From Brugia malayi (Eukaryota; Nematoda; Chromadorea; Rhabditida; Onchocercidae), in the NCBI RefSeq assembly GCF_000002995.4, contig NW_025062478.1, positions 4,626,001 to 4,690,000 on the forward strand: a stretch of DNA of 64,000 nt, read 5' to 3'. Both the position numbers and the translations under genes were made by a program. The notes under the pieces are model-generated. The model was not told where the DNA came from and searched no databases. It was given only the letters and a program-made list of their open reading frames with translations. Shown one piece after another: positions 1-64,000 of the stretch (position 1 is the stretch's first letter; each line of letters opens with the position of its first letter).

Positions 1-2216
1 TCGAAGAAAAACTAAAAAAGTTTTTTTTTGCAAGTTTGTATTTTAATTACGCTTTCAATCCTAACCGCGCAATCTTGGATGAAACTATGATCATGAAAAG
101 AAATTTTGTATAGCAAATTAGCTAATCATCTGTCTTAAATCAATCATCAAATTGTTTTACGGTGAATCTTCTCAATATTTTAAAATTAAACTGGAAATAA
201 ATTAATTTTAATTTGAACTCAAAAACTGCATTAATACAAATGTCTGAGGCATGAAATATTTTTCATCATAATTTGGCAATAAGTGGAAGATAAGATGAGC
301 CAAGAAGGAATTTGTTTGTGAGACAGTCTAAAATTGGCTAACCTAATCAGATTAAAAGAGGCAGGCTAATTTATTAGAGGCTTAAGTTGTTTGTAATGAT
401 TGCAGCTATTGACAACATCGTCTTTTCCCCACTTATATTAAACTGCTAGGCTCTTTTATCTTTCTAATAAGGATAGGAAAGATTTTACTTCATGTTACTA
501 TCGCAATAGCAGCCATTTTCTATAAATTGTTTTAGTTTTACATACGAAAATAACAATCAGAATTTCTTTCTTTAATTTTTGGTTTAATGCTTTTGTTGAG
601 CCAGATTTTGTGATTTCTCACTCACCAAATGCAATGTTGAATAATTTTTTTTAAAAAAAGAAATAAATGCACTACAGTAATCGTTGAAGTGCTAATTCTG
701 TGCACCGTACAGCACCGTGAAATATGTCGTACTGTGAAAGAGGCGCAATTGTCGCTCATAATAAAGGCTGAAATTTAGATTCGATACTATTACAATGATA
801 TAATTGGTTTGATGAGCTTAAATGGTACATAGAAGAACTGATCGAGTCAATTTACAATCAATTAAAAGAGCTTCAAATGCTCGTTAAGTAAATCATGAAA
901 GTGTTAAGTGATATAATTATCGATAAACATACCACTTAACAGTGATAATACTTCAAATGAAAAAAGTTGAGCGAATTATTTGTGACATTCGCTGAAGAGA
1001 TACTGTGATAATCGAATGATTCAACTAATAGATGCATTAATTACACAACAGCTAAAAGAAATTTCAAATAAATTTTGCCACATTAGCGAAATTAACACAA
1101 AAGTAATTATATCGGATAATGGAGTAGTGACAATGATTTAGTTTCATTTAATTATATAGGACTGATCAAATGGCAATTTCACTTATTTAGCAGTAACAGT
1201 TATGATAACTGATTGTATGACTAATATATGCATTTGATTATTTCAAATATTCGAATTGTTTACCTGATAAAATAACAGCCATTGAAGAGTAATTAGGAAA
1301 AAGCGAGAATGGCTTAAGAATTTTCGTTTTATCTGTAATATTTATATATATTAATACTTTAATGAGCTGTTTTGATCGATCCGCCAATCATTATGCATAT
1401 TACCTTATTGACACCGTAATGTAATATCATCAACGTAATTGAAACCGTAATATGATCTTTATCTATCAAATTAAAGTTAATTACTTTTTATCAACCAAAT
1501 TGTCGGCTTTTCTTCAAAAATGTCACCATTTTTTATTTAACCGCCATAAATGGTCTATTACGGATAATCCATCTATGCTACACTTCCCCGTTATACATTT
1601 ATTTGCAAACAATTATCGCATTTTGCTACCTTTAATTGCATTCTCATCCCTATCCGGGAAATATTCCGGAAAAGAAATTATTCAACTGAATCAAAGAGAT
1701 TAGTATTTAACGCTTGACAGAATCTGATCTATGCTAAGGTGAAAGTGCGGCAACGATGCTTAAAACACGCGAACAATAAACCATATTCTCAAAAATAAAT
1801 CTTGAAAGATTTTTAATTCTTACAAATATAGAAAGAAGAATAACAAGTAATACTTCTGCTATCAAAAAACCTGTCCAAGATCTCGAATAATTTGCATGCA
1901 AACTCAGAAAGGACAAATTCTAATCAATTGACAATCTGACTAGGACATAAAATCGGATCAATTCTGTAAAATAGCTGTGAATCGGTGCTTTAATCATTCT
2001 ATTCTAATCATTTTTAAAAAATTGGAAATGCTGAAGATTGCAGTGATTGAAATATAAACAAGTCAATATTTCATAAAGGGCGCTTACTAACTGCTTTATA
2101 TTATCGAAACAGCCAAGTACAGGCGAAAACGGAAATATAATTCCGTTTCCCAAATAACATTGAATATTTTGATATAAATCATTTTCATTCTTCCCTATCT
2201 TTCCACATATTCAATC
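1..2216. other. AT-rich intergenic sequence
   Basis: I see no convincing exon on either strand. The longest open frame (1452-1703, 83 codons) is AT-driven, has no paired splice sites and no recognisable motif. The stretch ends in a pyrimidine-rich run and an acceptor-like TTTTTAG just before the first ORF of the inverted duplication, so its last few hundred bases may serve as promoter or outron for that gene. Confidence 0.6.
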
Positions 2217-2224
2217 GTTTTTAG
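2217..2224 (+). promoter_or_regulatory. candidate spliced-leader acceptor, left copy
   Basis: The sequence GTTTTTAG is followed nine bases later by the ATG at 2234. That spacing is typical of trans-spliced nematode mRNAs. It lies outside the duplicated segment, which begins at 2240, so only the left copy has it. The sequence upstream of the equivalent ATG in the right copy (19753, minus strand) has no acceptor so close. Confidence 0.4.
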
Positions 2225-2233
2225 CTCGATATA

Positions 2234-2401
2234 ATGGAAGGAGGAGCTTGCGGTGATGCGGTAGTCCATCCCACATTTATCCGACACATCAGGTTGCAGC
2301 AGTTGCCGGTGCTGCGACTGCTTCTGCTGTTGCTGTTGCTTGCTCGTTCCGCACAAGGCTATTCATATTCGTGTGATTGTCATCTCCCAGTGGTACGGTA
2401 G
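2234..2401 (+). CDS. signal-peptide-like first exon (left copy)
   Basis: This open frame of 55 codons stands out from its AT-rich surroundings by higher GC. After an N-terminal MEGGACGDAVV it runs into a leucine-only core of eight residues encoded by CTG/TTG/CTT triplets, then ARSAQG and a CxC. That resembles a secretion signal with cleavage near the alanine. Possible donors are GTG|GTACGG (exon end 2392, phase 0) and ACG|GTAGCA (exon end 2397, phase 2). Whether it joins the BH3 exon at 2885 or belongs to a separate secreted Cys-rich product is unresolved; a secretion signal on a BH3-only protein would be odd. The ATG lies just outside the duplicated block. Confidence 0.4.
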   Translation: MEGGACGDAVVHPTFIRHIRLQQLPVLRLLLLLLLLARSAQGYSYSCDCHLPVVR

Positions 2402-2607
2402 CAAATCTCTCTCTCTCCCTTATCACTGACAACCAACAAATTCCACCGCGGTACAATAACTCCTCGCAAATTCCCTACTTACCAAGCAATTAAAATAATA
2501 ATAGACAAAGATTACACCAGTGTACGCTGTTTATGAGTAACTAGGAAGGGTTATTCAATGCGTCAACTGCTGAACGCATTTAAATGTCTTGAAATATACG
2601 CTTTCAG

Positions 2608-2877
2608 ATGTTATGCGTTGCGTTACTCATCGATAGATTTCCTTCACCGATAGGGTATATTCCGTGTTCGGCAACGATACTTTCAAGTTTCATCGAATCA
2701 GTTGTAACGGATACTGCACGAATCGTTCCTATAGGCAATCACATTTCCGTATTTATCCCTGCGACAGAAGACGAACGGAAGGTGAAATTTATGGATGCTG
2801 CAATGCAAACATCGCCTGGTTTGTTACTTTCCTCGAAGGATTTCAAATTCTGCTTTACGTTTCATAAAATGAATTGA
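2608..2877 (+). other. ambiguous exon region with two open frames (left copy)
   Basis: A good acceptor (CTTTCAG) ends at 2607 directly before an ATG whose frame stays open for 89 codons. A second frame, open from about 2637 to 2867, encodes a Cys-rich segment (SCNGYC, then YPCD, then GCC) with a hydrophobic end. The donor GAAG|GTGAAA at 2781/2782 would leave the Cys-rich frame in phase 1, exactly what the BH3 exon at 2885 needs. The 89-codon frame would instead meet an immediate stop. So either the Cys-rich frame is spliced to the BH3 exon, or the region is an independent product, or it is 5' UTR. No family was recognised; the CxGxC pattern occurs in cystine-knot proteins but is too weak to name one. 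Confidence 0.35.
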
Positions 2878-2884
2878 ATTTTAG

Positions 2885-3497
2885 TAACGCAACTCAACAT
2901 GTCAATAATAGCTCGTCAATTGCGTGATATGGCTGACAGGTTCGAGTACCACTACAGTGAGGAAGAACGACGCTCTGCATGCACACCTGCACCATCATCG
3001 CCGCAGTCGCAGGTTAGAATTCATTACATAATCTCTCGGGGAAGAACTGCTCTATGGAGGAAAAATATGAGTCACTCAAAATTAGATAAATCCCACATTA
3101 GATTTTGTGTAAACAAAGCAAATATTAATGCACTGTAATAAAGTCCCAATCACTATTAAAGGTTTACGGTTACAATTATTGCGCAAATTGTCAAAAAATA
3201 TTGCCATTGACGTATTCACATAAATTCTTCACTTTTTCATTCTGAAAAGATTATTTTAAATGATTATATTTTAAATAATAAACATTTCGTTTTCTAACTC
3301 TCAAATTGCGAACTTTGGTCGAACATTGAGTCGTTTAATACTCAGGAAGTTTTGGCACTTGTAATTTAGGTCAAAACTGAAATAAATTTCAGCTGCGAAG
3401 TTTGTCATTTTCAACTTTCGTCCAATTCATTACAAAAAATTTCATCAATGTTTTACTGGAACGAATATTTGAACGATTCTATTTGAGGAAAAAGTGA
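2885..3497 (+). CDS. BH3-only-like cell-death activator, left copy
   Basis: The coding exons are 2885-3012 and 3393-3497 (stop TGA). Splice sites are TTTTAG|T, CAG|GTTAGA and ATTTCAG|CTG. From the ATG at 2899 the product is 72 aa. Residues 3-15 read IIARQLRDMADRF, matching the BH3 core L-x3-(A/G)-D with hydrophobics at the expected spacing; the nearest resemblance I know is to Bim, Bmf and Puma BH3 helices. An acidic/basic and Pro/Ser linker follows, then a hydrophobic tail (FSTFVQFITKNFINVLLERI) like a membrane-targeting end. BH3-only proteins such as worm EGL-1 bind the Bcl-2 homologue CED-9 and release CED-4; that role is inferred here. The exon is entered in phase 1, so an upstream exon may add residues, or TTTTAG may be a spliced-leader acceptor. 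A poly-A signal lies at 3712-3717. Confidence 0.72.
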
Positions 3498-4697
3498 ATT
3501 GCGTGTCTACCTTGTACCTATCTGCGTGATATTTCCATGTTACACTAACCGTCACAGATAATGTTTAGTAGCGGAATGGTAGAAAAGTGTATGATAGAAT
3601 GAGTCGGCCATATTAATATCACATTTTAATTATCGAACACAATACTAATTATTAATCAATTTATTTTTGTACTTATTTTGTGTATTAATTGGTGCTATGC
3701 AATTTTGTTTGAATAAACAAATATTTAAAATTTTGTTAAACAAAGTTTTCTTCACGAATTTCATTACTTTGCTATGGTTGAGCCTTTAAATTAACAAAGT
3801 ATCGTTAAAATTGAAGCATTTGTTTAGCTCCGACTTTTTGCTAGAATAAGACAACAGCGCACAGTAGTAGTAACCTAAAAACTACGGTATTAATAGCCGA
3901 AAGGTTCAATTTTACAGTTAGTGGCTCTATAAATGACGTAATGTGAAGTGACACCTGGTCATTCAACTTTGGCACTTTAATTAATTCAACTGCAAAGAAT
4001 TCAATAATCTCAAGCCGAAAGCATTTTTTTACTATCATTTACAAGTGCCCAGCAAGTGCTTCCATACACTGACCACTCTTTAGAGTCATTACTTTGTCTA
4101 CGTTTTTCCACTATGCAATGATTAATTAATTCGATGAAACTATTTGTTGCGCCACGTGGCAATCATCAGAAAAGTATAAAAGAGAGAGGGCGAGGAAAAG
4201 AGAAAGTGTGGTTGAGAAAAAGATTAGAATTGAAAGTTGTGGAATGTGCAAAATATTGCAAAAAAAAAAAAAAAAAGAAGAAATCTTAAAAGCCATTTAA
4301 GCATTTGTTTACCATTAAATCTAATCTATGCTCCTTTGCTGACCCATTTGACCTTTCATAATTATGTGAGAAGACGATAATCTTAGTTAAAAAGCATATG
4401 GTATTCTGTGCAAGTGGTTAATGGCAAAAATTTTTTTGCACTAAGCTGTAGACTTATGTAAACTAAGCTAACAGTGGACAATAACCTTCAGACTAGACAA
4501 TTATCCAGGAAGTCCTTCTAGCTTGTTTTTTTCTCAATTAAATTCACACCTGCGCAAACGTTCAGTGAAAAATGATGGATGAGCAATTAAGAGAAATGCC
4601 ATTCACATTTGCGCATTCATATCGAATTACATATTGTTGGGTAAGATTAGTAGCTCACACTTCTAAGTGACATCGTTTAAAGCAAATTCATTTATCA

Positions 4698-7600
4698 ATT
4701 AAAACTCGAAATATGAAAATTCTCTCTATATATAATATTTGTTGTTAATTTATATATAATTTCTAGAAACCATATCAGTTAGTATTTCAAAATACTGTTG
4801 TAATTTCAGGAATACTGAAACTAACAATGATAATATAAATGATCTTTCGAAGATTCAGTGCGGAGCTTTAATAGTGCAATGGAACTAAATAGAACTGTTA
4901 AATATGAATTTATCTTACAGAAAATGTTTATAATAGCATAACCATTCCATTTAATTTCACCCAATATTTTGATCATTTTTTAATCAAATTAAGTAAATTT
5001 GCGAAGCGAAAAACTCCATTCAAGGCCATAATGGCATACAACTAATAACTGATTATATTCAAAAACCCTCTCAGGCGGTTTTTTCTTTTTTACTATGTCG
5101 AACTTAGTGCTTTTTTTATCGACATAAGGCATACGTACAATTTTCAATAACAATACTCCTTCAACCATTAACAATTACTTTTGATGAATAATATTTATCG
5201 GAACACATTATAACATCAAAAAGAATAATTCAATGTTAGCATCGTCCGAATTACGAACGCAGTTCTATTGGTCACTAATAAACTTAGCAATATTTCTCAA
5301 TTATTCAATATATTTTGATAATTCCTCTAACACATCCAAATATATTCATTGAGAGTCACTTACAAATTATTGTAAAATAATGCTCCAATCCAGTATCTTT
5401 AAATTTTAATCTTAATTTCCATTTTTGTTATAATTCAATAAATGCATGGATTTTCTTTCGAATTACAGATTTGCCTTTTGATATTAAATTGTTATCCTTT
5501 AATGAAGAAGCAATATACAATAAGAATATTGCTACTCATTAATTTGCCTACTTCTAATAACTATCTTTGTTAGGCTTAAATAAATCAAGAGAATATTAAA
5601 TTGAACAAAATCTCAAAATTAAATTAATTAGGAAACATATGAAATGATAGATAGCAATTGGTATAATCACTGGTACTCTTTGAATTCACAAGGTGACAAT
5701 AGGACAAAGGGCAATGCGGATTGGACAACAATAGAAAGGATCTCTTCAGAAATGTTGTTTTATTTGATTACAATAGGAAAATGATAGTCTCAAAACAATT
5801 TCTTTAATATTTCATATTCCAAGCAGAACATTAATATGAAATCATTGGGTGTTACAAGGTAAAATAAAAATAAAAAACGAATAAAGAAGTGAAAAACAGA
5901 GAATGGAATGTTTCAAAGTTAAAACGTATTTGAAATTTACTTAATGAAGAATAACCATTATACTTCAAAGTATTTTAAATATTCAATAATAAAATAATAG
6001 ACACTTTATATCATGAAATTCCGATATTATTATCAATGTGCCATCCTATTCTTATCATAATTTCACTGACCATTTGAATAACTTCAGTACTTGGAGTAAA
6101 GGTAGTGTTTGCACTAATTTTGTTATTGTTGTAACAATAATATTAATAATAAACATATTAATAAAAACAATGATAATACAATAACAATAAAATAATAAAA
6201 ATAATGATAATAATTAATAATAGTAATAATAAATAAATAATAAATAGATGAGGGAATAGTAAAATTAAAGCTAAATTAAATCAATTGATGAATGAATTTG
6301 TTGGAAGAAAGATTTCCAAATTTCAGAGATTTATGCCGGATAAAATGGCAAGAAATCTCTATCTCTAATCCTTATTGCAACGATACTGTGCTATGTGCAG
6401 CACCTGTTACAGTACTTGCAAAGTATGATAAAGTAAGCTTTGAAGTAAGGCGATTATCGAATAGATAATTGTAGATTGTGTTGTTCTGAGGACGTACTCA
6501 GTTGTATCTCATATAATTTATCCCTGTATAATAAAGCAGTTATTTAGAAGATAAGAATAGCACAAACCCTTCTAAATACGACGAAACAATTGATTCAACG
6601 ATCCATAATTGAGTTGTTTCCTTTCCACTACATCGAATTATAACAATTTGACGCCTCCTTGCCTTATCCCATCTCTGCTCCGATGACCTTCAACAGTTTA
6701 CATGCTCATTCGAGTAATGTCATAGTGTCTCAGAGAGTATCGACAATAAAGTAATCTTATATCGAGTTATTGTAATATATTTACAGTTAGCTTTAGATTC
6801 CTAAACTAAAAACTTATGAATATTGAGGCATTATAGTATTGATTTCGAATTACAGATTTCGCTTTAATTAATCTAATTGCTTATGAATTCAATTAAATTT
6901 CTCATCCATTTATTCTTGTTTAGTTTTTTTTTTTTTTTTTTTTTTTTACAGAAAACAATGAAATCCGAAATGAATATAAATTTTAAAATTTCTCTCACTC
7001 AATTTGAATCACTTTGTTCTTGGGTCTTTTTTTTTTTTGAGAGCAAATAAAATTATGACAGAAAAGCTACACGAGCCATATCGTGCCAATCACAATTCCT
7101 TTTTTTCTATAAAAATCGTCATCAGCCATAAAATGAATTAACATTTTTGGATGAAGCTGAAGTTCTAATAATACATCGATCAAACTATTTTTAATTTATT
7201 ACAAAATTTATTGACTGAAAATAAATTTCTAAAGAAATGAACAAATTCGGCTTTTTTAAAATGTTTTTTGTTATAAAAGCTTTTGTGAAAGAGTTGAAAA
7301 ATGAATTCGAATTCAATTTTTACAGCCAATAATGAAAAACTGCTAAATAAATTTCTGTTTTAGTAGATATTTGTTCTGGGAAAAAGGAAAAAACTTTTGA
7401 AAATTAAAAAAACTTAAAGTTTCATTCGGTAATAAATTTTATAGTGTAAGAGAAAAGTTTGTTAAGGTTAGAAATTTCTTCACAATTATTTGCTAAGAAA
7501 AATACAACTCAATAAGATATAATTCGAAAATATAAAACTTTTCTTCACTTCTTTTTTACTTTTTTAATATTTACAGCATTGATACACTGAAATAGTGTAA

Positions 7601-10600
7601 TTAGTTTAATTTTAAATATGCATAAATACAGATTAATCGAAATGAACTAATTCTATTCCTAAAATAATTGTGAAGAAATTTCTATATAACAGAAAAAGCA
7701 GGAAGAAAAGTAAAAGATTAGAAAATTTAGGATCATTTAGTTTTCTGTAAAATCCTTATATTTGGTTAATATTAAATGCTAATATATGATCTTTTATAAG
7801 CACTAAAATCCTTTATATTTTGCCAATAAGTTCTAATTAAATATTAATATAAGGTCATTTAGAAGCACTAAAATCATTTATGCTTGGCCAACAATTTCTC
7901 ATTAAATGCTAATATTTGCCCTTTTACAATTTAAATTTTTTCTCATTTTCACAAATTGAATTCAATTTACATTTCGTTCTTTTTTCTGTTATACATATCG
8001 ATTAAATTTCGAAAAAAAGGGAAATTTTTTAAAGTGTATTTCAATTTTCCTTTATGTCCTTTTTCCAAAAACAAACCCTTTCTTTTTCAATCAAAAAAAG
8101 AAAAAAAAATTGTTGCAATTTTATGCAAATTTGATTTTTTTAAAAATGCTTTAGTAGTGATGACTAACGGATGTGCCTATCGGTTTTTTTCTGTGGGTTA
8201 GCAAAATATAATTTCTTTGTTTGTCCTCAATTAAAATGACCGAATGTCGATCATTTAGTGAATTTCCAAATATTTAATTGCCATCTCCTAGTGCCATTGC
8301 TATCATCGTTCATCCAATAACCATTCGTTTGCATCATTGGTGTAATAGTGCCTTTTTTCAAAGCTCATGAAACAGCTATCTGAACAGTTATTGGTTTTGT
8401 TTCCTTCCTAACTGAAAAGAAAAAAAAAAAGAATTAATTCATAGATACTATAAACTAGTTGTTGTCATAAGATTTCAGAATGACATTATTTGAAAATGAT
8501 ATCGTCACTTTGAAAGCTTGTCACTTATATTAGCGCTTGATTAAAGAAGGAATAAATTTGCGCAAGATGATGTGAAAAAAGAAATGTTTAAAAAACGAAT
8601 TTGTCAACTTTTTACAACTATTTATCAAAATTCGATATAATATAATTCATTTGATGCAATTTAAAAAGGAATTAATAAGCTTAAAACTTTAGAATTAGCT
8701 AGAGTTATATGAGGTTAAGGGAGCAAATCGATTAACTCTAACCTCAGGTAAATCAGATTGGTCAATTGATCAGCGCTATCTTTGTTATTATTTAGCGTGA
8801 GAGAATCCATTCTTTATCGAAGAAATCTCATCTAGCAGAGAATAGTTAATTGTTAATTGGTAGACAGATGGGTAGGACAACAGAGGACACAGCTTTCTCA
8901 GATACCGACCGACTCAATCCAATGACTTTATGTTTCTATTATTTCAATAATTAGGGAAATTACCTGGGAGTATTGCAATGGAAAGATGAGAGAAGCCTCA
9001 TTTTCCCTGTGCTATAAATAGCATCAAATCTTCTACCCTTTGTGAAGAAACAGTTTCTTCAATTATTCTGAAACATTTTGCAACTACCAAGCATTCTTAT
9101 TTTCTTAAATATCAAATTACATAGATATTGATTATAATAACATCGGCTAATAAATCATTTTTGTTAATGAAAATTGAACATCTAAGAGAAACAATTATGC
9201 GATGAACTGTACTGTTCAGTGTTTCTGAACAGGTAAAGGATCAAAGATTTCGGTATTATTTCATTCCAAAAATGTTCGTTGACTTCATAATAAGAAAATA
9301 AAGTTATTGAAAGAAAAAGGAAAAAAAAGTCAATGGAACAATTGAGCTGCCAGCGTTGTAAACAAGTGTCAAATATATTTTGTGTGAGGAAAAGATTATC
9401 GATAAATCTCTATCTTTTAAGAACAAGTAATTTTAGTGCCTTAGCTTGTAATTCAGCCATTCAGGAAAGAAAAATAGTTCATTTTATGACCAATAAACAG
9501 ATAATATATGATGGATTTTCCAAATAAAGTCAATTTAATAGCAAATAATTTGACAATGATAATTCATCAAAGCTTTTGTCTCCTTTAGGTGTGAGACGAG
9601 CGATTTGCATACCGTAGCGAAATTGTCACTGAATTATACTTACGAGCGTGAAATTGCGCGAAAAAACAAGCCCGCCCCCATGCATGCGTGCACTGTCATC
9701 GATTTAGCGTGATTGTACAAGTTATTTGTATGGATTTGGTGCTTGGGATCATTCTACCGGGATTTCCTGTTGTCTCATTGTCAATTACTAAGTGCTAATA
9801 TTTGCAGGGAAGTCTGAGAGTTTATCAAAGTATAAAAAGTATTTGAAAATAGTGCAAATAACGATTTGGATTGAAATGTTTTGGAAATTTTAGAAAAAAA
9901 GAGAAAATTTTGTTTTAGGAAGAGATTTCACAATGTTAATGGATGCAAAACTTTTTCTAAAAATTTTAATAACAAAAAACAAGAAGTATTTAAATAATTT
10001 AGCTTTACTTATACTCTGTGCTATGCTGTACTATTCTGTTTCACCAACAGTATTTTGCACTGCGCAAATTTTTTTCTATATTTTGTACCGTACACATACG
10101 TATTGTTCTGTTTGTACCAATATTAATTTTAGTTAATTTTTCTATTTTATGTTTTCTAATAAATTCACAGAGCATCAGTTTTGAGTTAGCATTTCTGGAT
10201 ATTTATATTATTCAGCTCTAAAATTCACTTTAAAATTTCTTCTTTTTTATATATGATAAATGCTAACAGTTGAAAGCTAAGAAAGTGTAGCTTAGCATAG
10301 CAATTAATGGGTTTATAGGAATATGAGATTAACCATAAAATAATATTCGTTGGTAAACAATAATTTAATTATTACAAAGATATCCCTTCATACAGTATAG
10401 AAACAGATGCACATACACACATTTGCACATATATATTAATCAATTTATTTAGATTTGCTGATGAATAGATAAACTTCCCGTTCTTGGGAACAGATATGCT
10501 GCAATACATCATTAAAAGTTTTTCTTTTTTTTTTGTTTTGAGTAATCAGTCGATAGCAAATGTGTAGCGATTTAGTCTCGAACATGTCTGTTGTCAAAAA

Positions 10601-11280
10601 TGAGAAATAAGTTTTATGATGTAAAGTATCATTAAGAGTTTAATATGATGTAGAATAAAAAAAGTTTTTTGAAAAAAGTTGGTAGTTTGAAGATAGTTTT
10701 AAAATTCAATTTAAAATATGATTTGAATTAGCTGATAAAATCACATAGAATAATATAACTGTTTGATCACAATTTAGACAGTTCATGCAAGCGAGAAAAT
10801 GATATATGAACATATTAGCAGCCTTATTTATTCTGCTGTATTTCTTTTTTAATTAGGATGCAGAGTTTAATAGAAAGAATGTTTAGAAAATGATTTTTTG
10901 TCGTCTTCTCAAATATTTTTCGTTAGTGATGTAGTTTTGAATTTACTGTATTTTGAATTATTTTTCAGATGCATTACACTGGTGGTATTATTGACAATAC
11001 TTATTTGAGCTATTCTCATGTCCTAACAGTTTATCCCTGTGACACTGCTATGTCTCTTGGTGATCATGTGGAATGCTGCATAGATATAAAGCTTTATCAA
11101 GTCAATTTATTTTTGATTTATCTTGATTGTTGCAAATGAACTATCTATAAATAGTCCTATTCCTCTTCATCTGATTCAAAAATAGGGGGAAAAGATAACA
11201 AAGAAAGTGATTGAGTTTCATTCACTATGATATTACTTATTCTACTTTTTTTCTTCATTTTAGTCAAATAAATCTCACTC
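4698..11280. other. spacer of the palindrome, left part, no gene
   Basis: This is AT-rich sequence without convincing exons. It holds an AAT/AATA-rich microsatellite-like tract (about 6120-6245), a poly-T run (about 6924-6947), a three-unit tandem repeat (7731-7920) and a GC-richer island (about 9590-9725) that could be a promoter or non-coding first exon of the gene at 11300. Open frames at 7956, 9333, 9933 and 10018 lack splice context or recognisable motifs. Confidence 0.6.
7731..7920. repeat. three-unit diverged tandem repeat
   Basis: Units of about 57-65 bp begin at 7731, 7788 and 7853. Each carries the order: GATC/GGTC plus TTTA-rich start, ACTAAAATC or TAAAATCC, a TTTAT block, then ATTAAATGCTAATAT or a close variant. 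A fourth unit seems to start at 7921 and decay. The function is unknown. Confidence 0.75.
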
Positions 11281-11287
11281 ATTTCAG
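11281..11287 (+). promoter_or_regulatory. acceptor (probably spliced leader) before central BH3 gene
   Basis: ATTTCAG sits 12 bases upstream of the ATG at 11300. The short leader and strong consensus fit spliced-leader addition, though a cis-spliced 5' UTR exon is equally possible. Confidence 0.5.
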
Positions 11288-11299
11288 GGCTGCATAAGA

Positions 11300-12008
11300 A
11301 TGGGAAATTGTAGGGAAGAAGAGGATGAGTTCGTTATTCAGAAAAATTTTTTTCTTGGCATAGGCTTTGGAGGCAGTAAAGCTAAGTCTGAGAAAATCAC
11401 CGGCAAATTGGATACAACGAATTTTGAAGGTAGTACTTGCTTTTTTTTTCTTTTTTCCTCATTTTTCAATTTCTTTTATTGAAGTGTAATAAATCATATT
11501 TTCATTAAATCTTTGTTTTATTGGTTGTTTTTTGAATAGTTTTTTTATGCAGGAAAACAAGAAGAATGGAATGCCCGGGTGATTGCTGAGCAGCTTCGAA
11601 GTTTAGCTGATAATTTTGAAGTTAAATTTCAGAAAGTTTACAAAGATCAGGGAAAAAGTAGTGCTTTGCTTGTAAGTTCTCTTTGAATTGGCATGTTAAA
11701 TGTGGGGGATTCACGATTGTTGATAATAGTTGCTAGTTGTTATATAGTTTACCATGATGAATTTTACCGTGATGAATCTCACTTTAATTATCAGTACATT
11801 ATGTAGAGTACATTTTAGAAATTCAGAAAAATTTTTATTTCTCTCATTATGAAGGATCGAAACAGATGTAGCTAAGTACCACTAAAGAAGGAATCGTTGA
11901 ATTCAAGGAACTAAAAAAGAAATCATTTATTGAACTTTATTGCAGTTCTCCAGTTTCACGAAGTATGTTATCAACATTCCTATTGGACGAATGGTCGGTA
12001 TTGTTTAA
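11300..12008 (+). CDS. BH3-only-like cell-death activator, central paralogue
   Basis: Three exons were reconstructed: 11300-11429, 11553-11671 and 11946-12008 (stop TAA). They give 103 aa with phases 1 and 0 and consensus splice sites (GAAG|GTAGTA, TGCAG|GAAA, CTT|GTAAGT, TTGCAG|TTC). The N-terminus is MGNC, a motif that can be myristoylated and palmitoylated. Residues 52-66 read RVIAEQLRSLADNFE, a textbook BH3 core with Leu58 and Ala62-Asp63; the preceding EEW and following KFQK also resemble vertebrate BH3 regions. A 20-residue hydrophobic end (FSSFTKYVINIPIGRMVGIV) resembles the tail of the arm gene. The BH3 exon has the same entry and exit phases as that gene's exon, which supports common descent. 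The inferred role is binding of a CED-9-like Bcl-2 protein to trigger apoptosis. The last exon is the least certain. Confidence 0.72.
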
Positions 12009-15000
12009 CTATACGAAAGCAACGTTCTCATTCTACCACAGTTTTACTTCTTATTATCATAATCTTGTTTTCTCAATTGTTATCAAATTTTTACATTTCT
12101 CTGAATTCATCAGTCTTTGTTCTAGTAAGTGCGAGTTTTCTGTTGTAAATTTTGTTCCTCTTTCTTCGAGAATTTATTATATTCGACTACCGTTGGATAT
12201 ACATGCTCATTGTTCTGCTGTTATTTTCCAAACCTAAAATTCTTACGTTTTGAAAATTTTGTCAGAGTTTCAGATTAGCATTTAAAAGACGAAGTCAAGA
12301 AGTGAAAAATTCTGTTTCCGATATAACAATTGCTTTAACCATGCTGCAGTTACTTGTTCTGTTTTTATTATCCTAACTTGTCTTTAACTATCCATTTATT
12401 TCTCTTTTGATTTCATGTTTGATTACATTGCAGTGATGCACCATAACATTTAGAAAACTATTTACCTTGTTTTATTTGTTTATTCATTTATTCTACTGTT
12501 TTCTACATCCGTTAGTATAACCGCAGTTACCTTCTTCAAATGTTACCATCTGTTTGAGATTTTATCTACTTTTTCCCCTCACGAAGATTAATATTTGCAG
12601 TATTCCACTATAATTTGTAATACAAAATTACGGATCCTTATCATACATTGAAGGTTTATGCATATATTTTTTCATCTGTAAATGTTGACTAATTTGTTAT
12701 ACTTCAATTATTTTTCTGTATGTTTGTCAGTTTGTTTGCATATTTTTATGAGCTTAGCACATTTTTTATGATAATAATGGTAGTGTCCGGTGTTTCAGGA
12801 AAGAATGTATTCTGTGAATAGATTGTAATTACTGCTTTTTTAGTAATATATATGGATGAGTTGATTGTTTTGTCGTTGTGAGTGATGTCATCGATACATT
12901 AACAGCAAGAGCAAGAATGTAGCTTGTTGCATCTTCATGTCTTTTTCTTCATTATCTTAAATTTTGCATAAATGACATTTGTATCCCCTTTGCACCCATT
13001 AGGAATATTTTGCAGCATGGAAGGAAATGGACACACTATCAGCTATTTTAAACACAGACATATTTGAGTTTTTGTCACGGTAGCTGATGATTCATCCATC
13101 CTATTTTCCATTCTAAAAGAATAAACAAATTGCCACTGATGGATAAAATGCGCAAACGGCATCAACTGGACGGATGGATTGTGACGACAGTTGTGACAAC
13201 TGAATATTGGTAATTTTCTAGATGAATGATAGTTCACAATTTTTACTTATTTTAAAGGACATAAAAAAAAAAACGTATCTTAATAAGAAAAAATTGATTG
13301 CTTTTCAGTAAAATCTAGAAAAGTGAAATTGCATAAATGTAACAAAAATTGTTTGTATGGGAGATGAAAAGATTAGCTTTAATATTCGTTTCTACATTAT
13401 TTTACTCTCTTAGTTTAATGCACTTTTTCGAATTATGTAATTGCCGGTTATCACTTCATTTTACAATGGATGAAAACAATCTGTCAATAATTATAGGGAC
13501 TAAAATTTAATAAGGGAATCATAATTAAAGTTACAACAGTTAATTGGAAGGATGTAATAAAAACGATTTAAGGTTCAAATAACAATCTGATTATTATCAT
13601 TTAAGCCTAAGTAATTTGATTGAATAGAAAAGCTTATTGCCATTCACTTACTACATTTACTGTAAAATGATCCTATGTAGTACAAGCTGTTTCCTTCTTT
13701 ATTTAGACTAATAGATCAAATGTATTTGAACATATGCTAAAATAGCAATTTGGCATATTCGATGGAATATCATTCTAAGCAACAGTTATTAATTCCATTA
13801 ACTACTAGTTAAATAGTACTATAAGCTTTGCTTATTAATTTGGTCACTCATTTTAGCACCACTAAAGGTCATCTGGACTTTGGAATGAGGAAGGTGAAAA
13901 GAACACTGAATTGTTATGATTTATGAAATGAAAAGAAAAACAATTCAATTGTGATATAGTTATGACCGGTAACCTCTATTTCCTGAACAATTAATACTTC
14001 ATTGTATAGAAGTAAATTATACGAGACTATGAGCTTAGTGTTACCTTTGAGAACAATACATTCCAAATTATTCATACAATTATCGGATTACTTCAAAGCT
14101 TACTTTATCATACTTACAGCAAACTGTAGCAGGTGTTTATAATGAGATTAATGAGCATGAAGGATAAAGTTCATTTATATTTTTGACATTTTATGAGGCG
14201 AAAAGTCATTGAAGTTAGAACCTTTTATTTTAAAAATACTGAATTGTTTGATGAAACTTCAATGTTCAGTGCTAGATCAAAAGATATGATGCGGGAAGAT
14301 GTGGGAGTTATTAGAAAAAGATAGTTTTTTACATTTATGAATTATTTTTAACTCTGCACAATGGAATAGAAAAATAGTTGGCAAAATTGATTTGAATCAT
14401 TCTTGCAATCTATATTTTTGAAAATTTCTTTTATACTTGTAGAAATATTTACTGCTCAGATTACTTCAAAATTAGATATAAAAGAGGACAGTAATATAAT
14501 AGGAAGGAATATTGGTTCAGAAATGATCACGCAAATTCTATCAGTGATTACTCTTTTCTTTTCGAATTTTTTTTTTTGAATTATCGTAGAACCGAAAATG
14601 ATCTCATAATTAGTTAGAAAAAAAAACAAGTGTAACAGTTAATTTATTCTTATTTCGAACGATATTCGAATGTTCTCATTATGCAACAAAGTATAGGCTT
14701 TAATTTGATGTGACTAAATGGAGATGAATATGTTCAGTGATTGAATAATTATAATTGAAATTTGATTTAGATTATTTTTACAAACTAATGTTTCTCTTGT
14801 TGAACAAATACTATTGCATTTACATTTATTTCTTCTCAATTTTCTCTATGAGAATATTTCAAGCACATAATCTTGGCTATATTTTCACTTGCAATTTATA
14901 CTAAATTAAATTAGTTCATTAACTAAGAATTCATAAAACCTATTCACAGTATGTTAATATAATATTTTTTAATACTTTATAAATTGACTATTATACAACC

Positions 15001-15949
15001 AATAATATATAAATGATAGAAAGTGAATACGAGATAGTGCAACGTAATCATTCACTTACGAAATATTATTTCGTTAACTCTAAAAAATAAGTAAAATATT
15101 AGAAACCTTTAAAAAAAATGAAATAAACTTGAAAAAGAATTGCATCTTTCTTTTATTACCCAATATTTCTAAGTTCTGTTATAAAAATTATTTCTTAAAT
15201 GACTAACAACAAAAAGAAATCGTTAATGCTCCACTGAATAATACTATTAGTAAGTGTCTGTCTGTGTGTGTGTGTGTGTATGTGTGTGTGGTGTATTTAG
15301 TTGATTATAGCGACAAAATGAGAAGGAATGATTATTGGTTGATCGTTCGTTCGTTGTAATATATTAGAAAAAAGTTAAAAATTATGGACACAAAGAACAG
15401 TGTGAAGTGATTGCCTATCAAAAAGAAATGGCGGCTTTTGCAGCAAACATTAAAATAAATAACTTTTTTTCTTCACTTTTTGCTTTTCTTTCTTTTTTTT
15501 GATCGTAATCAGCTTACTATTACGATTTCTAATGAAGTTTTTGTAAAAATTTATTTGATTTGATTTAGTTCGAAATTTCATTGTTTTCCTAACAAATCAA
15601 AAAAAAGGGCAAACAATGATTAATTTAATTTTTTAGATAATTGTTGTGAATTGTAAAAAGTGCTCCATTTCATTTTAGAGGGAACAGTAAATATAATGAA
15701 TATAAATGACAAAAAAAAAAGAGTAGAAATTAGAATTTAAAGAAAGTATGAGGGAACAATTATAATAATTATGAAATTTAATCGTTGTTTATTATTTAAA
15801 ATAAAACTTATTTCACTTTCAAAATGGATTAACATTATTGTTAGCAATTATCATAGAAAGTTTGGTGAATAATTTTCTTAATGTTTCTCAGTTTGGAGGA
15901 CAGATTTGACAGATCATTCTAATTTGTAATTAGTATGGATGTTGACATT
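12009..15949. other. 3' flank of central gene and AT-rich spacer
   Basis: No further exon is convincing. A GC-richer patch around 13000-13240 has an acceptor-like TTTTGCAG (13008-13015), short open frames and an AATAAA at 13120-13125. It could be a 3' UTR exon or an unrecognised small exon. A (TG)n microsatellite lies at about 15255-15292. The remainder is featureless to my eye. Confidence 0.5.
15255..15292. repeat. (TG)n microsatellite
   Basis: An interrupted run of TG dinucleotides, broken once by TATG. Confidence 0.9.
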
Positions 15950-15973
15950 TTGCATCACTTTGCTGCATTTCAA

Positions 15974-17115
15974 CTCTATTCATTCGAATTTTCATTTCAA
16001 ATGGCTGAATGAGATATATGAAGCGAATAAATGGCCTATTCCCTAAATGGTACGATCCGATTATGAAAGAGACATAGACTGGAACAACACAACAACAACA
16101 ACAACAACAAAAGTAACAAGTAAATTCATCGTATGAGATGTCCACAGGTGAAATTCTCAGGCAAGATCACCTAATCAACAAATAATGATTCATCTCCATT
16201 CATTACGAAATGGAATCATTTTGATCTGATAGGTTGTCGGAGCGGAGGAGGAAAAAGTGAAAGAAAGATTTTTCACTTGTCATATTGTTTTGCCAATCGT
16301 TGAAGTTTTTTTTTCTTGGATTAAACTTAATCATTAACGATTCGTACGAATTTCATAATATCATCGGAATCTTGTTAATGACAGCTTTTTTGACCCCTTT
16401 TTTTTAAATTGATTGAAAGATATCGAATAAGTAGTACTGTGTCTTTTTTCTAGATTTCAATCAAACATTTTTTAACTTTGCGAAAAAAGACCTATGAAGA
16501 TTTCAAATGAAAAACTTTGAGAATTAATCTGAGAAGTGATGAATGAAATAAAAGATAAAAATAAAAGAATAAAAAAATAAAAGAGAATAAAAGATATAAA
16601 TGAAATAATGAAATAAAAGAATAAAAGATATTATAAATAAAGAAATAGCTAATGTGGAATAGATGTGGGAATACAACTCATTTAAACTGAAACATCTTGA
16701 TTTAATGAATTTTTAATTCAGACCCTATTCATTCTAATTTCATTCAAAGTGGCTGAATGAGAGTTATGAATGGAATAATGATCAGTTCGATTTTGAATAA
16801 GAGGTAGACCGAAATGACAATAACAGCATCATCAACAAGACTAACAGGTAAACTTTTCATATGAGACCTCCTGGAAGGCAGTAATTTAACAAACTTCAAT
16901 TAACAATCATCTTATAAAAGGGATGTACAAATTAACAGAGTGAAAGGAAAAAAGAAAAGGTGGGATTTTCATTTGTCAAATTGTTTTACTGACTGTCCAC
17001 AATTTCTCCATCATTAAATTCAATCATTGGTAGAGGACATCGATTTCACAATACTTCGTCAACTTTAATTGTGTCAGATTTTCCTTGACCCTCTTTCCTA
17101 GAATGATTAATATCG
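15974..17115. repeat. diverged direct duplication (two units of about 0.4 kb)
   Basis: Unit A (about 15974-16430) and unit B (about 16727-17115) share blocks in the same order: TATTCATTC-AATTT-CATT, then TGGCTGAATGAGA, then a purine-rich stretch with AACA triplets (an AAC microsatellite in A), then ATATGAGA or ATGAGATG, TTTTTCA-TTGTCA-ATTGTTTT, TCATTAA, TTGACCC and GAT-ATATCGA. Neither unit has an open frame of note. The pattern suggests an old tandem duplication of a non-coding or decayed element next to the right arm. Confidence 0.6.
16086..16113. repeat. (AAC)n microsatellite
   Basis: Consecutive CAA/AAC triplets within unit A of the diverged direct duplication. The antisense reading gives a cysteine- and valine-rich frame that is an artefact of the repeat. 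Confidence 0.85.
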
Positions 17116-17293
17116 AAAAAAAGTTATGAAATAATCTTTATTGTGAATCACTTTCGGACTTTAAACTTAGTTTAAAACTTCATGAATATAAATAAATATC
17201 GGAATAGGACTCAATTCATTTACAATGACTCCTTGTATTACTTTAAATTTTATATATAAATTAATTAACTTTGAAACAAATGAGACACATAGC

Positions 17294-19750
17294 TGATAAA
17301 TGAATTTGCTTTAAACGATGTCACTTAGAAGTGTGAGCTACTAATCTTACCCAACAATATGTAATTCGATATGAATGCGCAAATGTGAATGGCATTTCTC
17401 TTAATTGCTCATCCATCATTTTTCACTGAACGTTTGCGCAGGTGTGAATTTAATTGAGAAAAAAACAAGCTAGAAGGACTTCCTGGATAATTGTCTAGTC
17501 TGAAGGTTATTGTCCACTGTTAGCTTAGTTTACATAAGTCTACAGCTTAGTGCAAAAAAATTTTTGCCATTAACCACTTGCACAGAATACCATATGCTTT
17601 TTAACTAAGATTATCGTCTTCTCACATAATTATGAAAGGTCAAATGGGTCAGCAAAGGAGCATAGATTAGATTTAATGGTAAACAAATGCTTAAATGGCT
17701 TTTAAGATTTCTTCTTTTTTTTTTTTTTTTGCAATATTTTGCACATTCCACAACTTTCAATTCTAATCTTTTTCTCAACCACACTTTCTCTTTTCCTCGC
17801 CCTCTCTCTTTTATACTTTTCTGATGATTGCCACGTGGCGCAACAAATAGTTTCATCGAATTAATTAATCATTGCATAGTGGAAAAACGTAGACAAAGTA
17901 ATGACTCTAAAGAGTGGTCAGTGTATGGAAGCACTTGCTGGGCACTTGTAAATGATAGTAAAAAAATGCTTTCGGCTTGAGATTATTGAATTCTTTGCAG
18001 TTGAATTAATTAAAGTGCCAAAGTTGAATGACCAGGTGTCACTTCACATTACGTCATTTATAGAGCCACTAACTGTAAAATTGAACCTTTCGGCTATTAA
18101 TACCGTAGTTTTTAGGTTACTACTACTGTGCGCTGTTGTCTTATTCTAGCAAAAAGTCGGAGCTAAACAAATGCTTCAATTTTAACGATACTTTGTTAAT
18201 TTAAAGGCTCAACCATAGCAAAGTAATGAAATTCGTGAAGAAAACTTTGTTTAACAAAATTTTAAATATTTGTTTATTCAAACAAAATTGCATAGCACCA
18301 ATTAATACACAAAATAAGTACAAAAATAAATTGATTAATAATTAGTATTGTGTTCGATAATTAAAATGTGATATTAATATGGCCGACTCATTCTATCATA
18401 CACTTTTCTACCATTCCGCTACTAAACATTATCTGTGACGGTTAGTGTAACATGGAAATATCACGCAGATAGGTACAAGGTAGACACGCAATTCACTTTT
18501 TCCTCAAATAGAATCGTTCAAATATTCGTTCCAGTAAAACATTGATGAAATTTTTTGTAATGAATTGGACGAAAGTTGAAAATGACAAACTTCGCAGCTG
18601 AAATTTATTTCAGTTTTGACCTAAATTACAAGTGCCAAAACTTCCTGAGTATTAAACGACTCAATGTTCGACCAAAGTTCGCAATTTGAGAGTTAGAAAA
18701 CGAAATGTTTATTATTTAAAATATAATCATTTAAAATAATCTTTTCAGAATGAAAAAGTGAAGAATTTATGTGAATACGTCAATGGCAATATTTTTTGAC
18801 AATTTGCGCAATAATTGTAACCGTAAACCTTTAATAGTGATTGGGACTTTATTACAGTGCATTAATATTTGCTTTGTTTACACAAAATCTAATGTGGGAT
18901 TTATCTAATTTTGAGTGACTCATATTTTTCCTCCATAGAGCAGTTCTTCCCCGAGAGATTATGTAATGAATTCTAACCTGCGACTGCGGCGATGATGGTG
19001 CAGGTGTGCATGCAGAGCGTCGTTCTTCCTCACTGTAGTGGTACTCGAACCTGTCAGCCATATCACGCAATTGACGAGCTATTATTGACATGTTGAGTTG
19101 CGTTACTAAAATTCAATTCATTTTATGAAACGTAAAGCAGAATTTGAAATCCTTCGAGGAAAGTAACAAACCAGGCGATGTTTGCATTGCAGCATCCATA
19201 AATTTCACCTTCCGTTCGTCTTCTGTCGCAGGGATAAATACGGAAATGTGATTGCCTATAGGAACGATTCGTGCAGTATCCGTTACAACTGATTCGATGA
19301 AACTTGAAAGTATCGTTGCCGAACACGGAATATACCCTATCGGTGAAGGAAATCTATCGATGAGTAACGCAACGCATAACATCTGAAAGCGTATATTTCA
19401 AGACATTTAAATGCGTTCAGCAGTTGACGCATTGAATAACCCTTCCTAGTTACTCATAAACAGCGTACACTGGTGTAATCTTTGTCTATTATTATTTTAA
19501 TTGCTTGGTAAGTAGGGAATTTGCGAGGAGTTATTGTACCGCGGTGGAATTTGTTGGTTGTCAGTGATAAGGGAGAGAGAGAGATTTGCTACCGTACCAC
19601 TGGGAGATGACAATCACACGAATATGAATAGCCTTGTGCGGAACGAGCAAGCAACAGCAACAGCAGAAGCAGTCGCAGCACCGGCAACTGCTGCAACCTG
19701 ATGTGTCGGATAAATGTGGGATGGACTACCGCATCACCGCAAGCTCCTCC
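17294..19750 (-). repeat. right arm of 2.46 kb inverted duplication
   Basis: This is the reverse complement of 2240-4697, one base shorter because of a 16-base poly-T run. Homology ends inward at TGATAAA (17294-17300), where this arm continues into AGC and the left arm into ATT. Outward it ends at 19750. Just beyond, a chance or conserved ATG (19753-19751, minus strand) keeps the first frame open. The gene inside points toward the left-arm gene. Confidence 0.97.
18493..19105 (-). CDS. BH3-only-like cell-death activator, right copy
   Basis: This is an exact inverted copy of the gene at 2885-3497. The BH3 exon is 19105-18978 and the tail exon 18597-18493, with identical splice sites and predicted residues; the internal ATG is at 19091. 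Poly-A signal, introns and 3' flank are also duplicated. Upstream of 19750 the sequence differs from the left copy, so its promoter and 5' splicing must be different, and it may be silent or expressed in another pattern. Identity with the left copy implies very recent duplication, gene conversion, or an assembly artefact. Confidence 0.7.
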
Positions 19751-19753
19751 CAT
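19589..19753 (-). CDS. signal-peptide-like first exon (right copy)
   Basis: The frame is identical to the left copy after the start but begins MGGACG instead of MEGGACG: one codon is missing and the ATG is supplied by sequence beyond the duplication border. The leucine core and CxC follow. The right version therefore has Gly at position 2 and a Cys at 5, reminiscent of lipidated N-termini. Whether it is translated is uncertain, for the reasons given for the left copy. Confidence 0.35.
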   Translation of the reverse strand: MGGACGDAVVHPTFIRHIRLQQLPVLRLLLLLLLLARSAQGYSYSCDCHLPVVR

Positions 19754-20610
19754 TGTATTGCGCCAAATTGTTGTTCATCATTAATGGAGATTGGATGGAC
19801 GTTCTAACTCAGATTCCTCCCCATTCTTGGCTCTCCTCCCTCACAATGCAGTACTAATTGAGAGGCTAACAATTATGCACCTGGCAGTTGGTTGCAAACC
19901 GGAAAGGCTGATTATTTTTCTGGAGTTGGAAGGAAGTAATTACATTGAATGGAATATATGCACTCCGGATGTACCGTAATGTATTGTTGATAGAAGTTAT
20001 ATGCACTAATTTAGAATTTAATTGAGGAAGTAATTTAAAATTGATATTCGGATTGACTTAATTAATGAATTTAATGTTGTTTATAATTTCTCATCATAAA
20101 TTAGCTTTAAAAATAATTTTTTGTCTTGATTTCATTACTTTCGTTTTCCTCATTTGTTGCTTCTCTGTACCAAAATATTTTCTCATTATTTGTCCTTTAC
20201 AGTTGTTTTTTTTTTTTTTTTTGTTGCTAGCATTAATTGTCATGGCTTATAGAATAAATATTTGTTGCTTAATCACTGTGATTACTAGATATATTTGAAA
20301 ATTTCACCAAAACTCTTCTTAAAAAAAGTGTTTGAAACAGCTAAATTAGTGAATTATACTAGCACATTGTATCATTAACACTCCTGAAGCAAAGTATGTA
20401 CAATGTAGTAAAATTAAATTTAAACGTGTTATCAGGTACCTCACTTCAATTTGACACAAATACATTTAGATCAACAACGTTTCAGTGAATATTATTTTAA
20501 AAAAAAAAAGAAAATTTTTGAATGCTGCAACCGTGTAACAAATGTTACGAACGTGTACTGTAAAAATTTACATAACAATAACATATTCATTTGTCACTAA
20601 TTATCGCATA

Positions 20611-20728
20611 TTATTAATTATCAACTTTTGAACACTTCTAAAGAAAATAAAAAAATTGAATTAAATTTCAAAAAATTCAAGTCACAGCTTATTTTCTTTA
20701 TAAGTGTTTAAAAGTTGAAAATTAGTAT
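20611..20728. repeat. hairpin with 39-bp stem and ~40-nt loop
   Basis: Bases 20612-20650 pair with 20689-20727. In DNA 35 of 39 positions are complementary. In RNA read from the plus strand two of the four mismatches become G-U pairs. The loop is AT-rich. It could be a miniature inverted-repeat element or a small-RNA precursor. No flanking target duplication was seen. Confidence 0.65.
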
Positions 20729-22151
20729 CAAAATGTGATGGTTATTATTAAATGAATATCCAATTGAACAAGATTATATCTTTTGAAAGGAGCCGACAGG
20801 AAGTAATCCGATTGGTATTTCCTGAAGGTAAAGGAAGGTTAATTGTATTAGTATCGCATCATCCATCACATGAATAATATTTAAAAGTTAATTAGCACGG
20901 ATCAATCCTTTACCAGGAATCAATCAGGTATATCATTTATGAAAAGACAAAAACTTTTTTATAATTGCTTAATATGATAATTTCTGTAAGAATAATTAAA
21001 ATTCGATGTAATAAAAGAATAAAACTTTAAACTAATATTTGAGAGTACTTATATCTATCAAAATTTTTTTAAATTTCTGAAAAGTAACTGGATATTTTAA
21101 AATTTTAAATACTAATTTTTTGATTGCACGTGAAATTTTGTAAAATTATAAATTGCAAATGAATTTAGAAAAAAATTAAGCTCCAAAAAAAAGCGTGCAA
21201 ATTGGTTTGTTAAATAAATTTTTTTAGAACTTTCATCTTTTTTTGAAGTTTTTTTCATACTTCTTTATTTTTTACTTTTTGCATTAATTTATTAAATAAC
21301 TGATCAGTAATCAATTAGTATTGATATTAGTAAATATAAACAAGCTTGAAATGTTATAAAACATATTTAACTGTGAAATTCTGCTTTTGAAATATAAATC
21401 TGTTGCTTGTCCACAAAATTCTATAAGAATTCAATTGTCATTTTAACTAATTTATTTTATTTTGATTTTGATGTATTTTTTATCTCTTATTTTATTCTTT
21501 TGTTTCATTACATAATAAGAGAAGTAGACTCATTTCAATTAGTTCCATTATTACTATTGCTGGATGGGTGACATTTGGTGAATTGTATGTACAATGTTCG
21601 TGTCAACCAATTAGTCTTGTTTAAGATCCATAAACAATGCATCGAGTTAATGCTACCACTTCTACTGCACCTGCTTCTTCCGATTTTAAGCAACCAAAAC
21701 TGATGATGTGGTACTCCAGCAAGTAATGAACGGTATGCTTCACTGATTACTGTAGTGCAATAAAATTAAGTAGCAAATTCGTACTTCTTCCTTTCCTGAT
21801 TACTTTAATGATGACTTACTGGTTCAGCTTTACCTTTTTAGCAATGAGTATAATTCGATTACTAATTTTATTTTATGTGTAGCAATAAAATTTGATTTAA
21901 AGACTATCTTCAAGGCCATATTCGAGAATTTTAAATAAGTCAATGGTTTATTTATTGGTTATAATTGATCTGTTTCTGTTACATCAAATATCAGATACTT
22001 TATAAATAAACCAGTAGTATCCATCAGGAAGAATGGTTTTAAACACATTTCACGTCAATACTCACAGAAGGAATGATTTCCCGCAATTGAACATATTCCA
22101 TGCCGAATTTATTTTTCAGAACAACAACAATAACAAAAGAAGAACTGAAAT

Positions 22152-22193
22152 TTAGATTTATTTCATATTGAAAATTAGATTTATTTCATATTG
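22152..22193. repeat. two-copy 23-bp tandem duplication
   Basis: TTAGATTTATTTCATATTG occurs at 22152-22170 and again at 22175-22193 with a four-base spacer. Function unknown. Confidence 0.85.
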
Positions 22194-24472
22194 GATTTCG
22201 GAGCTTACAGAATCCCAGAATTCCGGAAAATGAACTTATTACCATACGACTCCTTAGCAATTATTTAGAAGATAGAAACGTAGTAGGCTGTGTGGACATT
22301 TATTAAAAATAAGAAATGAATATTTTTGTATACTTTAGCCAATACCTTAGATACTTACTGATAGATGGTACTTGTTGGAAAAGTGTAACGGAATAAACAG
22401 TGAAAGTGAAACTGAACAAATATTAAAAGTGGAAATGAGCAGGTGGGATCACTTCATGATTCTTTCTCACCACTCCTCACATCCTTGAAAATAATAGAAA
22501 AGAGGTCAACAGTTAATGGCGAGTATCCTAATCATAGCAAATATCTTAATTTCTTCAACAGATTATCTGTTCTTATCCTCATTTGCATAACTAATACCAT
22601 ATGAAGAACAAATCCATTTTCAGGTCATTTTTAATTAGCAAAATCGAGATTTTTTCATCCTTTTTTCTGTGATTCTTTGAATAAACTGGAAAGATGAAAA
22701 ATGAGAAAACAAAAAGATAAGAAGTGACAATTATGGTGCGTAAATTTTATGCATTTTAATATAAGAAAAAATTTTTTTTCATATTTTATTAGATTTTTCA
22801 GGAATCAAATTTTATTTTTATCCGTAATTTGATATTAGGATTGATGTATTAATTAAGTAATCCAGTAGTTCGTCATTTTCTCAGCTAATTATCTTATCCA
22901 CATGAAACTTAATTAGGTCATCAATCAGATTCAGATCTCATAACATACAATTTCCTGCATTTATCAAATTGAAGACTACTGTAGAGTTAGAGGTGTGAAG
23001 AACTAATTGCTCAGAAATGTATTTTGTCTAATGATGACCTTTCATAATGTTGGCTACTACTTCCTTTTGTTATATTATGTTGACCATTCATTGTTCGTAT
23101 GGATGAGATTTGGGTAATTGGTTGGATTCAGTTTACATTAATTCATAGTTGGGAAATCTGTTGATGGGTAACAACAATGTTTGTTGTCTGAAAATTTGAT
23201 TCTTCTAATAACTACTATTACCATATTTCCTTCAATAATCTACTTGAACTTTAATGAACTTTGTTGTCCTTTTGTTGTCATATAACAGCTTTTGGAAATG
23301 GAAATGTATACAGTTCTTTTGCCATTTTACAAATTTTCGGACTATTTCAGAAATAACTAATTTTTTGTCTGAAGAACAAAGAAATCGAAATTGGTAGTAT
23401 ACAAGAATTATTGCACAAAACCGTTGACCTTCCGACTTAAGCTAAAGCATCATTTATCTTCTTCCATAAAATTAGTCTATTTTTAAGTAATAATCATACA
23501 TTTGACACTGCATCACCAAATATTATTTGATAAAAACCAGTATAACAGAATAAAGCAAATGTAATTTCATATTTTAACACATTTTAATTTTATAGTAACT
23601 TATATTAAGCAAAGTGAAGTTAAGAAGACAGTGTATAGATAGAAGATAGCAAGATTATAGTTAACCATATGACAAGGTGAAATTGGAACTTGCATATATT
23701 CCACAGGTAAGACTCATCCAAAGTTTGGAAATCAGCAAAAAAAGGACGAAAAGTTCAGTACCAATTAAAAATTTCATGAATTTTTAATGAATTCCTTTAA
23801 TTCAATTTTAATAGTGGTAATATGATCAGATGTTGAAATAGAAATTTGTCACTCATCGAATTATAAAATTAGCAAAGCTATTTGACTCACATAAAATTAC
23901 TAACAATATTTGAATGATTATCAAATATTGTTTTCGAACCAATTAAATACCACATTACCTGATATAAATAAAAATTTTAGTTTTAAGATTCTAATAAAAA
24001 AATAAAGTTAAATTAAAAATTCAACCTTTGGTAAAAAATTGAATTAATGTTTGCAGTATTAATGAAGAATAGGAAAAGATAAAAAGAGTGAAAGCATTAA
24101 AAAAGTATTTTCATCTTTTTTTGATTTCCTGATGCAAATATAACATTGTTATTAGAATATGTCAAATGATTACGGTAGAATTATAATTACTATTCATTTA
24201 AAAAAAGAAAATAATTTAAAAGTATTAAATTGTTTCTAATTAATGATTTCATTAACTGAATAGAAAGATAAATAATGTTTCAAGCAATGAAAATATTTCA
24301 TTGTCAAAAGACACTGACAAATAGTAATTTGAAACGAAACTATATATTTAGGGTGAGGATGCAAAGAGAAATGATTTTACAAGCACATCCTTGAAAAGGA
24401 TAATCACAAGGCGGTGAATGATCTAAGGAGCTATCTAGTAGCTATTGCAATAGGTGTCAAATGTCTTGTCGT

Positions 24473-24490
24473 ATGAGGACATGTCCTCAT
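24473..24490. repeat. perfect 18-bp palindrome (ATGAGGACATGTCCTCAT)
   Basis: The centre GGACATGTCC fits the p53-family half-site RRRCWWGYYY on both strands. It stands in a locally GC-richer patch (24350-24500). A single half-site is expected by chance several times in a window of this size, so regulatory meaning is only a suggestion. Confidence 0.7.
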
Positions 24491-27400
24491 TTGTCACCTT
24501 TTTCATTTTGTTTAAGTATGTTTTGTTATTCACTCATCATATTTTTTTTCTATGTTTATTTACCTGCAAATCAATATGATTGCCGGTTTGATTTGAAGCG
24601 CTTTTTGTGTCGCTAAAAAAAAGGAAAAAGGAGAAAAAAGAAGTCATTCATTTGATACCACAAAAACTTGAAGTGTTAAATGACTATGAACAATTCACTG
24701 ACATATTTCGCTATCTTTGAAATGAATAGCGATTGTCTTTTTGAATGATTTCTTTCATTTTAGTATAAAGAGGGGAAACTATAAGGTAAACAAATATTGT
24801 AATGATTTTTGATTTGTCAGATAATAAACGAAATTATATAAATTAAAATGTCTGAAAAGCATTTCAATGCTAAACGTCAAAAGTCAAACTGAAATAATGA
24901 AAATGAAATTAAGAAGTCAAAAAGAAATTTTATTATTGAAATGGATAATTTTATAATGAGTGCAATTAAAGTGCTAGCATCAAATTGGTATTAATTACTG
25001 TTAAGTAATTTGATTTAGTGTTAGCATTACAAGTGTAAATTTATTGAAATAACCCATTCAGTTTTACTTTTATCTCAGATGTTTTTCAGGTTTTCTAAAA
25101 ATTTTACATTTAGAAATGTGACAACGAATTGAAATATTTTATTGTAAAGAACAGAAAAAAAAAGTTCAAACTTCAATAAAATGCTATAAAATGATTTAAA
25201 ATGGATTAAGTTGTGATAAGCCCTTTAGTTGATTTATGACATTGACCCATTGACTGAAGGATTGATTATTCGTGTAATTAATTGATCTATTGGAATAGTT
25301 ATTTATTACACAATGTATAGCTCATCTTCCAGAGCAGTTAATCTGCGAATTTTGCACACACCACCAGGCGCTATTAGCACTTCATTTCCATAGTAGTACT
25401 TAGGTTTGAGCTGAACAAATTTTACGATGTACATTTTACAACTACTTCAATGAATGGTTCATTGGTTGTTTATATAGTCTGCCATCTCTCTCTTTTTCAT
25501 TGGCATTAAATGAATAATAATCATTATGAAAATGAGATTTATAAAATCACTAACAAAATCAATAAACCAATTAATTAGCTAATTACTTATGGATGGATGA
25601 ACTAAATCACTCTAAATTAAATTAGTTACCTATGTTTTTTTTGATTCGGAGAACATTTGCAAGTATTCATTAGTAGCGTTTACGATAAAAGTATAATATT
25701 TAATAATTTTTTTTTCAGATATTAACTTTGTCATAATAAAAATTAATGCATATTAAATAACTTGAAAATATTAATTCGTAATTTCCGGCTGTTGAATTTT
25801 TTATGTTAATTTCCAGTTTTGCGCAATAATTCTAGGCTTCTAATTGGATTAATTTTCCGTTTTTCATCTTTATTGAATTATTTACTGTAGAATTTTATAC
25901 AGTGTAATCAACGATTAACGTATAATTCCATAATTGCTATTATCAAAAAAATATATGCATATATAATTCGGATTATGAGCAAACTAAAGACATTCTGGGA
26001 AAAAGCAAAAGATTGTATTCTTGGTGAGTTCAAGAATTACTCAAATTAAATAAGTCAGTAAAATTATTCTGATAAAAACTTCGAAATAAATATTTGATTG
26101 CGTAGAGATGTTGCGCTATTATTATCAATATTATTGCATAATTTATGATATACCAAAATAGATAAAACATCTTTATCGCTACAATTGTGTATATATAACA
26201 AAAACAATAATAATAGTTGTTAACTGATAACAAAACAAGAAGTAATTGGACGCAATAATAATTGCTGCCATATAATTTCTTTTTATTGCACACATTTTAT
26301 ATCTAATATACATATTTTATTTATTTATTTACTTATTTATTTGCCTACAATTATGTTCATTTATTCACTTTCACATACATGTGAAGCAGTATCACTTATG
26401 CGATCATTTCAACAATTTCTAAATATTTACTGCTTATTAAAGTGAGAGGTATGACTTGTCTCATACGACCACGTACGACTACGTATAAGTTGAGGAAATA
26501 GAATTATACCATTGCTTAAATTATTAAAGTTATTTTGTTATATTTCATATATTACAGCATGCATTGGCTAAAATCATTTAATATGTGCAATTTCTGCATG
26601 CATAATTAACTTGCATGGAACAAGAAACTATGGGTGAGAAGTTCCAAAATAAAATAAAATTTTTTTTTAGTACAAATGTGAAAAGTTTTCTGGAAATGAT
26701 TGATGAGATTGTCATATAATATAAAAGTAATATCTATGCCTCAATTCTAATAGTTCACACAAAAGTCATTTCAATAGAATGCTTTCTGTTTCATCTAAAT
26801 GCTCATTTATTGATTGTTTTAGGTAAATATCTTATGATCAAAAACACTTTATTACTATAATAAATTGGAAAATTGTTGAATTAGTTGAATGAATATATTT
26901 TAATATATGGATGAATGATTATTTGCATAGTATTTGGGCGATTAGCTGGGTTGACAAGACTGAGGTGCAGGTGACTGCATGCAGTTTGCTAGAACGATTT
27001 GTAATTGGATACAGCAACACATGTCACACTGCTTTCTACAGACCCTTTTAAGGGGAACAATTAAAATGGATAACTCGATACAGTGTACCTTCTATTTTGT
27101 TGTCTTATAGTCTGTTCACACAAGCTTAGATTACTGTCAAGTAATGGCAATGAAATTCAAAAGACAGCGATCTTTTTTAACTCTTTTTTTTATTCGGAAA
27201 TTTATTACCTTGAGTTTAAGCTTCAATACTTATTTTATTGGCTTTTTTTTTCAGTCATTTATCGATTTAATATATTACTCAATTTATATTTTATTATTAA
27301 AATGCTCATCATTCTTGTTACCGCATTAACTTATCATTTTAAAAGAAGTGATCATTTCATTGCATACATAACTTGTTTTAAATTATTGAAAATTTTTTTG

Positions 27401-28011
27401 GAAGTTTAATAAAAATGTGCAAGAATGCAAAGTAACTTTAGGAATATGCTAAGAGTAATTGAAATGATTGTTTTTGTAATACGGTAGGAAGTATTTTCGC
27501 TTTGTCTACTGTTGTTTATTCACTCGTGCATTATGACCTTTCACGCACGGAAGGTCAACACTTCAGGAATTCGTTTAAGTGGCTCTGCCCAGTTTCGCTA
27601 GTATTATCATTGCGTGCCGCAACACTTACTTTCCGTATTAATCGTGCCGACTTTTGATGTGATGACTATTTGATTCGCATTTTTGGTACCCTAAAAGTCA
27701 CTTAACTGTGTCAGCAAATACTTTCTTTTACCGATAAAAAAGGGGTCACACGGAGTATTTCTACTTGTTGCAACACTACTGCTAAGCACTATAAGATAGT
27801 TTTAGATAAATAAGCCAAACTTTGATGATTACCGCCTAACCTTTTGACCTAATGAAATATACAAGTATATGATAATAGTTTTTCAATCTTATTCATATCA
27901 CTGATATGCTAACCAATGAAAAAAAAGGAAAATTAAGATAAGATTATGGTCTTCCGTTTTTATTTATAGTTCATAAATGTTAAGAATAATCATTAAGAAT
28001 AAGTTGGAAAT

Positions 28012-28037
28012 AATAAACAGATTGTAATCTGTTTATT
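28012..28037. repeat. 12-bp inverted repeat with two forkhead-like sites
   Basis: AATAAACAGATT, a two-base centre, then AATCTGTTTATT. The outer ATAAACA/TGTTTAT blocks match the forkhead core. It could be a tight hairpin or a paired binding site. Confidence 0.7.
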
Positions 28038-29982
28038 CCAGCTTGTTTGCTTCATTAAAATTATGTTTTCTTTTTAAATGCTATTTAATAGTAATAGAGC
28101 AGAAAACAACAAAATGTAGAAATTGTTTGGTAAAATAAGTGTTGAGATCTGCTTGGAATGAATGTTTGATTTTTTGTTATATTTTATAGTTTATTATCTC
28201 AGTGAAATTTGAATATTCTCAATATATTTTATATATTGTATTTTCTCTCTTTCGCATGGTTTAATATTCTAATGTTAAAACTATAGTGTGATCTAAAATA
28301 GCTGGCAGAGGTCTTTACAAAATATATTCCTGTATTTCTATTGCTTTTATTAATTCGTTTCATAATTTCTCTTCGTATATTGACGAGAGTTATCTGATCA
28401 AATCTCTCATTAGATCACTTTTTCAATATGACTGTTCCTTTCACTTTCAAATTTGTAACAGTCGTTTCTTTATTTTCCATAATATTCATCTTTCTGTCAT
28501 GTTTATCTATAGATAGTAAATAAAAAGAATTCAGACTTCCTGATATCTAAATGGTAAGAGAATTTCGAGAAATACAGATAAAGGTTATTGAGAAGAAAAC
28601 AACCGGTTTGCATTAATGTCTTCTTTACAGCTATAACTTTCAGTATAGGAACAAAGTAAGACTAAAGAAGGAGGCAAAGATAATAATTATTATTGCGCCA
28701 TTACTTTCCTACTTCACTTCAATGTCCTAAATCATATGGCGTTTTTTTTTTTTTTTTATCACAACTGAGACATATAATATTTGAAGGCTCATTTTACTTT
28801 ATGTAGTTCGGCTTATCGCGTGACTATTGGCTGATCAGTTGTTCATTATGGAAATTGGAAATTCGAATCACACCTGCGGCATACCTTTCTTGTAAATTGT
28901 ATTAGTAATTGTATCAAAGGTATTATAGCTATGCGATTGGATTACACATTGCACGATGAAATGATCAAATGTCGGTTGTACTTCTTAAAATATAGTTAAA
29001 CAGGTGTTTAATTGAAGAAAAAGAAGAAGCAAGAAGAAGAAAGAAGGAAAAAAGGAAAAAAAAAACAAGAATGGTAAACAATGAAGAAAAATATTGCAAA
29101 AGTGATGAATAAATAAGACAAGCAAAAAGGGCTACCAAACAATTTATTAGACAAATAAAAGAATTCAAATGAATAATAAAAAATATAAAGGATAATTGTT
29201 GAAAATGAAATAACAAAAACCGCATTATCATGTTTATTAGTAAAATTAATTTTAATAATAAAATGATATTCATCAGAAATATAATAGGTGATGAAATTCA
29301 CTTCATAAATAAACTCAAACAATAATCGAAATCTTTAATGACATAATTTGTTTGTTTTCCATTCCCTTCCGACGATCCCCTTTGATCTTTTTTCGTTTTG
29401 CTTTTTAATTCTAATAAACTAATGTGTAGATAAAGAAAAAATCCACCTTCTAGACAAACATTTAAAGTTGACATGAAATTAGATATACTATTATCATTTG
29501 CAAAATTGATTGATTTGATTGAAATTCAATTTGAAATTGATCAATGGTAAACAAAAAAAGAGAGAAATTTTTGGATTATTTTACCACTTAATTAAACCAT
29601 GTACAGTGGAGCAATATCAAATAAATTGGAAATGAAGATAAAAATAAACAAATAAAACTTAATAGGTAAATAAGAAAAGAAATTCAGTCCAAAATTATCG
29701 TTATTTTCAGAAAATTTTAAGAGAATAATAATTAACACTTCTACAAAGGTTTAAGAATGCCCTACTTGGAAAATGAATTGTTTCTGATCTTAACTAATTT
29801 TAATAAGCTAATGCACACCCAAAAAAACACCTTAATTATATTTGGAAAATTAATTATGTTTGTTGTGGAATAACATATTATGAAAAATGTTGTAAGACGT
29901 AAATAAAATATTTGTATAAACTTTAGAATTTCACCTTTGTAGACTTACTATCTTTATTTTCTTGATATTTTCTGATTGTCAG

Positions 29983-30084
29983 GAGGAAGCCAATATTATC
30001 CTGAATTTAATGATTGATGGGATGACAAATTTTCACATCGTCTCTCCACCTTTCATCACTGACGTACAACGCAAAAAGTTTACG
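29983..30084 (+). CDS. isolated exon-like open segment
   Basis: This 102-bp segment is open for exactly 34 codons between a good acceptor (TTGTCAG) and donor (ACG|GTAAAT). It is richer in G and C than its flanks and encodes a plausible mixed-composition peptide (EEANIILNLMIDG...). It does not join the next recognised exon in frame: the sequence at 31205 has stops in all three phases before the ehbp-1 ATG. It could be an alternative or non-coding first exon of ehbp-1, the last trace of an unrecognised gene, or chance. Confidence 0.35.
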
Positions 30085-31249
30085 GTAAATTGTTTTCGCA
30101 TTTGCTTTATTTTTCGGGTTGTGGTTGTTCAGGGAGAGGGCAGAGCTTCCGGTTTTCTGATTTAGAGAACGAAAGGAAGAAGGAGGTATAGGTTTTGTTA
30201 GAAAGAAATGATCGAATCATAGTTCGGTCAATGACTTGAAATGCTATCAGTAGTGTGAACATGCAACTACGTTTTGAATTTCTGTGTTAAAAATGAATTT
30301 GAGAGGAAATAAAAGGGAGAAGTGACTTTGCGTTTTTGGGAATCTAACGATGAAGTCTATTTTGGCGAGAGGAGTAGAGAAAGAAAGCAATTTGATTCAA
30401 ATGGTAACATTTGGTGGTAGTCTTTGAAGTGATTTTTGTTAATCAGCAAGGCAAAGATTACTAAGCTACTGATCTCTTTTCTGAACTACGGAAAAATGAG
30501 GGAAAGTGTGTAGGAAATTGTATAATCTTTATGCCCAGATATAAAAATGAAGTATTGAAGTATTCTCTTATTATGTCTTATAAGACTTTTTCCATCAAAT
30601 TAAAAAAAAATGTTCTTGAAAAATTCAAATAATTTAAGATACTGACTTTGAAGGATTATTTGCGGAATTTTGACATCAAATTTTCAAATTAAGTTCAAAA
30701 GTTGGAAGAAAATGTTGATTTTCATATTTATTGAAGCACAACAATTTGACGATGGAGCTATAAGAATTTTTTTTTCCCATGTAAGTCGTTGAATTGCAGT
30801 CCATAGGTCACTTTATTAACATACATAAATTAATAGATTTATAGCTTTATATAAATTAATAGGTTACTTTTATAAACGAATTTTCGCCTCTGTAACATCG
30901 ATATATGCCCTTATTTTCACTTAACATACATAGCAAATGAATATAAGAAAAATAGTGCAGTTTAATATCTAGGGTGTATTGATTGCTCAGCATAATTGCA
31001 TGTAGAGTTAAACTCAATTTATTTAGAGCGCAGTGAACTTACTTTTTTTTCCGAAATAAAATTAAAATCATCTTTTCTCTTTTGGCCTGAAACACTTTGG
31101 TAAGTAAAATGTTGTTGGAAATATTTATCCGCGTTCATAGCACTCGCCTTGTACTTTATAACTTTTAATTTGGGTTTTTTCAATTCCGGTTGTTTTTATT
31201 TTAGGTAGTTTCTTGGTGAATTGAGTGAAGAAGTTACGCCAACGTGGGG

Positions 31250-34200
31250 ATGACAAGTGTATGGCGGCGAATACAAAAGTCGAACAAAAAATCTGTCAAA
31301 TATCGTTTTACAATTACACCGCAGGAATTATTAATTATTTGCTCAACAAAATGGCATCCGCAAACTGTAGTCGTAACTTGCATGCACAGGTCAATGGTAC
31401 ATTCAGATTTCAGTTGCATTTTACACTTCTCAAATAATACAGAAGAACCGAATTTATCCTCTTTTAATTGATGTGGATTCATTGGGTAGTAAGAGGCATA
31501 TTTCATCGTTTGTCTCGAATAGTACACTGTAATTTGGAGTAATGCTGTAATTTTAGCTGAATAAGTGATGCACATAGTTATCGGATGCTGCCACATCAGA
31601 TAACTGTACACTGTTGCACTACCGCAATATTTATAAAAATTGAATATTTACGATTATGCAGATATTTTGATATTAGATTCTTTGATTTTACTTGAATTCA
31701 GTGCTTAAAGAAATTTGCAGGAGACGAAAGGTGGAAGGACGAGTACGACGATGGGAGAGTAGCATGATAGATCCTTGTCGAGGCTTAATTGTATGGCCGT
31801 CACAGACACCGGATCCATTACTCTTCGACACAACTCTGTATTGTGACGATTCAATCCATCATTATAGCGATAAAGAATGGACTTTGTTGGTAGAGGAATG
31901 CACACGGAAAGGCAAACGAAAAGCTATCGCCGCTGTAAATTTAAATATGCCTCTTTTCGTCCAGGTTAGTCGTTACGCACTTTCGTAGGATAGATACTTT
32001 GGTGCGATATTCAAATGTGATTTGTTTCTTGCTATGTATAAGATTTGAGATTAGGTGATCATTGCTTACAATTTATTCTGGATCTCATCTGATTACTTCT
32101 ATCTTTTGTATGCTTCGGAATATCGCTTTATATACCTTTTATATAAACATTCAAACTATCTTTCCGGACGGATCATTTATCTTTTGTAAAGAGATTAAAT
32201 TTTGATATTTGAAGCTTTTTCGTAGTATTTTTAGGGACTTTTTTCAGGATCCAGAAACAGTAATCGAACTGAAATTAAAATTACGACCACTTTGGCCAGA
32301 ATTATCTCACTGTTCAATGCAAATTTTGATATCATCAGTGCTTATTGGTGATGAAGAAACGAAGTAAGCTAACTATTCCTTATGATACTATTATATAAGC
32401 GCTAAATTTCGATGCATTCTAAGGCTAACATCTGAGACCCAGTACCAATGTTTGATTATCAGAGACCATTATAATATGTCGAGGAATGTTTCATTTAGTA
32501 TCGTAATGTTTCATAATGCTCTGATCTTAGAAAAATTCATTGGAACTTTAATTTTCTTTTTTTTTTTTTGTTTCTGTTTCATTCAAAATTATTGTTTATA
32601 GCGATTTCGATACGAAAAGGGAAATATCAAGTGTTAACGGTGGGCACAGAGCTAGCATAGCAGGTGATACTGCAGAAACGGAACAGCGAACCAGCAATAT
32701 AAAAGATGAGTGATGAGGCATACATTGGATTAGAAATGATATTTAGTGTCACATGTGCCCTCAAATCCATTCCATGTCCGATTATGACAGTTAGACTGAA
32801 AACACAAATTTTTATGGGTAGAAAAAATATTTGTTCAGTGAATTGAGATGTGATCCAGAAACGATGATCTCAGAATCATTTGGGTATTTATTCGTTCTTA
32901 TTACTTTTGCAACTAAGTATAAATGAGAAGGGTAGAAAAACTACTAAAATTTGTGGTTTTTGAGCGTTTACTTACGTATGTGGGGAATACAGTATACCAA
33001 TATTTTCAGGCGGTACAGTTGTTACTAGTTATTCAATGAATTTAAATGACATGGAGAGGCGGAAAACGAGCAAAGAAGAAAGGAAGATAGAACTGGTTTC
33101 TCAAACTGAAGATGTTTATAAAAGTAATGGTGTTGTTGATATGCCTGGAAGATCTCTTGATCACAATCAAAGCTATTCTACAATTCGAGATTCGAGGATT
33201 GCAAGTGTTACTGAAAGAAAAAAATCCGGTATATCCATTTTACATGGTTTAAAGTAAACAGAAGCAATACATTTAAACTGTTGAAGATTGCTTTTTGAAA
33301 CTCGTATACTCTGCTGTCCCTTAGGAAATGCACAGTGAATTTAGTTGGTAAAAAAAATTTTTGCATCGTTCATATAACAACATTTTATATATTCTCTATT
33401 TTGTCTCATTTCATCAATGAGTCAATAATTTTCTTTTAAATCTCGGTAAGCTACACATGCAATTTGTCATATGTGGGAAAGCTGATGAACTTTTAGAACA
33501 TTTTATTGTAGATATGATATGATATATTAATAAATTCGAATCAATTTATTGTGCGATTATGGAGCATTTCTGGCTGTTACTGACGCGTCGAAATGATGCT
33601 AAAAATTAAGAGAAAATAGTGCAGATTTTTGGCTTCTGTCATAGATTTCGATATTTTGGGGATGCTCGAAATTTCTTGGTTTCCGTGTTGTAAAATATTT
33701 GAACATTTCAGTACACGCAAATGTTAATGAATCTGAGGAACGGAATGCATCCCAATCGGTAGTAATTGATCACATGTCCCAAAATGTATCAAAATCCAGG
33801 TTTGTAATTTTGTTAAGTTTTAGATTCTGCTCAGTGATTTTTATTCTCCGATTTCGACAGTTATTTTAGTTCATGTCCAGATGTTGCACATTGCATTTCA
33901 AGCGGTAATGCGTTTAGTCGATAACATTTATATTGCTGGATGGTAACAGTAAAATTGCTTGTATTTCATAATTTTTTTTTTGTATTTCTTATACAAAATT
34001 AACGAAATAGTTTTTCGTCAACGAGAACAAGTATTTAGCATATTTAGACCTTCGTTATGTTCCAGCTAACTTAAGTTCCTTTTCATTTTTCACACTAATT
34101 CACTTCTAGCGAACTAATGGAAGCTGAACTTGCCGACATAGCCTTTCAAACGAAGGAAGGATCGAATTTAAATCTGGAAAAAGAACCTAAAGCATTACCT

Positions 34201-37200
34201 GCTGTCGTGGAAAGCGAGGATCTTCTTACATGGTGTCAAAGGGTGACCAGTGATTATCCTTCAGTCAGAATAACCGATTTTGCGTATGTTTTTATTTTTG
34301 CAGTAGGACTTAATGCAGTAGATGATGTTGAATTTATCGTCGTCCCATCTCAATGTTTAATCTTAATTGTGAAATTAAAATTGTATCTATCTTATTTTTT
34401 TTGCAGGAAAAGCTTTCGTTCAGGTCTTGCGTTCTGTGCAATTATTCATCGCTATCGCCCAGATTTGCTTGGACCGTTTAGCAAACTGAATTTTACAGAT
34501 TCACACAGCAACCGCCTTGAGAATTGTCGCAAGGCATTGGATGCTGCTACTTTGATTGGCGTTGAAAAGTAATCATTTGTTTATCTGCTAAAGTCATTTA
34601 TTTAAACCGCATAAATTGCTTTCGATCCTATAAAGTATATGTATTCCTTATCGTTGAGAAATATTTCTTTGTTCTTCATAATTCTTGCTACTTCATTTTT
34701 GCTATCTTCATTCATGTTTTATTTCTTTGTCTAGGAAATTGGATCCTGGCATAACTGTAACATTACCAGATCGAAATGATATTCGATGTTTCTTGTCTGA
34801 ATTACGCATGCTTCTTGTGGATGTTCCAGCTATTAAGCGTGAATCGAGTGTGAATGAATCGGACTGTCGAATATCCTCACTCTTCAATCTGTCAGAATCG
34901 GAAGCAAATGTGAGTATTTCCTATGAACTAAAAGTGAAGAAATATTTAGTCTTATGAGTAGAATTTAAAATTTTGATAGAAAGAACATTAAAACAGTTTT
35001 CAGGAATATTTTTAATCTCAATTTTTTTATGATCTAGTCTTATGAGCTTCTCTTTGATCTGAAAAGTTTTGAATTCTTTCCTCGTTCAGAATTTTTTTTC
35101 GCGGAACACATATTAAAAACTGTTCAGGTTATGAGAGAGCTTGAAATTTTACGTAGACAACGTGAACGTGACGAAGCCGTCGATCTAACCAATATCACAG
35201 TGAGTTACCAACTATTCATAAGCTTACTCATAGGAAACTTAATATTTTCTCAAAAATAAAATAAAAAAAAATCTTTGTTTTTATAAGTGGTTGATTTTTA
35301 AAAAGTGAAACAGCGATTTTCACATTTTGACATTTCCTTTTTTTTACTTTTCTGACCAAGAAGAAGGATTTTTCAACTGTTTCTACACGTCATCCCTTGG
35401 AAAAAGGCATATTTACATGTGTAGTTGTACGAAATGTGCCAGTTTATGTTTCTCACAGTTACGCTGTGCTGTTATTGTTGTATTCTTTTTCTCTATTTTC
35501 GGCTTTATTTCCATGAAATGAGCTTATTGCGTTTTGTCTTAATTACAAATAAATTTTAATTTTGTCCAACCTAAATTTAAGGATGAAGACCGCACAAAAT
35601 TCAGCGCCGTTGTACCAGCCTCCCAGAAAGTGAAAGATATAAGAAATATGGAAACCGAAAAAAGATCAGAAAAACTGAATGATCCGTTTGATTCTGATTC
35701 TGATTCCGACGGTGCGAAGTAAGCAGATGTTTTTTCTCGCTTTTAATCATTTTTGTTAATAATGAAAAAAATTTACGCCTAGAATTGTCTTTCTTAAAAA
35801 ATAGCTTAAATTTATTGTATCGTAACATCGCTGATGATATTACTGTTGTTCTTTACAAAATAATTTAAGAAAGACATAGTTATTAATTTGAGTTATTTCT
35901 CAGTGTACATTATTGGTGTTTCACTATAGTCAAGAGCAATGCATTGGTTGTCGGTAGCTTACTCTGGAAAGGAGTATTATATTTTAGGTCATTTTTTCAA
36001 CAAGTACAAGTTTTTTGTCAAGGCTATTTGATTGTTATTTTCATTTGGAGTTGAAAAACGCTTTTATTCTCTCATTTGCATGTACTTTTTTAATGTGGAA
36101 ATTTTCATTTGTTCAGCAATCGCGCGACTTATATACCGTTAGCACATCAGTCAAGCATTAATAGAAATGCAGATGTTAATGTAAATATTAACACAGCTCC
36201 GATTTCATCGGTTGTTACAACTCGTCATGTAGAGTTGATGAAAAAACGTCAACAGATATCTTCTGTTCCGTCTGTAATTACTGATTCTACGGATGCAGTT
36301 GCACGCGAGAGGTAAACAAAATTGGAAGCGGTTTTTAAGTCAAATTTATATTTTTTTCATTTGTTCTATGTTAATGTTCACAGATTTAGAGTCAGCTTTT
36401 AGCAAATAATGAGGAAACTTTTTGGAAGATTGTTATAGTCTTTTTTTTTTTGAATTTGTACTTTGACCTTTTCTAATTTTTTAATTAGGATTTCAACCAT
36501 AAATATACTTCCCCAACTTCATAACAGTTTCCCTACTTTAATCCATTAGACTGGAGTCTCTACCTTCGTTATAGATAATAAACGTTGTAGCATGCGATAA
36601 ATTCTGAATTGGAATGAACAAAATGTAGTATCATTTGTTTGTTTGTTTTTTAGACGACATCGAGAGGAGGCTCGACGCTTAATGAATGATGCCGCTTCCG
36701 ATGGTGCAACACTAGTAATTGGTGGTAGTGCACCAACAACGGCCCATCAGTCTCCAGCAGGTTTGTTTAATTTCCAAAACAAAAGTAGGCTAAACGCTTT
36801 TACTACTTTGTGTTTTGATATCAGTGTTTGTTGGGTGAAGTGTTGCCGATTTTTGTAATGCGATTTTGTATGGCTTAGATAGTTGAGAAGTTTTGAAATA
36901 TGAATTCTCTTAATAGAGTGCAAATGACGAGATTAATTTGTTAAAAAGAGCATTTTTTTGCACAGTGGAATATTTTTTTAAGCAAATTAACTAGTGACTA
37001 TCCCCATATGATCTGGCTGTGGTAAAGAAGTAAAGAATATAGGTATTGTATAAAGTGCGACAGTAGACTCAAATTAATTACTTAAATAAAACAACTCCAA
37101 TGTTAAAATTTAAGTACTGGATTCTGATGGTGACTTAAGTCATAAGGTTCCATCGTATTGACTATTTTCCAGTCAGTAATTTAAGAATTTTTTTGTAAGG

Positions 37201-40200
37201 ATTAAAATGAACTGATTTTTTATTTGTTCCAGTGTTGTATTTTCGTTCCTTTTTTTAACTTTTGTTCGCTTCTTAATGACTCTAATAGCTGTTGTTTGTT
37301 GTGTGCAGTGGCAACTACGTCTGGCTTGCTTCGAAAGCTGCCGCCATTTGCCAGTAAAGATGTTGGAAGAAGCAATTTACATACACTTGGTGCGTATATA
37401 ATATATTTTAATTAGCCAGTAATTCTTTGTACTCATAACATAGGTGACTTCCTTAGCTATGGAATAGTTGTATTATAGATATGCAAGGGGAATTTTTCCT
37501 GATTTCGAAGATAAATTCTCAATTTAATTTAGTTTCTGCACATGCTTTCATTGGCTAGAAGAAAATGTAGAATTAAGTTTTCATTGGCGATATCCAGGAG
37601 GTCGATTCAAAAATTGTTCTTTTTCTCTAACCGATTTTTTGTTTATCACATTGCAAACCAAGATATAAACTTTTATCTTCAGCTACTAAATCAGATTAGA
37701 TATGTCTTCCAAGTAAATTTTGTCCATCTGCTGTGTTCATTGTATGAATAACTTATTGATAGAGTACAAAAAAATCATTTGATATTATCCTTCAATTCTC
37801 TACTTTTTTTCCAGAGTGGTTTTAAGATTTCCTTGATTTCAGTTGTATGAGAAAAATATTCGTAACGGATACCTTATGTTAGATATTATGAGACACAAAA
37901 ATTCATATATGAACTCATTATGACATTCCGAAAGAAATGAATTTTGTATGTTCTATAGCAAACGTGAATGCGCTTTAATGCATATTTGTAGAATTGGTTA
38001 CTCCAACGGTGAAAATTTACAATTTCAAAAAAATTCAACCTTCTCCAACGTCTCAACGTGAAATATGTGCGTTTGTTGTGTTTTTTCTTCTTTTTCCGTA
38101 ACTTTTTTCTATTTACCTCTGTCGCATTTTTGTCTTTTTTCTACATTTTTTTTTTGCCTGCTCAAGCTTTAAAAAAAGTGGGTAGTTAAACAATTTGCTT
38201 TAACCGAACTTCAAAACTGTATTGAGTATTTTGATCGTTTTTCAACGGGCTGCATTTGCCATATGTTATGCATGCCAACTATCATTTTGTTGCTAAAAAT
38301 ATTACAAACGATCGAAAATTGCGTGCGATAGTTTTTTATTTTAATGCATTATATTTTATTCGCTCTTTGCAAGAAAAAATTTATGGCTTCATTTAGCACT
38401 AGTGACTGCAAAGCTTATTTATATTAGAAAAATTGTTCCTTCGGCTGGGATTTGGCAGTGAATGTTCTTTTTTGGTGTAGTAATGTCAATTATTAGTTCC
38501 AGTGTTAAAAGTCGGTATATTCTGGTCAAACGTACGATCAGCCGACACTTTACAATTCTTAACTTCTTAAAAATGTAAAATAAGTGGATTTAAATACATT
38601 TCAGATGAAACACCAGTATCTTCGCCACATGAAAGATCTACTGGAAGATTGTCAAGCAGCATTACTGATGTAAAGTTTTCATTTTATCTCTTTTACCTCC
38701 TTTAGAATGTAATTCACCCATCAAAGTGCTCAATAAATAGGACCATTGCTCAATAGGCTGGTAGTATTTTATACGTTGATAATGCATTTTGGTAGATTGT
38801 TTAAGATTATTCTTGCTTGCTCGGCTTTTTTAATTGTACAAATAGAGATGACTTCTATGGCAGTTTTATTGTAGGGTAAAAGCTGAGAGATGAAACAATA
38901 TTTTTTTTTCTTGGTCTGTTTCAAAGTAAGGAAAAAGCCAGATTTCTTTGGATTGCAGTATTTTTTTTTTTAGTAGCGTATGCAGTATAATGAAAAATAT
39001 GCTGAGAGTATTGACTTTGTTGTTAATTTATTCCAGATTCAAAAAAGTAGCCTCGGTGTCACGCTAGATAGAGCAAAAAGGTATGGCAGCATGAGAGGTC
39101 AGGAATTAATTGAAAGCGTTGCAAAAGTAGCTGGGCGAGCGGTTGGTAATATTAGTTTTACCTAAATTATTTATTAGGATATTAGTTTTAATTAATTTTA
39201 CTAATAAAAGCTAAAGTGATTACTAAAGTTCTCATCGTCATCTAGTCAGTAGATGGAGTTAAATTATAGAAACTCAAACTTGGATGGTTCTTTGTGATTG
39301 AATGTAGTTTATTTCATGATTATTCTAGTACCGATAGATTTTGAATGCTTTCATGTATGGTATCCTGTTGTTGCTCAATTGTAGATTTCAATTGTGGATT
39401 TCGAAAAAATCTTAAGATCGGTTAGATTTAATTTTTTTTTTCAGTTCACACCATCTTTATCAACTTCGGATAATCCTGTAAATGCAACACCAACGCGAAA
39501 ACTGATTTCTCAGTGGGAAGTGAGTTCTTTCCAGTTCGCGTTTCATTTGTTTTTTGGATTCTCCTAAACTTTATTCACTATCTCAACTGGGCTTTTCTTT
39601 TTTAGGACTCCGTGTAATCGAGAGTCTGTCTAACTTGGCTAGGCTGACACTGTTCTTTTCAATCCTACTATATATAAAATAATTCTTGAAGTATTCGGCT
39701 ATATTTGGTTGGTAAATTTATTTAAAATGTTTTTTTTAAGAAAGATGGAGCGGACTTGGAAAAGATTCAGGCAGAGTTAAACTGCCTTTCGAAACGTTTG
39801 GCACAAGTTTCTGGTGAAGATGAAATTATCTGTTCACAACTTATGAAAGCAAGTTAGATTTTGTTTCATTTTGTTTTATACTTTAGTATTCGCTTTTGGT
39901 TTTCTGAAGGAATATTGAAAAAGTCGAATTTCTCAACTACGTAATCAGTAAGGTTTGTCAAACTCTCAATTTTCCAGAAGTTTCGTCGGAAGAAGAGGAA
40001 CGTTTATTGCAAGAACATATGAGGTTACTTACAGAAAAAGATGCCATTGTTAGACGAACGGAATATTTTAATGTTCTGGAACAGTTACGTGAGGTGGAAG
40101 ATGAAATAACAAAATTGCAGCGTAAATTAGGCTCTGCTTCTGTTATTGATCGTAAGCTCATCAGTTTATTGTGTATTGGATTCAGTATTTTAAATGTTTT

Positions 40201-41012
40201 AATTTTCTTTTAGATTTTAAATTTTGTTGCTTTCTTGAAGTCGTTCTGTTGTTCCTTATCATTCTAACAAACTATCGGCATATTTTCTGTTAAAAAATTC
40301 CTTCTTCAAGATGGAGACGATCTTCACCGCAATGCCTGATTTTTGTTAGCACTAAAGGACTGGTCGCTTCAAATAATTTTGCTTGAAAAAAATGATAGAA
40401 AAAGTGTTTTTTAGCGTACCATACAGCTTTCATTTGTAGAAATTGATAAGACTGAAGATGACAAACAGAAGATTGATAAAATGATGGATGATTTGGTTGC
40501 GTTAGTGAACAAAAAAGATCGCTTATCACAGAAGTTGATTAGCCATGAAGCCGAGTAAGCCTCTCGCTAGCTTTTATCGGATAACTGGTTTTGTTAAATC
40601 TAACTTTCCAAAATCGAAATGTTGCTTTTTTTAGTGTCAAACATATTTCAATAACAAAAAACATGGAGGAAGGTAATGTAATATGTTAGCCGCCATGTTA
40701 ATCGTAATGTAATATGTTAGCCGGTAATTTTCTGAATTTTTCATAAAAGTTCCCATCTTAAGTTGATTATTATTTACCTTGTTGTATTTTGCTTATTCAG
40801 TATTATTTTCCTCCATGATTGTAAAATGGAACACTTTGATTTTGTTATGTTTTTGTAAGCTATAAAATGAAAATATTTGCAGAGATGAAGAGATAGATGA
40901 AAGGGATCGATTAACTCTCGAAGCAGCTGCGAATTTTTCACGTGGCACCGAACAACCATTATCAGCTTCCAAAAGGATAATAACTTGGATTCGGTCAGAA
41001 ATTAGTAGCTGA
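31250..41012 (+). CDS. ehbp-1: EH domain-binding protein 1 orthologue
   Basis: The protein is 915 aa from 21 coding exons: 31250-31389, 31721-31964, 32248-32363, 32602-32663, 33010-33228, 33712-33799, 34110-34283, 34407-34568, 34735-34909, 35128-35199, 35582-35718, 36117-36311, 36654-36760, 37309-37389, 38605-38669, 39037-39141, 39445-39519, 39741-39852, 39978-40151, 40440-40554, 40883-41012. Residues 1-165 form the N-terminal C2-like domain (MTSVWRRIQ, KWHPQTVVV, RGLIVWPS, DKEWTLLVEE). Residues 326-435 are a calponin-homology domain (LLTWCQRVT, SGLAFCAIIHRYRPDLL). The last 170 form a coiled bMERB domain that in the family binds Rab8/10-class GTPases. A DPF tripeptide lies near residue 520. 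EHBP1 links endosomes and actin in endocytic recycling, with RAB-10 in C. elegans. The start is the first ATG after the TTTTAG acceptor at 31204. The donor at 39142 (GCG|GTTGGT) is non-ideal. Confidence 0.95.
40673..40723. repeat. two-copy 31-bp tandem duplication in ehbp-1 intron
   Basis: GTAATGTAATATGTTAGCCG occurs at 40673-40692 and 40704-40723. It lies in the last intron and is probably recent replication slippage. Confidence 0.9.
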
Positions 41013-44000
41013 AAAAAAAATCAAAAATGAGTATTCGAACCTCTTTTTGTTTTGTTTTATTATTGATATATATAGACAAACTTTATTTTCTGCTATATTT
41101 CTCTGTAGCTTCCATGATGAGCAGTTAATTCCACTAAGGTGCTCTTTGATATATTAATCATTTTATCGTAATTCACATTATATTTAAAATCCATATTTTC
41201 AGTAGTACCATTTGCATTTGTTAAGAAATCATTAATTTCGAGCTGGTTTTATTTACAAATGTAAAATTAGTGAATTGTAGTTTTCATTAATTTTTTTTGC
41301 CGAAGGCATGGGTTATGCACCCAGAAAAATAGAATAATTGATATTAAAAAGTCATGGCTCGTTTAAAATTTGGCAAACGTGCATGTCGATTTTATGTAAA
41401 TAAGTTAATAATTTGATTAATTAGTTGGAATTTTAGTCGTTTAGGAATTTTATCAGACATTTAAAATAATGTACCGGTAATATTTTTTAATTTTTTCGAT
41501 ATCTTTGTATTATATTTTTATTATAATAACCAAACTAGATGAGATTTTCGTAATCATTAGGGTTTTAGATTATACTTTCCATTATTTTCTGCCATATTAA
41601 TCCTAAATCATAATATCTCAGTGGAATCTTCTGATTACATTTTTTGTTTGGGTATTTCAACAAAAAAAAAATCTTGATTGGATATTCCCAGCTGAAAATA
41701 TAAAAAGTTATTATTCCCTTGCTCACCTGTATAATAAGTGAATATCTACTGCCATAAAATTGCTGTAAATTTTCAAAAGATATCAGTCATCCCCTACTTA
41801 TTTATTCCGTATTTTTCCTTTATGATGCCATTGCAGTGCGACAGTGCATTATTCGGAAAGAACTCACGTTGTTAGCCGTCAAACCATTTCAGTCGTTTGA
41901 TATGTACTTTTTTCCTAGATTACCGGTTTTTAATTAATTTCAGAAATTTTCAAATTCATTAGTTGAAGTACTGCGAATGATTGATAATAAATCTTTTTTC
42001 TCTGCAGAACCCTTCATTTATCTCTTTCTTTGATCTCTGTAATAATTTTTTTTACAAATGATATGCTTATATTTGCAACATTTACAATAATTAGTGTATA
42101 TGTAGTTTACATCAATTATGTTTTATGCACGACTGGTTGATTTGTTCGATTTCACCAACATTCGTTCTTCGAGTTTTCGCGTTGTCGAATGGCTTGTTGA
42201 CCTAGATGGAAATGATTTTAGGTGATGTTAAAGTGATAAGATAAATAATTGATATATATATATTAGTCAATGTTTTCCAGCTGTAGTGTTTGTTAATTGC
42301 TTCACTATAGCATAATCTGTACAATATACATCATTTTGTGATTTATATGGTACTTTAGCCACGATTTTTTTGCTGGAATTTGAAAGTGAAACAAATGATA
42401 CATTTCATAAGATGGAGATTAAAAATCAGCAAGTGAAAATGTTTTGAAAGACTGACTTCATTGCCAATATACAGAGTTCATCTGTTCAAAACTTTCCATC
42501 TTCTGTTATCGTTGCTATGCCTAGTATATGGGATTGCTTCATTGCTTTTATAGCCAGCTACTTTAATTCCTCGCCATGATCAACTCTGCATAGCTCATCT
42601 TTTCTCATTCTGTTCTAGTCTTTTATTTATATCACGTTTAATTTGTATATTTTTCATTTTCCCTACTATCTTTTTGCTTATATGCCTCTAATAAAACGAA
42701 ACAAAGTTGACAAACGCAGCACATTTACAACTACAATAGACATATAGGTAAATAGGTACACACATACTGGTAAATATGTGTAGACGTTATGAGAGAATAG
42801 TTTAGTGTTGCAGACGGAGAATTCATAGCAGTTATGCTTGTCATTTTAATTCAGCAATTTAAAAACTACATCGATCATTTGGAACGGTGAAATTATGTGC
42901 ATATTTCCAGAGCAGTTACTCTTGAAATGTGCTTGACATTTTAAAATGCAATTTTTAAACTATAGAATCAGTAAGTTTAATTTTACGTAAAGACTGGTCA
43001 GGAAAGCTGTGCTAATAAGTTCTAATTATTGAAATAGTTAAAACAAATAACCTGTCTGGTAAGTAATAAGATTGAAATAAAACGAAATTTTGGGTCTATT
43101 AGTTTACTGAAAGAGTTCGGGAATTTTCATAAATTTTTTTCATCTTCATTGAATGATTTTTTCTTTGATTCCTGATAAGCAATCGTTTGTCATTATCACT
43201 CTATTATTCATTAATTAAACTGTTCATTGCTGATATCATCTATTTATCACTGATACTCTTGTATAAGCTTAGTTGAACTTTTCGAGAATATCATTTTTAT
43301 TGCTTCCATTTCTTTGCCATTTCCATATTAAATTTTAGGAAATATAAACATTATTATAAGTACTCTGATAAATTCTCTCTTTGCCTCGGAGACGAGTCGA
43401 AAATTTCTGAAAGTTCTCGTGAAATTAAGAAACAGTGAAGATTTCTATGTATTATATAAAATTATAAGATGTAGCATTATCGTAAAATGCCTATGATATA
43501 ACTGAAGACTATGGCTCATTTTTGAATAGCCATAAGTAAAACTGCCAAACATTCAAAATCGTTATCATAAGCTGAAGTTTTAACTTGAACGAAGAACGAA
43601 AGTAAACCAATAACAATAAGTGATAAGTATAAAATTATAAGATGGAATATTGATATCTCTTAAACAGATTTTGCTAAATTTATATAAACAAATTTGTCAC
43701 ATATATTTGAATCATTTTGGTTTGACAGAGCAGATATAAAGGAAAACTTCGTTGATTCAAAAATGCTTTTTCTTCAAAGTTATATTTAGTTACCATGAAA
43801 GCGATTTAGATTTAAAAAACGGAAAAAAAAGACAAAAAAAACTCCTGAGCAAGTAATAATTTCTGTAGCAATTCTGTGATTAATAATAAAAATTTGAAAT
43901 TGCGAAATGATCTAATTATTTTAAATTTTATTGGGATCATTAGATAAGTTTTTGATGAATAAAACACACTCTTTCGATTACTCATCTGTATCATTCTCGA

Positions 44001-44503
44001 TCATCGGATCATTCTAACTAATTCATCCAATTGATTTGACAAACCCGAAATGAATGCATATGCATCAATGTTTACATTGGAATTGAATATGAATTAAATA
44101 CTGTTTAGCTGGAATGTTAAAGTATTCCACATTTAAGTATGTCAAGTAAGTAAGTAATAAATTTTAAAAAATAATTTTTCATTTTTTTTTTCTTGAATTT
44201 TTTTTTTTAATTGAAATAAGTTGAGCTAATTAGATAATATTTGAAATGAACACTACTAGAATAAAATGAAATAAAAGTGATATGAAATGCTGGAAAGCAC
44301 TTATTCTTTGATCATAACAACATATCTATTGATTGGTAAAGATGAACCAATTTTAATTTTGATATTGATTTTAGTCCAACTTCAGTTCTGTCTCAAATAA
44401 AATAATTGTTGTTTGATCGGTTGTTCGTTCCTCTTTCTCTGTGCTTGCTCGTTCGTTCTTCCAATGTGTTTATGAGGAAATTTTGTGCTTCGGTGGGATA
44501 ATA
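41013..44503. other. intergenic, ehbp-1 3' flank and rgef-1 5' flank
   Basis: No exon is convincing. The first part probably includes the ehbp-1 3' UTR. A pyrimidine-rich, slightly GC-richer stretch just before 44504 is the likely 5' UTR or promoter of the next gene. Open frames here are short and AT-driven. Confidence 0.6.
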
Positions 44504-47500
44504 ATGACAGCATTCTCTCCTTGTTGCACGGGTGACATCGAAAGTATTGATTCCGCTTTGCTCTCATCTGTGTATGCCATCTGTGCATTTGTCTCCAGTG
44601 GACAAGTACTTAGGAGAGCCTAGGATTTGACCGATCCAAAGGCATTTTTCTGCTTCAAATAAAACTCACAGACCTTTTTGAGGTTGATCCGATGCATCGG
44701 TGTTGATGCTTGTTCAGTGCTTTTCATTGATACCATTGCTCAATCCTTTACTTTCTTTCCCTTATTCTCTATTCCTTGTTATCCCTCTCTCTCTCTCTCC
44801 TTTTTTCCAAATAAGTTAGTATATATAAGTTTACAAGCAGAAAAGGAAGGGCAAAGACGAATTAAATTTTTCTCGATAAACCATTTCGAGGAAAACCAAT
44901 AATAGTTTTTACCAGAATTTTAATTTTTAATTTTAAATTTTCACTTTTTAAATTACTCATTTATTTTTATATTTACAAACGTTTTATTTACACAAAATGT
45001 TCATTCCGTTTTGTATGCTTTTCTAACAAACTATACTAGCAATTATCATTGAGAAGAATACGAAAGAATTTATATCAAAAACAAAATTGCAATTTCTTAA
45101 AGTTTTTTCCTTTTTGTTTCTGAAATTGATTTTTTTTTTTTTTTTTTTTGCATCCTTAAATATGTTATTACTGTATAAGCTATCCTAGTGTACTAACTAA
45201 ACGAATCAGAATATTCTGATTAGTTGAGTTCATCTGAATTACTCTAGGTAAATTGGGATGATTGGACTTCTTAAAAGTGGCTAGCGATTTTAATAGCCAA
45301 ATGAATTCATTAGCTTTTTCTTTGCATTAACACATGAATGCTGCATTTTTTTTTTGCTTTATATTTTATCTTTTGCTATGCATAATTTTATCATATGCTT
45401 CTGAACTTAAAGTTACTTTTTCTTCCTTCAATTTCCTTACACCTTTAATAAAAAGTTTTACCAGTACCAATACACATACACCTTCAGACTTAAAGATGTA
45501 TGTGTATTTTGAATGATTCATACTGTAATTGATTCATTCACTTGAAGTATTATTTACATATATTCTAACTAATAATTATATCATAAATATTCCATAAGTT
45601 CAAAAAACTTCGAAAAATTTTTTCCAAAAATTTTTTTTTACATTAAATTACTGACTGTTACATTTCTTTTAAGCACTCTTTCTTCTTATTTTTAACAATT
45701 ACAATTAATGCTAAAGAGTTGTTGAATGATCGCAAATAATTTATTGCTATTTATATTATATTAATAGAATATTATAGGACTTTTAATTTGTTTTCTGTTT
45801 ACGATTTGTCGTCTAATATACAATTGAATTATACATCGATCATTTAATATTAAGCAGATGGAAAAAAGAGAGACACGACAAGTTAAAAGGAAACAATCTG
45901 AAAGCAAATTACATTTTAACTTTTATTCCATCACCTGGTATAATTGAATCCAATTTATTGCTATGCTGAAAAATTTGCTACAAAAAGTGAATTGGAGATT
46001 ATTCTTTTAATAATCTTTGAATTGATAATGGTAATTGTTATTATTATTATCAATACTTAAGCTTAATCTTGTCTTAATTATCCGACCAATTTCAAAATTA
46101 TGTTTTAGTTCACTAAAAATTATTGATGTATATTTGTTACAAAGTATTAAATATATTTAAAAATATTAAGATGTGTTTCAAATTGGATGATACGGTTGGT
46201 TGTAATCTAAGGATAAAAATAATGATAAGCAAGCAGCAATTCTTATCTTTATGACAACAATCACAGTCAGCCATAATACACCTCTTACAGTACCTCAACT
46301 TGTCCAAATTTGTATCACATTTTTTGGTTAGTTTATTTTTTCCTTTTTCTTACAAAAATCAAATGAAGCTTTGAGATAAAATTAAAATATTGTTACAGAA
46401 CAGCTGGATGTAAGTAAATGTTCAATATATTGAATTAATGATAATCACTATTACTCAGTTATTAACATCATCATATAATCTTTGACTTCATGAAAATTAC
46501 ACCTTTATTCTGCTTATTGCTTAACACTAATTGAAAATTGTGCTATAAAATAATAAAGATTTTAAGTTTAACAACATGATAATTCAATTTGTCAATGTTT
46601 TCATGCAGTTGATAATTTCAATTTGAGATGGTGACGAAGATGTAGGAAAAGATTCTCTTCCATGGGCATTATTTCATGTTCATGAATGGTTTGTTAACAG
46701 TTGTGAGCTGATGGCACATTTCATATCAATTTTTTTAGTTAGTCAATTTTTTTTCTTCTTAATTTGATTACCAAATTTCAATTTTCTCTTCAGGAATATC
46801 TTTTGAGTTTTCACTATGTTTAATCCGTAATTCACAATATTCATTGTTACATTGTCATTTATCCGATTTGAATTAAAATTACAAAACTTTTCCGTAAAAA
46901 TTAAGAAATGACAAAAATGATTAATTTCATATGCGACCTAACTTATAATCATAAAATTTGTGAATAAAAGTGTTAGTGATATGATTTTCTTAATTATTAA
47001 TTTTCACACAGATTCAATAGATAGTTAAAGTGAAGAAAGTTCTATGTAAATCTTTTCCAAAATAATATGTTTCATTATTATTCAACATATAATCAATCAA
47101 TCAATCAGTTTGATGAACTTACTGAGAAAAGAGAAGAAAGTTTTATGTATGTAAGATACTTTAAACACATTTTTATTTAAATTTTAGTGATGTTCCATTT
47201 AAATTCTTTCATTCCGAATTGAAATATTAGTTCTACAGTAGTAACTACGAATATTATCAGTAATTTTTATCAGTAAAATGATCTTTGAACAAAAGAGCAA
47301 GAATTGCAGTGTTACTTTATCTAGTCGAAAAATTTATTTAGGATGCGGTGAATGACAGTGGTACTCGTTTACGGATATGTCGAGCAGTTGGATACTGGAT
47401 CCGGATATGTCCAACACATTTCGATGCACCTTTATGTAAGCTTGTTGAACGCCTTAAATTGTTAGCTGTATCGAGAAATGTGCCCAATTCTGCAGCACTT

Positions 47501-50500
47501 CTTGACCTCTCATCATTGTATGTTTTCTTATTGTAACTTTTTCTTTATTCAATTGAAACCTTTCTATATAATTCTAAAATAAATAAAAAGTTGTTGTTTC
47601 TAATCTAAATAATTTCTCTCATTTGCTGCATTCAAATACAAGTTATTCTCTATATAAAAACACTTTCGCTGTTTTCATGAATTTTTTGAAATTTATTCAT
47701 ATTTATTTTTATAGAAAATTTTCTGCAAAACTTTAAAAATTAAATTTTTTTAAAAAATTATATCTTATTGATAAACTTGTTTGTAATGTTATCTAAATAA
47801 TTATTTCGGCTCTATTCGGTCAAGCTGCATTTTTAGCTTCGTTAAAATAAAAATGCTTGAAATCACTATTAATTTGTTGTTTGAAAACTCTTGTAGTATC
47901 ATAGTAGGAACTAAAATAAATATAATTAAAAATTAGGAATTAAAGTGAATCTAATGCAAGATCCAATGAAGAAAAGCCTAGAAACATTATCTATTTTTGA
48001 CATTTTCAAGGTTTTCCTGAGGATACTGATTAATTTCAGGCCTTCTTATTCGTGGCTTCGAAATATCTCGATTAGAAATCCTGTCAGCCATCAATGTTCA
48101 TTATCATTTGATCAGTGGAGTCCTGAAGAAATTGCTGTATCATTGAGTCATATAGATTATAAAGCTTTATTCAGGATTCCAGTGAGTGATTTCCGAAAAG
48201 TTAATTTAGTGAAAGGCACAGAAAAGTTAATTTAGTTAATTCTTATAATTAATTTAGTGAAAGACATTTTGTGAATTGCTTTAATAATTTTATAAATTTT
48301 AGATTAGTGAACTGAAGCAGTATTGTATAGATGGCAATCTTTCACATACGCCCTTTTTAGAGAGATCTATTTCAATTTTCAATGTAAGTTATATGACTCA
48401 AAACACTAGACTGTGTTGCTAGAATGGATCTTATTAATGATACCAATTGCTTAGCTAATATAAAGCTTTTTTTTTTTATAAACCCAAATTAAAATCTAAA
48501 ATTTCTTAATGACTAAATTTGGTTATTTTAAATTTGATAATTCAAAAAGAAAATATCATGTGTATCATTACAGAATACACATTTCCTGTTTCTATGTAAA
48601 CATAAATAAATGACGTTGGAGTGATCTTTCAGCCTATAAAATATATGCTGACTACTCTTCATTAGTCTTCTAATTTCTAATTAGTTTAATCACACACTTA
48701 TATACATTCTGAAACAATCCCTTAAATATTCCGGTTGCAGAGTTTATCAAACTGGATACAATGTATGATTTTGAATAAAGGAACGCCTGTTGAACGTGCT
48801 GAAATGATTACTAAATTCACTCACGTGGCAAAGGTTGTCATTACTACTGTTAGATATTATAGTTTCTGGTTTGCAGAATCAGGAAATTTGGATATTCCTG
48901 ATTATTTCAACACCTTTTTCTTCTTGCTTGTATCTATTCATCGATGTCTATCTTTTATCTTTATCTCCATCCTATATTTCAGTTTAAAAATTCCCTATAA
49001 TTCTGTTGCTATATTACACAATAAAATTAATTTGCAATTAATTGAAATTCGTACATTAAATAAAAATATAAGTTTAGCGGAAAGGAAAACTCACTAATTC
49101 CAATTATCTCATCGTAATTATATAAATTATTTTGATATCAAATTATTTGTAAAAATATTTTCATTTACTGCATTATTCACAATAGTATGAGCCAAATAAT
49201 TTTAATATTTGCTTTCCCTCAAATCCTTCTTGGCTTCTGTACAATGCATTTCAATATGTTTCATTGATTGCAGTGCCTTAGGCGAATGAATAATTTCAAT
49301 ACTTTAATGGCTGTTATTGGCGGTGTATCACACAGCAACATTGCTCGATTATCAAAAACAACATCCGCTTTATCAAGTGATTTGAGAAAGGTTTCTTTTA
49401 CAGCATTTTGATCTTTGTTCTTTTCATAATTAATATCTTAGGTTAACGAATTTATTTATTTAATTAATTAATCGGTTTATCCAGTTACTTCATGATTAAT
49501 CAATTTTTTTAATTTGTTTATTCATTTATTTTATTTATTTGCTTTTTTGTTTATTTGTTTATTTGACCGATTTGTTTAATCAACTAGTCAATCGCACATT
49601 TATTTATTTATTTACTTCTTTGTTTACCTATTTATTTATTTAATTTTTTGTTTATTTACAATAAGCTCAAATTTCTCAAGATCCTCAAGAAATAAATAAA
49701 TAAATAAATTTGTTGAAAAAATTGATTAATTTTACGCATTAAATTCATAACTTCTGTTGTGAATGACGGAAAACTTGAACAAAAGATCCTATAACTTCAA
49801 TTAAATTAATTAATTAGTTAAAAATTCTGTCATTTCTCGAAACAACTATTACTTATTCTGATTTATAACATAATATTTGTAAAATAAATTTCATTCATTG
49901 CTTCATGAATTTTTTCGTCATTGATAAATTATTTAGAAATTATTATTCCTTCTGAAAGTCATTTTCCGTTATTTTCGTCATTATGCGATGTTTTATTATT
50001 AATTGTTAATTATAAATTGACCATTAGCTGAAATTGTTATATACTTTTGTATAATCAAAATTTCTGAATAGATTCCTTCCTTTCTAATATTAATTAATAA
50101 TACTATTTTATCATAAATAATTTTTATAGCATTTAAAGTATTTCTATGCTTTGTTCATCATTTTAAAAAAAATTGAAATTTCAAACAAATTCTTTTAAAT
50201 TATAATTATTATGATACTTGCCACATTTTTATTGATATTTTTAGTTATCCTATAATGATGATCATTATTCTAGGAACTTAATCATTTTACCCAACTTCTC
50301 TCTTCAACTTCAAATTTTGCTTCTTATCGGAAAGCACTGCAGGAGAGTTCGGGATCATTCTGTATCCCAATCATGTAAGCCTTAATATTTGATCATCAAA
50401 AGGTATTTCTCTTATCTTTGCGATCATAGCATTAAGGTTATGAATACAACTTCTCTACGATATTCATTTTTCTAAATAATACTTATTATATTATTTAGTG

Positions 50501-52017
50501 ATATATTTGACATTAGTCAAAATTCGAACCAAATCAAAGTTCCTTTTTTTTAAAGTATTTTCACTAGCAATTTTCAATATTTATCAACCGTCAGGTGATC
50601 ACTTTTAGGGGTGTCCATCTGAAAGATCTGATAAGTTTGCTGATAAAAAATAGAGACTCAGAACATTGCTGTTTTGTTTCGTGTCGAAAAATTCCATATT
50701 TAGCGGATCATTTATCGTATTTTGTCAATTTTAATCGTACTCCTCACAATTTTCCCGATGCTAATATTGATCTCATTGATACGCTCAAAGTATGAAAATC
50801 CTTCAAGTTTTCTCGGAATTAAATTCCAACTTATTCGAACTTTTGGTCTGAATATAAAGAAAAGGATTATACATAAAAGAATTTTTTAAATTGTCATATT
50901 CGACTGTCATATTTTCTCAAGTATGTAACACATGGAATTAATTTCCAAACCTACAGCAATTAAATTTTTTCTGTTCTTTTCTTTTTTAAAAATGAAATTG
51001 TCGACAGGTTTCATTGGATATCAGGTATAACGAAGATGATATTTATCGCCTTTCTCTAAAACATGAACCTCGTACAATTCTTAGCGTAAGTTTATATTTG
51101 AAAGTGTTACTGTAAATATTATAGCAAATAAACAGCCTAACAAGTTGTCTTTGTGTAAATAAAAGAAAAAAAGTGCTAAGCAATAAAATCACTAACTTAT
51201 TCTAAATACCAAATGACAGAATATCAAAGAAAGTAGAATAAACTAAATTTCCTTTCCTTATATGTGTATTTCATTATGTATAATAATTAATTATCACTTT
51301 CTATTTGTAGTTTCAAAGTTCAACAAAATCGGTATTATTTGCTGATTGGGCATCAGGTGTGAGTAGTACGTTGGATTCAGAAATTGTCAACAAACATATT
51401 ACCGCAATGGTGGAAGCTGTATTTAAAAATTATGATCACAATAAGGATGGTTCCATTTCTCAAAGTGAATTCCAACAAATTTCAACTAATTTTCCATTTA
51501 TTGCTCCTTTTGGAGCTATCGACACTGATAAGTAATGTTTTGTTTCTTCTATATGCATTTATTAGTATTCTCTTAGATGAGAACAATTGAAGTTCTAAGA
51601 AAATGTGAAAGAAGAATAAAAAGAAGTGGTTGTTTTCAACACTCATCAAAAATTTTCTAACATTTCTTCAAAATGATCAGTTTATTGACGAAAATAAAAT
51701 TCGAGTTTTCATTATTACATTAGGGATAATATAAATGTTTCATTGCTAGTAAATCGAATACTAGCAATGGTAATTTTGAATGTGAAATAAGAATTGAAAA
51801 TTTTATGAAATAATGTCCTGCAAGCGAAGTATATGACTTTTGCAGATAGTAATGACATTAAGATCGATTAGAAATGTTACTATTCTAAAAGTTTAATATC
51901 TAAATTCTACTAACAAAAATGATGTGTAAATAGTAATTCATATCGTCTGTAAAATGTGAAATAACTCCAAAGGGTTGTAAAATAAACAAATATTTAATTT
52001 GATGTGAATTCACACAT

Positions 52018-52048
<31 letters not shown>

Positions 52049-53883
52049 CATACATACATGTACATACACACATATGCAATTGATTACATGGCAAATCTAT
52101 AACTGTTCCCAGTAATACTTTCTCGAGTGATTATAAATGTTTGAATAAATGATTAAATCCTGGAATTTCTTTTTTAAATTTTAAAAATATAAAATGAGTT
52201 ACTTAATTGCACAATTAGCAGAGAAATGTTTGAATTTTTGCAGGGATGGAGTTATTAGTAAACCTGAAATGAATGCTTACTTTATCAAAATTTGCAAGCA
52301 ATCTATAGATTTTCGCCGTGAATTTCAGCATAATTTTCATGAAACAACTTTTCTGACACCTGCAATATGTGCTCACTGCGATAAATTAGTAAGAAGTTAT
52401 TATTTTCTAAAAAAAAAAAAAAAAAAAAAAAACAATTTTTCTGTTAATTAATGTAATGCTTATGATCATATTAGATGTAATTGGTAGGTTGCTCTGATAT
52501 TTTCTTTAACAAAAAAAAAAAAATTCCAAATATTCATTGTTGTTGAAAATTGCATATCAGAAATACTTAATTTCGTTTTTCAGAAATGTTTCATTCTTTT
52601 TAATTTTTACATCTTTACGACCAATTTGCTTAATTTATAACGGATGACTTTTAAGATAGGATGAAAAGTAATATCTGAATATGTTGTAGTTATGGGGTAT
52701 AATTCGACAAGGTTTCAAATGTCATGACTGTGGACTTACTGTACATCGAACTTGTAGAGGCAGTGTCGTTGTAGAGTGTCGTCGAATTAATAGCTGGAAA
52801 ACTACAGTAACAGAATCGGCCAGAACGACCCGGAAGCTTTTACCTGGTATCAAGTACGTTTTAAAACTTTCATAATTTCAGTTTTATTTTTAACCTTCCA
52901 ACAAATGACTTTCAAATTGCATTTCATTATTTTCATAGACCCATCACCAAGACCTTACCAACTTTTAGGTTGGAGGGAACGGTTATTGCTATGGGCCACG
53001 TTTGAAAGGTTTCCGTATGTTCGACGTCCGATAGTGGCGTCGCAAATGGTAGAAGTAACTCACTTAGTACTATCAGAACCAAACGTTACTGATAGTATTG
53101 GCATATGCGTTAGCAACTAAGTTGACGAGGTTACAATGACACATTTTGTTCACCCTTCCTCATCTATCTTCCCTCATATTACTCTGATCATCATTTTGGA
53201 TTGGAAATTTCAAAGTTCAAAATTTCGATTTTGGCTTTAATTCTTATTTAAAGTATTCTTTTTCTTTTTGTTATCACATCTATAAATATTGTTTACATTC
53301 TGTGCAAAACAAATCTTCCATTATTTCCAGATCGATTTCTCGGATACGAGCAACAAGTGCCACATCAGAACATGATTCGACAGATGATACGACAACAGAG
53401 TGCTTCGCATCTGCAGCATGCAAAATGCTATTGCATCTACGACCTCATTCGAAAAAGAATCCCTCTCGTTTTGATGCAGGATGTTATTACCGGTAAATTA
53501 ATTACTGAATATTTAAAAATTTGCTAATTAATCTTTAGAATTATTTTATTATTGTATTATTCGATGCTGTTCTGCTTTCACTTAATGAAGCATCATTAGT
53601 TACATCGTTGAATATTATGCTAAACATCTATTCATTACCATTTTTTACAATCATTTTTAAAAATGTGATCAAGAAAGGAGTGGATTTACTGCTGTTTCCT
53701 TGAATCAAACATAGAAGATAATTAGATATGGTTTAATTAAAATATTTAAGGGTAGCAAGTTCACCTGAATCACCAAATACAGATGATGTGGCACCATCTT
53801 TGGCGTGTGAAGAAGTATTCGAAGATGAATCTTCATGCATATCTCTTTCCGAAATGAATGATTCTAGTAGTACTTTACGGTGA
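44504..53883 (+). CDS. rgef-1: Ras guanyl-releasing protein (RasGRP) orthologue
   Basis: The protein is 675 aa from 16 exons: 44504-44597, 46628-46737, 47342-47517, 48040-48181, 48303-48383, 48741-48833, 49274-49390, 50274-50374, 50609-50789, 51008-51085, 51311-51531, 52244-52388, 52690-52853, 52939-52968, 53331-53492, 53751-53883. It activates Ras/Rap by GDP release, controlled by Ca2+ and diacylglycerol at membranes; in C. elegans it acts in neurons. Residues 1-125 are the REM region (ALFHVHEWFVNS, RAVGYWIR). Residues 130-390 are the CDC25-type GEF domain (NPVSHQCSLSFDQW, NFNTLMAVIGGVSHSNIARL, GVHLKDL). EF-hand loops at 433-444 and 462-473 are both canonical. A C1 domain has all eight ligands (His494, Cys507, 510, 524, 527, His532, Cys535, 543). 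The tail is Ser/Thr-rich. Exon 2 has a weak acceptor (TTTGAG) and exon 14 is only 30 bp; the first two exons and the 30-bp exon are less certain. Confidence 0.95.
49450..49710. repeat. TTTA-rich simple repeat in rgef-1 intron
   Basis: Interrupted TTTA/TTTG/ATTT tetramers run through most of this stretch, ending with an AAATA run. It is ordinary intronic low-complexity sequence. Confidence 0.85.
52012..52076. repeat. (CA)n(TA)n(CATA)n compound microsatellite
   Basis: Alternating CA, TA and ACAT units in the rgef-1 intron between the two EF-hand exons. The minus-strand open frame across it is an artefact. Confidence 0.9.
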
Positions 53884-54269
53884 TCGATGAATATTTTTAA
53901 AATTTATATATTTTGTTCAAATTTGTCAGATTATTGATTAGAGTAGCTTTATTTCAATTTAATTTGTTATGAAATTTGTTTTAATCTCATTATTCTTAAG
54001 TACAGGGGAAAAAAAAGATCGTTTTCCGAATTATAACTTGTACGTATTGCTAAGTTTCTTATGACGGTAAGCTTTAATGAACCAAATAGATCAACGATTT
54101 ATCAAATTTCATTCAATCGTATTCGAATCTACTAAGAGATCCCTGCCACTCAATACGTCAGATCAATGTGTTCAATACCGTTTTGTTGATCCTTCAGAAA
54201 AATAGATATTTTTAGTTTCTTGATTTAGAAATAAAATTGCTCTACTCTTTTATAATGCGATATTGCCAG

Positions 54270-54310
<41 letters not shown>

Positions 54311-55104
54311 TTACAGTTAAACCAAAGTAATATTGAAATCTGTAATTACAATTGATATGTAAATTGTGATGCATGCTGTCGTTTATTACGGGTATATTTC
54401 TGATTAACTTATTCATCATTTTATTCCATGCTACTGTTTTTTCTTTGAATCATTGTTCCGGTAAAATCTTTTGAAAACTGACTTTTGTATGAGTATTAAC
54501 AAGTAGTATGTTACTACTTGTTTAAGCTGTTTGATAATATTGAGAATTTCATTGAAAAAGCTCTGTGATTCCAACAAACTATTACGACTCACATCATGAG
54601 AAACATCAATTTGAATTCATTTGTAGTATTTACTAAGCGAAAAAAATTATAAATTTGACTCAAAATTTGAATCGATAATTAGCCAAGAAAAACAACTTGG
54701 TGATAGATTCAAAAAAGCCTCTAAAATATACTTCCATTGTAAGTTATGAAATTAATGTGGTAAAAGTATATTAAAGGCTGTTTTTCTCGACATTGGAAGT
54801 TAGGAAATTAAATGATTAAAGAGGAAGAGATTAGCATGAAAGACGGATACTGAGATGAATTTAGATCAAGGTAGTGAGTCAGATTCAAAGATGATTTGGT
54901 AAGAATGAAGAACCTCGGTACTGGCTAATCACTGAATAGCTTGGAGTGGCGGTGACGGTGACGGTAATGGTGAGGTGACATGTGTTGTGGAAGAGAGAGG
55001 GAAAGACAAAAAGTGAAGAGATCTGACCGATCGTGTGCAACCTCTGGTTGAAAACAGGCGGTTTCTGGAGAGAAGAGGAGAGGGGAGGGGAATAGCATCA
55101 ACAA
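53884..55104. other. intergenic, rgef-1 3' UTR and promoter of Ly6-like gene
   Basis: The left half is AT-rich and includes the probable rgef-1 3' UTR and an (AT)n run. The right end (about 54930-55100) is markedly G-rich on the plus strand, with GGTGAC-type hexamers and GAGAG/GGGGAGGGG runs. It is a good candidate for promoter or 5' UTR of the following gene. Confidence 0.55.
54271..54306. repeat. (AT)n microsatellite
   Basis: Eighteen AT units just downstream of the rgef-1 poly-A signal candidate AATAAA at 54230-54235. Confidence 0.95.
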
Positions 55105-56334
55105 ATGTCGTTAATTATATCCACTATTGATTCAATGCATACCACTACTGAAACAACGTTCATTCCGGTTTTACTATTAACCTTCCTGAATTGTCCTTTC
55201 TTTGCTGGATCCGAAATTTGCTATCGATGTGCTAACGAATTCATTGTTATGGTTTGATGTTTTCTTCTTTTTTAATTTATTTTAAATGAGCTTTCTTTGA
55301 TGTGCCTGTCAAATGAGTAGAGATAAAAAGAATTGTTTGTTAGCTGACTAATACTAGGCTTTTCGAACTGACCACTCTTGACCTATTATATGTCTTGGTC
55401 ATCATCCACTATGTGTTATGTTTCGGTCATTATTTGCTATATAATAAATTATTTTTGCTCTAAGCAAATTGTTTCACATGGATTTTTTTCAAATGTTGTC
55501 AACAGTTGCATAAGTAGTATTACTTAAAAGCTTATTATGTAGCTAATTTTTCATTGTTTTAATAACTGCATTAATTTTTCTGAAAATTTCAGTATTGGGG
55601 ACATTTTCTCCCAATTCAAGCAGACGATGAATTGGTTGCCGATTCGGTATGTATAAAAATTAATGAAAGATCAGAAGAAGTACAATGTGTTGGTCCATGT
55701 CTAACAGTGAATGTCACCATTGGTGAAGGTAACAGAACTCGAGTTATAGGTATATGTTACTCCCTTTCACTTCTATCAATTAATAAACTGAATTTATGCA
55801 AAGGGATATCATCCAATAGTGCGGTTTTCAATTTGATGAATTATCTAAATACTAACAGTGATTTTCTTCAGTAATTTTAGTACTTGAATTTTAAAAAGTT
55901 GATTAATTTTTATTAATTCTTTGAAAACAAATATAATAAATTCTTGATGGTATTTGAATCAAGCATAAAGCATAACTATGTGGTAATCAAAAACTTTTCT
56001 GCTGTTTGTTTTAGGAATGATGCGAGATTGCCAAAAAAAATATTACAGTCGGAATTCGGATAACGATATTGGAAATCGAAGATGCCGAAATCAAACGATT
56101 AAAGTTCGCCAACATATGCTGAATGCTGAATATTGCTTTTGTTTGGGTAGTTACTGTAATGGCGATGGTGATCGAATTGATAGGTCAGTGAGTGAATCCC
56201 GGAAAAGACAAAAATATACGAAAATTGGAAATGAAGGACGGAATGGTACCAATATGAGATGGTCCTTGTGTGATGTTCAGTGTTTGATACTTGTTTATGT
56301 AGTATATTTGGAATTACATTTGGTTAGTTTGTAG
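55105..56334 (+). CDS. Ly6/uPAR-like three-finger protein
   Basis: Three exons were reconstructed: 55105-55251, 55593-55749 and 56015-56334, giving 207 aa with phases 0 and 1. A hydrophobic stretch (IPVLLLTFLNCPFFA) acts as signal peptide, ending near residue 35, followed at once by the Ly6 hallmark CYRC. Further cysteines are CVGPC, RDC, RRC and the terminal CFCLGSYCN, where a Cys followed by Asn closes three-finger domains. A basic, Ser-rich linker and a hydrophobic C-terminus (LILVYVVYLELHLVSL) follow, compatible with a GPI signal or membrane anchor. The layout recalls the nematode ODR-2/HOT family of neuronal surface proteins, but I cannot assign an orthologue. N-glycosylation sequons are visible (NVT, NRT, NQT). 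Either the ATG at 55105 or an in-frame ATG at 55135 could start it. Confidence 0.8.
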
Positions 56335-58079
56335 AATATGTGAGTGATATGCAGGATGCGTTATTCTTCGATATTGTTGCATTGTTGTGTGTTGATTTGT
56401 ACTCTGACTGTTTGCAAAATATAATATGAACTGGCCCACAGCAACTTTATAAACCGGAAATAATATGAAATGGAAGATTGGGAGCTCCTTTCCATCTGGA
56501 AGGAAAAGGAGAGGCTGACCTTTCACCCTCTTCTGTCGCATTTCCCGATTCTGTAATCATATAGAGGATGTTGTATCGTCTTATTCAGTTGACTTATATC
56601 TAAAAGCATGGGCGCCAGTAATTCATCTCTTCTTGATCTGAACAATTCGTGCTACCTTAAAGATTCCACTGAAAAGATTTTAAGTAATCTCATCTTGTAA
56701 TCGCTCTTCAGAGCTTATCCAGTTGCTTCAACATTGCAAATACAATCATTCTTCCTATTGAGTTCTGACGCAAACCAATGCTACGCCATTTTATTCTCTT
56801 TATTGTTTAATACCAGCGAATGGCAGCGAATGTCACGTCACGTCACGCTTGAATCTCTTAATATCTATCAATGGTCATAGCTAATTTGCTGACATCAAAA
56901 GGTACCATCTCCAGTCTCTATTCTGCAAAGTTTGTTTTCTTTAGTTTTTTTTTTTTTTGCTCTGAAATGTAAGAGAATGAATGTCTAACAAACTTAAGAG
57001 CTTTAATGAACTTTTCTGTAATACCTCGTTAAGGTGTTAGCATCCGTTGATGTGACAATAAATTATTCCTCTTTTTTTTCGCTGCAACTCACTTCTTCCA
57101 CTCCTTTTTCAACCAGATTCCGAATATTTCTAAGAGTACTATTTGAGTGGATCTAGATTAAATCTGAAGAAATTCTGCTATCGGCCCGACTACAAGACAG
57201 CGAAATTGTTTGTTAAATAGAACGAGTTCATTTTAAAAGCCAGTAATGTTCGTCATCTCTTTGTTGATTAATATTTCAAAAATTTTTCTATGTTAATTGA
57301 TTATTCCCATCTTCTTTCATGAGATGACTGACCTTTCTAGCTCACAACTGATTAAATTCTTCACTTCCGTACTAATGCTGTTAACAGAATACTACTAGTC
57401 GGAGAACGGGAGTGTTCCAGAATGATAGTCTAAGCTCAACGAAAGACTGTTATAACTTTATATTTCGATTGATAATGTAAAGTAATAGCAGTCGCACTTT
57501 AGAAGGAACTTGTATGAGAACGGACCAAAGAATAAATGTGATAAGGAAGTATCCCTCATCAGTAATCATTAATAACAATCTCTCTCCCTCCTCCCCTTTC
57601 TCTCCCTCTCCCTTCTTCCCTACCTCCTCTTCCGTCAATCATTAAGTCATATCTGAGAGTGAAGAACCGGTTGGAATGATCTAAACATTCCGGCACGAAA
57701 AACGCTGCAACAAGAGGAATGGTACCAAAAACAGAAATTTGGGATACCGTAGTGAGCTAGTTGGTGACGTTAAGTTGTCGTTGTGTACTTCTCTTATGCA
57801 TTGATTTTCCGGGGCAGGAATGGATGAATAGTTCAGGTCACATTGATTTATTCAGATTATCGGTTCTAAATGAGATAGACAAAGTACTGCTGAGATGATT
57901 TCAAATATGATGACATGATGAGAGTTCTGTGTCTGTTTAGTTTTTTGTTTCTTCCATGTTTAATCATGCATATGCAGTATTTTTCTGTCTAGTTTTACCA
58001 TTATTTCTGGTTTCGGACTTATCCGTTCAAATTCTTAAACTTCTTTATTTTAAATGACTCGTATTTCTATTGGTTTCAG
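56335..58079. other. intergenic between Ly6-like gene and clic-1
   Basis: A poly-A signal candidate AATAAA lies at 57057-57062. A run of CACGT units (GTCACGTCACGTCACG) lies near 56835-56850, and a strongly pyrimidine-rich tract at about 57578-57635. No exon is supported; minus-strand frames at 56314-56541 and 57450-57638 are shadows of low-complexity sequence. Confidence 0.55.
58071..58079 (+). promoter_or_regulatory. acceptor before clathrin light chain start
   Basis: TGGTTTCAG lies 27 bases before the clic-1 ATG at 58107. It is probably a spliced-leader acceptor or the end of a 5' UTR intron. Confidence 0.5.
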
Positions 58080-58106
58080 GAAACAGTAGGATTATTTGTA
58101 TTAGTA

Positions 58107-59812
58107 ATGTCAGATCCAGTTGCGGAATTTTTGGCACGTGAGCAAAATGTTCTGGCTGGTATACAAGATGATTCGCTAGGAACCAGTCCTCCTCCGTACG
58201 TCAATAGTAATGATGCAGTTGATAACGGTATGTGTTATGGTGAAGGAAATCTCTTCTATTTCTTTTCTATTTTTTTTTTTTTTTTTTTCTTTTGCGTAAC
58301 TATGAGGCATGCGTTGACATCAGGAACAGTTTAGGTTAAATGCAGGATGAGATCAGTGTGGTATTTTCAGCCAAAACTTGTCGAGAGGAAGTAGGAACTT
58401 TTAGAAAGTGATAAAGAATTTTATGAAGTTATCTTCGTAAAGTCTCGATTGGTGTACACTCGAAATAGCTATTTAATTTGGATTTAGTTCTTTGGTGACA
58501 TTTATAAAATGGAAGAATTTCTTAGTTGGATGGATTGTGCCGATGTGATTATTAAATTTATTTTTAAACATATTTTGAACTTTAGGAAATGATACTGCTT
58601 GTGTAAACGAAACCCGTTTATTAAGCGGGACTAGTGATTCCGGTTTGGATCTTCCAACACTAGCAAATGGTGTGCGGCGTTTAAACACAACTCCATCACC
58701 TTCTCTTGCAGCGATGAATAATATGTCAAAACCGGAACCGGAGAAAATAAAGAAATGGCGAGAAGAACAGAAAATAATGTTAGAGAAGAAAGGTATGAGT
58801 CGTTTGATTTTTTTCTATCTTGGACAAGAAAAGTTAGGTGACATTTTTGTTTTTTTTTTTTCAAACTTATTCATGAGAGTATAAAAATTTTTGCTGTGAG
58901 TAGGCAGTGTTAATTACATAACGAGTGATATTACATAAAAAAACTAAATATTATTCCCTCCGATAATGTGTGATTGCCGTTTGAGAATATGAAAATTTTA
59001 TTCCAGTACAAACAGCCATAATGCACTGAACTTTGCATTCATTAGTGAACTGATTGAGATTTGTTTATTTAGTGGTTAAGAAGAAAAAAAAAATTTTTGA
59101 ATAACTGTAACGGGAATATCACCAAAAAGTGAGAAACTGATAGCATATGATGTATATTACTTTGCATATTTGTTTAGAGATGGTGCTTTTGTAGCAGGTT
59201 GTTTATACAACATGTTATAAACAGATCAATTTTTATACAAAATTAACATTTATCGGTTTTTTCTACAGATAAAAATGAAGAGAGAAAGAAGGAGGAAATG
59301 AGAGCTGCTGGTAAGAAAGAATTAGAAGAATGGTATGCGCAAAGGGCAGAAAGACTTGCAAAAACCAGGGCAGTCAATCGGTATTTTTTTTTTTTTCAAA
59401 ATTTCCTGCTTGTTCTGTTTATAAAGGTAGATGATATAGATGTAGATGATTTTTTAAAAATGAATAATGCTTTATTTATTTAAGTTCTCTAGTGTACCAT
59501 GATTCAAGGAACCAAAAAGACAAGAATGTCTTCATTCTCTATATAGTATGTAGAATTTGAATAACAGTTTTTGCACCTCGTTCCAGCTTTGCATTAATCT
59601 GGTATTAATGTCGTCTGTTGTTAAGCATTTCTTTATAAATTTGAAGGAAAGCCGAAGAAGATTTCATTTCTGATCGTGAGGCTTTCAAAGATGGAGCCGA
59701 GTGGGAACGTATTGCAAAATTATGCGAATTCAGTGGTAAAAATTCGAAAACATCAAGTGATTTATCACGACTAAGGACTCTTCTTCTTAAACTTAAAACG
59801 CAGAAGGAATAA
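58107..59812 (+). CDS. clic-1: clathrin light chain
   Basis: Four exons (58107-58227, 58586-58792, 59269-59380, 59647-59812) give 201 aa with phases 1, 1 and 2. The light chain lies along the clathrin heavy-chain leg and regulates coat assembly and actin coupling. The conserved N-terminal box is seen as DPVAEFLAREQNVLAGI (residues 3-19). The central helix that binds the heavy chain begins at KIKKWREEQKIMLEKK and continues through ERKKEEMRAAGKKELEEWYA, then the C-terminal region with DREAFKDGAEWERIAKLCEF and a final LRTLLLKLKTQKE. Length is typical or slightly short for the family. The last acceptor (TTTGAAG) is weak but phase and homology hold. An acceptor at 58079 suggests trans-splicing. 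Confidence 0.96.
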
Positions 59813-62576
59813 TTATATGGATTGTATTTTTTGAAGGTGCTAGTCGTATGCTTTCCCCCAATGATTCCATAATGATGAATGTTTTCCTTCTGTAGAACTT
59901 TCATTATGTTTTTAAAAATCTGTTTTACCAGTTCTAATATTTTCGAAATTCAGTTCAGTTACTTCCTGAAGTAGATGTTATTATAACTGTTTTGGATTTT
60001 GTCGTCCTTGAATGCATAAGGTTAATGCTTTGAAACGACATGAACTTAGGCCCAAAATGTAATGCTACGAACCCATTTGCAGAACCTTTGCTGAGTTTTC
60101 GATGTAGCAAGCTTATGTGATTGAATATCCAAGTCTTGTCACTATGATATTTATTTCTCGTTTTTTTTTTTTTTTTTTTTTTTTTTTTGTCGGAAGAATC
60201 TTTTGATTTTGTAAAGTTAAATCCTGACAATGCATAATGTCGGACATTGGGATCGGAACCGGTCGTCCTTTCCAATTTTGGTCTTTTGCTTTCAGGTGGT
60301 AGTTCTGTTCGCATTCCCCATTACTTCGCTTATTTCACGAGCCAACATTTACATTAGTGAGCTTTCCTTGCTGATTTGCTGAGCCCATAGAATGAGGTAT
60401 GTGATACATAACGAGGGATGACAGATAATTTTTCGACGGTTTCAGGAACGGAATACTGAGGGCATCGATTTCATTAATTTTTCGTGAAATTTGGTAGTTT
60501 TATACTGATGTAAAATCATGGATAGATATTCATCCGCTTTTTCATGAAATGACAGCTTTTTGTTTTGTTTTTATCTCTATTCACATCACTCCTTTACACA
60601 GACATATCGCGACAATGGTTTACTACATTGATCTGAATTATTCTCCCGTGCAGTTCCGGCATAATTGGCTTACTGTATCTATGTAGTTCTTCATAAAGGC
60701 GTTATGGTAAAAATAGTTCCGATGCTTTTTGCTTGCACAACTGATGAATGGCTTATCGTGATTCTTCCATAATTTTTTAAAGTTTGTTATAAATTTTTTT
60801 TTGTACAATTTATAAGCATCATCTCTTTCATTTTTAAGCAGAATACTTGAAAGTTTTTTTTTTTTCTAAATTCACTTGTTCTTTCTTTCCTTAGGTTCCA
60901 TATGTGTTTTTCACTGTTTCCTGCCTGCATTTTTTCTTTTCTTCTTTCCATAAAAGAAAGGAAAAAGGTGATTCGTTATGATCGAATAAAAATATCATTT
61001 GTCGCAAAACAATTTTTAAAAAATTCTAATTTCGGTTAGAGAGAATTTGGTTGTTTGGTTGATATCCAGAAAAATTTATTTTAATTATTTCCCCTTTTTT
61101 ATTCATTCTTAGTTTAATTGAATCGATTTAAGAGTTTTGCAATATTTTCATTGGTATAGTATCACGAATGATGCTAAATGAACGGTTTCAACAAGTTTGA
61201 AAGGTATTTTCGTGATGAAAATGAAGGGCACTGCTAGTTCATCCTTGGAATTTGTTGTGAGATTTAAGGCTTAATATTTAATGAGTAGTTTTAAGACAGG
61301 AACCTGTTTCATTTCCAGTTACTGGTCGAGTTTTTATCTGTTCTAACAGGTTTCATAATATAATGCGTTAGTGAATGACTCCTCTAATATGACTTTGAGT
61401 TGATAGAGAAGTATTGTTTACTATGCCTTGCTGAATTATGTTATTTCATATTAGGCGAATACATCTGTCATTAGTATAACTCATTTATGATATTAGGTTT
61501 TTAGCTTGTAGCTTATTTATTACTTATTTAGATTAAGGAAACGGTATTAGGTGATATCAACTTCTAATGATTTCCTTTATTAATTTTAAAGTTGTTCGTA
61601 AGCTCCTGAGGCATCTTTCAATATCAACAATGAATTTGGCATGAGAGCTACTTATGAGTTGCAGTGCCGCAGTGCATTATTAGTTAATTTTTTTAAAGCA
61701 AACAAGAACACTGGACTGTAGTACTGCAGTGTTGATTGGATTGTCAGGTTGAGATCAGTAATGGGAACTGTTAATTAAACTTATTGAGAAGGTATCAGAG
61801 AGCATAACGTTAGCTGTCCGATGATCATCCGTCATCCTTCCGAACTGGAGATCAGTTTACAAGTTTGTCAGAGAACTTATAGGTTGACCTTTGATCAAAA
61901 GCGTTTTCATTTTGAGGTGTGATCTTGTGCAACGCAAAGAACGACTTTCTCGATTGGGTTGTTGACGGATAATTAAAAATGGACAATCGTAACGGCTGTT
62001 TCAATTGTTTGAAAGTCCTAACTCACTTCTCAAAATAGAGCTTGTACAGGAAAAGGTTTCAGTTATTTTCAGAATTTTATAAAATCATTAGGAACTGCTG
62101 ATCAGTATGTAGTGCAATGCCTTCAGATTTGTAATGGTCAGTGAAAGGATCTAATTTTGTACTACAGCTGACCAAACGTTCGAATATCAACACCTTTTGG
62201 ACAAGTATGCCATAATCACTCGTCGAACCCTTTATCAACCTTTGCTGAGTTCGTAGAATCCAAAACAAGTTTCTGTACTGTGAAAACAAATCTGTTGCTT
62301 TTCGATAAGAATGTGTTAAGTGTTGCATTTCGAGTTTCTTTCTGACAAAATTATCGTTAAGCCGTTGTAATTGCAAATTTAAACTTCGAAACTGTTATTA
62401 CTTTTGCATCAGACTAATATAGATGTGATAAGGCTGAAAATCACGGTTATATCTATTTAGTATTGTTTAGTTCTAACTGCTGTCGATGCTTATTTCAATG
62501 AGTATGTGTGTGTGTATCAAAATCACTTTGGATCCGATTAAAAAAATGCTGTCTTAAATCTTTTCCGGAACTGCAA
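59813..62576. other. 2.8 kb intergenic region, less AT-rich than most
   Basis: This probably contains the clic-1 3' UTR and the upstream region of the next gene. It holds a poly-T run of 27 or more bases (about 60161-60188). Two minus-strand open frames, 59955-60314 (119 codons, including a lysine run from poly-T) and 62077-62376 (99 codons), are unusually long for this sequence but have no clear splice sites or recognisable motif. A good plus-strand acceptor (TTTGCTTTCAG) ends at 60296, without an open downstream exon; it may mark a 5' UTR exon. Confidence 0.5.
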
Positions 62577-63806
62577 ATGACTGAAAGCTGCAATATAGTA
62601 GGTAAGCTTCGCATGAGCACGTTTCATGTTTCTCGGGGTCGCCTTGCTTTTTATGTGTGTTTTTTTCTTTTTTTGATTTTTATGTTTTTCATGTGTTTTT
62701 GTTGAACATTTTCGGACTGAACTCAATAAAGAATAAACTATAACAATAAGTTTTATCAGTTTATGCAACTTTGCTGGTAGAGAATGGTGGTAGTGATATC
62801 TTTATTTTTCTTTCAGTTACGTCGTTCCTGTGATTTCGTGCGTATAAATTATTTCAGTCAGAAATTGGTCTGGATGTTGTTCACTTTGATCCACACACTT
62901 ATTCCGGATCATTAGAATTTGAGCTGTCTCAAAGGGTGATGGATTCATTCTTTTTTGCAGATGTGGCTGACACCAGTCCAAACGTCTTGGAACTATCAGC
63001 ATTGCTGGACAAGCAAAACAAAATGCTGTCAGCACTGCTTGGTGAATTGGAGACCTGTAAATCAGAATTGCTTATCCTTCGAAACGGAAGCTCCCAACAG
63101 ATCAACAATAATGATACGAAGAATAGGGTAAATTTCAATGGTATTCAGTTTTAGTTATTTGTTGCCTATTTTGTGCATCTGGTTCCAATTTTCAAAGTTG
63201 ATAAGTAATTAAAACCAGATCTCGAAGTTGAGTATTATGTGGTTCACTATCTGTTCAATTTTTCGAAAATACCTGGTTATTGTTAACTCCAGCTGCTTGC
63301 AGAAACTGGCATATGCAGAGAATTTGTTCAAAGAAGCTCCGAAAATTGGAGGAGTCTTGCCTAATGAAGCTGAAAAGTCATTGATAGTAGAGAATTGCTT
63401 GGAAGAGATAAAAAAAGCACGTCTCAAAGCAGATAATTTATCAGAAGAACTAGAAATTAAAAAAACGGAATTAACCCATGCAGTTGAGGCAGATTCATTA
63501 AAACAGGTTTGTATTGTAGAACTAACTGATATATTTAATTGACTTATAGATCTTTTACGGGCACAAAGTATGCATTGTAAACTGAGATTCAGCAATTCAC
63601 TAATAGGATATAATTCATATTATACCTCTGTAAATTCCTTGTTGAAAATAGGATAAAACGATTTTCAGGCTCATATTGACCATTTGAATGAACTGATGGA
63701 AAAAGAACGTGAAGCAAGGAATAACGAATTTTCACAACTAAATAGTCATTTGGTTGGTAAAGTGGAAGAATGTGATCAGTTAAATGCAGAAAACAGAACC
63801 ATGAAG
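62577..63806 (+). CDS. coiled-coil protein, 5' part (runs off window)
   Basis: Four exons are visible: 62577-62601, 62961-63127, 63303-63506 and 63669-63806. Their phases are 1, 0, 0 and 0, with a donor ATGAAG|GTAAAC at the end, so the gene continues beyond the window. The 178 residues seen are highly charged with heptad-like hydrophobic spacing (ELSALLDKQNKMLSALLGEL; ENCLEEIKKARLKADNLSEE; HIDHLNELMEKEREARNNEF), predicting long coiled coil. No domain gives the family away; a golgin-, rabaptin- or TACC-like scaffold is possible but not shown. The first exon is only 25 coding bases (MTESCNIV plus one base), chosen because its donor phase matches the second exon. Confidence 0.7.
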
Positions 63807-64000
63807 GTAAACTTTTTGTCGTCCAGTTAATTTATAGAACATTTTCAATTTATCATTGTTCTCCTCTACTGAGGTTATAGTGGGATACATTTGTATAACT
63901 TTTTCACAAATTTACAACTGTTAAATCACGAGAACTAACAAACTGTACCTCGTCCACGTGAAATTAGGCTCAATTTTTATTGCATAAAATGTTGCATTGT

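Follow-up and report, generated by a model that had tools for sequence, protein, structure and literature searches.

The question raised by this locus on contig C138 of the Brugia malayi genome is whether three related genes, two of them identical and facing each other around the third, encode BH3-only activators of apoptosis, and how the two copies came to be identical. The window, that is, the whole stretch of DNA analysed, is 64,000 nucleotides long (64 kb). Our preferred reading, with a probability of roughly 0.6, is that inverted copies of a likely BH3-only apoptosis activator flank a diverged relative, and that gene conversion probably keeps these copies identical, in a palindrome that is likely old.

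As shown in Table 1, two inverted arms of 2.46 kb enclose a 12.6-kb spacer, and the arrangement first proposed by a sequence-only reading now has exact coordinates. Complementarity was 100% in both inverted repeat pairs (2240-4275/17715-19750 and 4261-4697/17294-17730). Once one A is dropped from the 17-A run of the left arm, the arms are letter-identical over 2457 bases with 0 substitutions, in coding and non-coding sequence alike. A search of the whole genome (86.8 Mb) with the first 2036 arm bases returned only the two arm loci; copy counts in this search are lower bounds, so the number is at least two. The arms were the sole inverted pair among 27 repeat pairs (blastn, E 1e-20) in 264 kb of contiguous DNA, made up of 200 kb upstream and the 64-kb window.

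Table 1. Positions in the window of the palindrome arms, the exons of the arm and spacer genes, and the nested inverted element.
Feature	Position	Strand	Remarks
Left palindrome arm	2240..4697	+	2458 bp; 17-A run at 4260-4276
Left copy, exon 0	2234..2392	+	MEGGACGD...LLLLLLLL...HLPV; matches Bm10621a save first residues
Left copy, exon A	2608..2818	+	MLCVALL...MQTSP; acceptor TTTCAG immediately 5' of ATG; donor phase 1
Left copy, exon B	2885..3012	+	BH3 motif IARQLRDMADRFE
Left copy, exon C	3393..3497	+	C-terminal stretch LRSLSFSTFVQFITKNFINVLLERIFERFYLRKK, then stop
Diverged inverted element, left copy	6261..6648	+	about 2.8 kb downstream of left gene
Spacer gene, optional upstream exon	10969..11100	+	MHYTGG...KLYQ; 44/44 residues same in B. 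pahangi
Spacer gene, exon holding the alternative MGNC start (ATG 11300)	11288..11429	+	donor phase 1
Spacer gene, BH3 exon	11553..11671	+	VIAEQLRSLADNFE; entered in phase 1 and left in phase 0, like arm gene
Spacer gene, last exon	11946..12008	+	FSSFTKYVINIPIGRMVGIV, then stop
Diverged inverted element, right copy	13909..14266	-	about 4.2 kb downstream of right gene
Right palindrome arm	17294..19750	-	2457 bp; left arm minus one A
Right copy, exon C	18493..18597	-	ends in stop
Right copy, exon B	18978..19105	-	carries BH3 motif
Right copy, exon A	19172..19382	-	counterpart of left exon A
Right copy (Bm10621), exon 0	19598..19753	-	MGGACGD...; identical to P0015

Each arm contains a complete gene of four coding exons, the right set mirroring the left, so the proposal of a gene on both arms stands exon by exon and both copies are intact. 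The right-arm gene is the annotated, uncharacterised Bm10621, and its translation equals isoform a (P0015) letter for letter. The start codons of both copies lie outside the arms. In the left copy, codon 2 (GAA) is also just outside, while in the right copy the ATG occupies 19753-19751 and the first arm base falls in codon 2 (GGA). The right copy begins MGGAC and the left MEGGAC, a difference at codon 2, and the upstream DNA of the two also differs. Exon 0 encodes a leucine-rich hydrophobic stretch, exon A is strongly conserved, and searches recovered the gene from 8 filarial genera, one of them Brugia. A dynein light chain (LC8) motif, known from BIM and BMF, was considered at the end of exon A (MQTSP) and dropped, as D. 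immitis reads MEISP. The AlphaFold model of P0015 predicts a helix at residues 128-154, at a mean pLDDT of 46 (very low confidence).

The spacer gene, all exons of which lie within 10969-12008, has a counterpart in Brugia pahangi. Its protein shares 21-22% identity overall with the arm protein, and the BH3 residues and exon phases are common to both, with intron phases 1 and 0 flanking the BH3 exon. The two proteins align with a Smith-Waterman score of 63, whereas none of 2000 shuffles exceeded 46, and BLASTP gave E 2e-5. A genome search with the spacer BH3 exon (E up to 10; one candidate scored) returned that exon only and not the arm copies. With its exons located, a counterpart in B. pahangi and intron phases shared with the arm gene, the suspected diverged paralogue in the spacer is borne out.

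The BH3 motif, hydrophobic-x3-L-x2-hydrophobic-(G/A)-D-x-hydrophobic, is present in all three genes; helical moments were 0.52 and 0.48. A narrowed pattern, I-x3-L-x2-(M/L)-A-D-x-F, which was defined after seeing the three genes, had 3 matches in six frames of the window, exactly these genes, and 0 in six frames of 200 kb of neighbouring DNA; a looser general BH3 pattern had 5 and 1 matches, respectively. All signature positions are kept in 14 of the 16 arm-family proteins. Among the 18 proteins collected the signature holds in 16; in the other two the gene model, judged by eye, omits the BH3 exon. A 31-residue piece of the spacer protein searched against PDB had as its best five matches four PUMA BH3 peptides and one peptide dF3, the PUMA matches being weak (E 0.19 and worse; 177,635 distinct sequences). 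The arm-gene BH3 had no BH3 match in PDB, where an ESAT-6-like protein (E near 1) was all that it hit, and its sequence tie to PUMA BH3 runs only through the spacer gene. A 109-residue spacer query, in which the last exon was wrong, hit only a designed repeat protein in PDB (E 0.49) and no BH3 chain. By hmmscan, 3 + 7 proteins had no Bcl-2 or other Pfam domain above cut-off, as expected of BH3-only proteins, which lack BH1, BH2 and BH4; matches to DC_STAMP, BAR_3_WASP_bdg and Peptidase_M17_N in P0006 and P0001/P0002 were all below their cut-offs. Pfam EGL-1 (PF11430) had no match above cut-off in the scanned proteins, and its highest-scoring match in the genome reached 15.6 bits, short of the 21.2-bit cut-off, and lay elsewhere than the palindrome locus.

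These results leave room for another account of the proteins, in which they form a filarial-specific membrane or secreted family, an amphipathic helix resembles BH3 merely by chance, and there is no apoptotic role. The hydrophobic stretch of exon 0, the strong conservation of exon A, the lack of BH3 matches in PDB for the arm gene and the longer spacer query, and the lack of a Pfam family would all agree with it. We consider it unlikely, since the columns conserved between the two diverged families are mostly BH3-defining (BH3 residues make up 8 of 10 invariant columns), the short spacer piece ranks PUMA peptides first in PDB, and the control DNA is free of the narrowed pattern. The naming of three candidate BH3-only genes is backed by conservation across eight genera, common exon phases and weak spacer-PUMA matches.

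Possible partners are encoded in the same genome. Two linked ced-9-like (Bcl-2 family) genes lie on contig C135, their matched stretches 2.6 kb apart, and one of them matches CED-9 structures at E 7e-19; a caspase gene lies on contig C136. An exon-wise genome search for NB-ARC (CED-4) gave nothing above cut-off. Young et al. 2020 cover the BCL-2 and CED-4 proteins of spirurid nematodes and, in the accessible text, describe two BCL-2 paralogues (PMC7456325); linked duplicated ced-9-like genes are likewise present in B. malayi. No filarial BH3-only gene was noticed in that accessible text. The products of the ced-9-like genes are the expected partners of the arm and spacer proteins. The short, putatively amphipathic BH3 helix would dock in the CED-9 groove, likely as with EGL-1; this would free CED-4, and the caspase CED-3 could then act. 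Because their upstream DNA differs, the two copies would be switched on by different signals. The arm copies are candidates for the likely starter of programmed cell death in filariae.

Nested inside the perfect arms is a diverged, probably older inverted element, an observation new here. Its two copies share 67% identity over 294 columns. The pair reached E 2e-13 genome-wide, and the search of 86.8 Mb returned no third match; its local score of 70 compares with at most 46 in 196 control comparisons. The left copy has CACCTG at 6401 and TGATAA at 6426; CACCTG is kept in the right copy at 14135-14130. The idea that CACCTG is enriched downstream of the two genes was rejected: there are 3 sites in 3.2 kb at left and 4 in 4.6 kb at right, and of 492 control windows, each 3.2 kb long, 24 hold at least 3, so that site density is no evidence. 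Conserved RNA structure was also set aside, the comparison consisting of two sequences only (41 pairs, both sides changed in 6), and there was no Rfam match at the element. Stops interrupt all 12 translated frames, at least once in about 60 codons, and one- and two-base gaps occur in the alignment, so the element was treated as non-coding, though it may hold a short coding exon. The inner flanks as a whole gave a chain of 185 bits (control maxima 142, of 82, and 151, of 84), of which 102 bits come from this one element; without it they were no more alike than controls. The outer-flank chain, at 79 bits, was nothing notable beside inner-flank control means of 69 and 65. A gapped alignment of 20/17 bases running through the start codons was too weak to be taken as homology past the outer boundary.

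The 67% pair nested in substitution-free arms suggests that the palindrome is old and that gene conversion has homogenised the arms with their genes. The idea that conversion can keep the copies identical, also put forward from the sequence, gains support from the nested pair, while conversion itself is something we infer. A recent duplication of a genuine BH3-only gene, for example by template switching, would explain the identity by youth and make the 67% element older and unrelated. In its favour, the arms are perfectly identical in every kind of sequence and no homology can be aligned immediately inside or outside them; inverted local duplicates are also frequent among very young nematode duplicates. 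With the non-element inner flanks at control level and the outer flanks unremarkable, a recent duplication beside an unrelated old element is possible, but we hold it somewhat unlikely. The matching inverted orientation and order of the element pair, which has no third match, would have to be coincidence, and 84% of adjacent C. elegans duplicates were in the same orientation in one survey, according to its accessible text (PMC3966223). The same text also bears on conversion: in C. elegans its frequency drops with distance over 1-8 kb and converting neighbours are mostly in the same orientation (PMC3966223), whereas the Brugia arms are inverted and 12.6 kb apart. An assembler that made a second arm from a single real one would likewise yield perfect identity, but we regard this as very improbable. 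The outer flanks and both inner flanks all differ, which speaks against a fold-back assembly error, and codon 2 and the A-run tell the two copies apart; fold-back errors would be expected to copy the flanks and to lack a spacer such as the one present.

Beyond the preferred reading of converted BH3-only copies in a likely old palindrome, a more elaborate version can be proposed, which we consider doubtful. An ancient autosomal palindrome would have its gene bodies kept by conversion while the DNA outside diverges, giving one killer protein two triggers and two membrane addresses. The right-copy start MGGAC is a predicted N-myristoylation signal, and the left-copy start MEGGAC would preclude myristoylation. 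The promoters of the two copies would be unrelated, and each copy would have its own diverged downstream element in which the putative Snail/E-box site CACCTG is conserved. Control from downstream DNA is known for egl-1, through four conserved Snail binding elements in the accessible account (PMC7527206), which the downstream CACCTG would echo.

Filarial worms undergo extensive apoptosis once Wolbachia is depleted, according to the accessible part of one report (PMC3207916), and in the literature searched we found no described filarial BH3-only gene or BH3-only trigger of this death. The three genes are specific, filaria-wide candidate triggers that lend themselves to measurement in antibiotic-treated worms, and the duplicated ced-9-like genes of this lineage are their counterparts. 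The palindrome, too, would offer a natural setting for testing how gene conversion preserves coding identity while regulation diverges.

EGL-1 and CED-13 of Caenorhabditis elegans are likewise small and carry a lone BH3 motif, and their genome, too, has CED-9-type and caspase genes. The arm and spacer proteins, in contrast to EGL-1, have no Pfam EGL-1 match, and the arm gene has four coding exons including the conserved exon A. While egl-1 and ced-13 are single, dispersed genes, the Brugia locus has two identical inverted copies and a third paralogue within 20 kb. Among mammalian proteins, PUMA provides the BH3 peptides that align best with the spacer BH3, and the order of BH3 and C-terminal hydrophobic stretch in the Brugia proteins resembles BIM and BMF; with no Pfam match above cut-off, the Brugia proteins have none to the PUMA, BIM or BMF families. 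In the palindromes of human sex chromosomes, gene conversion acts on almost 100% identical arms that each carry genes and that flank a unique spacer. The Brugia arms, however, are only 2.46 kb long, and contig C138 (13.5 Mb) is not C139 (24.9 Mb), the longest contig seen and taken as X. C. elegans hsp-16-48 likewise has two gene modules in an inverted repeat with a unique spacer, and is given as an example of gene conversion in the accessible text of PMC3966223. Its modules carry heat-shock genes, and its spacer of 416 bp is too short for a third gene of the Brugia kind.

The inverted pair of arms, each about 2.46 kb long and separated by a 12.6-kb spacer, that the sequence-only reading proposed was confirmed by a repeat search, which returned the inverted repeats 2240-4275/17715-19750 and 4261-4697/17294-17730, both 100% complementary. 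When one A was dropped from a 17-A run, 2457 bases were letter-identical between the arms. A 2036-base arm query against the 86.8-Mb, 139-contig assembly had just the two arms among the matches listed, a genome-wide place count which is a lower bound. As a local control, the 200 kb upstream and the window were joined (264 kb) and repeat pairs were collected at E 1e-20. The arm pair was the sole inverted one of the 27 pairs; the remaining 26 were direct and confined to three short tandem arrays. Contig C139 (24.9 Mb), not C138, which contains the window, is probably the X, which we assume from its size, so the palindrome locus is probably autosomal.

Several features were seen around the arms. 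A tandem array of 1.2 kb, repeating about every 60 bp, lies about 13 kb before the window (C138:4613003-4614234, locus L039). Just outside the right arm, at 20612-20727, an inverted repeat of 39 nt encloses a loop of 38 nt, and Rfam matches MIR1878 there weakly, at 34 bits and E 0.0036, below the cut-off of 70 bits. The right inner flank contains a degraded direct duplication (15990-16857, spacing about 730-750 bp, pieces of 83% and 76%), which may partly account for this flank being longer than its left counterpart. Domain matches were found in 3 of 10 neighbouring open frames tested: calponin homology (34099-34569), bMERB (39908-40210) and RasGEF (48726-49094).

The BH3-only-like gene claimed for each arm was borne out: four coding exons in the left copy are mirrored in the right, and the BH3 pattern was matched. 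The right-arm translation is letter for letter that of P0015 (Bm10621 isoform a, Brugia malayi).

Exons of the arm gene and of its relative in the spacer (window positions)
Feature	Position	Remark
Arm gene exon 0	2234-2392	left copy, mirrored in right arm
Arm gene exon A	2608-2818	left copy, mirrored in right arm
Arm gene exon B, BH3 motif	2885-3012	left copy, mirrored in right arm
Arm gene exon C	3393-3497	left copy, mirrored in right arm
Spacer gene exons	10969-11100, 11288-11429, 11553-11671, 11946-12008	

Relatives of the arm gene were found in Loa, Elaeophora, Onchocerca (two species), Litomosoides, Cercopithifilaria, Acanthocheilonema, Dirofilaria and Brugia. The arm family, collected from 12 of 12 candidates in one protein search and 16 of 2815 in another, comprises 16 proteins in total (P0003-P0018), some of which are alternative models of one gene. 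Of these 16, 14 keep the BH3 pattern, as do both spacer proteins of B. pahangi (16/18 together); the two misses, P0013 and P0018, were judged by eye to be models without the BH3 exon. The signature of the C-terminal exon was present in 7/18, the others being truncated, spliced another way in their models, or members of the spacer family. The public names of two Dirofilaria immitis proteins, 'Transactivator/viroplasmin protein' and 'ATP-dependent RNA helicase' (P0014, P0016), do not fit their sequences. In three filarial records (P0007, P0009, P0010) the arm gene stands on contigs of just 717 to 1057 bases. A region repeated in those filaria too would be expected to give such short contigs, which we take as a hint only.

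The third relative predicted in the spacer was also found, and its product has 151 residues, or 103 from an internal MGNC start. Both forms are present in B. pahangi (P0002, P0001), the sole two proteins found, with 11/103 residues changed as counted by eye. The upstream exon 10969-11100 is identical between the two species at 44/44 residues, the rest of the protein at 89%; this exon may serve another transcript or have a separate constraint. Alignment of arm and spacer proteins gave a BLASTP E of 2e-5 and a Smith-Waterman score of 63, whereas none of 2000 shuffles exceeded 46. In both genes a phase-1 intron precedes the BH3 exon and a phase-0 intron follows it. By these sequence measures the arm and spacer proteins are related.

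A general BH3 pattern occurred at five places in the window, two of which stem from a single further reading frame that the arms share, and at one in 200 kb of neighbouring DNA. A narrower pattern, devised after these genes were seen, occurred three times in the window, always in the arm or spacer genes, and 0 times in the neighbouring 200 kb. An alignment of 11 proteins from the two families has 10 invariant columns, 8 of them within the BH3. Searched against 177,635 distinct PDB sequences with a limit of E 10, a 31-residue spacer piece gave nine matches. The top five were four PUMA BH3 peptides and peptide dF3 (E 0.19 to 0.49); the other four were chains of diguanylate cyclase (E 0.49 to 1.1). 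A longer spacer query returned no BH3 chain from the PDB; the arm BH3 alone and the family profile each returned just an ESAT-6-like protein and no BH3, and there was no match to Pfam EGL-1. Direct homology is thus weak, and the arm gene's putative BH3 rests on the spacer gene and the pattern of conservation.

Identity of the two arm copies begins directly past ATG in the right copy (ATG, then GGA GGA GCT) and past ATG GAA in the left, the proteins starting MGGACG and MEGGAC, respectively; the DNA upstream differs. MGGACG fits the N-myristoylation pattern, MEGGAC cannot, and MGGASL of Dirofilaria and MGNCRE of the spacer gene fit it incompletely, so conservation of such a signal is doubtful. 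The right copy's start looks ancestral, since D. immitis P0017 has in common with the arm gene an exon 0 start of MGGA and a leucine run; the basis is a single model, and P0016 from the same species starts otherwise.

Nested between the perfect arms is another inverted pair, 6261-6544 with 14266-13989 (67% over 294 columns), which a further 54-column piece prolongs to 6648/13909. The 351-base surroundings of this element returned just themselves and their partner from the whole genome (partner E 2e-13), and its local score of 70 exceeded all 196 control comparisons, the highest of which reached 46. Its copies lie 2.8 and 4.2 kb downstream of the stop of their own arm gene and are oriented alike relative to it. 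Between arm and element, the flanking DNA could not be aligned above controls, and the outer flanks showed nothing notable. Should the element pair date back to the inverted duplication itself, the arms, which show 0 substitutions in 2457 bp, would have been homogenised by gene conversion. Conversion over the 12.6 kb between the arms is argued against by section 4.3 of PMC3966223, where conversion in C. elegans declines with distance over 1-8 kb. Each element copy keeps CACCTG and TGATAA. A Snail-like role for the CACCTG is an attractive idea suggested by the four conserved elements downstream of egl-1 that CES-1 Snail binds in C. elegans (PMC7527206); the density of CACCTG did not stand out, since 24 of 492 control windows were at least as dense.

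Two Bcl-2 family genes were found on contig C135, with matched stretches 2.6 kb apart, and exons of one match CED-9 structures (E 7e-19). They agree with the two closely linked Bcl-2 paralogues reported for Brugia and relatives by Young et al. 2020 (PMC7456325). These two linked ced-9-like genes (L004 and L005, C135:10546604-10552776) have BH1- and BH2-like stretches by eye. A caspase gene is present on C136; an exon-wise genome search, which says little here, gave no CED-4 above cut-off. The genome thus holds intact genes with conserved BH3 positions, together with receptor and caspase genes. On the model of EGL-1, binding of the BH3 helix to CED-9 would free CED-4 and lead to CED-3 activation. 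Two different promoters on identical coding bodies would pass two inputs into one death signal, and the spacer gene would add a third input.

Literature searches on filarial BH3-only genes gave, among the matches listed, none describing such a gene sequence; review PMC10538269 mentions EGL-1 in filaria as part of the general pathway. Nothing relevant on Brugia, palindromes and gene conversion was found, judged by listing. Inverted, gene-converted duplicates are already known in C. elegans from hsp-16-48 (PMC3966223), and the palindrome structure is therefore a variation on an arrangement already described. The putative death genes within it add new members to an established functional class.
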